DNA of 64,000 nucleotides from Magnolia sinica (lineage: Eukaryota > Streptophyta > Magnoliopsida > Magnoliales > Magnoliaceae). Positions 1-64,000 of this stretch are shown here, in pieces; the first letter of the stretch is position 1; each line of letters begins with the position of its first letter. The stretch is from NCBI RefSeq assembly GCF_029962835.1, contig NC_080584.1:78892862-78956861 (forward strand), in the 5' to 3' direction. The position numbers and the translations under genes are program-made. The notes beneath the pieces were generated by a model. It was not told the DNA's origin. It saw only the letters and a list, made by a program, of their open reading frames with translations, and ran no database searches.

Positions 1-1312
1 CAAACAAACTCTCTCTCCTGTGCTTCACGTCCTAGCTATTCTCCAAAACTCCCTTTTCTCTAGCTCTCCTAGGACTTTTTTATAATTACTAGGGCCGGTG
101 GAGAAGCTGTCGCAGCAGCTACACTCGCGCAACGAAAGCTTTTTCGCAGCAAACTTCGGAGCCTTCAAACTTGCCACTTTCCTCGCTCAATTTTCAAAGA
201 AACGCTGTTCCTTAGGACGTTTTTGAGTGCTCTACATGATGGACGGTTCAGATTTATCATATGATGAAAGATGGTGGGCCTTAACCGCCTGAAAATTTAG
301 ATTTTTGTGGATGTGCGAAAGCTTCCGCACCTCTTCGCTGTCGTGATCGGTGGGCCCCACAGAGGTATTTTCGGAGAAATTCACCCCGTTCATTGGATTC
401 AGGATGAAATTTCAGTTAAGAATGGGTGGTTTTGAACATCCATTCACGAGGCCCAGAGAAGAAATCACGCCAAAAATTATTTTGAATGTCGCAGGACCGC
501 CTGTTTGTGGCCTCTGTATCGCGCACATGTGCACGCATGGGTGTAAAATTTCAGTAAGGTTTTATAGTATTCGAGGCCCTTTACACGATGGACGACTTGG
601 ATCATCCGAAAAGTTACTCTATGGGGCCCACTAGCGTCCGCAAAACGGACGCCGTCCGTCCATTACGCAGCGCAAAAAGCGGCTGCTGCCGTTTTTAGAA
701 ACAGACGCGGGTCAGCGCCTGCTGACCCGCTGACTCGGTTCGGTGCGCGGCGGGAGTGCACAGTACCGTGCACTTGCAAAGACAGATGGGGTCCACTATG
801 ATGTATATGTAAGATCCGATCCATCCATTTATTTTGTCAGCTCATTTAATGAGTTGAGCCCAAGATTGAAGCATTTTCAGATACCAGGCGGGCCCCAAAT
901 CACTGATTTATGGGCTGATCTGTCCGTTGGGCCACTTCCAGAGGGATCCAATGGCTGAAATTTGACATGTACGGTTAGTTTTTGGTCCTGGAGCCATGTA
1001 TAAAGTTTCGAGCCAATCGGATGGCGAGAACCCCGTGATCTTGCATTCTGCGCCAGTTTCGGGCCTCTTTAACGTGAACGGCTTTATTTCCTCGGATCCC
1101 TGGTGTGTAATTCCGTCGATCTTGGTCCCCTGGAGTCCGTCCCTTGCTTTGGTGCATTCTGAACGTTAAATCCGTGCTTTTAGCATCCCGATCCAGTCCA
1201 AGCTCATAATTACACCTTGCAACACAAACATGATTAAAATGGGCTATTAAACGGTACCATATTCATAAATCCAGGCAATAACTGGGTCTGATATGCAATA
1301 TTTGACCCTCAA
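1..1312. other. Gene-free left flank
   Basis: I see no gene here. The short open frames are not conserved-looking and overlap on both strands. Two GGGCCCAC words (about 350 and 627) suggest a MITE-type repeat, and 711-730 is a GC-rich short palindrome (GGGTCAGC/GCTGACCC). The stretch ends abruptly at 1313, where homology with 22292 onward begins. Confidence 0.5.
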
Positions 1313-1374
1313 CAGGTTCCTACAAAAAAGTTGAAGTTCTATGTAACTTCTTTGGGCTTGACAATGGCATAAAA

Positions 1375-2200
1375 GTAAGATGGAGTATACACGAGAAGCG
1401 TTGATGGAGCTATGATAAGAGAAGAGGACAACACGTTTGATGATTGAAAACATGGTATAGATTGTTGTATTTGATGTCTTAAATCGAGTCAGATACAGGC
1501 CTGTCGATGCCATCGACAAACTGTTTGATGCCGCCTTTGATGGCATCGAACAATGCTCGATCCCACCGGAATTTTTTGGATTTTCTCCAGTTGGTTGCTA
1601 GACACATTGGTATCAATTTTCAATGACATCGTGGAGTGTTTGATGCCATCAAAGCTAGGTCGATGCGATCGAAGGAATCCAAAATTTCATGTGTCGTCTC
1701 TGGACTGTTTTGGCATTAGTTCGATGTCATCGAAGTATCTTCGATGCCATCGAAGGTTTAGTGTTGATGACATCAAAGGGTATTCGATGTCATCGATCAA
1801 ATCGCACCGAATTTCTATTTGGGAATTTCTAAAATTTTGTTTCCGATTTCGTTTGGAATTCTTCCCGAGGCTATATATATATAGGTGTAAACGGGATTGG
1901 GAGATATTACTAGGGTTTCAAATTTGCCCAAGGGGTTTCAAGTTGTGTAGGAATGGTGCGATTCGAAGTTACTCGAATCGGTTAAGCCCTTTCTCTTTGT
2001 AATTTCTATTTTTTCATAGTGTTCATCTGTCGCTTTATGCCGTGCTTTTTTTTTTTTTTTTTACGAGGGTATTTTTATGTAAAAATCTTTGTATTCTCTT
2101 GTTGCCTGATTTATGCAATTGGATTACTCTTCTAAATTCATCTCCGTGTGCTTTTAATAAATTCCAATCTTGTTGACATTTCACGCCTATTTGAATGTCA
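1375..2200 (+). repeat. Copia-type LTR remnant (family E), copy 1
   Basis: In copy 2 the same sequence directly follows the end of a copia RNase H frame, so it is the 3' LTR of that element. It has a palindrome-rich U3 (about 1500-1800), a TATA tract at 1872-1883, and an R/U5-like stretch (GGGTATTTTTATGTAAAAATC) resembling that of copia A. The coding part is missing in this copy. Exact LTR ends could not be set. Confidence 0.65.
1500..1883 (+). promoter_or_regulatory. LTR-E U3 palindrome cluster and TATA box
   Basis: About eight exact or degenerate copies of the 13-bp palindrome TCGATGCCATCGA, with variants in the middle bases, are scattered over 300 bp. A TATATATATATA tract at 1872-1883 follows. 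The position upstream of a TATA box in an LTR suggests a U3 enhancer; binding by any factor is inference. Confidence 0.6.
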
Positions 2201-2523
2201 GCCGGATGCAGAACCACCGCTCTAAGTAGGAAGGAGATGATAATGGTCGAACTTATCATCATTGGATTCTCAAATTTGGAGCTGATTTGTAAGATTGTTT
2301 ACTGACAAATTTTCTTCTGGACGATTTTTCCATAAAAGAATTTCTCAGAAGGTTCTCAGATTTTGAAGTTTTTCTAGTGATATTATTCAAAAATCTTGCT
2401 GAAAATAAAACATGAAACTCATGTTTTACATCACATCAAAATTTTCAAATCTACGAATTAGTCAATTTGCTATGTTTTAATAGTACATTTCTACTGACAC
2501 TGCATGCATTGCATTAGCTGTTA

Positions 2524-2730
2524 GAAAAATGGACCCAAAAAAAAAAACTCAAATCTTGTGATTTTATTAGGCATGGTCTGGCCACACTGGTCAACAGATG
2601 AACGGCTCTGATTGCCCTGTGCATGAGAAAAATGGACCCAAAAAAAAAAACTCAAATCTTGTGATTTTATTAGGCATGGTCTGGCCACACTGGTCAACAG
2701 ATGAACGGCTCTGATTGCCCTGTGCATGAT
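2524..2730. repeat. Two-copy ~103-bp tandem repeat
   Basis: The unit starts GAAAAATGGACCC, then a poly-A run, and ends at GCCCTGTGCATGA. Starts are at 2524 and 2627, so the period is 103 bp. The same unit occurs three times in duplication copy 2 (from 23503) and once, diverged, at about 21046. An open frame on the minus strand here is only the repeat read through and is not a gene. Confidence 0.85.
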
Positions 2731-3007
2731 CCATGTATAAGGTGGAGATGACTCCCTACCTTCTCTTTTATTGAGATCAATTGGAAAAAAAAAAAAACTA
2801 TTTTCACTCATTTTCATCAATCTTTCTTATGACAAGAAATTCAAATTTACATCAATGAGAAACGTGGGGCCCATGGATGAATGGTTAGGATCATTGTATC
2901 TCTGCTTTTTTTGGCCCAGGGCATGATATGTGCCTCTAAGCACAGGTCAAGATGAGCTAGTCTTTAGTCATTGACCGGACATGGTTAATGGTTTTGCCGC
3001 CATGTCC

Positions 3008-3457
3008 GGTGACCCCAACACCAGCCAACCAACTAGTTGGTGTCAAACCTCTATGGGCCCACCATGTTTTATGTGTTTAATCCACACTGTTCATCCATTT
3101 TGCCAACTCATCTTTAGATCCTGGGCTAAAAAAAATGAGGCAGATTCAAAGATCAAGTGAACAGCACCATAGGAATTGTACGCTTGCCATTGAAAAACGT
3201 AATGGGGCCTGAATTCCCTTCATCCAGGTCTATGTGACCTTATGAACAGGTTGGATAACAAATAAACATCATTTGAGCCCTAGGAAGGTTTCAACGATGG
3301 ACATCATTCTCTCCACTATTTCCTGTGGTGTGGTCCACTTGAGCTTGTGAGCTTTAAAAATGAGCTAGAAAATAGATCGACAGTGTGGATAAAACACGTG
3401 CATCATGGTGGGGCATAGAGATTTGACACCAGCTAGCTGGCTGGTGTTGGGATCACC
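3008..3457. mobile_element. MITE, GTGGGGCCCACC family (450 bp)
   Basis: An inverted-repeat element without coding capacity. The ends are GGTGACCCCAACACCAGCC on the left and its near complement on the right (GTTGGGATCACC), followed inward by GGTGTCAAA and the conserved GGGCCCACCATG. The core has the family words seen elsewhere in the window, such as TGTGACCTTATGAACAGGTTGGA. No clear target duplication was found. The matching copy is at 24106-24556. Confidence 0.75.
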
Positions 3458-4539
3458 AGCCAAACCTCGTCCAAGTCAACCCGTACCCCTAGTGGGCCCT
3501 GCTGTCGCTGTGCCACACGTGGAACAGCTAGACTATTTAAGCTTTCCTAGGTCTCAGTTCACGTTAAAAATGGGAAAAGTCTAAACGAATGTTACGTTTA
3601 ACCAATGGTTGTAGCTTTATTGCCATGGCTTTTTTTTTTTTTTTTACAACCAGAATCAAGAGGACCATCTATTAAAACAGACACCATCGGCCGTACTACA
3701 CCCATCTGTCTCATTCTAAATACAGAGTAAAGACAGCGAGATGGACGGTACCCATCCAATGATCGTACATCCATATAACCGGCTGTGATTGGCAAGGTTC
3801 CTGATTATTAGAAGAGATCTTAACTTGGGTTGACTGGGTCAAAAGTGATATTTAGTGAAAGGAGGAGCAATTTCATCATTTCAGGAAATGTACACCTCTA
3901 CTGGTGGAATTATATGATAGAGGCCTGCATCTTTTTCCACCACACATGGGTTTTAAATTATGATAGGTGCACTGCACCATACGTTAAAAACAAATATCAG
4001 GTTGATACAGTACTTTTGTGGCGCATCAGAACCATGTAATAGTCAATCACCACTTTTTCCTTTGTGTGGTCCACCTGAAATTTGGATCTGCTTCATTTTT
4101 GGGCTCATAGCCTAAAATGAGCTGAAAAACATGAACAGTGTGGATATACAAAATATAAATGAAGGTGGGCCCCATAGTCAGGGTCGCACCGTGTGTTGTG
4201 AGGCCCGGACTGCTCCTAATCCGAATGAAACATGCCCTTCCGAAGAGCAATCATACAGTAGGAAACGGGCTTCTTTGTGTGGTATCCCGGGTTTTTAATA
4301 TCTGACTAGTGAGATTACTAATTAGTTAATCTTGACCACTGAAAGATTGAAAATAACATCGAATTGAATATTATCTAAAGAAATTCTCAATAAAACAATC
4401 TTAACAATTCGAATTGTGGCATAAGCTTATTATTTTGTCAGTGAAAATGTATTCCAGTATTGGAGGTTTCTATCATTTTGTTAGGAAGATATTTTGGAAA
4501 TATTCAATCTGCTTCCTTACACATGAAATCATCGGTGTA
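3458..4539. other. Non-coding repeat-derived stretch
   Basis: There is no gene. Positions 3810-4260 carry a repeat (a block around CATCATTTCAGGAAATG) that recurs, diverged, at 55215-55420 and in copy 2 at 24906-25350. The end of the block at about 4165 again reads GGTGGGCCCCATAG, the MITE subterminal word. A T-run is at 3632-3647. Confidence 0.5.
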
Positions 4540-4984
4540 GATTATCCAACTATGGGCCTTATTTGATACACGGATTGCCTGGTGACCCAGTTGCCACTAT
4601 ATCACCACCAGTGACCAGACATGGCAAGATTTGATTAGACCTAGAAGTGACCACTTCAATAAGAGACTTGTCAAAGTTCTACATATGCATTTTATCCGCG
4701 CCATATGATCATCTTGCCATCTCATTTTATAGCATGAGCCAAAAACCAAAGTTGACCCATAGCTTAAGTAGACTACACCATATGAAGGAAGTGTGGGATG
4801 GTGATGCCTATTGTTGAAACCTTCTTTGAACCCACTGGAATGTTTATTTGCAATCCAACTTATTCATAAAGTCCTGTAAACCTTGATGAAGTGAAAATAT
4901 GAAAATCAGCTTGTTCCAAAACTTTTGTAGCCCACAAAAAGTTTTCAACAATGGCATTTAATATCCACTATTTCATGTAGTGTG
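4540..4984. mobile_element. MITE left part, split by copia A
   Basis: This is a diverged member of the GTGGGGCCCACC MITE family, recognised by its core words (AAAAACCAAAGTTGACCC, TGATGAAGTGAAAATATGAA, CACTATTTCATGTAGTGTG). The core breaks at TAGTGTG, where copia A starts, and resumes after it at 10462 (GTGGTCTACTTCAGC). The copia therefore landed in this MITE. Confidence 0.7.
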
Positions 4985-5323
4985 TGATGGGATTTTTTCC
5001 CAGGCTCGACCGGTCGTGAGCCTTACTCGACCAGTCGAGGGTGGTGCTCGACCAGTCGAGCCCTGGTTTGACTTAAAGTCAAGTGACTTTGGGTTTATTT
5101 TCCCCGTGGTGCTCGACCGGTCGAGGACTCCGCTCAACCGTCGAGGTTACGCAGATTCGAGTTCAGTTCTTGTGTGGACTGCGGAAATCTGAGACGATTT
5201 CGCAAGAGGTGTGAAAGGGAGTTTCATAAACTATAAATAGGGGTGCCTAGGGCCTTTTTAGGCAATGCAAGAGGGTTTCTTAAAGCTTTGTAAGGGTTTG
5301 TCAAAGGGTTTAAGGCTATCAAA

Positions 5324-5363
<40 letters not shown>

Positions 5364-5711
5364 AGACAGGAAGCTTGTGGAAGGGAGTCGACGTCTCAGT
5401 GCTTCTACGTCCTCGTAATCGATGAGATCTCTCCGTTTTCATTTTTCTCTCTCATTGTTTATCCACTCATGTATGAGTAAAAAAGGTTTGATCTAAGCGG
5501 TGTGTGCTTATGATTGGTTGTAACGTTCTACTTCATAGTGGATTATTGATCTGGACTAGGTCTCGTGATTTTTACCTCTTTAAAGATTTTTCACGTAAAA
5601 ATCTTTTGTGTCTTATGGTTTATGCTTTGATTTATTTCATTGCTTTATTATCTCATAATTCTGGTGCATTTGGGAGGCTAGATCTTAAGGTTTTGTCCAA
5701 GGCCCCCAACA
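4985..5711 (+). repeat. 5' LTR of copia A
   Basis: This runs from TGATGGGATTTTTT to GGCCCCCAACA, 727 bp. It contains five exact or degenerate CTCGACCRGTCGAG palindromes, a TATA box at 5232-5239, and a (GA)n run at about 5327-5357 that is much shorter in the other three LTRs of this family. Confidence 0.9.
5006..5239 (+). promoter_or_regulatory. Copia A 5' LTR promoter: palindromes plus TATA
   Basis: Copies of CTCGACCRGTCGAG lie at about 5006-5017, 5026-5039, 5047-5060, 5112-5125 and (degenerate) 5132-5144. TATAAATA follows at 5232-5239. The layout fits an LTR U3 enhancer and core promoter; function is inferred from position. Confidence 0.65.
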
Positions 5712-5762
5712 AAGTGGTATCAGGGCCAAGTTCATTGAACGGAGAAGGATCGATTTTGAATT

Positions 5763-8700
5763 ATGGAGGGTGGCTCATCAAAGATGATCAACCTCAATGG
5801 TTTTAACTGGACTATATAGAAGGCTAAGATAGAGGACTTACTTTATTATAAGGACATGTATTCTCCAATTTTAGGCATATTAGCAAAATCAAAGGATATG
5901 TCTGATGATGATTGGAAGAAGTTTGACCGAAAGGCAGTGGGGTTTATTAGACAATGGCTGGATGATTCCGTGTTCCACCATGTGTCTACGGAGACCTCAA
6001 CCGTTAGCCTATGGCTGAAACTAGAAGGGTTGTATAAGAGGAAGACAACCGGTAATAAAATCTTCCTGATAATACGACTTGTGAATCTCAAGTTCAAAGA
6101 TGGTGGTTCTGTGGCTAAGCACATGAATGAAGTCAGCAATATTGTAAACCAACTCTCCGCTATGAAGATAGTCTTTGATGATGAAATATAGGCTTTGTTA
6201 TTGCTTAGTTCATTACCTGACAGTTGGGAGACATTGGTGGTGTCTCTAAGTAACTCTGCGCCAGACGGAAAGGTATCCATGGAACAGGTAACTAGCTGTC
6301 TCTTCAATGAGGAGACAACGAGGAAGTCTCAGGGATCCACTCAGCAAGAGGCACTTATGACACAAGAATAGGGGAGAGGAAAGAACAGAAAGGGCAGGAA
6401 GGCCCGAGATAAATCAAGAGGCAAGTTAAGTACCAGGAAGGATGTTGAATGCTGGAATTGTGGCAAGAAGGGCCATTATAAGCATAAATGTCGTAAGAAT
6501 AAGAACGATAAGAAAGAAAAAGAAAATGAGAAAGAAGGTGAATCTGATTCCATTGCGGTCGCTTCAGATGACAACATTGTAGTTATTCTTTCAGCAGATC
6601 AAGATGTATATCTCACGGCTACGAGTCAGGAAACTAAGTGGGTGATAGACTCGGGAGCCTCGTTTCATGTGACTCCACGTAGGGATTTCTTCACAAGCTA
6701 CAAGTCAGGTGATTATGAGACTGTGAAGATGAAAAATTCTGGTATATCAAAGATCGTATGGGTCGGTGATATTTGTGTGAAGACTGATGTAGGTTGCACA
6801 TTTGTTCTCAAGGATGTGAGGCATATCCCAGACCTTCGTTTCAACTTGATGTCGACGGGAAGGTTGGATGATGATGACTATGAAAGCCGATTTGTTGGTG
6901 GGCGCTGGAAGTTTATCAATGGTTCATTGATCGTAGCTAAAGGAAAGAAGTGTTGCACCCTTTATAAGGCAAGTGTCAGTGTGTGCAAGGGTGAGTTAAA
7001 CGCAGAGGAAGATTCAGCTATTGACATGTGGCACAAGCGTCTACGCCACATGAGTGAAAAATGACTTCAGGTACTAGCGAGGAAGCGGCTCTTTCCAGAC
7101 GTGATAGGTATACCTCTCAAAACCTGTATTGATTGTTTATCAGGGAAACAGCATACAGTTTCATTTGTTAAATATACTTCTCATGTTAATAAAGTGCATG
7201 TATTAGATTTGGTTTATTCTGATGTTTATGGTCTTATGAGGACAAAAACTTTATGTGGGGCATTATACTTTGTTACTTTTATAAATGACGCTTCTAGGAG
7301 GGTTTGGGTTTATGCTTTAAAATCCAAGGACGAGGTCTTTAATGTATTTAAATTGTTCCATATTATGGTCGAGAGAGATAGGTAGATCATTGAAGTGCAT
7401 CCGCACTGACAAGTGGTGAATACATCAGTGACTTTCATGAGTATTTTAAGTCCCTGGGTATACGGCATGAACAAACGGTTCCTAAGACCCCCCAGTATAA
7501 TGGTATAGCTAAGCGAATGATTCGCACCACTGTAGAGAAAATCAGATGCATGTCATCCCATGTGAAGTTGCTCAAGATGTTCTGGGGAGAAGCAATGCAC
7601 ACGGTAGTATATTTAATAAACAGGTCTCCATCAGCCCCGTTGAATGGAGAAGTACCCGAGAAGGTGTGGACTGAACAGGATCCATCGTACAGTCATCTCA
7701 GGGTATTTGGATGCAGGGCATCCATTCACGTACCAAAAGACGAGAGGTCCAAGTTCGATATGAAGATCAGGCAATGTGTATTCTTAGGGTATGGTGATGA
7801 AAAGTTCAGTTACAGATTATAGGATCCGACTAAGAAGAAGTTCGTCAGGAGCAGAGATATGGTATTCTTTAAAGATCAGTGTATAGAAGACATTATTGAG
7901 CCAGAGAAGAACAAACCTAGTTCAAGTGAGCTAGATGTCATGGATCTGATTATTCATCCCGTGATGCCTGATGACGGGGGAATACAGCAAGGTGCAGAAG
8001 ATGAGGGAGTTTCTAAAGAAGATGGACCGGGGGAGGAGCCCCCACTTGATCCACCTGTTAAGCCATGGGTGAGGAGGTCATCTAGCTAGGGATAGACAGC
8101 CGTCAAAGAGGTACTCACCGCATGAGTACATTATGCTTACTGATGGGGGAGAGTCAGAAGATTATTCTGAGGCCCTAGCCGACGAGCATAAAGGGGAGTG
8201 GTTGAAAGTTATGCAAGAGGAGATGAAATCCTTGCATAAGAACCACACTTATGATATGGTGAAACCGTCTAAAGGCAAGAAAGCTCTGAGCAATAAGTGG
8301 GTATTCAGAAAGAAGGTTGAGCAAAAGAATTCATAAACGAAGTTTAAGGCCAGACTTGTAATAAAAAGGTTCGGTCAAAGGAAAGGTATAGATTTCGAGG
8401 AAATATTCTCACCAGTGGTGAAGATGACATCCATATGGGTGTTGTTTGGGTTGATGACTAGCATGGATCTGGAGATAGAGCAGTTAAGTGTTAAAACTGT
8501 CTTTCTCTATGGTGACCTGGAAGAAGATATCTACATGCATCAACCAGAGAGGTTCGAAGTCAAGGGCAATGAGCATATGGTGTTTAGGCTGAGAAAGAGC
8601 TTGTATGGGCTAAAACAAGCTCCACGGCAATAGTATAAGAAGTTCGACTCGTTCATGTTACAGCATGGGTATGACAGAACAGAGTCGGACCACTGCGTGC

Positions 8701-9728
8701 TCACGCGCAAGTTCTTAGATGGTGATTTCTTAGTTCTGTAGTTATACGTTGATGGCATGCTCATCATGTGAAAAGATATTAAGAAGATCAACAGGCTGAA
8801 ACAGGAGTTGGGTAAATCATTTGCGATGAAAGACTTGGGCTCTGCTAAACAGATCGTAGGAATGGAGATAACCCGTGACAGAAGCATTGGGAAGCTTTGG
8901 TTGTCACAAGAGCGGTATATTGAGAAAGTCCTAAAGCGGTTCAATATGAATGCAACGAAGCCGGTCAGTACTTCATCAGATGGTCACTTCAGATTGATCG
9001 ATATGTAGTGTCCTAAGACGAAGATAGTGGTGGATGGGATGTAAAAGATACCCTACGCATTAGCAGTAGGAAGTTTAATATATGTTATAGTGTGTACATG
9101 CCCAGACATTGTATATGTAGTTGGTGTTGTCAGCTGGTATCTTGCCAATCCTTGTAAATAGCATTGGGCAGCGGTAAAGTAGATACTGTGGTATCTAAGA
9201 GGCTCATCTAGGTTGAGCCTATAATATGGTGACGGAAGACTTGCGTTAGAGGGCTACATAGATGCAGATATGGTAGGTGACATAGATTCTAGGAAGTCTA
9301 CGTTTACGTTTGCAGGGGGAGTGGTCTCTTGACAGAGCAAGCTACAAAAGGTCGTAATATTATTGACAACAGAGGCCGAGTACATTATGGTCATAGAAGC
9401 ATGCAAAGAAATGCTTTGGATAAAAAGGTTCGTACAGGAACTTAGCCTGAAGCAGGAGGAGCACGTGCTCTATTGCGATAGTTAAAATACTATACACTTG
9501 AGCAAGAATCCAAGTCAGCATTCCAAGTCGAAGCACATAGAGATTTGGTATCACTGGATTAGAGATACTTTAGAACAGAAGGTGTTACAGCTCGAGAAGG
9601 TCCACACTGACGATAATGTGTCAAACATGATGACCAAGGTTTTGCTCAAGGACAAGTTTGAGGTTTGTAGAAACCTGGGTGGCTTAAAGAAGGTGAATCC
9701 CTCCTGGGTTAGAAATGGGGAGTTTTGA
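5763..9728 (+). pseudogene. Copia A gag-pol pseudogene
   Basis: The translated pieces read in copia order. Gag runs from ATG 5763, with a stop at codon 19 (5817-5819) that element B shares. A CCHC zinc knuckle (CWNCGKKGHYKHKC) is at 6450-6491. The aspartic protease motif VIDSGASFH is at about 6640-6666. Then come GAG-pre-integrase, the integrase core, RT and RNase H, ending at TGA 9726-9728. The RT active site at about 8744-8755 reads YVDG rather than YVDD, so a catalytic aspartate is lost. Many further stops and frame changes break the frame. The final TGA is made from the first three bases of the 3' LTR. It would have encoded the retrotransposition machinery; it is now inactive. Confidence 0.92.
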
Positions 9729-10461
9729 TGGGATTTCTTCCAAAGCTCGACCGGTCGTGAGCCTTACTCGACCGGTCGAGGGTGGTGCTTGACCAGTCGA
9801 GCCCTGGCTCGACTCAAAGTCCAGCGAGTTTGGATTTATTTTTTCCATGGTGGTCGACCAGTCGAGGGAGGTGCTCGACCGGTCGAGTGGGCTGCTTGAT
9901 CGGTCGAGGACTCGGCTCGACCAGTCGAGGTTATGCAAATTCGAGTCCAGATCTTATGTGGACTGCGGAAATTTGAGGCGGTTTCGCAAGAGGTACAAAA
10001 TGGAGTTTCCTAAACTATAAATAGGGGTGCTTAGGGCCTTTCTAGGCAATACAAAAGGGTTTCCTAAAGCTTTACAAGGGTTTGTCAAAGAGTTTAAGGC
10101 TATCAAAGGTGAGAGAGAGGAAGCTTGTGGAAGGGAGTCGACGTCTCAGCGCTTCAATGTCCTCGTAATCGGTGAGATCTCTCCGTTTTCTTTTTACTCT
10201 CTTATTGTTTATTCACACATGCATGAGTGAAGAAAGTTTGATCTAAGCGGTGTGTGCTTGTGATTGGTTGTAACGTTCTACTTCATAATGGATTGTTGAT
10301 CTAGACGAGGTCCCATGGTTTTTACCTCTTTGAGGGTTTTCCACGTAAAAATTTCTTGTGTCATGTGGTTTATGCTTTGATTTATTTCATTACTTTATTA
10401 TCCCATAATTTTAGTGTTTTTGAGAGGCTAGATCCTAAAGTTTTGTGCAAGGCCCCCAACA
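9726..10461 (+). repeat. 3' LTR of copia A
   Basis: 736 bp, TGATGGG to CCCAACA, preceded by a purine tract (GAAATGGGGAG). It carries seven palindromes of the CTCGACCRGTCGAG type (9749-9935) against five in the 5' LTR, and TATAAATA at 10016-10023. The GA run is short here. Confidence 0.9.
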
Positions 10462-10580
10462 ATGTGGTCTACTTCAGCTTTAGATACTCATTTTTTAGCC
10501 CATTCTCGAAAGCATGATGAAAAAATTAATGGACATCATAAATAAAACAAATTCACATTGTGGGATACACGGAGCTTTGA
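10462..10580. mobile_element. MITE right part, split by copia A
   Basis: The MITE core interrupted at 4984 resumes here with GTGGTCTACTTCAGC and TCATTTTTTAGCCCATTC, family words that follow TAGTGTG in intact members. The outer end is not defined; I place it near GGGATACACGG. Confidence 0.55.
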
Positions 10581-12060
10581 CCAGTGCCGGTAACTACCAA
10601 GCTCCGTACTGGAGGGGTTACTACCCAATCCATGTCCCATTCAATTACCCAATTGTCAAAGATAGGCCACCAAGCATGTTTGAAAGTTATTTTGTACTCA
10701 CTTGACTTATTGTTTACGGTCACATGGCTCAATTAAATTCTACCACGGCAAGTCACAGGCGACCTATGTGGGGTGATGACTTTCAAACGTCTACCTAGAC
10801 TAGTATCAATCAAGACCTTTCTTGGTAGACTTAAAATGAACGATAAAAGTAAAAACATTTACTTTTACATAGGATGATACTTACACCTTTTGTAATGTGG
10901 TTGTTAGAATTTATTGAGCAGTTTTTTTTTTTTTTTTTAAACGCTCTTTCCTTTTCTAGCTTTGAAGGAAAATTCACAGTAAGTTTGATCTTACTCCATT
11001 GTTTGGGTTTTCCATTAGGAAGTGTACGAATCTTTGTTAATAATGCTAGAAATGAGCTAAACAATTGTTGGATGATTCATAATATTGGATCACCAAGTTG
11101 CAGTTCTTATTGAAGTTTTTCTTGGTAAGTCTGTTTCTGTTTTCTTTTTTCTTTTGGAAAAACAGATAGTCTTCAATAAATTTTCCCATGTGGATTGCCT
11201 GAGTTGTGCCCTCCATAGAGCTTTTCCAAACAAACCATTTTTTATTATTTTTTTGAAAACTCACAAAAAATAGTCATTAATAAAAAAAAATTTCTCAAAT
11301 CATCTAACTGGACTGCCGGATGGGTTGATATTAATCGGTCTAAAAGATTTATTTGGAAGCACTCTTTTATTACCTGTTGACCTTCGTTGGTAGGCTTAAG
11401 ATGAAAAGTAGATTAAAAAGATTTTAATATCATATCATATAAAAATTATACTTTTTATAATTTAGGGTTAGAATCTATAGGAGTTTTTTTTTTTTTTTTT
11501 TTTTTTGTTTTTTAACTATGATATCCACGTTATAGAATTAAATCAAGTAACGATTCTTCAAACCTTCAATGAATCGAGCAGATTCATTTAGATTTTGAGC
11601 CTAGCCTACTAAAGATGTGCTTCCACTCATATATTAGGTCAATAGGTTGGGGTGTGACCTAAAATTTTATCCTAAATTATTAATGGGGCTGGGTTTGGGC
11701 TCCATTTGAGACCCATCAGCCTCTCGCATTTAAGGTTTCATGGACATTTTTGTCATATGGTGGGGCACACTTCATGAACAACCAGGCATAGTGATAAATA
11801 CTTGTTCTTGGTGACTTTTAGGCAGAGATATTTCGCGCGAGATTTTTAAATTTTAAAGCTTTTCCCATGATATTATGGGGAAAATCTGGCCTAAAATAAA
11901 TTATTTAAAAATATTTATTGTGAATAAAAATAAATTTATATAATTAATTCTTTATTATATTTAGTTATTTTTGGATATCATTGTCATAATATCATTTAGT
12001 GTATTTTTCATGATATTATTGTGAGAATTTCAAGATCTCAGTGATGGTTGTCACATTGCA
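10581..12060. other. AT-rich non-coding stretch
   Basis: No gene is seen. Long T-runs lie at about 10922-10938 and 11486-11506, the latter variable between the duplication copies, and low-complexity AT sequence lies around 11880-12040. The stretch matches 31670-33160 in copy 2 with many small indels, as expected for unselected DNA. Confidence 0.6.
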
Positions 12061-12069
12061 GCACTTTGG

Positions 12070-12360
12070 GTGGCTGGGATCAGGCTCAGGCATATTTTCG
12101 TTTGGCCCCTCACAGCCCAGGCAAGCTGGACATGGCTTATTGACCAGGTCCACCCGGGCTTATTTACAATCCTAGTACTTATCCAAAGCAAGCTGGACAT
12201 GGGCTACCTGGCCCAGCTGAGGCAGATCACTGCCGCAGCCATCCTGTTGGAAAATGAACTTGCTGATTATAATTGGAGTTGAAACTCTAGAAATGCTAAT
12301 GTTCAAGCACTAGCAAAGAAGCACAAGGGCTTGTTCTAATACAAGAAGATGGCACATGAC
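12070..12360 (+). other. Possible exon remnant, not recognised
   Basis: The frame reads through 70 codons to a TGA, and then the same frame continues with a peptide-like stretch (NANVQALAKKHKGLF) before further stops. The same frame and stop occur in copy 2 at 33169-33460 with amino-acid differences. It could be a decayed exon or a chance frame. I do not recognise a family. Confidence 0.2.
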
Positions 12361-12412
12361 CCATCCATTTTGGGCCCACTATATCAAAGGTCCAGAATAA
12401 GTACTTGAGATC

Positions 12413-12913
12413 TGTGGTCGGTGCTCTGTGGGCCCCACCATAATGTATGTGTTTCATCCATTCCGTTCATTCATTTTTACAGATCATTTTAGTGATTGTT
12501 TCCAAAAATAAGAGGGATGTGAATCTCAGGTGGACCACACCACAGGATAACAATAGTGATTGGATATCCACCATTAAAATCCTCCTAAGGCCCACTGTAC
12601 TGCTTATTTTACATTAATTTGTTGATTAGGTTATACAAGCCAAGATGAAGGGAAAATACAAAGATCAGCTTGATCCAAAACTTTTATTTCCCCCAAAAGG
12701 TTTTTAAATGGTTGATCCTCATTCAACACTGTTTGTTTCCTGTAATGTGGTCCACTTTTGATTGTGATATATCTCATTTTTGGTCTCATTCTATTAAATG
12801 ATCTAGAAAAATAGATGGACGGAATGGATGAAACACATACATCATTGTGGCGCCCACAGAGAACCAACCACCAGCCATTGGCTGATGGCAGGGGAAGTAG
12901 CCAATCCGTTTCC
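12413..12913. mobile_element. MITE, left end deleted (copy 1 partner of 33760-34304)
   Basis: The right end is CCAATCCGTTTCC followed by GATTCTTCT, identical to the right end and target duplication of the intact partner in copy 2. The left end and about 290 bp outside it are deleted here: homology jumps at about 12410 from AATAAGTAC to the internal GGTCGGTGCTCTGTGGG. Confidence 0.8.
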
Positions 12914-12941
12914 GATTCTTCTGTGATGAGCTGATAAACCT

Positions 12942-13463
12942 GGACGCGGATTTCAGGAAGTTCCTGCCCAAGGATGCTGGGTGGGGCCCACTGATATGTT
13001 TGTGTGCAATCTACCCCATACATCCTTTTCGAGAGATAATTTTAGGACGTACGATCAAAAAATAGATGTATCAAGCACTCAACTGGGCCACACGAGATGA
13101 AGTAGTTGTTATTCAGTGAGCACCATTGAAACATTTTTATGGCCATAAAATTTCTGTATCAGGATATATTTTTAGTGTTTTCACTTCATCCAATATGTAA
13201 TGACCTTATAAACGGTTTGGATTGCATATAAACATCAAGGTGGGGTCCAGGAAGGTTTCAACGGTGGGAATTTCTTTCCCCTATTTTCCCTCTCGTGTGA
13301 CCCCTTTGAGTCTTGTATCCACCTCATTTTTGGTATAACGTCCTAAAATGTGCTCGCAAAACGGATGAACGGAATAAATTTCTCACATACATTGCACTGG
13401 GCCCCACCCGGCATGGTTGCGCAGGAACTTCCTGCTAAAGGCTTTCGCAGGAAATCCTCGTCC
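12942..13463. mobile_element. MULE-type MITE present only in copy 1
   Basis: 522 bp, with terminal inverted repeats GGACGCGGATTTC and GAAATCCTCGTCC. It is flanked by a perfect 9-bp duplication GATAAACCT (12933-12941 and 13464-13472). The matching place in copy 2 (34328-34336) holds a single GATAAACCT and no element. A 9-bp duplication is typical of the Mutator superfamily. There is no coding capacity. The interior has the GTGGGGCCCAC core of the family. Confidence 0.93.
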
Positions 13464-13509
13464 GATAAACCTTACTGACATCGTACACGTGTCAAGTGGG
13501 TGAATGGGG

Positions 13510-13830
13510 AAGTACTAGTCAGCTTGGTTGAGTCGACCAGAGCCCACCCTTACCTACCTCAAGAGGACCCAAACATGCAAACCAAACCGAATTCCAAGCC
13601 AAGGTCCCAACCCAAACTTCTTCACCCTCAACATAAACTGGCACAACCAAACGCAAACACGTGATTGTCCCTGACCCGGCCTGAATTTGATTGACCTGAA
13701 AATTCACCTGAACGCAATTCCCAGACCTTGACAACCCGCCCAACCCAGCTGGAACTCAGGTTTGGTCAATCGGTTTCGGGTCAACCCGAACTCATGTTGC
13801 ATCCTTGCTCCGGCTCATCCTGTAGACTTA
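13510..13830. repeat. GGGTTGGGTCAA-type inverted repeat
   Basis: Sequence rich in AACCCAACC/GGGTCAACCCG words at both ends (a GGTTGAGTCGACC-like start, a GGGTCAACCCGAAC end). The match in copy 2 is 34360-34680. It is probably another small element; ends and target duplication are not resolved. Confidence 0.4.
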
Positions 13831-14062
13831 CAAAAACTAGTGCTGAGATTTTAGAGAGCCCTGATACGCCAACTACCACCTCACAACGTGCCTCCGGTGG
13901 GCCCCACCACGAGGATGACCTGGTGCAAAAAACATGGTGGTCCACTCATTAAATGTATCATGCTTCCATATTCAATGTATAGAGTGGACCGGCCTGCTTT
14001 AGGGCCAGATTATCAAAACAGTGGGTCCCACCTACTGAAGGCTCAGATGTCCCACATGGGTA

Positions 14063-14598
14063 AGAAACGGATTGGCTACTCCCCTTGCAACTTGCCTGTG
14101 GCTGGTGGTCGGTACTCTGTAGGCCCCAACATCATGTATGTGTTTCATCCATTCCGTTCATGAATTTTTATAGATCATTTTATGGCTTGATCCAAAAAAT
14201 AAGAGGGATATAAATCTGAGGTACACCACACCACAGGAAAACAATAGCGATTGGATATCCACCATTAAAATCCTCCTAAGGCCCACTGTACTGTTTATTT
14301 GACATCCAATATGTTGATTAGGTCATAAAGACCTAGATTAAGGGAGAAAACAAAGAACAGCTTGATCGAAAACTTTTATGGCCCCCTAAAAATTTTTATG
14401 GTAGGCGTTCATTCAACACTGTTTCCTATAATGTGGTCCACCTGAGATTGGAATATACCTCATTTTGGTATCATAGTCTAAAATGATCTAGAAACATAAA
14501 TGGACAGCATGGATGGAAAACATAAATCATGGTGGGGCCCACAGATCACTGACCATAAGTCATTGGCTGGTGGCAGTGGGAGTAGCCAATCCGTTTCC
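14063..14598. mobile_element. MITE with GAAACGGATTGGCTACTCC ends
   Basis: 536 bp. The left end AGAAACGGATTGGCTACTCC mirrors the right end GGAGTAGCCAATCCGTTTCC. The interior begins and ends with GGTCGGT...GGGCCCCA and its complement. No 9-bp duplication is visible at the flanks. The copy 2 partner (34919-35421) has lost about 46 bp of the left end. Confidence 0.82.
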
Positions 14599-14780
14599 TC
14601 TATAATCGCACTCATCAAGCAATCCTGAAAATCCAAGTAATAGCTGTCAGATGTATGGTTAAGAGTAAGTGACTGGTTGATGAGTGCATCTGAGCTTTCA
14701 GCAGGTAGGACCTACGTGCCAACTGTTACCCATGTGAATACGGATCCTCTCTTTGCGTCTAACAGGAAGTTGTAATCTAA

Positions 14781-15163
14781 GAGCCTGTTTGGCCGGGCAG
14801 ATTGGATGGGATTGGAAGGTAGAACCTGGGATTAGCCAGGCGTGCAGATACGGGATGCTGATCCCTGGATATAGCAATCCAATGGATCTTAAGACAATCC
14901 ACTGACATCAACATCATTACCTTTAAATCCCATCCAATCCTCCCTAATCCCTTCAAAATTACCCAGGACGTGTTTGGTTTGAGGGATTGAAAGGGATTGG
15001 AAGGTTTAATCCCGGGATTGGCCTGGCGTGCCAAACAGACCAGATATAGCAATCCCATAGATCTTGCACCATTCCACCGATGCAGCTACCATTACCTTGA
15101 AATCCGTGCAATCCAATATAATACCATCCAATCCCATCCAATCTGCCCGGCCAAACAGGCCCA
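14781..15163. mobile_element. GGCCTGTTTGG-type MITE
   Basis: The inverted repeat ends are GCCTGTTTGGCCGGGCAG on the left and CTGCCCGGCCAAACAGGC on the right. A second, internal inverted pair starts at GTGTTTGGTTTGAGGGATTG (about 14970). There is no coding capacity. The overlapping open frames on both strands here are products of the palindrome. Superfamily is not determined; no target duplication could be fixed. The copy 2 partner is 35604-35990. Confidence 0.75.
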
Positions 15164-15851
15164 ATTGGACCGTATGACTGTGGAATGCATTGAATTTGCA
15201 TCTCTGACTGAGACGGACCAATCGCTATGTAGCAAAGGAGTAAAAAAGCAGGAAAGTTGTGGTTTTGGCAAACAGAGGATCCGGACTCGATTAGAATATA
15301 GATACCCTCCATCTAAAATGGGACCCACAATTTGGATGGTCCAGATAGCTGTACATCAGTGCCAGTTGTGAGGGGGATGAGACACATCTTTTAAACTCTG
15401 CAAAAAAAACTAACGCAATCCCAACTGCCCACCAGATTTGCAATCTGGATTTTCAATTCAAAGAAACTCAAACAAGAAGAGATCAAAATGATAAAACTCC
15501 AATAGTAATATAAAACACGACAGTATCATGTAGCTGTTATAACCACAGGATTTCAAAGAAACCTATAGCGCGTTTGGATCCTCAATTCAACTGAAACGTG
15601 ATAATCGGTCGATGCAGAACAAGTAACCTAGTTCCATGAGTTCAAGTTGGACCTAAAACAATCTAAACCAAAAATAGGGAACCAACATCTGCTCTGTTCA
15701 ACTGAAATATCACGATTGAATTCAATCGAACATCCAAACGTGGCCTATATACAGACAGAAACTGAAGAAGACAGAGCTTCTATAAGAAACTAATTTCTAC
15801 GCCATGATTTGAATTGGAATTTGAGATGTTGAGGTCTCTCCATGACAATCT

Positions 15852-18323
15852 CTACTCCTTGGAACTTGCTGACGACACGCTTTTGGACCGTGAATTCGTT
15901 GATGAATTGCTCGGCAGTTCAGAGCTTTGAGAAGCCGCCAGTGAAGAGTTGGAGAAGAAAACCACGTTCTGATTTTCTGCGAGAATCTGAAGCGATCTCG
16001 GTACCGGTGGGACGTTTGCTTCCAAAACGCCCTCCAAGATTTGAATAACCTGCCCCATAGACGGCCTGTCATTCTCGTCGTCTTGAATGCACCAGCCTGC
16101 AACTCTGCAAGCTCGACCAAGCTCTTCCATGTTCGCATTTCCCTCCAATCTGTAATCCAACAAGCAATGGATTTCACCATCCATGATTTTTCTCAGAGCC
16201 CAAATCGGGAAAAAGACTGTTTCCCCAACCGCCGATTGCTCTGTATTCCTCCTCCCTGAAATGATCTCGAAAACCATCATCCCATAGCTGTAGACATCGG
16301 CTTTTGGCGTGATTGCCAGGCCTGAAATCCATTCAGGAGCAAGATAGCCTCTTGTTCCTCTCATGGTTGTTAAAACCCGACTGAATTCCCGCCCAACAAG
16401 CTTTGCCAGACCAAAATCAGCCACCTTGGGACAGAACCCACCATCCAGAAGTATGTTTTCTGGCTTAATATCGCAATGTATGATACAGTCTCTGCATTTC
16501 TCATGAAGATAAGATATTCCTCTTGCCGTCGCAATCGCAATCTGATACCTCGTTGGCCAATCCAGGACATTGGAATTCTTACCAAACAGATGAGAATCCA
16601 AAGACCCATTTGGCATGTAATCATAGACAAGCAGCCTTTTAGCCATTTCGGAGCAAAACCCACGAAGGCGGATGAGATTAACGTGTTGGATCGTCCCGAT
16701 TGTGCTAACCTCCGTCCGGAACTGCTTTTCTCCTTGCCGAAGCCCTTCAAGCTTCTTCACTGCCACAGTTGTTTGATCAGGTAAAGTCCCTTTGAAAACA
16801 GAACCGAAACCTCCACCGCCTAATTTCTCTGAGAAGTTCTTCGTTGCCATCTGCAGACTTCGGTAGCTAAATGCAGTCAAAGAGCCTTGAACTGCATCCG
16901 AACATACCATATTCCGTTGCCACCGTCGCCTCCAAATAAAAAACAGAACACTACACAATAGAAAAACAGCTCCTGCAACTGCGCCTACAACAGCCCATGT
17001 AACGGTTCCCTTCCTACTGACCGAAAACTTCATTTCAGAGGGATCAAGACGGAGATGAAGAGTGCCTTCGTCAACATTTCCACCAGACAACTGCTTCAGA
17101 TCTAACAATTCTCCATTCCATATCAAACACCTGCTCTTGAAAGCATAAGCAGTGCAAGAACAGTCATTTAAGCAAGCCAATTCACATTCTCTGTCACTCC
17201 CAACTGCCAAAGATCGATTGTGGTCTGGCAGATTCATGCCGGACAAAGCCCAAAACCTGTCTTTCTCACCATCAAAAGACACATTCCGCCCACACCTCAA
17301 AGGAGTTTTCCTCTTGCACCCACCTGACCAACTACTCCAATTCCAGTCATTCGGAGACTTTGGCTCGAAACCAGGCAAGCACGTACAGAACGACGAGCTC
17401 TCCTCTTTGCAGCTCCCAAAGGCCCCACAAAGAGCATAAACCTTACATTGAGATCTTGGCTGAGACCAGAACAGATTCCATGAATGTGAGTTTTTCAGCC
17501 ATGAAAACTGATGAATTTGGCCTGAAAAACCCATCACGAATCTTGAAAGGATGAAATCATTTCTCACCGAATATGTGAAAAACTTCCTCTCTTTGGTTTC
17601 ATTGAAGCTGAAATCGTATATATAATTCGATGTCATTTCGGGTACTAACCTGAAAATATTTCCATCCCAATCCCCACTAGTCCAGTAATTTCGAGTCCCA
17701 TTCCACGTCAAAAAATACTGCGTGCTTCGGTTCGGGTCTATTGAGAGAGAGAATGGCCCAGGGGCCGGATCTTCAGAGTTCTTCCATGAAGTAAGCCGTT
17801 GGTTTTCCTTCGTCACCTTGTTCAAACCAAGCCACCCTCCAGGCAGCCATGTATGAGTTGGGTGATCAAAGCTCTGCCAGTGCAGGACAGACGGATCCGA
17901 CCGGTCTCTCAGAACTAGATTTCCATTGTCTAGGAGGATCGCAACAGTCGAGTTCAACGGCTTGGATGTTAGATTGGTGGACCAGACTGGAAATTTTGAG
18001 GTGCTGAGGAGGACTAGATTGCCATCTTCTGCAATTGTTAGGATTGAATTGGAGGGATTTGGGAGGGGCTTTTCTCTGTTAGCTACCCAGACAACTGTTT
18101 GTACTGAGATCTGTTTGTACCAGATGCCTATGTAGTAGTTTTGGGATTTGCCTGGTGTGAAGAAACCCAGTTCAAATATCCCGCGTTGGGAGGTTAGGTT
18201 ATGGGGCCAACTAAGATGTTGAGTTGGGGTGATGGAATCTAAACCATTGGAGAGGTGGGCCTTGAGAGAAAGGATGAAGAAGAGGAGGAGAGAGAGAGAT
18301 GGCATGCTTCTTCTAGTATCCAT
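15852..18323 (-). CDS. G-type lectin S-receptor-like Ser/Thr protein kinase (At2g19130-like)
   Basis: An intact, intronless gene of 823 aa, close to the ~830 aa usual for this subfamily. In order: signal peptide (about 1-26), bulb-type mannose-binding lectin (about 35-150), S-locus glycoprotein region (about 200-320) with an EGF-like cysteine stretch (about 291-318), PAN/apple domain with CELACLNDCSC (about 340-420), one transmembrane helix (about 438-462), then the kinase: Gly loop GGGGFGSVFKG (about 500), VAVKK lysine, HCDIKPEN catalytic loop (about 616), DFG (about 634), APEW. The HCD makes it a non-RD kinase, a class often tied to immune signalling. It should sit in the plasma membrane; the ligand is unknown. 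I chose ATG 18323 (G at -3 and +4, followed directly by the signal peptide). ATG 18305 or an upstream in-frame ATG at 18452 are alternatives. The downstream duplicate is broken. Confidence 0.95.
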   Translation of the reverse strand: MDTRRSMPSLSLLLFFILSLKAHLSNGLDSITPTQHLSWPHNLTSQRGIFELGFFTPGKSQNYYIGIWYKQISVQTVVWVANREKPLPNPSNSILTIAEDGNLVLLSTSKFPVWSTNLTSKPLNSTVAILLDNGNLVLRDRSDPSVLHWQSFDHPTHTWLPGGWLGLNKVTKENQRLTSWKNSEDPAPGPFSLSIDPNRSTQYFLTWNGTRNYWTSGDWDGNIFRLVPEMTSNYIYDFSFNETKERKFFTYSVRNDFILSRFVMGFSGQIHQFSWLKNSHSWNLFWSQPRSQCKVYALCGAFGSCKEESSSFCTCLPGFEPKSPNDWNWSSWSGGCKRKTPLRCGRNVSFDGEKDRFWALSGMNLPDHNRSLAVGSDRECELACLNDCSCTAYAFKSRCLIWNGELLDLKQLSGGNVDEGTLHLRLDPSEMKFSVSRKGTVTWAVVGAVAGAVFLLCSVLFFIWRRRWQRNMVCSDAVQGSLTAFSYRSLQMATKNFSEKLGGGGFGSVFKGTLPDQTTVAVKKLEGLRQGEKQFRTEVSTIGTIQHVNLIRLRGFCSEMAKRLLVYDYMPNGSLDSHLFGKNSNVLDWPTRYQIAIATARGISYLHEKCRDCIIHCDIKPENILLDGGFCPKVADFGLAKLVGREFSRVLTTMRGTRGYLAPEWISGLAITPKADVYSYGMMVFEIISGRRNTEQSAVGETVFFPIWALRKIMDGEIHCLLDYRLEGNANMEELGRACRVAGWCIQDDENDRPSMGQVIQILEGVLEANVPPVPRSLQILAENQNVVFFSNSSLAASQSSELPSNSSTNSRSKSVSSASSKE

Positions 18324-19777
18324 GCCTACTGGAACATGCATGGACATGCAAGATATATGTAGGGAGGAGAAGATACGATGAGGTGCTTGGAAGGAGGTTT
18401 CCTGGTATTGAAGTGCGAAGTTAAAATTACTTAAATACCCCTTGGTTACCATGGTTGACTGGTTCTCCAAAGTTCAAATTTTGTGGCTGAAACACCCTTC
18501 TAGACATGGTCAATGTGGAGTTTGTCTTGCCGTGTTGTGCCCGTGTCAAAGTTCTAAAAAACTCGCTGACTCGACTCAGAACTGTCTGAGTCAGATTGAC
18601 TCGGTGAGATTTCAAGCCGAGTCACTGGAAGCCAAGGATTGATGGGTGGTTTTAAGCTGAAATTTGGTGGCTGCAAATAATAATAATAATAATAATTAAA
18701 AAAAAAAAAAAAAAAAAATCATGTTACAAAATACCGAGAATGTCTTATCGTACTTTGCATGTATCAAAGTTAAAAAAATACCTGAAAATTCAATCTCGAG
18801 TCCTTGCATGCATAGTTTTTATATTCACTGGCTTGAGTCAAAACTTGTCTAGATCAACTCAACTCAGTGAGAATTTGAGCCGAGTCGCCAGAAACACCGT
18901 ACTGATTCGCTAGAAAACTCTGTCGTGGATGTGACCTGTGATGGTATATCAATGTATCCCAAGAGACTTTAGCACTCTCTTGCATGTGCGGGGTGGAGCT
19001 ATGCACAGGAACATGTTAGGCGAAGGTGGGCGGAAGGACACTCTTAATTTTCTTGGTCCCTATAGTCGATTCAAAAACCTGTCTCCTCTAATACCATATC
19101 AAATAATCATTTGCTCTAAAAGTTCAAGTTGTTAGACAACGATATATTAATATAAAGGAACTTGAAGATGACTCAACACTAAGTCAAGAAGACTCGTTGA
19201 GTCGACCTGATAGAACTGGAACCGAACAAGGGAAGCAAACCATCCCTACCAGAGGTAAAATGCACTTAAACAGTGCCTTATGTATTGTGCTACTATTAGA
19301 TTTGACGTCGTTAGTATTTCTAATTTATAGTTATTAGATATTGAGTCAACTAAGGTCGAGTCTCAAATTTTGGAACCTTCTTGCATAACATGAGAAATAT
19401 TCAATAATTAAGTTTAAAAAGAAAAAAAGATAAAAGAAAAAACGAAATGGTAATAAATATTAGAAAAAAAGATGGAAGGTTTTGCTTACTTCCCCACCTT
19501 CTTGGGGATGTTCCAAACCCTTTAAATGACACAAGAGGTGATTAATCATCAATCTAAACCATTCATTCATTCACATAACTAGGAGCAAGCCATGGTAACA
19601 GAATCACACCTATATCGGATTAACATAATTATAAAGTTTTGTTTGGTGCTAAGCTAAAGTAGCTTGATCCTCCTAGGAGAGGTTGCCTAGTGGAATATCT
19701 CCCATCAGCTTTAAATTTCAGTCAAAAGAAAGTTTGAATGTAATTGGTGGTAAATGGATGCACATGGATGAAAAGGG
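18324..19777. other. Non-coding 5' flank of the kinase gene
   Basis: Upstream region of the minus-strand kinase, so its promoter should lie in the first few hundred bases; I could not pick a certain TATA box. A (TAA)n run followed by poly-A is at about 18677-18718, largely lost in copy 2. Stretches at 18560-18640 and 18830-18920 are repetitive (CTGACTCG/CGAGTCAC words). No gene is seen. Confidence 0.55.
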
Positions 19778-20199
19778 GCATTTGGTTACTGGTAAATAGT
19801 GGCAATCGGAACCAAAGCGAAATGAAATCCAACAAAATATTGTAAATTGAAATCCTCTAAAAGGGCTGAGATATGAGTGAAATTATTAATATTAGTTGGA
19901 TTTTAAAAAGCGGGCCACTTTTATGGCTCACCCAAGGCTTAGAATTTCTTTAGTTTTTTGCCAAGTATATATTTCGGTGAGCTTATTATGATTATTAGTT
20001 TAAATGTCACATAAACTAATTTGAGAGTATTAAAACAGATTTACTTAATGTATTCCAATTACAGGCATCCAAAAACAACTTTTAAATTCTAGTGTATTCT
20101 AATTGCAAGTATCCAAATACAACTAAATTCACATTAATTCCATTCACCATGTAATTTAGATGTCACTGTATTCCAATTACGAGCATCCAATCAAGCCCT
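19778..20199. repeat. Possible small inverted-repeat element
   Basis: The left end GGGCATTTGGTTACTGG and the right end CCAATCAAGCCCTTAG are imperfect complements. The interior repeats ATTCCAATTACRRGCATCCAA three times (about 20050-20190). There is no coding. Family and boundaries are uncertain. Confidence 0.4.
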
Positions 20200-21720
20200 T
20201 AGTAAGAATGAGATGATATCTATCCGACCAATCATCATTGAATTCTCAAATTTGGAGCTGATTTTGCATGTGGGAGTGTTTAGTGACAAAATTTCTTGTT
20301 GGCAATTTCTCTGTTTAGGAACTTCTGAGATGATTCTCATATTGAGAAGTTTTTCAAGGGTTATTATGCAGGATAAAAAATCTGGCTGAAAATAAAACAG
20401 GACACTTGTGTTTCAAGTGACACTAAAATTCCCAACTCTACAAATGAGTCAAATTGCAACATTAAATTATTCAATAGAGAGATTGATTAGGGAGATGAAC
20501 GCATGCCAGTCAGCAGTACATCTCTTGGTGCTTTTGGACAATCAAAACTTATTAGGCAACAATGCAATTTTCAGTTGTAATGGAATTAAATTTCTTTCTT
20601 AAAAAATTGTAATCTATTTTTCATGAACATGAGGCATACCTGTGTTGAGACACCACAACAAAACGACACGCTGAATGTAAGCCTACATATCTTCTTGAGG
20701 TGGCCGGAAATTCCGGGCTCACCTCTTCTACTATCTTTTCTAGGAGAATGTGTTCTAACTGCCACTTATCTTATCAATCGCATACCTAATACCAACTTAG
20801 CTTTAAAAAAAAAAAACTCTATATAAAATAATATGATACCATGGAAAATTTTAAAAAATAAAATTGATTGATTTTCTCTATTGCATATTCTTTCAATGGA
20901 TAAAATCAAATCCTTAATTGGAGGGGGGAAAATAATACAACTAGAAAACATATTGTTGCCTAATAAAACGGTTGATAAATGGGCCATAATGTAAATGAAG
21001 CTATGGATAAAAAAATTTACAGCTATACCACTTAGCCATTGCATTAGATGTTAAAAAAATGGACAGATTAAAAAAATAAATTAATTAAATTAAATTAAAT
21101 CTTGCGATTTTATTGGGCATGGTCTGTCCAAACGGTGGCCTAACAGATCAACGGTTCTGATTGCATTCTACATGATCCATATATAAGGTGGAGATGCCTC
21201 CCTATCTTCTCTTTAAGGGATAGGAGAAAATGATTTTGACTAATTTAATTTCACCAATATCTCGAGAGACCTCAAGAGAAATTCAAATTCACATCAATAA
21301 GAGATGTGGGGCCATAGATGAATGGTTACCCTCATCGCATCTCTTAGATTTTTGGCCAAAGGCATGATAACTAAGCACAGGCCAAGATGAACTAGTCTTT
21401 GTTCATTGACTCTCCACCGTTCAAATGGTTGTCCTCTTGGTGAGTCCGGATCCTCCGTCTGGTGGTCCCTGTTGTAGATGTCCCACTCCTGGAACAGCTA
21501 GGCATCGGTCCATGTTGAAAATGGGAGAAGTCAGTACGAAGTCTAAGGTTTAACCAATGGTTGTCATTTTTTTATTTTTTTTTCTTCTTCTTCTATTATT
21601 ATTATTATTATTAAAGCCCACAGGATGGACGGTCCGATCTACTGATGATAGATCCGCATGACCAATTGTGATTGGCAAGTTTCCTGATGATCAGGAGTAA
21701 ATTAGGTGCGGCCCTGATCT
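20200..21720. repeat. Third, diverged copy of the segment's left part
   Basis: It matches about 2220-3800 and 23210-24900 at clearly lower identity. Shared landmarks are TCTCAAATTTGGAGCTGATTT, GAAAATAAAAC, a single copy of the ~103-bp repeat unit (about 21046), and GGTGGAGATG. About 540 bp (20490-21030) is inserted relative to the other copies and holds a copia integrase scrap. This indicates an older duplication before the recent one. Confidence 0.75.
20636..20806 (+). pseudogene. Copia integrase fragment
   Basis: The frame reads HTCVETPQQN and later GECVLTATYLINRIPN, both characteristic of the C-terminal part of a Ty1/copia integrase core. The middle is degraded and the rest of the element is absent here. 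It lies in the insertion inside the third segment copy. Confidence 0.7.
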
Positions 21721-21773
21721 TGGTGCCCACCTTGATGTATGTCCTGCATTTCCATTGGCAATCGGTGTTGTGA

Positions 21774-22346
21774 ACAGATATATGTCAAACCCCGGCAAGC
21801 AATAGTGGGAAGTGGTGAAATGGTTACTTCGATACATTTGAGGTATAAAGGAATACGTCTTAACTTTTGAAAAGATAAAGGTAAAGTTAAGACGTATGTG
21901 GATTCAGACTACCGAGGCAGTGTGCATTCTAGAAAGTCAACTTCAGGTTACTAGTTTATATTAACAGGTAGAGCGATTAATTGAATGTCAAAGCTTCAGT
22001 TTGCGGTGGCTTTTTCCACAGCCGAAGCAGAGTATATAGTAGTGACAGAAGTTTTCAAGGAATGTGTTTGGTTAAGAGACATAATAAATCAGTTGGAGCT
22101 TGAGAAGGAAATTGTGCTGGTTAATTGTGACAACAAGAGCACTATTAATTTATCTAAAAACTCTGTTTATCATTCTCGTACTAAACACATTGATATTCAT
22201 CATCATTTTATCCGGTAGGTGCTTGAGGAAGGAGGCATAACTTTGAAGAAGATTTACACCAGCGTGAATCTAGTGGATATACTTACCAAGGTGGTTCCTA
22301 CAAAAAAGTTCAAGTTCTATGTAACTTCTCTGAGCTTGACAATGGC
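21774..22346 (+). pseudogene. Copia RNase H fragment
   Basis: The end of a copia pol: a connection region (MSNPGKQ) with the repair-of-frame stops expected in decay, then RNase H with STAEAEYIVVTEVFKE, CDNKSTINLSKN and HSRTKHIDIHHHFIR, and the tail LVDILTKVVPTKKF. LTR-E follows directly. The recent segmental duplication breakpoint (22292) falls within the last codons. Confidence 0.85.
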
Positions 22347-22354
22347 GTAAAAGT

Positions 22355-23180
22355 AAGATGAAGTATACACGAGAAGCGTTGATGGAGTTATGATAAGAGA
22401 AGAGGACAACACGTTTGATGATTGAAGACATGGTATAGATTGTTATATTTGATGTCTTAAATCGAGTCAGATACACGGCCTGTCGATGTCATCGACAAAC
22501 TGTTCGATGCCACCTTTGATGGCATCGAACAATGCTTGATCTCACCGGAATTTTTCGAATTTTCTCCAATTGGTTGCTAGACATATTGGTATCAATTTTC
22601 AATGACATCGTGGAGTGTTCGATGCCATCGAAGCTAGGTCGATGCGATCTAAGGAATCCAGAATTTCATGTGTCGTCTCTGGACTGTTTTGGCATTAGTT
22701 CGTTGTTATCCAAGTATCTTCGATGCCATCGAAGGTTTAGTGTTGATGACATCGAAGGGTATTCGATGTCATTGATCAGACCGCACTGAATTTCACATAT
22801 TTGGAAATTTGTAAAATTTTGTTTCCGATTTCGTTTGGGATTCTTCCCAAGGCAATATATATAGGTGTAAATGAGATTGAGAGATGTTACTAGAGTTTTA
22901 AATTCGCCCAAGGGGTTTCAAGTTGTGTAGCAATGGTGCGATTCCAGGTTACTCGAATCGGGTAAGCCCTTTCTCTTTGTAATTTCTATTTTTTCATAGT
23001 GTTCATCTGTCGCTTTGTGCCGTGCTTTTTTTATTTTTTTCACAAGGGTATTTTTATGTAAAAATCTTTGTATTCTCTTGTTGCCTGGTTTGTGTAATTG
23101 GATTACTCTCCTAAATTCATCTCTGTGTGCTTTTAATAAATTCCAATCTAATTGGCATTTCACGCCTATTTGAATGTCAG
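22355..23180 (+). repeat. Copia 3' LTR (family E), copy 2
   Basis: Lies just after the RNase H frame, which identifies it as the element's 3' LTR. It has the TCGATGCCATCGA palindrome cluster (about 22484-22775), a TATATATA box at about 22854-22862, and the same U5-like stretch as copy 1. Exact ends are not resolved. Confidence 0.7.
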
Positions 23181-23502
23181 CCGGATGCAGAACCACCGCT
23201 CTAAGTGGGAACGAGATGATAATGGTCGAACTTATCATCATTGGATTCTCAAATTTGGAGCTGATTTGTAGGATTGTTTACTGACAAATTTTCTTCTGGA
23301 CGATTTTTCCATAAAAGAATTTCTCGGAAGGTTCTCAGATTTTGAAGTTTTTCTAGTGATATTATTCAAAAATCTTGCTGAAAATAAAACATGAAACTCA
23401 TGTTTTACATCACATCAAAATTTTCAAATCTACGAATTAGTCAATTTGCTATGTTTTAATAGTACATTTCTACTGACACTGCATGCATTGCATTAGCTGT
23501 TA

Positions 23503-23830
23503 GAAAAATGGACCCCAAAAAAAAAAAAAAAAAAAAACTCAAATCTTGTGATTTTATTAGGCATGGTCTGGCCACACTGGTAAACAGATGAACGGCTCTG
23601 ATTGCCCTGTGCATGAGAAAAATGGACCCAAAAAAAAAAAACTCAAATCTTGTGATTTTATTAGGCATGGTCTGGCCACACTGGTCAACAGATGAACGGC
23701 TCTGATTGCCCTGTGCATGAGAAAAATGGACCCAAAAAAAAAAAAAAAAACTCAAATCTTGTGATTTTATTAGGCATGGTCTGGCCACACTGGTCAACAG
23801 ATGAACGGCTCTGATTGCCCTGTGCATGAT
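23503..23830. repeat. Three-copy 103-114-bp tandem repeat
   Basis: Units start with GAAAAATGGACCC at 23503, 23617 and 23721. Spacing varies because the internal poly-A run varies from about 12 to 19. Copy 1 of the segment has two units and the old third copy has one. The 149-codon minus-strand frame across it, with phenylalanine runs, is the repeat translated. Confidence 0.88.
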
Positions 23831-24105
23831 CCATGTATAAGGTGGAGATGACTCCCTACCTTCTCTTTTATTGTGATCAATTGGAAAAAAAAAAACTATT
23901 TTCACTCATTTTCATCAATCTTTCTTGTGACAAGAAATTCAAATTTACATCAATGAGAAACGTGGGGCCCATGGATGAATGGTTAGGATCATTGTATCTC
24001 TGCTTTTTTTGGCCCAGGGCATGATATGTGCCTCTAAGCACAGGTCAAGATGAGCTAGTCTTTAGTCATTGACCGGACATGGTTAATGGTTTTGCCGCCA
24101 TGTCC

Positions 24106-24556
24106 GGTGACCCCAACACCAGCCAACCAACTAGTTGGTGTCAAACCTCTATGGGCCCACCATGTTTTATGTGTTTTATCCACACTGTTCATCCATTTTG
24201 CCAACTCATCTTTAGATCCTGGGCTATAAAAAATGAGGCAGATTCAAAGATCAAGTGAACAGCACCATAGGAATTGTACGCTTGCCATTGAAAAACGTAA
24301 TGGGGCCTGAATTCCCTTCATCCAGGTCTATGTGACCTTATGAACAGGTTGGATAACAAATAAACATCATTTGAGCCCTAGGAAGGTTTCAACGATGGAC
24401 ATCATTCTCTCCACTATTTCCTGTGGTGTGGTCCACTTGAGCTTGTGAGCTTTAAAAATGAGCCAGAAAATAGATCGACGGTGTGGATAAAACACGTCCA
24501 TCATGGTGGGGCCATAGAGATTTGACACCAGCTAGCTGGCTGGTGTTGGGATCCCC
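24106..24556. mobile_element. MITE, copy 2 partner of 3008-3457
   Basis: It has the same ends (GGTGACCCCAACACCAGCC; GTTGGGATCCCC) and the same core as the copy 1 element, so its insertion predates the duplication. No coding capacity. Confidence 0.75.
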
Positions 24557-25640
24557 AGCCAAACCACGTCCAAGTCAACCCGTACCCCTAGTGGGCCCTG
24601 CTGTCGCTGTGCCACACGTGGAACAGCTAGACTATTTAAGCTTTCCTAGGTCTCAGTTCACGTTAAAAATGGGAAAAGTCTAAACGAATGTTACGTTTAA
24701 CCAATTGTTGTAGCTTTATTGCCATGGCTTTTGTTTTTTTTTACAACCAGATTCAAGAGGACCATCTATTAAACAGACACCATCGGCCGTACTACACCCA
24801 TCTGTCTCATTCTAAATACAGAGTAAAGACAGCGAGATGGACGGTACCCATCCAATGATCGTACATCCATATAACCGGCTGTGATTGGCAAGGTTCCTGA
24901 TTATTAGAAGAGATCTTAACTTGGGTTGACTGGGTCAAAAGTGATATTTAGTGAAAGGAGGAGCAATTTCATCATTTCAGGAAATGTACACCTCTACTGG
25001 TGGAATTATATGATAGAGGCCTGCATCTTTTTCCACCACACATGGGTTTTAAATTATGATAGGTGCACTGCACCATACGTTAAAAACAAATATCAGGTTG
25101 ATACAATACTTTTGTGGCGCATCAGAACCAGGTAATAGTCAATCACCACTTTTTCCTTTGATGTGGTCGACCTGAGATTTGGATCTGCTTCATTTTTGGG
25201 CTCATAGCCTAAAATGAGCTGAAAAACATGAACAGCGTTGATATACAAAATATAAATGAAGGTGGGCCCCATAGTTAGGGTCGCACCGTGTGTTGTGAGG
25301 CCCGGGCTACACCTAATCCGAATGAAACATGCCCTTCCGAAAAGCAATCATACAGTAGGAAACGGGCTGATTTGTGTGGTATCCCGGGTTTTTTCTTCTC
25401 TGACTAGTGAGATTACTAATTAGTTAATCTAGGCCACTGAAAGATTGAAATAACATCGAATTGAATATTACCTAAAGAAATTCTCAATAAAACAATCTTA
25501 ACAATTCGAATTGTGGCATAAGCTTATTATTTTGTCAGCGAAAATGTATTCCAGTATAGGAGGTTTCTATCATTTTGTCAGGAAGATATTTTGGAAATAT
25601 TCAATCTGCTTCCTTACACATAAAATCATCGGTGTAGATT
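24557..25640. other. Non-coding repeat-derived stretch, copy 2
   Basis: The counterpart of 3458-4539, with small differences (shorter T-run at about 24730). No gene is seen. It includes the GGTGGGCCCCATAG word at about 25262. Confidence 0.5.
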
Positions 25641-26087
25641 ATCCAACTATGGGCATTATTTGATACACGGATTGCCTGGTGACCCGGTCGCCACTATATC
25701 ATCACCAGTGACCAGATGTGGCAAGATTTGATTGGACCTCGAAGTGACCACTTCAATACTGATTTGAGACTTGTCAAAGTTCTACATATGCATTTTATCC
25801 AAACCATATGATCATTTTGCCATCTCATTTTTTAGCATGAGCCAAAAACCAAAGTTGACCCAGAGCTTAAGTAGACTACACCAAATGAAGGAAGCGTGGG
25901 ATGGTGATGCCTATTGTTGAAACCTTCTTAGGACCCACTGGAATGTTTATTTGCAATCCAACTTATTCATAAAGTCCCGTAAACCTTGATGAAGTGAAAA
26001 TATGAAAATCAGTTTGCTCCAAAACTTTTGTAGCCCACAAAAAGTTTTCAACAACGGCATTTAATCCCCACTATCTCCTGTAGTGTG
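25641..26087. mobile_element. MITE left part, split by copia B
   Basis: The same diverged MITE as 4540-4984, ending at TAGTGTG where copia B begins. The MITE continues at 31543 with GTGTGGTCTAGTTCAGC, so the insertion point is identical in both segment copies. Confidence 0.7.
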
Positions 26088-26792
26088 TGATGGGATTTTC
26101 TCCTAGGCTCGACCAATCGTGAGCCTTACTCGACCGGTTGAGCCCTGGTTTGACTCAAAGTCAAGCGACTTTAGGTTTATTTTTCCCGTGATGTTCAACC
26201 AGTTGAGGGAGGAGCTCGACCGGTCGAGGACTCGGCTCGTCCGTCGAGGTTATACAGATTCGAGTCTGGATCTTGTGCGGACTGCGGAAATCTGAAACGG
26301 TTTTGCAAGAGGTGTGAAAGGGAGTTTCCTAAACTATAAATAGGGGTGGCTAGGGCCTTTTTAGGCAATGCAAGAGGGTTTCCTAAAGCTTTGCAAGGGT
26401 TTGTCAAAGGGTTTAGGGCTATCAAAGGTGAGAGAGAGAGATAGAGAGAGAGGAAGTTAGTGGAAGGGAGTCAACGTCTTAGTGCTTCTACATCCTCGTA
26501 ATCGGTGAGATCTCTCCATTTTCTTTTAACTCTCTTATTGTTTATCTACTCCTATGTGAGTGAAAAAGGTTTGATCCAAGCGGTGTGTGTTTGTGAGTGG
26601 TTATAACGTTCTACTTCATAGTGGATTGTTGATCTGGACGAGGTCCCGTGGTTTTTACCTCTTTGAGGGTTTTTCACAAAAAAATCTCGTGTCGTGTGGT
26701 TTATGCTTTGATTTATTTCATTGCTTTATTATCTCATAATTCTGGTGTTTTTGGGAGGCTAGATCCTAAGGTTTTGTGCAAGGCCCCCAATA
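26088..26792 (+). repeat. 5' LTR of copia B
   Basis: About 705 bp, starting TGATGGG. The end is mutated from CAACA to CAATA. Palindromes of the CTCGACCRGTCGAG class span about 26109-26248, several with mutations that break symmetry. TATAAATA is at 26335-26342. Confidence 0.88.
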
Positions 26793-26843
26793 AAGTGGTA
26801 TCAGGGCCAAGTTCATTGAACGGAGAAGGATCGGTTTTGAATT

Positions 26844-29800
26844 ATGGAGGGTAGCTCATCAAAGATAATCAGCCTCAATGGTTCTAACTGGACTATATAG
26901 AAGGCTAAGATAGAAGACTTACTTTATTGCACGGACATGTATTCTCCAATTTTAGGCATATCAGCAAAATCAAAGGATATGTCTGATGATGATTGGAAGA
27001 AATTGGACTAGAAGGCAGTGGGGTTTATTAGACAATGACTAGATGATTCTGTGTTCCACCATGTGTCTACGGAGACCTCAGCCGCTAACCTATGGCTAAA
27101 ACTAGAAGGGTTGTATGAGAGGAAGACAACCGGTAATAAAATCTTCCTGATAAGACGACTTGTGAATCTCAAGTTTAAAGATGGTGGTTCTATGGCTAAG
27201 CACATGAATGAAGTCAGCAATATTGTGAACCAACTCTCCGCTATGAAGATGGTCCTGGATGATGAATTACAGGCTTTGTTATTGCTTAGTTCATTGCCTG
27301 ACAGTTGGGAGACATTGGTGGTGTCTCTAAGTAACTCCGCGCTAGACGAAAATGTATCCATGAAGCAGGTGACTAGCTGTCTCTTCAATGAGGAGACAAG
27401 GAGGAAGTCTCAGAGATCCACTCAGCAAGAGGCCCTTGTGACACAAGAATGGGGGAAAGAAAAGAACAGAAAGGGCGGGAAGGCCCGAGATAAATCAAGA
27501 GGCAAGTCAAGCACAAGGAAAGATGTTGAATGCTGAAATTGTGGCAAGAAGAGCCATTATAAGCATGAATGTCGTAAGAATAAGAACGATAAGAAAGGAA
27601 AAGAAAATGAGAAAGAAGGCGAATCTGATTCCACTGCGGTCGCTTCAAATGGCGACATTGTAGTTATTTTTTTAGCAGATCATGATGTATATCTCACGGC
27701 TACGAGTCAGGACACCGAGTGAGTGATAGACTCGAGAGCCTCGTTTCATGCGACTCCACGCAAGGATTTCTTCATAAGCTACAAGTCAGGTGACTATGGG
27801 ACTGTGAAGATGAAAAATTCTGGCATATCGAAGATCGTATGGGTCGGTGATATTTGTGTGAAAACTGATGTAGGCTGCACATTTGTTCTCAAGGATGTGA
27901 GGCATATCCCAGACCTTCGCCTCAACTTGATGTTGATGGGAAGGTTGAATGATGATGGCTATGAAAGCCGATTTGTTGGTGGGCGTTGGAAGCTCATCAA
28001 TGGTTCATTGATCGCAGCTAAAGGAAAGAAGTGTTGCACCCTTTACAAGGCAAGTGTCAGTGTGTGCAAGGGTGGGTTGAACGTAGAAGCAGATTCAACT
28101 ATTGACATGTGGCACAGGCGTCTAGACCACATGAGTGAAAAATGGCTTCAGGTACTAGCAAGGAAGCGGCTCTTTCTAAACGTGACAGGTATACCTCTCA
28201 AAACCTGTATTGATTGTTTATCAGGGAAACAACATAGAGTTTCATTTGTTAAATTTGTTTCTCATGTTAATAAAGTGCATGCATTAGATTTGGTTTATTC
28301 TGATATTTGTGGTCTTATGAGGACAAAAACCTTGGGTGGGACATTGTAGTTTGTTACTTTTATAAATGATGCATCTAGGAGGGTTTGAGTTTATACTTTA
28401 AAAACTAAGGACGAGGTCTTTAGTGTGTTTAAATTGTTTCATACTATGGTCGAGAGAGAGATAGGTAGATCATTGAAGTACATCCGCACTAACAATGGTG
28501 GTGAATACATCAGTGACTTTCATGAGTATTGTAAGTCTTTAGGTATACGACATGAACAGACGGTTCCCAAGACCCCCTAGCATAATGGTGTAGCTGAGCG
28601 AATGAATCGCACCATTGTAGAGAGAATCAGATGCATGTTATCCCATGCGAAGTTGCTCAAGATGTTCTGGAGAGAAGCAATGCACATGAGAGTGTATTTG
28701 ATAAACAGGTCTCCATCAGCCCCATTGAATGGAGAAGTACTCGAGAAGGTGTGGACTGAACATGATCTATCGTACAGTCATCTCAGGGTGTTTGGATGCA
28801 AGACATTCATTCACGTACCAAAAGACAAGAGGTCCAAGTTCGATATGAAGATCAGGTAATGTGTATTCTTAGGGTATGGTGATAAAAAGTTCAGTCACAG
28901 ATTATGGGATCCAACCGAGAACAAGCTCGTCAGGAGAAGAGATGTGGTATTCTTTAAAGATCAGTGGATAGAAGACATTGTTGAGCCAGAGAAGAACAAG
29001 CCCAGTTCAGGTGAGCTAGAAGACATGGATCTGATTATTCCTCCCGTGGTGCCTGATGACGGGGGAATACAGCAAGGTGAAGAGGACGAGGGAGTTTCTA
29101 CAGAAGATGGACCGGGGGAGCAGCCCCCACTTGATCTACCTGTTGAGCCATGGGTGAGGAGGTCATTTAGGGACAGACAACCATCCAAGAGGTACTCGCC
29201 GCATGAGTACATTATGCTCACTGATGGGGGAGAGCCAGAAGATTATTCTGAGGCCCTATCCAACCAGCATAAGTGGGAGTGGTTGAAAGTTATGCAAGAG
29301 GAGATGGAATCCTTACATAAGAACCACACCTATGATATGGTGAAACCGTCTAAAGGCAAGAAAGCTCTGAGCAACAAGTGGGTGTTCAGAAAGAAGGTCG
29401 AGCAGAAGAATTCACAGACGAAGTTTAAGGCCAGACTTGTGGTGAAAGGGTTCGGTCAGAGGAAAGGTATAGACTTCGAGGAAATATTCTCACTAGTGGT
29501 GAAGATGACATCCATACGGGTGTTGCTTGGGTTGGCGACTAGCATAGATCTGGACATAGAGCAGTTAGATGTTAAAACTATCTTTCTCCATGGTGACCTG
29601 GAAGAAGAGATCTACATGCATCAATCAGAGGGGTTCGAAGTTAAGGGCAATGAGCGTATGGTGTTTAGGCTAAGGAAGAACTTGTATGGGCTAAAACAAG
29701 CTTAACGGCAATGGTATAAGAAGTTCGACTCGTTCATGTTACAGCATGGGTATGACAGAACAGAATCGGACCACTGTGTGTTCACGCGTAAGTTCTCAGA

Positions 29801-30809
29801 TGGTGATTTCTTAGTTCTGCAGTTATACATTGATGACATGCTCATCATGAGAAAAGACATTAAGAAGATCGACAAACTGAAACAGGAGTTGGGCAAGTCA
29901 TTTGCGATAAAAGACTTGAGCCCTACTAAATAGATCGTAGGAATGGAGATAACCCGTGACAGAAGCATTGAGAAGCTTTGGCTGTCACAAGAGCGGTATA
30001 TTGAGAAAGTCCTAAAGCGGTTCAATATGAATACAACGAAGCCGGTCAGTACTTCATCAGATGGTCACTTCAGATTGATCGATATGTAGTGTCCCAAGAT
30101 GAAGACAGTGGTGGATGGGATGTAAAAGATACCCTACGCATTAACAATAGGAAGTTTGATATATGTTATAGTGTGTACACGCCCAGACATAGTATATGTA
30201 GTTGGTGTTGTCAGCTGGTATCTTGCCAATCCTTGTAAAGAGCATTGGGCAGCGGTAAAGTAGATACTGTGGTATCTAAGAGGCTCATCTAGGTTGAGCC
30301 TATAATATGGTGACGGAAGACTTGCGTTAGAGGGCTACATAGATGCAGATATGGTAGGTGACATAGACTCTAGGAAGTCTACATTTACGTTTGCAGGGGG
30401 AGTGGTCTCTTGGCAGAGCAAGCTACAAAAGGTCGTAATATTATCGACGACAGAAGCCGAGTACATTATGGTCACAGAAGCATGCAAAGAAATGCTTTGG
30501 ATAAAAAGGTTCGTACAGGAACTTAGCCTGAAGCAGGAGGAGAACGTGGTCTATTGCGATAGTTAAAATACTATACACTTGAGCAAGAATCCAAGTCAGC
30601 ATTCCAAGTCGAAGCACATAAAGATTTGGTATCACTGGATTAGAGATACTTTAGTACAGAAGGTGTTACAGCTCGAGAAGGTTCACACTGACGATAATGT
30701 GTCAAACATGATGACCAAGGTTTTGCTCAAGGACAAGTTTGAGGTTTGTAGAAACCTGGGTGACTTAAAGAAGGTGAATCCCTCCTGGGTCAGAAAGGGG
30801 GAGTTTTGA
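26844..30809 (+). pseudogene. Copia B gag-pol pseudogene
   Basis: The same order as copia A. Gag runs from ATG 26844, with the shared stop at codon 19 (26898-26900). The zinc knuckle is broken by a stop (tryptophan codon to TGA, about 27535). The protease motif reads VIDSRASFH (27723-27749), so the catalytic-loop glycine is lost. The integrase includes a long frame 27723-28349. RT contains NKWVFRKK and an intact YIDD (29825-29836). RNase H contains STTEAEYIMVTEACKEM. It ends WVRKGEF at the TGA formed by the 3' LTR. The best-preserved block is 28944-29705 (253 codons). Inactive. Confidence 0.92.
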
Positions 30810-31542
30810 TGGGATTTCTTCCAAAGCTCGACTGGTCGTGAGCCTTACTCGACCGGTCGAGGGTGGTGCTTGACCAGTCGAGCCCTGTCTCGACTCAAAG
30901 TCCAGCGAGTTTGGATTTATTTTTCCCATGGTGGTCGACCAGTCGAGGGAGGTGCTCGACCGGTCGAGTAGGCTGCTTGATCGGTTGAGGACTTGGCTCG
31001 ACCAGTCGAGGTTACGCAAATTCGAGTCCAGATCTTATGTGGACTGCGAAAATTTGAGGCGGTTTCGCAAGAGGTACCAAAGGGAGTTTCCTAAACTATG
31101 AATAGGGGTGCTTAGGGCCTTTCTAGGCAATACAAAAGGGTTTCCTAAAGCTTTGCAAGGGTTTGTCAAAGGGTTTAGGGCTATCAAAGGTGAGAGAGAG
31201 GAAGCTTATGGAAGGGAGTCGACGTCTCAGCGCTTCTACGTCCTCGTAATCGGTGAGATCTCTCCATTTTCTTTTTACTCTTTTATTATTTATCCACTCC
31301 TGCATGAATAAAGAAGGTTTGATCCAAGCAGTGTGTGCTTGTGATTGGTTGTAACGTTCTACTTCATAGTGGATTGTTGATCTGGACGAGGTCCTATGGT
31401 TTTTACCTCTTTGAGGGTTTTCTACATAAAAATTTCTTATGTCATGTGGTTTATGCTTTAATTTATTTCATTGCTTTATTATCCCATAATTTTGGTGTTT
31501 TTGGGATGCTAGATCCTAAGGTTTTGTGCAAGGCCCCCAGCA
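30807..31542 (+). repeat. 3' LTR of copia B
   Basis: 736 bp, TGATGGG to CCCAGCA. Seven palindromes of the TCGACCRGTCGA class lie between about 30828 and 31012. It is followed directly by the GTGTG target duplication. Confidence 0.9.
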
Positions 31543-33168
31543 GTGTGGTCTAGTTCAGCTTTAGATACTCATTTTTTAGTCCATTCTCGAAAGCAAGATG
31601 AAAAAAATTAATGGACATCATAGATAAAACAAATTCACATTGTGGGATACACAGAGCCTTGACCGGTGCTGGTAGCTACCAAGCTCCATACTGGAGAGGT
31701 TACTACCCAATCCATGTCCCATTCAATTATCCAATTGTCAAAGATAGGCCACCAAGCATGTTTGAAAGTTATTTTGTACTCACTTGAATTATTGTTCACG
31801 GTCGCATCGCTCAATTAAATTCTACCACGGCAAGTCACAGGCGACCTATGTGGGGTGATGACTTTCAAACGCCTACCTAGACTAGTATCAATCACGACCT
31901 TTCTTGGTAGACTTAAAATGAACGATAAAGCAAAAACATTTAATTTTACATAGGATGATACTTGTACCTTTTGTAACGTGGTTGTTAGAATTTATTAAGC
32001 AGTTTTTTTTTTTTTTCTCTTTCCTTTTCTAGCTTTGAAGGAAAATTCACAGTAAGTTTGATCTTACTCCATTGTTTGGGTTTTCCATTAGGGAGTGTGC
32101 GAATCTTTGTTAATAATGCTAGAAATGAGCTAAACAATTTTTGGATGATTCATAATATTGGATCACCAAGTTGCAGTTCTTATTGGAGTTTTTCTCGGTA
32201 AGTCTGTTTCTTTTTTCTTTTTTCTTTTGGAAAAACAGATAGTCTTCAATAAATTTTCCCATGTGGATTGCCTGAGTTGTGCCCTCCATAGAGCTTTTTC
32301 AAACAAACCATTTTATTTTTTATTTTTTTTGAAAACTCACAAAAAATAGTCATTAATAAACAAAATTTCTCAAATCATCTAACTGCAGTGCCGGATGGGT
32401 TGATATTAATCGGTCTAAAAGATTTATTTGGAAGCACTCTTTTATTACCTGTTGACCTTCGTTGGTAGGCTTAAGATGAAAAGTAGATTAAAAAGATTTT
32501 AATATCATATCATATAAAAATTATACTTTTTATAATTTAGGGTTAGAATCTATAGAGGTTTTTTTTTTTTTTTATTTTATTTTATTTTTTTTTAAACTAT
32601 GATATCCGGGTTATAGAATTAAATCAAGTAATGACTCTTCAAACCTTCAATGAGTCGAGCAGATTCATTTAGATTTTCAGCCTAGCCTACTAAAGATGTG
32701 CTTCCACTCATATATTAGGTCAATAGGTTGGGGTGTGACCTAAAATTTTATCCTAAATTATTAATGGGGCTGGGTTTGGGCTCCATTTGAGACCCATCAG
32801 CCTGTCCCATTTAAGGTTTCATGGACATTTTTGTCATATGGTGGGGCACACTTCATGAACAACCAGGCATAGTGATAAATACTTGCTCTTGGTGACTTTT
32901 AGGCAGAGAAATTTCGCGCGAGATTTTAAATTTTAAAGCTTTTCCCATGATATTATGGGGAAAATCTGGCCTAAAATAAATTATTTAAAAATATTTATTG
33001 TGAATAAAAATAAATTTATATAATTAATTCTTTATTATATTTAGCTATTTTTGCGATATCATTGTGATAATATCATTTAGTGTATTTTTCATGATATTAT
33101 TGTGAGAATTTCAAGATCTCAGTGATGGTTGTCACATTGCAGCCAGGATATATATTGCAGTACTTTGG
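31543..33168. other. MITE right remnant and AT-rich non-coding DNA, copy 2
   Basis: It begins with the right part of the split MITE (31543-31670), then matches 10581-12060. T-runs at about 32003-32016 and 32563-32592 differ in length from copy 1. No gene is seen. Confidence 0.55.
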
Positions 33169-33460
33169 GTGGCTGGGATCAGGCTCGGGCATATTTTAGT
33201 TTGGTCCCTCACGACCCAGGCAAGCTGGACATGGCTTATTGACCAGGTCCACCCTGGCTTATTTACAATCCTAGTACTTATCCAAAGCAAGCTGGACATG
33301 GGCTACCTCGCCCAGCTGAGGCAGATCACTGCTGCAGCCATCCTGTTGGAAAATGAACTTGCTGATTATAATTGGAGTTGAAATTCTAGAAATGCTAATG
33401 TTCAAGCACTAGCAAAGAAGCACAAAGGCTGGTTCTAATACAAGAAGATGGCACATGACC
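33169..33460 (+). other. Possible exon remnant, copy 2
   Basis: The partner of 12070-12360. The first stop is at the same place, and several amino-acid changes separate the two, as expected for sequence that is not under protein-level selection. Not recognised. Confidence 0.2.
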
Positions 33461-33759
33461 CATCCATTTTGGGCCCACTATATCAATGGTCCAGAATAAG
33501 TACATGAGAGAGAGACTTCGGTCACAAAACTGAAGCGAAAGGGTCAATGCCCATGCTTCTCCCAAAAGAAACCATGAGATTCATAGCATGGTGGCTCGTC
33601 TGGGTAGGACTCAGTAAGGACAAGTACAGGTCAGTACCACTAGTTACCCCTGATTCAACCCTAACTTTGGCTAGTCTAGTCAATTTACTCCTAGCTCAAT
33701 GGCCTTTGCATTCGAAGAACACGCGTTGCTACCTGATAACCGGACTGCGTGATTCTTCT
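33461..33759. other. Segment deleted from copy 1
   Basis: About 290 bp between AATAAGTACATGAG and the MITE left end has no counterpart in copy 1, where it was lost together with the MITE end. It contains GAGAGAGAGACTTCGG and no gene that I can support. Confidence 0.6.
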
Positions 33760-34304
33760 GGAAACGGATTGGCTACTCACCCTGCGACCAGCCCGGTGGC
33801 TGTGGTCGGTGCTCTGTGGGCCCCACCATGATGTATTTGCTTCATCCATTCCGTTCATTCATTTTTACAGATCATTTTAGTGTGTGATTCCAAAAATGAG
33901 AGGGATATAAATCTCAGGTGGACCACACCACAGGATAACAATAGTGATTGGATATCCACCATTAAAATCCTCCTAAGGCCTATTCTACTGTTTATTTTAC
34001 ATCTAATTTGTTGATTAGGTTATACAAGCCAAGATGAAGGGAAAAAACAAAGATCAGCTTGATCCAAAACTTTCATATCCCCCAAGAGGTTTTTAAATGG
34101 TCGACCCTCATTCAACACTGTTTGTTTCCTGTAATGTGGTCCACTTGTGATTGTGATATATCTCATTTTTGGTCTCATTCCATTAAATGATCTGTAAAAA
34201 TAGATGGACGGAATGGATGAAACACATAGATCATTTTGGAGCCCACGTAGCACCGACCACCAGCCATTGGCTGATGGCAGAGGGGGAGTAGCCAATCCCT
34301 TTCC
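33760..34304. mobile_element. Intact MULE-type MITE (545 bp)
   Basis: Ends GGAAACGGATTGGCTACTC and its near complement GAGTAGCCAATCCCTTTCC. A perfect 9-bp target duplication GATTCTTCT flanks it (33751-33759 and 34305-34313). Next inward come GGTCGGTGCTCTGTGGGCCCC and its complement, then the shared family core. No coding. The 9-bp duplication and long inverted repeats place it with Mutator-derived MITEs. Confidence 0.93.
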
Positions 34305-34327
34305 GATTCTTCTGTGATGAGCTGATG

Positions 34328-34336
34328 GATAAACCT
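34328..34336. other. Empty MITE site
   Basis: A single GATAAACCT, where copy 1 has this 9-mer on both sides of a 522-bp MITE (12942-13463). It is the pre-insertion sequence, or less likely a precise excision. Confidence 0.88.
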
Positions 34337-34918
34337 TACTGGCATTCTACACGTGTCAAGTGGGTGAATGGGGAAGTAGTAGTCAGGCAGGTTGGATCAG
34401 GTTAAGGGTCAACCAGAGCCTAACCTTACCCACCTCAAGAGGACCCAAACATGCAAACCGGGCCGAATTCCAAGCCAAGGTTCCCAACCCAAACTTCTCC
34501 ACCCTCAACATAAACTGGCCCAACCAATCGCAAACACATGTGATTTTCCCTAACCCGGCCTGAATTTGATTGACCTGAGCCCAATTCCCAGACCTTGACA
34601 ACCCGGCCCAACCCAGCCGGAACTCAGGTTGGGTCAATCGTTTTGGGTCAACCCGAACTCATGTTGCATCCTTGCTCCGGCTCATGCTGTAGACTTAAAA
34701 ACAATAGTGCTGAGATTTTAAAGAGCCATGATACGCCAACTACCACCTCACAACATGCCTCTGGTGGGCCCCACCACGAGGATGACCCGGTGCAAAAAAT
34801 ATGGTGGTCCACTCATCAGATGTACCATGTTTCCATGTTCAACGTATAGAGTGGACCGGCCTGCTTTAGGGCCAGATTATCAAAACAGTGGGTCCCACCT
34901 ACTGAAGGCTCATATGTC

Positions 34919-35421
34919 CGTGGCTGGTGGTCGGTGCTCTGTGGGCCCCACCATCATGTATGTGTTTCATCCATTCCGTTCATCAATTTTTATAGATCAT
35001 TTTATGGCTTGAGCCAAAAAATGAGAGGGATATAAATCCCAGGTACACCACACCACAGGAAAACAATAGCGATTGGACATCCACCATTAAAATCCTCCTA
35101 AGGCCCAATGTACTGTTTATTTGACATCCAATATGTTGATTAGGTCATAAAGACTTAGATTAAAGGAAAAAACAAAGATCAGCTTGATCCAAAACTTTCA
35201 TGGCCCCCTAAAAATTTTTATCTTAGGCGTTCATTCAACACTCTTTCCTATAATGTGGTTCACCTGAGATTGGGATATACCTCATTTTTGGTATCATAGC
35301 CTAAAATGATCTAGAAACACAGATGGACAGCATGGATGAAAAATATACATCATGGTGGGGCCCACAGATCACCGACCATCAGCCACTGGCTGGTGGCAGT
35401 GGGAGTAGCCAATCCGTTTCC
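34919..35421. mobile_element. MITE, left-truncated, copy 2 partner of 14063-14598
   Basis: The right end GGAGTAGCCAATCCGTTTCC is intact. The left ~46 bp, including the terminal repeat, is deleted, with homology resuming at GTGGCTGGTGGTCGGT. Confidence 0.8.
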
Positions 35422-35603
35422 TCTATACTCGCACTCATCAAGCAATCCTGAAAATCCAAGTAATAGCTGTCGGATGTATGGTTAAGAGTAAGTGACTGGT
35501 TGATGAGTGCATCTGAGCTTTCAGCAGGTAGGACCTACGTGGCAACTGTTACCCATGTGAATACGGATCCTCTCTTTGCGTCTAGCAGGAAGTTGTAATC
35601 TAA

Positions 35604-35990
35604 GGGCCTGTTTGGCCGGGCAGATCGGATGGGATTGGAAGGTAGATCCTGGGATTAGCCAGCGTGCCAAACAGACACGGGATGTTGATCCCGGGATATA
35701 GCAATCCCATGGATCTTAAGTCAATCCACTGACGTCACCATCATTACCTTTAAATCTCATCTAATCCACCCTAATCCCTTCAAAATTGCCCGGGACGTGT
35801 TTGGTTTGAGGGGTTGAAAGGGATTGAAAGGTTTAATCAAGGGATTGGCCGGGCGTGCCAAACAGACCGGATATAGCAATCCCATAGATCGTGAACCAAT
35901 CCACTGACACAGCTATCATTACCTTGAAATCCCTGCAATCCAATCTAATACCATCCAATCCCATCCAATCTGCCCGGCCGAACAGGTCCA
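35604..35990. mobile_element. GGCCTGTTTGG-type MITE, copy 2
   Basis: The partner of 14781-15163, with GGGCCTGTTTGGCCGGGCAG at the left and its near complement at the right (CCGGCCGAACAGG). No coding. Confidence 0.75.
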
Positions 35991-36677
35991 TTGGACCGTG
36001 TGACTGTGGAATGCATTGAATTTGCATCACTGACTGAGACGGACCAATCGCTATGTAGCAAAGGAGGAAAAAAGCAGGAAAGTTGTGGTTTGGGCAAACA
36101 GAGGATCCGGACTCGATTAGAATATAGATACCCTCCATCTAAAATGGGACCCACAATTTGGATGGTTCAGATAGCTGTACATCAGTGCCAGTTGTGAGGA
36201 GGATGAGACACATCTTTTAAACTCTGCAAAAAAAACTAACGCAATCCCAACTGCCCACCAGATTTGCAATCTGGATTTTCGATTCAAAGAAACTCAAACA
36301 AGAAGAGATCAAAATGATAAAACTCCAATAGCAATATAAAACACGACAGTATCATGTAGCTGTTATAACCACAGGATTTCAAAGAAACCTATGGCACGTT
36401 TGGATCCTCAATTCAACTGAAACGTGATAATCGGTCGATGCAGAACAAGTAACCTAGTTCCATGATTTCAAGTTGGACCTAAAACAATCTAAACCACAAA
36501 TAGGGAACCAACATCTGCTCTGTTCAACTGAAATATCACGATTGAATTCAATTGAACATCCAAACGTGGCCTATATACAGACAGAAACTGAAGAAGACAG
36601 AGCTACTATAAGAAACTAATTTCTACGCCACGATTTGAATTGGAATTTGGGATGTTGAGATCTCTCCATGACAATCT

Positions 36678-39146
36678 CTACTCCTTGGAACTTGCTGACG
36701 ACACGCTTTTGGACCGTGAATTCGTTGATGAATTGCTCGGCAGTTCAGAGCTTTGAGAAGCCGCCGGTGAAGAGTTGGAGAAGAAAACCACGTTCTGATT
36801 TTCTGCGAGAATCTGAAGCGATCTCGGTACCGGTGGGACGTTTGCTTCCAAAACGCCCTCCAAGATTTGAATAACCTGCCCCATAGACGGCCTGTCATTC
36901 TCGTCGTCTTGAATGCACCAGCCTGCAACTCTGCAAGCTCGACCAAGCTCTTCCATGTTCGCATTTCCCTCCAATCTGTAATCCAACAAGCAATGGATTT
37001 CACCATCCATGATTTTTCTCAGAGCCCAAATCGGGAAAAAGACTGTTTCCCCAACCGCCGATTGCTCTGTATTCCTCCTCCCTGAAATGATCTCGAAAAC
37101 CATCATCCCATAGCTGTAGACATCGGCTTTTGGCGTGATTGCCAGGCCTGAAATCCATTCAGGAGCAAGATAGCCTCTTGTTCCTCTCATGGTTGTTAAA
37201 ACCCGACTGAATTCCCGCCCAACAAGCTTTGCCAGACCAAAATCAGCCACCTTGGGACAGAACCCACCATCCAGAAGTATGTTTTCTGGCTTAATATCGC
37301 AATGTATGATACAGTCTCTGCATTTCTCATGAAGATAAGATATTCCTCTTGCCGTCGCAATCGCAATCTGATACCTCGTTGGCCAATCCAGGACATTGGA
37401 ATTCTTACCAAACAGATGAGAATCCAAAGACCCATTTGGCATGTAATCATAGACAAGCAGCCTTTTAGCCATTTCGGAGCAAAACCCACGAAGGCGGATG
37501 AGATTAACGTGTTGGATCGTCCCGATTGTGCTAACCTCCGTCCGGAACTGCTTTTCTCCTTGCCGAAGCCCTTCAAGCTTCTTCACTGCCACTGTTGTTT
37601 GATCAGGTAAAGTCCCTTTGAAAACAAAACCGAAACCTCCACCACCTAATTTCTCTGAGAAGTTCTTCGTTGCCATCTGCAGACTTCGGAAGCTAAATGC
37701 AGTCAAAGAGCCTTGAACTGCATCCGAACAAACAATATTCCGTTGCCACCGTCGCCTCCAAATAAAAAACAGAACAATACCCAATAGAAAAACAGCTCCT
37801 GCAACTGCGCCTACAAAAGCCCATGTAATGGTTCCCTTCCTACTGACCGAAAACTTCATTTCAGAGGGATCAAGACGGAGATGAAGAGTGCCTTCGTCAA
37901 CATTTCCACCAGACAACTGCTTCAGATCTAACAATTCTCCATTCCATATCAAACACCTGCTCTTGAAAGCATAAGCAGTGCAAGAACAGTCATTTAAGCA
38001 AGCCAATTCACATTCACTGACATTCCCAACTGCCAAAGATCGTGAGGGGTCCGGCAGCTTCATGCCAGACAAAGCCCAAAACCCGTCTATCTCACCATCA
38101 AAAGACACATTCTGCCCACACCTCAAAGGAGTTTTCCTCCTGCACCCACCTGACCAACTACTCAAATTCCAGTCATTCGGAGACTTTGGCTCGAAACCAT
38201 GCAAGCACGTACAGGGCAAGCTCTCCTCTTTGCAGCTCCCAAAGGCCCCACAAATAGCATAAACCTCACATTGAGATCTTGGCTGAGACCAGAACAGATT
38301 CCATGGCTGTGAGTCTTTCAGCCATGAAAACTGATTAATTTGGCCTGAAGAACCCATCACGAATCTTGAAAGGATGGAATCATTTTTCACCGAATAAGTG
38401 AAAAACTTCCTCTCTTTGGTTTCACTGAAATTGAAATTGTATATATAATTCAAGCTCATTTCAGGGACTAAGCTGAAAATATTTCCATCCCAATCCCCAC
38501 TAGTCCAGTAATTTCGAGTCCCATTCCACGTCATAAAATACTGCGTGCTTTGGTTCGGGTCTATTGAGAGAGAATGGCCCAGGGGCCGGATCTTCGGAGT
38601 TCTTCCATGAAGTAAGCCGTTGGTTTTCCTTCGTCACCTTGTTCAAACCAAGCCACCCTCCAGGCAGCCATGTATGAGTTGGGTGATCAAAGCTCTGCCA
38701 GTGCAGGACAGACGGATTGGACCGGTCTCTCAGAACTAGATTTCCATTATCTAGGAGGACCGCAACAGTTGAGTTCAACGGCTTGGATGTTAGATTGGTG
38801 GACCAGAGAGGAAATTTTGAGGCGCTCAGGAGGACTAGATTGCCATCTTCTGCAATTGTTAAGATTGAATTGGAGGGATTTGGGAGGGGCTTTTCTCTGT
38901 TAGCTACCCAGGCAACTGTTTGTTCTGAGATCTGTTTGTACCAGATGCCTATGTAGTAGTTCTGGGATTTGCCTGGTGTGAAGAAACCCAGTTCAAATAC
39001 CCCGCGTTGGGAGGTTAGGTTATGGGGCCAACTAAGATGTTGAGTTGGGGTGATGGAATCTAAACCATTGGAGAGGTGGGCCTTGAGAGAAAGGATGAAG
39101 AAGAGGAGGAGAGAGAGAGAGATGGCATGCTTCTTCTGGTATCCAT
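36678..39146 (-). pseudogene. Duplicate G-type lectin receptor kinase, frameshifted
   Basis: The paralog of 15852-18323. Relative to the intact copy it has two extra bases in the GA run at about 39110-39120, so the native ATG (39146) leads to a stop after about 28 codons. It lacks two bases in the GA run at about 38566-38573, which shifts the lectin frame away from the rest. The lectin frame (38500 to about 39174) has no in-frame ATG at its start. The remainder, from ATG 38534, is open for 618 aa: S-locus region, PAN, transmembrane helix, full kinase with HCDIKPEN, DFG and APEW. The Gly loop reads GGGGFGFVFKG, with Ser changed to Phe. A truncated kinase without signal peptide or lectin could be made only from internal ATG use. 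Assembly error in the GA runs is an alternative. Confidence 0.88.
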
Positions 39147-39174
39147 GCCTACTGAAACATGCACGGACATGCAA

Positions 39175-40580
39175 GATATATGTAGGGAGGAGAAGATACG
39201 ATGAGGTGCTTGGAAGGAGGTTTCCTGGTATTGAAGTGCGAAGTTAAAATTACTTAAATACCCCTTGGTTACCATGGTTGACTGGTTCTTCAAAGTTCAA
39301 ATTTTGTGGCTGAAACACCCTTCTGGACATGGTCAATGTGGAGTTTGTCTTGCCGTCTTGTGCCCGTGTCAAAGTTCTAAAACTCGCTGACTCGACCTGA
39401 ACTCGTCTGAGTCAGCTTGACTTGGTGAGATTTCAAGCCGAGTCACTGGAAGCCAAGGATTGATGGGCGGTTTTAAGCTGAAATTTGGTAGCTGCAAAAA
39501 AAAATTAAAATAAAAATTTTAAAAAAATCATGTTACAAAATACCGAGAATGTCTTATCGTGCTTTGCATGTATCAAAGTTAAAAAAATACCTAAAAATTC
39601 AATCTGGAGTCCTTGCATGCATAGTTTTTATATTCACTGGCTTGACTCTAAACTTGTCTAGATCAACTCAACTCACTGAGAATTGGAGCCGAGTCGCCAG
39701 AAACACAGTACTGATTCGCTTGAAAACTCTGTCGTGGATGTGACTTGTGATGGTATATCAATGTATCCCAAGAGACTTTAGCACTCTCTTGCATGTGCGG
39801 GGTGGAGCTATGCACACGAACATGTTAGGCGAAGGTGGGTGGAAGGACACTCTTAATTTTCTTGGTCCCTATAGTCTATTCAAAAACCTGTCTCCTCCAA
39901 TACTATATCAAATAATCATTTGCTTTAAAAGTTCAAGTTGTTAGACAACGATATATTAATATCAAGGAACTTGAAGATGACTCAACACTAAGTCAAGAAG
40001 ACGCGTTGAGTCGACTTGATGGAACTAAAACCGAACAAGGGAAGCAAACCATCCCTACCAGAGGTAAAAGGCACTTAAACACTGACAGTACCTTATGTAG
40101 TGAGCTACTATTAGATTTGACGTCGTTAGTATTTCTAATTTATAGTTATTAGATATTGAGTCAACTAAGGTCGAGTCTCAAATTTTGGAACCTTCTTGCA
40201 TAACACAAGAAATATTCAATAATTAAGTTTTCTTTTTTAAAAAAATGAATGGTAATAAATATTAGAAAAAAAGGAAGGTTTTGCTTACTTCCACACCTTC
40301 TTGGGGATGTTCCAAACCCTTTATATGGCACAAGAGATGATTAATCATCGATCTAAACCATTCATTCATTCACATAACTAGGAGCAAGCCATGATAACAG
40401 AATCACACCTATATCGGATTAACGTAAGTATAAAGTTTTGTTTGGTGCTAAGCTAAAGTAGCTTGATCCTTCTAGGAGAGGTTGCCTAGTGGAATATCTA
40501 TCTCCCATCAGCTTAAAATTTCATTCAAAAGAAAGTTTAAATATAATTAGTGGTAAATGGATGCATATGGATGAAAAGGG
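39175..40580. other. Non-coding 5' flank of the duplicate kinase
   Basis: The counterpart of 18324-19778. The (TAA)n tract of copy 1 is reduced to A/T runs at about 39497-39530. No gene is seen. It ends where copia C inserted. Confidence 0.55.
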
Positions 40581-41167
40581 TGTTGAGATGTGGAGCCACA
40601 TCTGGGGCTGCTCGACCAGTCGAGTGCCCTGCTCGATCGGTCGAGTGGCCCACTCGACCAGTCGTGGACTGGCTCGACTCAAAGTCTAGCAAGCATTAGT
40701 TTTTAGGTTCTAAGGTGCTCGACCGATCATGGCCCATACTCGACCGGTTGAGGGGTCCGCTCGACCAGTCGAGATTACGCAGATTCGTTTCTTGATTTGA
40801 TGCGGACTGAGGATTTTGGAGTAGGTTTTCGCAGATGTGCGAAAGGAGAGTTGCCTAAACTATAAATAGGGGTCCCTAGGGCTTTTCTAGGGTATTGGGA
40901 ATTATTCTAAGGTGTGGGCAAATGGTTTTTTCTGTACTTCTAAGAGAAAGGTTAGTATATTGTTTTGTAATCTCGTTTTCTTCATAGTGGAAGTTTGCAT
41001 CCATGATTTTTTACCCTTGTTTGGAGTTTTTCCACGTATATCTTGTCTTGTGGTTTGGTTGAATGCTTTGATTCTATTTCTAGTTTATATTTCTTCCTGT
41101 TTATCGTTTGTGGGTGAGACCAGAGATTGGATCTCGGTTCACTACGTTGTTGGCGTGTTGCACAACA
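40581..41167 (+). repeat. 5' LTR of copia C
   Basis: 587 bp, starting TGTTG and ending CAACA, which are exact complements. It has six CTCGACCRGTCGAG-class palindromes and TATAAATA at 40861-40868. Confidence 0.85.
40611..40868 (+). promoter_or_regulatory. Copia C LTR promoter: palindromes plus TATA
   Basis: Sites lie at about 40611-40624, 40632-40645, 40653-40664, 40718-40730, 40739-40752 and 40760-40773, then TATAAATA at 40861-40868. The arrangement matches copia A despite different LTR ends and otherwise diverged U3. Confidence 0.65.
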
Positions 41168-41206
41168 ACTGGTATCAATGCTATTGATTTTGTTCTATTG
41201 GGAGTG

Positions 41207-42005
41207 ATGACGGAAGAAGGAAAAACTGGGATTGAGAAGTTTGATGGTTCAAACTTTGCCTTCTGAAAGATGCAGATAGAGGATTATCTTTTTCAGAAAG
41301 ATCTCTATATTCCTCTAGAAGGAAAAGAGAAGAAACCATAAAAGATAACAGATGATGAATGGTTTTTATTGGATCGGAAGGCTTTAAGAACGATCTGACT
41401 CTCTTTGTCTAAGAGCATCGCCTTCAATATATCCAAGGTGAAAACTATAAAAGAATTAATGGAAGCCCTAGCCACCATGTATGAAAAACCCTCAGCATCC
41501 AATAAGGTTCATCTTATGAAACAGCTATTCAATATGAAGATGTCAGATGATGGAAGCGTAGCTGAATATCTAAACGAGTTAAATACAATCACGAGCCAGT
41601 TGGAATCCATTGGCATTGTTTTTGAGGATGAGGTCAACGCGTTATTGATCTTGTCCAGTTTGCCAGACAGTTGGGATGGTTTGGTGATTGCTGTGAGCAA
41701 TTCTTCAAGGTGAACAAAGCTAAAATTTAATGATGTGGCCGGTCTAATTCTCAGCGAAGAATCTAGAAGAAAGGTATTAAGAGTTTTGGGGGATTCAGGG
41801 AATGCTCTAAACATTGAAGGAAGGGGAAGATCGATGAACAAAGGAGGCAATAAACATGGACGTTCTAAGTCGAGGAAGAAGTCCAAGGGACCGAAAGACA
41901 AAAATGGGTGTTGGCATTGCGAGAAGAATGGACATATGAAACGTGATTGCAGGGCGCTCAAGAAACAAGAAGGAAGCTCTTAAGGCGGGAAAGATTCAGT
42001 GAATC
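41207..42005 (+). pseudogene. Copia C gag (5' part of split gag-pol)
   Basis: It reads MTEEGKTGIEKFDG at the start, the usual copia gag opening. It then has a retrotran_gag region with LLILSSLPDSWDGL and a CCHC zinc knuckle (CWHCEKNGHMKRDC, 41909-41950). Internal stops lie at about 41265, 41338 and 41711. Shortly after the stop at about 41981 the frame is interrupted by the insertion at 42006. Confidence 0.88.
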
Positions 42006-43265
42006 TGTGAGACCCGTATCCTTGCCCGTACCGTTCCATAGGCTCGCGCAGTCTTCCTAGTCGAATTCCGGTGACCCGCGACTTACAGATTTCGTTTGCG
42101 ATGACCCTTAAGTTTAATCGTGTAAGCTCGACCCGGACCGACCCAGAATTAGCACCATAGCGACCACATTGTCGCCGCGGTTCTAACATCACGTCTCGTG
42201 TGGCAATCCGAGTTGTACATCACAAGATGTAAGCCACACTTTATTTGGACCTTGATCACGTTTGTGGGACCCACCTATGGCATGGCACGCCACCCTATGC
42301 ATGCATGACATCATCATCTTCATAATTTTCTAGCCACCTATAACTAGTCTAGACCCTAGCCACCCATAGCTAGTCTAGACCCCTAGGCCTCCTAACAAGC
42401 AATGATTCTCTTACATTCATAGCATGCCATTATTACATCTTTTTTTCTCCCTTATCTCCCTCCCTCTCTCCTTCTTTCCTCAATTTTCATCTTCCCTAGC
42501 AACTAGAGGCCATGGACGTCCCAACTCATATCCATGGCCAGCCCTTTCCCACCTTAGATCCCCCATATCCTGCCATCAAAAACTCATCTCCACCGTTGAA
42601 GGAGCCCCATTGGAGCTTTGGAGCATTAGGGAGGAATAAGAAGGAAGGTGGGTGTTTTCTATGGTTAAATCCCTCTTTCTCTCTCTCCCTCCTCTCTTTA
42701 TTTTCTCTTTATGATATGATGATATGTATGTATGGCCCACCTGATCGACAATTTGGACTGTAAAGATTTTCTAGACGTCCAGCGAATGGGGTCCGTCTTG
42801 CTGCCCGTTTTGGGCTAGCTAGGATAAAGGGAAATAACAAATATTAGCTTGGTCTGTGTGAACTCCACCATGATTGATGTATTTCATTCATGCCGTGTGG
42901 GGGGGCCACGTTCATGTGGGACCCACCTTGATTAATGTATTCACGTCATCCGTCCAGCGTCCCTAGATGCTGGGCGTGTTTCGTGAACGTGAACAGACAG
43001 TGAGGTGTACCAGCAGCAAGGCTTTTGGGAGAGTTACTTATGCAGGCCCCACCTTAATGTATGAATTTAATCCATGCCGTCCATCCTATTTCCCAGATTA
43101 TTTTAGGCATTGAGCCGAAAAATGAAGCCAATCCGACTATCTGGCGAGCCAAAGCATAGAAAATAGTGTTGTTACCGTTGAAATCTACCTGATATTTCTG
43201 TACCCCAAAACATGTCAAATATTGGGCTTGTTTGGTCTGTAATGAGTCATGGAATCCAATGGCGG
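42006..43265 (+). repeat. Block A of the insertion
   Basis: 1.26 kb, homologous to the reverse complement of 47526-49067. Shared landmarks are the start (GAGACCCGTATCC versus AAGACCTGTATCC), a CT-rich stretch followed by CACCGTTGAAGGAGCCC (versus its counterpart near 48460), and the end at GATGCAGGCC. Open frames here are not conserved in A'. Confidence 0.78.
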
Positions 43266-45009
43266 GGTTGGATCCACCTGATGCAGGCCTTGTCGTGCCC
43301 CAAACTCGGAAACTGAGCTCACAAAATTCCTGATTGCCGAATCCGGTGCCGACAACCTCCGTAGTACCACATTCTCGACTCTCAGCGTCCATACGCTAGA
43401 TTCCGATCCTAGGATCCTATAAAGAGGATTTTACAATGTACATTTAACTCATAATAAGCATAACCACAAGTTTACCCAAGTCACAAAGGCAACATCATCG
43501 TCACATATCCACTAATATATACAGTTGAATACAGTGCTGAAAGGGAAATACATATACCAAAAATCAAAGCTCCATAAGTCCATTACACGCTCCAAGCTTA
43601 ATGCTGCTGCAACCTGACACCACCTGCACGCATCTATCGTGCATAAGCTTATAGAAAGCTTAGTGAGTGATGAAAGTATGTGCACAAAGTTAGTGCCAAG
43701 TAAACAATATCAGAGTAAGCGAAAGTACTGACAAGTCCATGAGTCATACAATATCAAGGTACATAATGCAAATCAGTTATGCAAATGAGGAGTCAAAGCG
43801 AGCTAAATATTAGATGCCGAGGATACAATGCCATAAATTATACAATATCGAAATAAGCAAATATATTGATAAGTTTATGAGTGTCATCAGTCATACCAAG
43901 GCTATGCGATGCAAGGCATGAGTACTAATAGTCATACCAATGCAGAAACATGGCAACCCAAAAATGTTAAGTATTGTGGATGTAATGTAATATGCGGTGC
44001 GAATGAAATGACCAAGCTGGAGTGAAGTCGGGATGATAGCACGTAGTATCGCAGGCTATGGGGTCCATCACAAAGGACTTCTATCCAAACCAGTCCCATA
44101 CCTAAATTTGGATAGTCAGACTCAATGTGGTGAACTCCTGATCTCAGGTTAGTCGCGCGCCCAACCGAAATCCTGGCCATGCGAAGGTACACAACAATTA
44201 GTTGCGCACCACAAGCCCGAGTGGATAGTGAATGAAACGAATGCATGAGTATGCAACTTCTACTCAATAAGTCTACATATCAGTACGGTTCCTCTTTGGG
44301 ATCATCACCGGGGTCTAGTACACTCTACGCTACATGCCGCCCCATCAAGAGCACAACTGGGTAAGTGGAAGTGACCTCAATATCCGCGTGGCCAGTAGTT
44401 TGTCAATACCTACCCAGCCTAGCTATGCCTACTCCCTCAGGCAGGTAAGGCCACACCCCCTCCTAACCAACCACAACACGGTGGGAGACGCGGCTTCCTA
44501 ATATTCGGCACTCGGGCACTCATGTACATCCACTCAGTCTCGACGTTGGCGCATCCTCTGCTACCAAGAGGGTTTTAGGAATTTTTACGCAGGGCCATCT
44601 ATGGCAGCCCGTTGCTCAAACCAAACATTTTCGGTGTTCCATCTGGCCATCCACGATATGCCTGTGGAGGCTACGGCCCTAATGTCGCTAGGGCATACAG
44701 TAATCACAACCCACAATACAAGATGCATGAGTCATACAATCCAGTCATGCATCAATCCTGCGCATACCGTGCGCTCATGTAAGATAACTTCTGCCTATCA
44801 GGGAGTCTCATAACAACCTGCCCAATGACATATGCAATGGTCAACCACATCTCATAACAAACATGCAGATGATGCGTATGGGCATGTATCATGATGCTAT
44901 GCAATTACATACTCATAATCAGTATCAATAACCGGCATCGACAATCAACCTCGACAATGTGGACATTTAACCAACATTGCCCTCAAGGCATGACCCATAT
45001 AGAGCCTAA

Positions 45010-45260
45010 AATACAGTGGACTCATGGCCTCACATCAGGGCCAAATATACAACACCATGGGCTTCACTCAAGAGCTTAATACACATCGCGATGGGCCTCA
45101 CTCATGGGCCACATATACATCAAGTGGGTCGCATCTCAGGAGTCTAATTTACATCGCAATGGGCCACTCCCACGGGCCTAATATACATCAAGTCGGGCCT
45201 CACCATATGGGCCAAAAATATATCACAATGGGCCACGTCCCATAGGCCTCGATTACATCA
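45010..45260 (+). repeat. GGGCCTCACTCATGGGCC tandem array
   Basis: About seven imperfect units of roughly 30-36 bp, with the pattern GGGCCTCAC...GGGCCA...ATATACATCA. It resembles the subterminal words of the MITE family. Inverted counterparts are in block B' at about 51460-51745. Confidence 0.75.
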
Positions 45261-45264
45261 CAAT

Positions 45265-45640
45265 GGGCCTCAACAATCAAAATCGGCCTCAACAATTGGA
45301 ATCGACACTCGGAATCGGCCTCGATACTCGGCCTCGACAATCGAAATCGGAAAATCGATCACGACAATCAGAATTGATCGATAATCAGAATTGGCAAATC
45401 GGTCGCGTTAATCGGAATCGGCAATCGGTCATGATAAATGGCCTCGATTGCTAATTGGCAATTGGTCAAGTCAATCGGAATCAGCAATCGGTCGTGATAA
45501 ACGGCCTCGATCGCTAATCAGTAATCAGTCATGATAATCGAAATCAATCGATAATCGGAATCGGTAAATCGGTCACGACAATCGGTAGTGATAATCAGCA
45601 TCGATAATCAGTAGATAAACAAAGCGAGGTTCATAAATGA
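45265..45640 (+). repeat. AATCGG-rich degenerate short repeat
   Basis: Long run of short words (CTCGACAATCGGAATCGG and variants, period about 12-20). The inverted counterpart at 51290-51460 reads GATTATCGGTRCCGATT-like words and is shorter. Confidence 0.7.
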
Positions 45641-46349
45641 TCAGTCGATCAACTATAGTATAAAGATCGGCACTTGGCCGTGGTTATATCAATTTTGATA
45701 GCACGTAGTCATCCGTCTATGGTGAATGAGGCCCACTTATTTGGGTTATCCCACTAAGGGAATGATGAGAATGGTCTAACAAGGCCTAAGGGAAGGTCAC
45801 AATGTGAACATCTAACCATCATTGCCCATCAATGTGGACATCTAACCAACATCGCTCCCAAGGAGTGGCCTACATAAAGAATTCATACACAATGTAGCGG
45901 TCACACATACATCGTATTGGGCCTCGCTCATGGGGGCCACAAATACATCACAATGGGCCTTATTAACTGGGCGACAAATACATCACAACGGGCCGCTTGG
46001 ATCAAACACATACATCATGTGGGGGCCACATGGATGGGTGGTGTGAATATACAACACATCTCAAGGTGGACCCTACCTGTCCTACGACAAAAATAAATGG
46101 ACGGCTAGGCATAGAACACATGCATCAAGTTGTCCACCGTCCCACAAAACAGATGGGCGGCGTTGCTGCAAAGCACATACATCATGGTTGGCCCATATAG
46201 CACCGTCCAAATGGATGGCATGTATATAAAATACATATATCAAGGTGCAACAACGAACCTCACTCATGGGACTCACATACATCAGATGGGCCCTGCATAC
46301 AGTAGGTGATCCTAAAAACGGGTAGACGATGTGGGAAAGCCCATACATC

Positions 46350-46560
46350 ATGATGGGCCACAAGTATATCAAGGTGGGCCTCTCAAATGGGCCACAAAAC
46401 ATATCAAAGTGGGCCTGACGGATGGGCCACAAAGTACATCAAGGTGGGCCTCACAGATGGGCCACAAAATACATCAAGGTGGGCCTCACAGATGGCCACA
46501 AAATACATCAAGGTGGGCCTCACAGATGACCACAAAATACATCAAGGTATGGTTCGCAAT
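46350..46560 (+). repeat. 35-bp tandem array
   Basis: About five to six units of 35 bp, GGGCCTCACAGAT plus GGGCCACAAAATACATCAAGGT. The last units are nearly identical, so the array is young or homogenised. The inverted counterpart is 50520-50990. The apparent ORFs in three frames are periodic reading of the array, not proteins. Confidence 0.85.
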
Positions 46561-47525
46561 TTGGACGGTGTGGATAAGATACATACAGCATGGTGGAGTC
46601 CACACGTGTGTGGGTCCCACGACTGCAATGCGGCAGGGATAAAACACATCTATCTTGTGTGGCCCACAGACCATGGTGATGTCAATACATTAGAGGTACG
46701 TCAGCCAATCCCTCTGGTGGGTCCCACGTGCATGCCCACCAAATATAAGATATATGTATATATCATATATCTATATATAATATATAAGATTATTTAAATA
46801 TTACAAGTTCCAGCGTCCAAGTGTGGTGGACGGACGGCTGGGATGTACAGTACATCCTCTTAGCCACATACATCACAATGCATATATCTGTGGGCTCCAC
46901 CTCCACACGTGTAGCACGTGTGGAGTGGGTCTCACGGTAGCCCAAAGATGGACGGACAGTTAGATGGCAAATACATCACTGTGTGCATCACCGTCCAGCA
47001 TCTAGACGGTGGACACAATACATACATTGTGTGGACCCACATGGGTGTTGACGTCAATACAGCAGCTATATATAGCTGCGTGCGGTAAATATCCAATCCA
47101 TTTTCATGCAAGTGGGTCCCACATGGGGCCCACCATAACATTTATCTTCCATCCAAGCTATTAACAAGGTCACAAAGACCAGAATAAAGGGGGGAAAAAC
47201 AAATTTCATAACAATCCAATACTTCTGAGACAACCCAAAAAAAGATTTCAATGGCAGCCGTCCAATCCCACTGTTTCTTATGACGTGGGCCATTTGAGTT
47301 CCACATATTGCCGATTTTTGGTGGGGGCCCACTGCCCTAAGGGGCCTACCTAATGCACGGTGTGGATGTTCTACCACATCATGGTGGGGCATACGGAAGG
47401 GACCCACGTTCCTGGCCCTCTGGATGCCGTAACAGCGTAGGACACTACTGTGCACGTTGCAGCAGCAATGCCTGCTGCTTTTTTATTTTTTATTTTTTTG
47501 AAAAAACTGTATTCTCGCAGTTTTT

Positions 47526-49067
47526 CTTAAGTAGGGCCTGCATCCGGAAAATCCAACCCATCCATTTGACTCCATAGCTTGAGACCGTCCAAAAGAGCCC
47601 AATATCCAGTATGTTTTGGTGTACCGAAATATCAGGGTGAGTTTTAACGGTAAAAATCACCATTTGCTACGCTATGGCCTGCCAGAACCTTGGATTGGCT
47701 CCATTTTTCGGCTCAACGTTTAAAATGAGGTAGGAAAGGGGATGGATGGCTTAGATTAAAAATAAATATCAAGGTGGGTCCTGCTGAGCGGCCCACCCAA
47801 CACCCCCCTTTTTTTACGTTAGTACACCCATTGTCAGCTCACACTTCATTGAGTTGCAACGTCCAGCGTCCCTGGATGCTGGACGGTTGCATAAAACATA
47901 TATTTAAGGCGGGCCCCACCTACGGACATGCTGTCCAGGTGGGCCACCCAAATGGTTGGATGGTGTGGGTAATACACACATCAAAGTAGGATCCATCCGA
48001 GTGGGCCACACAGCCACCTATCACAAGAAAAATGAAAAGAGAGGGAGAGAGGGAGAGAAAGAAAGAGATCGAGTGATGGAGGGATCCCGACACTATGAGC
48101 CCTCCCTTCCATGATTTACAACATACATCGAGTGGGTCCCATTCCATATGGGCCCATCGATCAAAATCAACAGTGGAGTCCTTTCTCTACCGAAATGGAA
48201 AGTCTAGATGACCCATTTTTTAAACTTAGAAAGTAAACATCATGATGCCATGGAGAATGGCCCCTTCTGGAATGACCATGATAATCAAGGTGGGCCATCG
48301 GCCACATCTTAGAGTCCAAAGTGAGATTCGTACCATCAATTGGTAGGCCTCACTTAGTCCATCATAAAAATATAAAATCTAGCCTATGGAAGCACTCACC
48401 TTTGATCTCTTTTTTATTCTTCCGTCAATGCTTGATACGGCTCCATAGGAACAATTTTAACGGTTGAGATGAAACTTGGATGGTAGAGATGAGAGGTAGG
48501 AAGGTGGGCCACACTAGCTCTCCTCTCCCATGGAAAATTTTTGGACGTTGGGTTGCTTGGAGTTTTTTGGAAAAATGGAGAAAATGAGAGAGATAAGAGA
48601 GATGAGAGAGGGTGTGATGTAAGAGAAGTGATGAGAGAGAGGGATTGTGAGTGTTGGGTGATGGGTGAGTGATGTGTACTTGACATGTAAGGGATGAGTA
48701 GCTTTGACTTTGGGGTTGCTTGGGAATGGGGTGTGAAGTGATGTGTACTTGACCCTTGATTGATTGATTGATGTGACATTGGGTAGAAATTCTCTTGGAA
48801 TTACAAATGCGCAGCGTTTTTCTCGAATTGAACGCAGGCCCACATCTTCTGGCCTGGGTATCAGGTCGGTGCATGAGTCGCGACGTTGGAACCTCGATGA
48901 TGATGCGGTCACAATGGTACACGTTTCAAATTAAGCCGACTCAGATCTATAGGATACGACCTAGGGTTGCGCGCAAACATCAATTATAGGTTGTGGGTTG
49001 ACAAAATTCGTTGGGAAGGATCGCGGGAGTCAACGGAACAGTTCGGACTAGGATACAGGTCTTACAG
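47526..49067 (-). repeat. Block A' (inverted A)
   Basis: 1.54 kb centre of the insertion, flanked on both sides by the same block-B end (GGCCTG), so it is the loop between the two B arms. It includes GA/CT-rich tracts (about 48025-48070 and 48570-48650) that give long but low-complexity frames on the minus strand. Confidence 0.78.
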
Positions 49068-52000
49068 GCCCCACATGGGAAAAACGGTAGCAAATCTATT
49101 TTTTTTAAAATAAAAATAAATAAGAGGTAGCAGGTGCTGCTGCTGGCGCTAGAGGATGCCGCGCAGCGTCCTGCTGCGCTCCTGTGCTTGATGGACAGAC
49201 AGGCAGGGACCCACGGTCCCAGCCATGGGCCCCACCATGATGGGTGTTGATCATCAACACCGTGCATTTGTTGGGTACCCTCTGACAAGTGGGCCACCCC
49301 AAAAATCAGCTATATGTGGGACTTAGGTGGCCCATGTCACAGGAAACAGTGGGTTTGAACATCTGCTATTGAAACCCTTTTGGGTATCATAGAAGTTTTG
49401 GATCATTATGAAATTTGTTTTTCCTATTCATTCGGGTCTGTCTGACCTTATCAATAGATTGGATGGAAGATAAACGTTATGGTGGGCCCTACGTGGGACC
49501 CACTATGGTTTATGTGTTTTACCCACACCGCGGTGAGACCCACCCCATGTGTGGGGTTTCCCTTGATGTATGTGAGTGTCCAAGCTGTCCAGGGCCTGGA
49601 CGTTGTATGTTTATTAAATATAATATTAATATATTATATTATATTAATATAATATATGATATGTTATATTATATATTATATTATAATATAATATAATATT
49701 TTTGATACAGATGTTGTGGTGGGCCCTACATGGGACCCACCTCTACCCTCTTAAATGCATAAAAGCTGCACAACAACAACTATATTTATAATATATATTA
49801 GCTATTGTATATATATACATAAGGGTGGGCCCTACGTGGGACCCGCCTTTGCTGTTCTTTAATGCAGCATTTGTTGCATGTACGGCAGCTATATAGCTGC
49901 CCTGTGATGTGTAGACCTGCTGTTGTACACGGCAGCAAGTTCTGTGGGTCCCACATCTTCCATCCATGTCGTCTAGCTATGGGGCCCACCATGATTCATG
50001 TGTTGTATCCAAACCGTCCAACCATTTGAGATATCATTTTATGACATGAGTACAAGAATGGGTTAGATCTAAAGTTCAAATGGACCCCAGCATTTGCAAT
50101 ATTAGTGGACAGTGATATCCATCGTTCAAACTTCTAAGGGCCACCGTAGTTTTCAATGAAGCTGATATTTGTTTTCACTTCATCTATTAGTATGTTAACT
50201 TATGGATAGGTTAGATCTCAAATACATCACGGAGGGCCACTCCGTGATGTGTCCAGCCATCGATCAGGTGGACCACACCGCAAAAATAGTGGGTTTGAAC
50301 ATCCACCATTAAAACCCTTGGGCTACAAGGTTTGGACCTATATGATATTTTCCCCCACTCTTAATCCAGGTCTTTATGACCTTATGATTAGATTGGTTGG
50401 GAAATAAACTTTATGGTGGCCCCTGTGAATTGTTTTAATAGTGAAAATTATTATCTCCATTGTCACTTAGGGTATGGCCTGATCCTTCAATATGACTCAT
50501 TTTTTTTAAGGAATTTATGGGGCCCGTTGTCGAGGCCCACCTTGATGTGTATAAGGCCTATTGTAGAGGCCCATCTTGATACATATCAGGCCCATTATTG
50601 AAGCCCATCTTGATGTAATTGTAACCCGTCCATTGAGGTCCACCTTGATATACATGAGGGCCATTGGTGCGGCCCAATTTGATATAGACGAGGCCCATTG
50701 GTGCGGCCCAATTTGATATACATGAAGCCCACTGGTGGGACCCATCATGATGTATTTTGGCCCATGGGCGGACCCGCCCGTTTGTATTGTTAAGCCCATG
50801 TAATGATGCCCACTCGATATATGAGGCCTAGTATTGAGGCCTGTGCGATGAGGCTCATATAATATATTTGAGGCCCAAGTGCAAGGCCTACCTATTGTGT
50901 ATTCGAGGCCCGATGTGATGTATGTTGACCCATATGATGAGGCCGATGTGATGTAAATGAGGCCCATCATGATTGTATGAGAGGCCATGGGCCCAAAATA
51001 TGTTTGGCCTTATGTAGGTCACTCCTTGGGAGCAATGTTGGTTAGATGTCCACATTTATGGGAAATAACGGTTAGATGTCCTCATTGTGACCTTCCCTTA
51101 GGCCTTGTTAGGCCCACTCTCTTCGTGAGTTAACCTAAATAAGTGGGCCCCATTCGCCATAGACGAATGGCTCCGTGCTATCGGATTTTATATAACCATG
51201 GCCGAGAGCCGATCTTTGCATTATGGTTGATTGGTTGTCCATCTACGGACCCTGCCTTGTTTATATATGCTAGTTGTTGGTGCCGATTATCAATGTTGAT
51301 CGTCGGTGCTGATTATCAATGTTGATTATCGGTACCGATTTGTCGAGGTTGATTGTATAGGTCGATTCTGATTGTCGAGGCCGAGTATCGAGGTCGATTT
51401 CGAGTGTCGATTTCAATTGCCGAGGCCGATTTCGATTGCTAAGGCCGATTGCTGAGACCTATATGATGTATATGCGACTCATAGTTGAGGGCCCATTGTG
51501 ATGTACTTGAGGCCCATGGGTAAGGCCCATTGTGATGTATTCGTGGCTTATGGGCAAGGCCCATTATGATATGTATTAAGCCCATAATGTATGACCCATT
51601 TGATGTATTCGAGACCCATGTGTAGGGCCCACATGTCATGTATTTGTGGCCCATGAGCGGGGCCCACCTGTCGTGTATATGTGGCCCTTGAGTAAGGCCC
51701 ATTGTGTTATATATTAGGCCCTTGAGTGAGGCCATGAGCCCATTATATGTTTGGCTCTATGTGGGTCATTCCTTGGGGGCAATGTTGGTTAAATGTCTAC
51801 ATTGTCGAAGCCGATATTTGATGCCGGTTATTGATACCGATTATGAGTATATGACAGCATAACATCATGATACATACCTATATGCATCATCTGCATGTTT
51901 GTTATGAGATGTGGTTGACCATTGCATATGTCATTGGGTAGGTTGTTATGAGACTCCTTGATAGGCGGAGGTTATCTCACATGAGTGTATGGTATGCGCA

Positions 52001-53590
52001 GAATTGATGCATGACTAAATTGTATGACTCAGGTATCTTGCATTGTGATTACTGTACGCCCTAGTGACATCAGGGCCATGGCCTCCACAGGCATATCGTG
52101 GATGGCCAGACGGGACACCGAAAATTTATTCTAGCATCGGGCTGCCATAGATGGCCCTGAGTGAAATTTTCTAAACTCTATTGGTACCAGAGGACGCCCC
52201 AACGTCGAGACCGAGTGGATACATGAGCGCTCGAGTGCCGAATACCAGGAGACCACGTCTCTCACTTTGGCGTGGTCGGTTGGGAGGGGGTGTGGCCTTA
52301 CCCGCCCAAGGGTAGGGGGCATAGCTAGGTTGAGTTTGACCAGCTCGTAAATGGGTCCGCTATCGACATGCCGGATAGACATTGGCAAACTATTGGCTAG
52401 GCGGATAGTGAGATTTCTTACGCTCACTTGGACTATGCTGCTGGGAGAGGGGCAGTGCCATTTGGAGTGTACTAAACCCCGGTGATGTTCCCAAAGATGA
52501 ACAATACTGATATGTGGACTTATTGAGTAGGAGTTGTATACTCATTCATTCATTCATTCACTATCCACTCGGGTTGGTGGTGCGCAACTATTTGTTACAT
52601 GTACCTTCGTAATAGCCAGGATTTCAGTTGGGGCGCGCAACTAACCTGAGATCAGGAGTTTACCACATCGAGTCTTATTATCCAAATTTAGGTATGGGAC
52701 TGGTTTGGATAGAAGTCCCTTGTGATGGACCCCATAGCCTGCGTACTACGTACTATCATCCCAACTTCACACTCCAGCATGGTTATTCCATTTGCACCTC
52801 ATATTTTGCATTACATCCGCGGAATATGACATTTTGGGTTACTATGTTTCTGCATTTATATGGTCTAGATACGGCTGATGTTATTCGTGGACTCATCAGG
52901 AATTGCATATTGCATCGCATCCTCGGCATCTGATATCTGGCTCTTTATGACTCCTCATTTACATAGCTGTTCTATATTGCGTATTCTGATATTGATTGAC
53001 TCATGGAATTGTCCGTATTTTCACTTACTTTATTATCGTATGATTTATGATCTTGTCAGTATTTTTGTTTACTCTGATAATTCATGATCTTGTCAGTATT
53101 TTTGCTTATTCCGATATTGTATGATTTATGGATTACCGGTATTTCTGGTATTGTATGATGACGACATTATATTGAATACTTGACACTTACCTTGTGCACA
53201 CACTTACACCACCCTCTAAGCTTTCTATAAGCTTATGCACGATAGATGTGTGTAGGTGATGCTACGTTGCAGCAGCGTGGAGCTTAGAACCTGTAGCTGA
53301 CTTCTGGAACTTTAATTTTTACATATGTATTTTCCTTCAGCATTATGTTCAAATGTTTATATTAATGGATATGTGATGATGAAGTTGCCTTTGTGATTTG
53401 GGTATACTTGTGGTTATGCTTATTACGAGTTAAATGTACATTGAAAAAAAAATTCTCCTTGTAGGATTCCAGGATCTGAATCTGGCGTATGGACGCTAGG
53501 AGCTGAGAATGGGGTACTACGGAAGCTGTCGGCATCGAATTCGGCGATCGAAAATTTTTTGAGCCCGGTTTTCAAGTTTGGGGCGTGATA
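49068..53590 (-). repeat. Block B' (inverted B)
   Basis: About 4.5 kb right inverted arm. It contains an AT palindromic tract (49616-49705), GGCCCA arrays (50520-50990 and 51460-51745), then a part (51780-53590) that is the reverse complement of 43270-44990. That includes CTTTCTATAAGCTTATGCACG at about 53220 and its partner at about 43640. Confidence 0.8.
49616..49705. repeat. AT-rich palindromic tract
   Basis: TATTAATATATTATATTATA-type sequence of about 90 bp that is close to self-complementary. A shorter related tract is at 46740-46800 in the other arm. Confidence 0.7.
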
Positions 53591-55113
53591 GAATTTATCT
53601 GAGGAGAGATATAGAGGCGTTGATCTTGTCTCTTGATGTGAAGAATGAGTCTTGTCTTGGGTTATAGACTTGGGTGCTTCGTTTCATGTCACTTTGTATA
53701 AGGAAGTTCGGCGTGATTATGTGTCAAGTGACTTTGGGAGAGTCTACCTGGGTGATCATGAGTCATGCAGTATCATTGGAAAGAGAGACGTTCATATAAG
53801 TCAGAAAGATGGAACGACTTTGAAATTGAAGAATGTCAGACATATACTGAGTTTGACATGGAACTTGATCTCAGTGAGGCAGTTGGCTGATACCGATTAT
53901 GTGACGACATTCACTAGTGATTCCTGGAAGATCACAAAAGGTTCCTTGGTGATATCTCGAGGCAAGAAGGAAGGTACTTTGTACATGACTTCAGGATCGT
54001 ATAGTTTACTCGCAGTCGCATCAACTGGAGTAAATGGGCAGTTATGGCATCAAAGGTTGGGACATATGAGTGAGAAGGGGATGAAAGTGCTATTGTCAAA
54101 GGGGAAGCTATCCGAGCTAAAGTCTATTGACTTGGAATTCTGCGAGGACTGCGTATATGGCAAGCAAAAGAGGGTGAGCTTCAAGAAGACATGACGGGCT
54201 CCAAAGACGCATCTGTTAGAGCTTGTACACACTGATGTGTGGGGACCGACATAGGTATTATCTCTTGGTGGCTCATGTTATTTTGTTTCCTTTAATAATG
54301 ATGCTAGTAGAAAACTGTGGGTCTATTTCTTAAAACATAAATATATGTATTTGATGTATTTAAGAAGTGAAAAGTAATGGTAGAAAACAAGATATGTAAA
54401 ACAGTAAAATGTCTCAGATCTGATAATGAGAGAAAATACTGTGATAAGAGATTTAAGGAGTATTGTGCAGCAAATGGAATCAAACATCAGAAAATGATAC
54501 CATTCTGCTATGGTGTCCTTGGTATCAATAGAAGTCCCTTAACACCATTGGATGGTGGGCTACTAGAAGAAGCGTGGATTAGGAAAGAAGTGAACCTTGC
54601 ACATCTCAAAGTATTCGGTTGCTCTTCATATGTTCACATTAATGTAGAGCACATAAATAAGCCGGATGCAAAGTCCATGAGGTGCGCGTTTATAGGCTAC
54701 GGGCATCATGATTTTGGTTATAGGTTTTAGGATACAGAAAACAGGAAAATCATCAGAAGTAAGGACGTAGTCTTCAATGAAAAAGTAAAACATAAGGACT
54801 ATGTGAAGGAAAATAAGGCCGATGAGAAAGAATTCGTAGAGTTGGAAGAGTTACTGGACACAGGTATTACAATGCCACAAGATGATCATGCACAAGAGCA
54901 TTATTAGGCAGAGCCACAGACATCGGTTGTGAGGACGTCTACTTGGGAGAGAAGACCGACGGTTCGATACTCACCCTCCTTACATTATCTACTGCTGACA
55001 GATAATGGTGAACTAGAGTATTTTGAAGAGGCATTACAGTTGGATATACGGGTTAAGTAGGAGCAGGTCGTGGATGATGAGATGGGCTCTCTTGAGTCTA
55101 ATAAAAGCAATTA
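53591..55113 (+). pseudogene. Copia C pol remainder, truncated
   Basis: It continues the element after the insertion. Protease VIDLGASFHVT (about 53660; Gly instead of the usual Ser-Gly is shifted to Leu-Gly). GAG-pre-integrase LWHQRLGHMSEKGM (about 54045). The first part of integrase has stops. Then comes an internal deletion that joins CAANGIKHQK directly to the integrase C-terminal part (NRSPLTPLDGGLLEEAW), and LKVFGCSSYVHI. The last recognisable part is the region before RT (EYFEEALQ), ending at about 55113. Confidence 0.87.
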
Positions 55114-55804
55114 GCGGCGTGGATAAAACACTTACATCACTTTAGGCCCCACAGAGCTCTGCCTGGACGGATTACCATCTAGGCAGGGGTAGGACGCAAT
55201 CCACGTCCGATCAGTAGGCATCTTAGCTTTAGTTTGATTGGATATAAATACAAGGGCATTTTCATCATTTCATGAGATGCGCACCTTACATGGTGAAATC
55301 ATATGATAGGAGTCCCGCATTTTTCTGCACTACATATGAGTTTTAAATCATACGATAGGAGGCCCGCATCTTTCATCACTATATATGAGTTTTAAATTAT
55401 GATAGATTGAGGTCACTAGTCATAAATCCACACCATTGGTATGATTTTATATTGAACTCTATTTCAAAATATCATCAATTTGAAAACTTTATTGTCTCTA
55501 TAAATGACGGTTTAAAAGAGAAATATAGAAACGTTCTATATCCACGTGGAAAAGTATACTAGTAAAATAGATATTTTAATACGATAAATATCTTTCAATT
55601 ATCCATCTACACTTTTTTCATCATATCATTGGTTTGGATTACGAAAAAATGGACAACACCTTCCCGGAATAAAAATTCATGTATACACCGTGAAAGTGTT
55701 GTCCACGTAACCATAAACTTCCTCCTCCGTAAGCTATGACGCCGAAAATGGGAGTCCAGTTAAACATGCCTTTTGGCGTACACAAAGGAGTTGGGGAGCG
55801 GATT
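55114..55804. other. MITE end fragment and a recurring repeat
   Basis: 55114-55170 reads GTGGATAAAACACTTACATC then GGCCCCACAGAG, a MITE right end. 55215-55420 is a diverged relative of 3810-3970, with its final block (GCCCGCAT...TATGAGTTTTAAAT) duplicated in tandem. No gene is seen. Confidence 0.55.
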
Positions 55805-56075
55805 AGGGATGGCCCTTAATGTGGGGCCTACCTTGATGTAAATATTATAAATCCATTCTGTCCATCCATTCTCCCAGATCATTTTATAGTACGTTGGTGT
55901 AAATCAAGCAGATCTAAGATCCAAGGGGACCATACCGTAGGGAAACAAACTCATTACCATTAAAAACTTCCTAGATCTACCATAATGTTTTTATAATTTT
56001 CATTTTCCATCCAACGTGTTGATAAGGTCACGTAAACCTAGATGTAGGGAAAAAATAAATAAATACCAATTGTTT

Positions 56076-56868
<793 letters not shown>

Positions 56869-58003
56869 TTCCCTATAATAATGTTGATCTAAAACTTTTA
56901 TGGCCCATTAATGGACAATCACCATTGTTTCATATGGTTTGGTCCAACTTAGAACTAAATTGGCTTCATTTTTGGGCTCTTGCTTAAAATAATCTAAATA
57001 ATAATAATTTGATGGACCTCGTGGATATAGAATATGTAGATCAAGCTTGGTCCCAAGGTAAGGACCATACCAAACTCTGAATACAACCAGGTATGAAAAA
57101 CTACATACTTGACTAGCATGCGTGGGTTTTCATTTCTGACTAGCAAGGCCAATGATTAGCCACTAATTAGTGAATGTCATTGCTAGCTTGAGAATAACAT
57201 TGGATTGAGTATTAACTAGAAGAATTCTCGACAGAATTGTTGTACCATATTTTTGAACGCTTCTTAAAGAACCAATTAGAAACGGACATGTGTCATTCTC
57301 TGAAAAGTATAAAGCACGTCCAAGATCTTTGTGGATATTTCGAGCACGCCTTAGGAAATTACAACTGGCACTGATGAGAGTGTTATGCATCATCAATATA
57401 TAGAGCGTGACCAAGAAGCTCGAATACGACGTGATTGAGAGAAAAGCGGTGCTAAGGTGGTTACTAGAGGTGGGCATCGGACCGAGTCGGATCAGATTCG
57501 GCACAACCCGACCAGATTCGAAATTTGTAGAGCTTGATCCGAACTCGTTCCGATCCGGGACCGAGTCTGGATCATCTAACTCGAACAGATTCGAACTTAT
57601 ATTGACTTGAATCGATCCGAGTCCGACCCGGTCAGAAAAACTGAGTCGGATCGGATCAGGGAAGGTTAAATCGTTCATTTTTTCCAATGGCGTGAAAATC
57701 ATTATCATCAGTATTTCGTATGGTGCGATTTACTTATTATTAAATTCACTTAAAATTTAGTATCAACTCCTTAAATGATCTGAAAAAACTGATGGACGGT
57801 GTAGATAAACTAAAAATATTCACAATGGGCCCACATAATTTATTCGGTTGAATAAAAAGTAAAAACTGTTGCTATGTAGCTTCTTGAAGAAGCTTTACAC
57901 GGTGATATAGCTTCTTGGGGAAGCTTTATGATTGCTATCTGTAGCTAGACCCAGCTGGCCTATGAAATCGGATATGAAATTGGATCGTGTTAGTATGCTT
58001 TTA

Positions 58004-58462
58004 TCGTGCCGAGTAAACTCAGTCGGGCCCACCGCGGATGCATGTGGTTTATCCACGCTGTCCATTCATTTTCTAGATCATTTTATGAGTCCAACCCAAA
58101 ATTGATGCATACACAAAGTTTAAGTGGGCCATGCCACTGAAAAAAGTGGAACTATTGATTTCAACTGTTAAAATTTTTTTAAGGCCCCCAGTATGTTTAT
58201 TTGTCATCCAACCTGTTCATAAGATAGAAGGAGATGGATGAATGGAAAACACAAATATCAGCTTGATCTAAAACCTCTGTTGTCCCCAAGAATTTTTCAA
58301 CGGCAGATGCTCAATTCACACAGTTTCCAGTGGTGTGGTCCATTTGAGGTCTGGATATAATCCATTTTTGAGGTAGAGACCTAAAATTATGTGTTAATAG
58401 AAATGGACGGAGTGGATACACTGCACGAATGACACAGTGGCCCACGGAGTTTACTCAGTACG
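58004..58462. mobile_element. MITE inside the hAT element (first)
   Basis: The left end CGTGCCGAGTAAACTC and the right end GAGTTTACTCAGTACG are near complements; inward comes GTCGGGCCCACC and its mate. The core has CATCCAACCTGTTCATAAG and the other family words. No clear 9-bp duplication. Confidence 0.7.
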
Positions 58463-58599
58463 CTTACCTTACTCAGTATGCAATCCGCCTCCCTAGCCTA
58501 TATGCTATAGCTGCTCTTGGTACGTGTTGTACAGCACTGATGCTCCTCGATCACCGAGTTGTGAGGACGGTTCAAAGGAGATCAAAGTTACATCTTACG

Positions 58600-59060
58600 T
58601 GGGCCCCACAGTGATGTATATATTATATCTACACCGTTCATCTATTTTTAGAGATGATTTTAGAGCATTATCTAAAAAAATGAATCATATCCAAAGATCA
58701 TCTGAACCACACCATAAATAGCAATAGAGATAATGATTTTCACCGTTAAAAAATTTGTAGGGCCCACTATAACGTTTATTTTACATCCAACCTGTTTATA
58801 AGGTCACAAGCAACTGAATGAATAGGAAAAATAAATTTCATAAGGTCATAAGTACTAAATGAAGAGGAAAAACAAATATCATATTGATCCAAAATTTAGG
58901 TGACCCTAAAAAGAGTTTCAATGGCAGGCGTTTAATCACCTACTAATTTTTGAAGTGTGGTCTAATTGATGGTTAGATCTGTCTTATTTTTTGTCTCAAG
59001 CCTTAAAATGAGCTGACCAAATGGATGGACGGTTTGGATATAACACATACCTCGTGAGCT
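58600..59060. mobile_element. MITE inside the hAT element (second)
   Basis: Core from GTGGGCCCCACAGTGATGTATA to GATGGACGGTTTGGATATAACACATACC. The right part (ACCAAATGGATGGACGGTTT) is repeated at about 59055-59083, a small local duplication. Ends are not resolved. A CT run lies at 59157-59176. Confidence 0.6.
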
Positions 59061-59682
59061 GACCAAATGGATGGACGGTTTTGTTTCAACCAATCTGCTT
59101 CCGTCGGTGTGACCGTCAGTAAACAGATACGCCTACATGCACCTGCTACGAGTATGACTCTCTCTCTCTCTCTCTTTCTTTCGAATTAAACTATACACCA
59201 GTTCTCCGTGTATATTTCTCTCCAACAGAGATACCATGAAGCTACGAAACCTAACAGCAAAAAAAAAAAAGAAAAGGATTTGATCTATCAAAGAACATCT
59301 AATTAGCCTTCTTCTTACCTTTTTCTTCAACAGAGATAGAGAGGTAAATATAGAGAGAGATAGACAGATATAAAGATAGAGTTGGGCGGGACTTTTTGGT
59401 GCCGAACGAAAAGCTTAGGTGATGAAATTTTTGTTTAGAGATATATTTACATCCGGGTCGGGTCGGGTCGAGTCGGTTCGAACCATTTCGGTTCGAGTTT
59501 TTGGATCGGTTCTGTCCGGATACACCTCTATCCGAACTTGACCCGAAAATGATCGGATCTGGATTGGCAAACTCGATCAGGGCCGATCTTGGCCGTCGGT
59601 TCTATTCGAAATGGTACCGAGTCGGGTCGGATCAGGTCGGATCCACCGGATCGGGTCCAACATGCCCACCTCTAGTGGTTAC

Positions 59683-59839
59683 CGACCGAGACAGGTGTCC
59701 AAGAAGAGTTTGGAAGGCCAGATTATTACTGAAGCAATTGCCATCATCCATCGAATGTGGGGGAAGAAGCATCTAGATGACCATCACAAGTGATCTAAAA
59801 ATGGTAAAGGATTTCAACAAAGCAGAGTTTCTCATTGTA
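59683..59839. other. Flank between hAT and copia D
   Basis: The sequence 57370-57464, interrupted by the hAT element, continues here, joined across a GTGGTTAC duplicate. No gene family is recognised in the rejoined stretch. Confidence 0.5.
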
Positions 59840-61774
59840 AGTGTTATGGTCTCATGCTCCTTTGGTTGTCAAATTTTGTTGTGCCAAAACCTCTATCTGT
59901 GTCTTGTGTTTGTATGTTGATATATATATGATCAAGACAATGCATCACAATGGTTTAAGACATGTACGTTGCTCTGCTTCAAGAAATGTAAAGTCATGTA
60001 CTTTAAACATCAATGTTCATAGCTACATCGATAAGAAGAGTACATTTCAAGACTCAAGTACATTTCAAGACTCAAGTACAACTCAAGATGAAGTTTAAGT
60101 TCAAGCTTTTGAAGATCTCAAGATCAAGCTACATCAAGATAGAGATCTCAAGCTTCATAAGGTTCAAAGGTCAACCTACATCTGAAAGGATAAAGTTCAA
60201 TGTTCATACTTCATATCCCAAGTATGATAGACCTTAGATTGACCTTAGGGTAGGTCATTTTGTATACATAATTCAAAATGAATCTATTTATATGAATTGC
60301 TCTGTTCTAAGACTAGTCCTGGACCTTGTTCGACTAGTCTTAGCACTAGTTCGACCAGTCCAAGAAATTCCACGATCAGTCCTAAGTTGTTGAAGATTTT
60401 TAGAATTTTTTGGTTACTCTACGACCAGTCTTGGAGACTGTTTGACCGGTCGTAGGGAGGTCACGACTCAACCTTCGACCAGTCCTGGAACTACGACTCA
60501 AACTCCACAACCAAACCTGGTTTTCTACGACCAGTCCTGGGTCAGTTACAATCGGTCGTAGGTGGTCCACGACCAGTCGAAGAATCCTTAAGACCAGTCG
60601 TAGAACGGTTTTTAAGATCGCGCTCAAAAATTTCAAAATGTCGTTGGTTCTACGACAAGTCGAAGGGTTCCTAAGACCAGTCGTAAACATGATCTTTTCA
60701 TCTATAAATTAAACACGAATTTCAGAGTTTTTCACTGATTAATTTCAAGAAAATTCAAGCCTCCACTCTGAGATAAGTTTGTTCATTTTAAGCTACACTG
60801 TGCATATTTAATATTCTTTTTGTTAGCTTTTCTTATTTGATTTTATTCTTATATTTTAATCTTATTTGAAAAGAGGAATTGTTGTATTCCTTCTTCTTGG
60901 AATCAAAATCAAATAGAGCTACACCCATTTGATTTAATTTAAAATCAATTAGAACTTAGAACCATTGTAAAGTGAGTATTGGACATTGAACGTTGATTCG
61001 AACATCTACTCATATTGGTTCTACCGAGCTACCACAAAAAGGAGAAATCTAGGTATTTTACTTTTATGTAATTTACATTCTTTTGGTTTCTTTTGAGATT
61101 GAGCTAGAAAAATCTCATTGTGTTGGTTATCTGAGGAGAGCCAGAAAACTCAGAAAGTGTGGGTTTTTAGATTGTGTAATCCCAAGTTAAAAAGACACAA
61201 TTGTGAAGGTTTTAGGTGAACCTGGGATACGTATTTTGATAGTGAACACTAATATCCACCATGTGAGGATATTAGGAGTGGAGTAGCATTCTGTGTGGTT
61301 ATTGTGAAACAGTTGGTGTACACACAGGCGAACCACTATAATTCTGTCTTGTGGTTTGAATGCTTGCTTAAATTTTTATCTTTTATCATTCAAGTTTGTG
61401 GGATGTATGTGTGGATGTGAATGTTGTAAAATTTACATTTCAAGAAAGTGTGTGGATGTTGTAATAATTTAGATTTATATTCCTGCAATTTATTTCAATT
61501 CCTTGTTATTTATTTATTTCTCTTCAGATTGAGTTTTTGATACAAAGGACGTTCTAGAAATAAGGTTGTCCTGCCATAAACTCTTGGTTTTTATGGTGTA
61601 AGGTTGTCTTTAGAACTGAATTCGTATAAACCTCTCAATACTTGTTTATTGAGGTTGATTTTATTTCAGCATTGTGAATTGATTTATTTTATTTGGCTAC
61701 TTTATTCTGCTGTTATAATTATAATAGTCTTATTCACCCCCCTCCCCCCCAGGACGTATAGTTAGGCTGTTTCA
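59840..61774 (+). repeat. 5' LTR of copia D (SIRE/Maximus type)
   Basis: About 1.9 kb ending just before the primer-binding site TGGTATCAGAGCC (61777-61789). Long LTRs are usual for this lineage. It contains TCAAG-rich sequence near its start (60050-60180), a palindrome cluster (60310-60690), TATAAATT at 60703-60710, and a C-rich tract near its end (61737-61750). The start is only approximate because the 3' LTR is outside the window. Confidence 0.7.
60310..60710 (+). promoter_or_regulatory. Copia D LTR promoter: CGACCAGTCG cluster plus TATA
   Basis: About a dozen exact or degenerate copies of TACGACCAGTCGTA-type sites (core CGACCAGTCG or GACCGGTCG) lie in 380 bp, followed within about 15-40 bp by TATAAATT. 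The palindrome class matches that of copias A and C although the rest of this LTR is unrelated to theirs. Confidence 0.6.
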
Positions 61775-61858
61775 AGTGGTATCAGAGCCTAAAAGCTCGT
61801 TTTTAATTCTTTATTTTTGGATTCATTTCCTGAGCTAATGATCTAAGTTATATTTAAG

Positions 61859-63214
61859 ATGTCAAATTTTGATAGCCATTCAGTCATTAGGCCTCCACCA
61901 TTTGATGGCTCCAACTATGCCTATTGGAAAGCCAGGATGAGGATTTTCCTCACATCAATGGATAAGAGCATGTAGCAAGCCACAATGACTGAATGGACCC
62001 CTCCTACCATGGAAGTAACTGGTGTCGATGGTTCAAAATCAATAAAAATTTCACCTTATTTATCTTGGACCACACTTCAGAGAAGTGAGAGTAGTGCCAA
62101 TGCAAAAGCACTAAACGCAATCACTTGCGCACTATTACCAAATGAATTCAAAAGAATTATATCCTACGATACTGTAAAGCAAGCTTGGGATATATTAGAA
62201 ATGACACACGAGGGTACATCAATTGTCAAAAAATCTAAAGTCCAACTCCTCACAACCAAATTTGAAGAAATTCATATAGAGGAAAATGAAATGTTTATAG
62301 ACTTTTATACAAGAGTAAATGACATTGTGAACTCTAAGTGGGGTATTGGCGACAAAATCCCAGAAAGCAAAGTATGTGCAAAGATACTACACTTACTTCC
62401 TGAACGGTTCAACTTTAAGGTAACCGCGATCCAGGAACTTCATGATACGGACAATATGAGGGTAGAAGAACTAGTTGGTTCTTTACAAACCTATGAGTTA
62501 AACTTTAAAGCTCCTAAAGGAAAATCTATCACTCTTAAATCTTCTAAATGTATTTCTCAAGAAAACTCTGAAGATGATATGGCTCTTTTAGCAAAAAAGT
62601 TTTACAAGATTTTCAAAAATAAAAAGAGGGTAGACTTTTAAAAATCAAATGATAAGAGAAGATCTAAATCTAAAACTAAAACTTGAAAATCTTTGAAAGA
62701 TAGTCAATGTTACAACTGCCAAGAATATGAGAATTTAGCAAACAAATGTCCTTAAAAGGACAAATCTAAAAAGAAAGGATTGTTGGCTACTTGGGATGAA
62801 TCTTCTGGCACTGAAGCCTCTTCTGAATCAGAAGATTCTGAAATTGAGTCGGACAATGAAGTTAAAGACCTTATGACTCTAGCCAAGTTCACTTTTTCAG
62901 ATCATGATGATTCAACTAGTAAAGAAAATCTGAATAGTGATCATGAAAATGAAGAAGATCTTCAAGATGCTTACAATGCCCTATACAAGGAAAGTTGTAA
63001 AATTGTCGTAAAACTGAAACTTCAAAAAGAAAAGTTTTTAAAACTCAAAGAAAATTTTGATTCACTTGTTTTAGAAAAATCTCCTATTTCAGATTGTTTT
63101 GAAAAGATAAAAAGTGATTTAGAATTCAAAACCTCCCAGATTAAAAGTCTTAAATCTGAAAATGATAAACTTAACCTTGAAAGCTCTTCACTTTTGAGTT
63201 TAAAGGATACATGA
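61859..63214 (+). pseudogene. Copia D gag, one frame with four internal stops
   Basis: A single frame of 451 codons starting MSNFDSHSVIRPPPFDGSNY, the SIRE-lineage opening (DUF4219-type, then UBN2 gag region with AWDILEMTHEGT). Internal stops are TAG 61973, TAA 62639, TGA 62684 and TAA 62753. The zinc knuckle at 62708-62749 reads CYNCQEYENLANKC, with the histidine replaced by asparagine. The C-terminal part (62780-63214) is acidic, then coiled-coil-like and rich in lysine, glutamate and leucine. There are no frameshifts, so decay is by point mutation. Would form the particle coat; now not expressible as one protein. Confidence 0.9.
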
Positions 63215-64000
63215 GGTATGCCCAAGGATATCCAAAGTTTGAAAAACTTTTATCTGGATCTAGAAAATGTGGCGATAGATCCGGGTTGGGCTATGATAAG
63301 AGCAGACCTTCTAAACAAAAGAATACACCTCCTAAGTTTGTAAGAGGAGCAACCTCAAACTCAAAAGGGAAAAGTATTAATTAAAGTTTTTCTAAAAATG
63401 TTAAATCTTTTCAAAAACCTAAAAGCAACTATGTCCACTATAAAAATCAAAACCAAAACCCTTTAGCAGAAAAAATAGTTGATTTTCTTAAGGAGCTCTT
63501 AAAATCTAACTAAGTGGGTCATTCTTACAATTACAAAAATAAAAAGACCAACTATACTCATAAACCCAAAATAGTTATGAAATTAATGGGTTCCTAAGGA
63601 TACCTGCTTGGTTGCCCACACCGCTTTCAAAGCAACAAGTCATTCGAAGTGGTACCTTAATAGCGGGTACTCCAGACATATGATAGGCGGCAATGCTTTA
63701 TTCACCGACCTTAAAGATATGACTGATGGATCTGTCACAATTGGTGATGGTAGCAACTGCAAAATTATTGGCCAAGGTACGGTTCAACTCTATAACCGCC
63801 CCTTATTTAAGAATGTTTTATATATTGAGAGACTAAAACATAACCTGTTAAGCATATCTCAAATATGCGATAACAATCATAGTGTGAAATTTTCTAATAA
63901 AGGTTGTGAAATTATAAACAAAAAGGGTTCTGTAATATTAACTGGTCGCAGAACTTCCGAAAACTGCTACATTGTATGCGATGGCAGCTCATCTAATCAA
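63215..64000 (+). pseudogene. Copia D protease region, runs off window
   Basis: After degraded gag-pol linker sequence with stops, the protease domain reads WYLNSGYSRHM (63649-63681). The lineage has Asp at the Asn position, so the catalytic aspartate is missing. It continues with IGDGSNCKIIGQGT and NVLYIERLKHNLLSISQ. Integrase and RT should follow beyond 64000. Confidence 0.88.

Follow-up and report, generated by a model that had tools for sequence, protein, structure and literature searches.

An 11.6-kb non-coding insertion in a copia element of Magnolia sinica (positions 42006-53590 of the 64,000-nucleotide stretch analyzed here, hereafter the window) raises the question of what kind of mobile element could consist of two blocks, A and B, both of which are repeated in inverse orientation in the same unit, in the order A-B-A'-B'. 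The coordinates of this insertion, its ends TGTGAGACCC and GGGGCGTGATA, the GAATC/GAATT flanks and the inverse placement of both blocks, as recorded in the first-pass annotation, are all confirmed by re-reading and self-comparison of the window. The evidence discussed below indicates, with a probability of about 0.96, that the A-B-A'-B' arrangement arose when one non-autonomous LTR-retrotransposon family inserted twice in succession, the second copy being reversed inside the first one.

In the self-comparison of the window, A and A' align in inverse orientation (43042-43289 versus 47535-47784, 76%), and the inverted B/B' match comprises four main blocks at 75-82%:

43297-43710 with 53169-53584, inverted B/B' block 1
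43714-45413 with 51324-53029, inverted B/B' block 2
45576-45877 with 51010-51305, inverted B/B' block 3
47111-47404 with 49215-49504, inverted B/B' block 4

The lengths of the A/A' and B/B' runs far exceed the chance expectation. A second pair of element ends, missed in the first-pass annotation, is located inside the block, at 43291 (TGTCGTGCCCC) and 49066 (GGTCTTACA). When reverse-complemented, the right end of the insertion resembles the sequence at 43291 (TGTCGTGCCCCAAACTCGG) and the left end resembles the one ending at 49066 (GGATACAGGTCTTACA); these inner ends carry their own 5-bp near-duplication, GGCCT/GGCCC. The features of the insertion are the following:

42006..53590, plus strand, E1, a solo-LTR-like copy interrupted by E2 (ends like those of genome copies; GAATC/GAATT; uninterrupted site in copia relatives)
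42006..43290, plus strand, left part of E1 (block A), 1,285 bp, colinear, after reverse complementation, with the last part of E2
49067..53590, plus strand, right part of E1 (B' and a short stretch before it), 4,524 bp, colinear, after reverse complementation, with the first part of E2
43291..49066, minus strand, E2, a solo-LTR-like copy comprising blocks B and A', 5,776 bp, located within E1 and reversed relative to it
42001..42005, no strand, left target-site duplication of E1, GAATC (flank comparison)
53591..53595, no strand, right target-site duplication of E1, GAATT (flank comparison)
43286..43290, no strand, left target-site duplication of E2, GGCCT (flank comparison)
49067..49071, no strand, right target-site duplication of E2, GGCCC (flank comparison)

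Without E2, E1 spans 1,285 + 4,524 = 5,809 bp, the second copy of the target repeat being counted. The colinearity between E1 and the reverse complement of E2 holds over the full length, the E2 site included: the match extends to the last base of the right part of E1 and starts from the second base of the left part, and the homology switches between the two parts within a 4-bp overlap (in E2 coordinates) that falls within the target duplication. Each of the two duplications, that of E1 and that of E2, contains one mismatch. Because E1 has the structure A|B' and E2, in the opposite orientation, reads B-A', nesting yields A[B-A']B', and the A-B-A'-B' arrangement is an ordinary nested insertion. 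The assertion that neither an LTR element nor a foldback produces this order holds for a single element, whereas a nested, reversed sibling gives exactly this order. In a global alignment with one copy of the duplication omitted, E1 and E2 are 67% identical over 5,226 columns; some middle stretches are poorly alignable, with less than 50% identity, and the columns near the join are colinear. Direct repeats within 42006-53590 are limited to sub-repeats, namely, a 35-bp tandem array and two weaker pairs in the right part of E1, one of 147 bp (74%) and one of 361 bp (67%); given that no direct repeat is found at both ends, the block itself is not a two-LTR element. The arrays are located as follows:

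46352..46548, no strand, 35-bp tandem repeats of the GATGGGCCACAAAATACATCAAGGTGGGCC type, inside E2
50521-50744 and 51490-51733, GGCCCATTG arrays related to the GATGGGCCACAAAATACATCAAGGTGGGCC-type repeats, inside E1

Short stretches related to the MITE-like repeats present elsewhere in the window are also found within E1, near 49322-49491.

Searches of the source genome (1.84 Gb, 127 contigs) scored the best 40 candidates each, so that all counts are lower bounds; the scored family matches fall on C1-C19 and C23. Among the best 40 of 11,243 first-look candidates obtained with a 400-bp query across the A-B junction, only the window itself spans the junction, and all 39 other scored matches start at query positions 194-208, with E2 starting at position 201. 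The proposal that A-B-A'-B' recurs as a unit was therefore not borne out: other copies with the same ends are numerous for each component and absent for the compound unit among these best 40 candidates. With a query from the A end, 12 copies (L009-L020) were fetched, and both ends were traced in nine of these and one end in three (L010-L012). The nine fully traced copies are 4,115-6,274 bp long, eight of them at least 5,600 bp and one (L014) 4.1 kb. An insert of the size of E2 is present at the E2 site in none of the 12 fetched copies; in all 12, the spacing across this site differs by less than 0.6 kb from that in E1 without E2, and in four (L012-L015), the two halves abut exactly at the site.

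The flanks of 11 copies, namely, E1, E2, eight two-sided copies and one two-LTR element, were compared; L020, as one half of a two-LTR unit, was not included. The flanking 5-mers agree at four or more of the five positions in 9 of the 11 copies, compared to 1 of 110 mispaired flanks used as a control; in L014 and L018, the flanks match at three of the five positions only. Most of the ends that were read are of the TG...CA type; the exceptions are a terminal TA in E1, in L029 and L036 and in the second LTR at C10, and an initial CG instead of TG in L013. The family thus has the TG...CA-type ends and the 4-6 bp target duplication of LTR retrotransposons.

Two LTRs in the same orientation, separated by approximately 0.4 kb, are found at four places, C2, C6, C10 and C14; this arrangement of direct LTRs around an internal domain is not retained by the copies in the window, which are solo. 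The C14 element is fully bounded and consists of an LTR of ~6,039 bp, an internal domain of 389 bp and an LTR of ~5,991 bp, flanked by CACGT/CACGT, for a total of ~12.4 kb, of which the LTRs account for about 97%. The internal domain is 411 bp long at C6 and 403 bp at C2, with second LTRs of ~5.6 and 6.3 kb, respectively, and the LTRs in the family range from 5.6 to 6.3 kb. The outer 5' ends of the C6 and C2 units were sought in L042 and L043 and were not found, so that one of these three units is fully bounded. At all four places, the internal domain begins with GAAGT followed by a sequence resembling TGGTATCAGAGC, which we take to be the Met-tRNA primer motif; none of the four sequences reproduces this 12-letter motif exactly, each differing by one or two letters. 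The domain ends with AGGAGGGGAGAGC (C2, C6 and C10) or TGGTGGGGAGAGC (C14) before the next LTR, so that the TGT of the 3' LTR is preceded by a purine-rich tract, AGGAGGGGAGAG in the former three and TGGTGGGGAGAG in the latter, a feature of LTR retrotransposons. We interpret the start of the internal domain as a decayed primer site for tRNA-Met and its end as a purine tract, and if so, they suggest that the true orientation is plus for E1 and minus for E2. A GAGGACGAAATTT box, which occurs in Ty3/gypsy chromoviruses, lies beside the purine tract in exact form only in the C14 copy; a search of the window for this box yielded no matches.

The internal domain of C2, used as a query, gave 3,303 loose candidates, of which the best 40, one being the query itself, are all nearly full length and at least 88% identical, that is, at least 40 internal domains are present in the genome. 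One locus pair, L020/L021, is a tandem LTR-internal-LTR-internal array. Of the LTR 3' ends scored (40), another 14 single ones were fetched, and none is followed by an internal domain; accordingly, these are either solo LTRs or 3' LTRs. Neither E1 nor E2 keeps an internal domain, so that their status as solo LTRs rests on these relatives. The K2P distance between the two LTRs of one unit is 0.05-0.09 in five comparisons, of which three cover 0.6-1.3 kb, and that between units is 0.13-0.17 (four comparisons on ~0.6 kb).

The lack of coding capacity in the insertion noted in the first-pass annotation was upheld: none of the 30 frames scanned, out of the 65 listed stop-to-stop frames of at least 60 aa, has a Pfam match at E <= 0.01. 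In the C2 copy of the internal domain, no stop-free stretch is longer than 37 aa. Coding remnants in the insertion or the internal domain were considered as candidates and rejected on these two grounds. Given that no coding sequence was found, the family is taken to be non-autonomous, and its mobilization would depend on a partner.

At the site of E1, the left and right flanks are contiguous in all nine fetched copia relatives (of 39 others scored); the overlap between the flanks is exactly the 5 bp GAATC in eight of these, and the remaining one, L054, reads GATTC at the site, with the right match beginning just after it. The integration into copia with a 5-bp duplication, as originally proposed, is thus corroborated by all nine relatives, but the insertion as a whole represents two events rather than one. 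The host element continues beyond E1:

53649..54191, plus strand, host copia (Pol_BBD and gag_pre-integrs domains, Pfam E-values of 2.3e-17 and 3.1e-17)

Elsewhere in the window, copia remnants are part of an ~18-kb tandem segmental duplication (1315-19777 and 22293-40580), with the main blocks 93-94% identical. The duplication contains S-locus-lectin receptor kinase genes at 15855-18473 (minus strand, one 873-aa frame) and 36681-39243 (minus strand, split into two frames), as well as a 103-104 bp tandem repeat (2523-2729 and 23521-23829) that is present in two copies in one duplicate and approximately three in the other. Related, partly self-complementary MITE-like repeats of ~500 bp are located at 12414-12913, 14064-14598, 33760-34304, 34920-35421 and 58018-59053.

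The likely order of events can be outlined from one of the fetched copies. L010 has the left insertion site of E1 in copia (191 bp, 92.7%) and lacks E2, although ~150 bp around the E2 site are missing and the right part is truncated. The presence of this site without E2 suggests that E1 precedes E2 and, more specifically, that E1 already resided in copia and was duplicated along with it before the arrival of E2. In the preferred explanation, E1 integrated in plus orientation into the gag-pol region of copia, duplicating 5 bp (GAATC), and later, E2, a member of the same family, entered E1 in reverse, 1.29 kb from its left end, duplicating GGCC[C/T]. Both remain as solo LTRs of ~5.8 kb, the internal domain and one LTR having presumably been lost through LTR-LTR recombination. 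A partner, possibly a Ty3/gypsy chromovirus with initiator Met tRNA as its primer, is likely to have supplied in trans the enzymes that copied the family.

Insertion into other copies of the family is not confined to the window. Among the 25 copies with checked flanks (8 on both sides and 17 on one side), four are clearly located inside another copy, as indicated by the flank matches:

L009, L031 and L039, nested in the same orientation
L037, nested in inverted orientation

In addition, the nesting of L033 is doubtful because the match begins 158 bp away; the flank of L030 contains only two family fragments of ~40 bp. In L009, the copy at 3770-9453 (in the reverse complement of the locus) has a perfect CAACT duplication and is located inside another family copy in the same orientation. 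At L037, another family copy, in inverted orientation, immediately follows a family LTR end, which makes it a second case of opposite nesting or abutting. One may speculate that a high-copy family consisting almost entirely of LTRs inserts into its own copies unusually often and that the recurring inverted pairs could feed hairpin-RNA silencing, but this is a tentative idea, more likely to be wrong than right.

Several other explanations of the insertion have to be considered. A single non-autonomous element with its own A-B-A'-B' architecture, moving as an 11.6-kb unit, would readily account for the one outer pair of ends and the 5-bp duplication that matches at four of the five positions. 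Such an element is hardly conceivable, however, given that a second pair of family ends, with a near-duplication of its own, lies inside it, that all 39 other scored junction matches (among the best 40 of 11,243) stop at the junction, and that the fully traced copies, 5.6-6.3 kb long in eight of nine cases and 4.1 kb in L014, have no inner insert of the size of E2. The arms themselves bring to mind a foldback or inverted-terminal-repeat DNA transposon (B-loop-B') to which A was added by chance: plant foldback elements have long inverted arms with tandem sub-repeats, and B and B' are inverted arms of ~4 kb that contain such sub-repeats. Yet MULE/foldback elements make duplications of ~9 bp, as opposed to the 5-bp duplications in the flanks here; in the two-LTR relatives, a short internal domain lies between direct repeats of 5.6-6.3 kb; A and A' are accounted for as the parts that complete the two copies; and a recurring B-loop-B' structure with ~9-bp duplications was not seen in the fetched copies. 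Taken together, these features make a foldback origin exceedingly improbable.

Inverted repeats can also originate from an inverted segmental duplication, as a recombination product or through an assembly error, and the inverted half of the insertion might have arisen in one of these ways. This origin is very unlikely in view of the strong divergence between E1 and E2 (67% identity overall, 75-82% in the main B blocks), which implies that neither is a recent copy of the other, and of the element ends and 5-bp near-duplications that border each of them. Two successive insertions of one family remain the preferred explanation, and the alternative suggestion of the first-pass annotation, that of two head-on copies of a LARD-like element, came close: there are indeed two LARD-like copies, but they are nested rather than head-on. 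Thus, an apparent new class of mobile elements is removed, the order of the inverted blocks being explained by the nesting of a sibling in a sibling. What the genome holds is a family that combines LTRs of close to 6 kb with an internal domain of close to 0.4 kb, which annotation tools with limits on LTR length might miss or split, and the solo copies of which look like 'non-coding 6-kb unknowns'.

With respect to known systems, the family can be described as a LARD-like, non-autonomous LTR retrotransposon whose LTRs are giant; a literature search of main texts recognized no paper describing it. The barley element Sukkula, the type LARD, has a long conserved internal core, in contrast to the internal domains of 389-411 bp at C2, C6 and C14. 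The lack of proteins, the minimal internal domain and the tandem array at L020/L021 are reminiscent of TRIMs, for which the cited sections describe tandem LTR-internal-LTR-internal arrays and, in a figure legend, one inverted pair (PMC7215508, PMC4717578). Unlike TRIMs, which have short LTRs and were searched for, in the cited section, with LTRs of 30-500 bp (PMC4717578), the Magnolia family has LTRs of 5.6-6.3 kb, more than 10 times longer. Beet chromoviruses, as characterized in the cited part of the respective study, have a tRNA-Met primer site at most 3 bases from the 5' LTR and a purine tract immediately upstream of the 3' LTR (PMC3605345); similarly, in the Magnolia family, a primer-site-like sequence starts ~5 bases into the internal domain, and the 3' LTR is preceded by a purine-rich tract. 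Unlike in chromoviruses, gag, pol and a chromodomain were not found in the 30 frames scanned and the C2 internal domain. The source of the enzymes is possibly a Ty3/gypsy chromovirus, perhaps of the Tekay/Del clade.

The closest resemblance is to Mtr77 of Medicago truncatula, which is classed as a LARD and, according to the cited section, has an LTR of 2,191 bp and an internal domain of ~200 bp in an element of 4,668 bp (PMC2533021). In that section, LARDs are assigned by total length, so that Mtr77 is included despite its ~200-bp internal domain (PMC2533021); the ~12.4-kb C14 element likewise is non-coding, non-autonomous and longer than 4 kb, as LARDs are. Mtr77 (PMC2533021) and the Magnolia family share a non-coding sequence, long LTRs, a very short, degenerate internal domain and many copies, and differ in size, Mtr77 being shorter than the Magnolia family with its LTRs of 5.6-6.3 kb, internal domain of ~0.4 kb and total length of ~12.4 kb at C14. 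Among the designs described in these sources, Mtr77 is the nearest one (PMC2533021); the Magnolia family is longer and of the same kind, and mildly unusual in that its ends are very long and its middle is almost absent.
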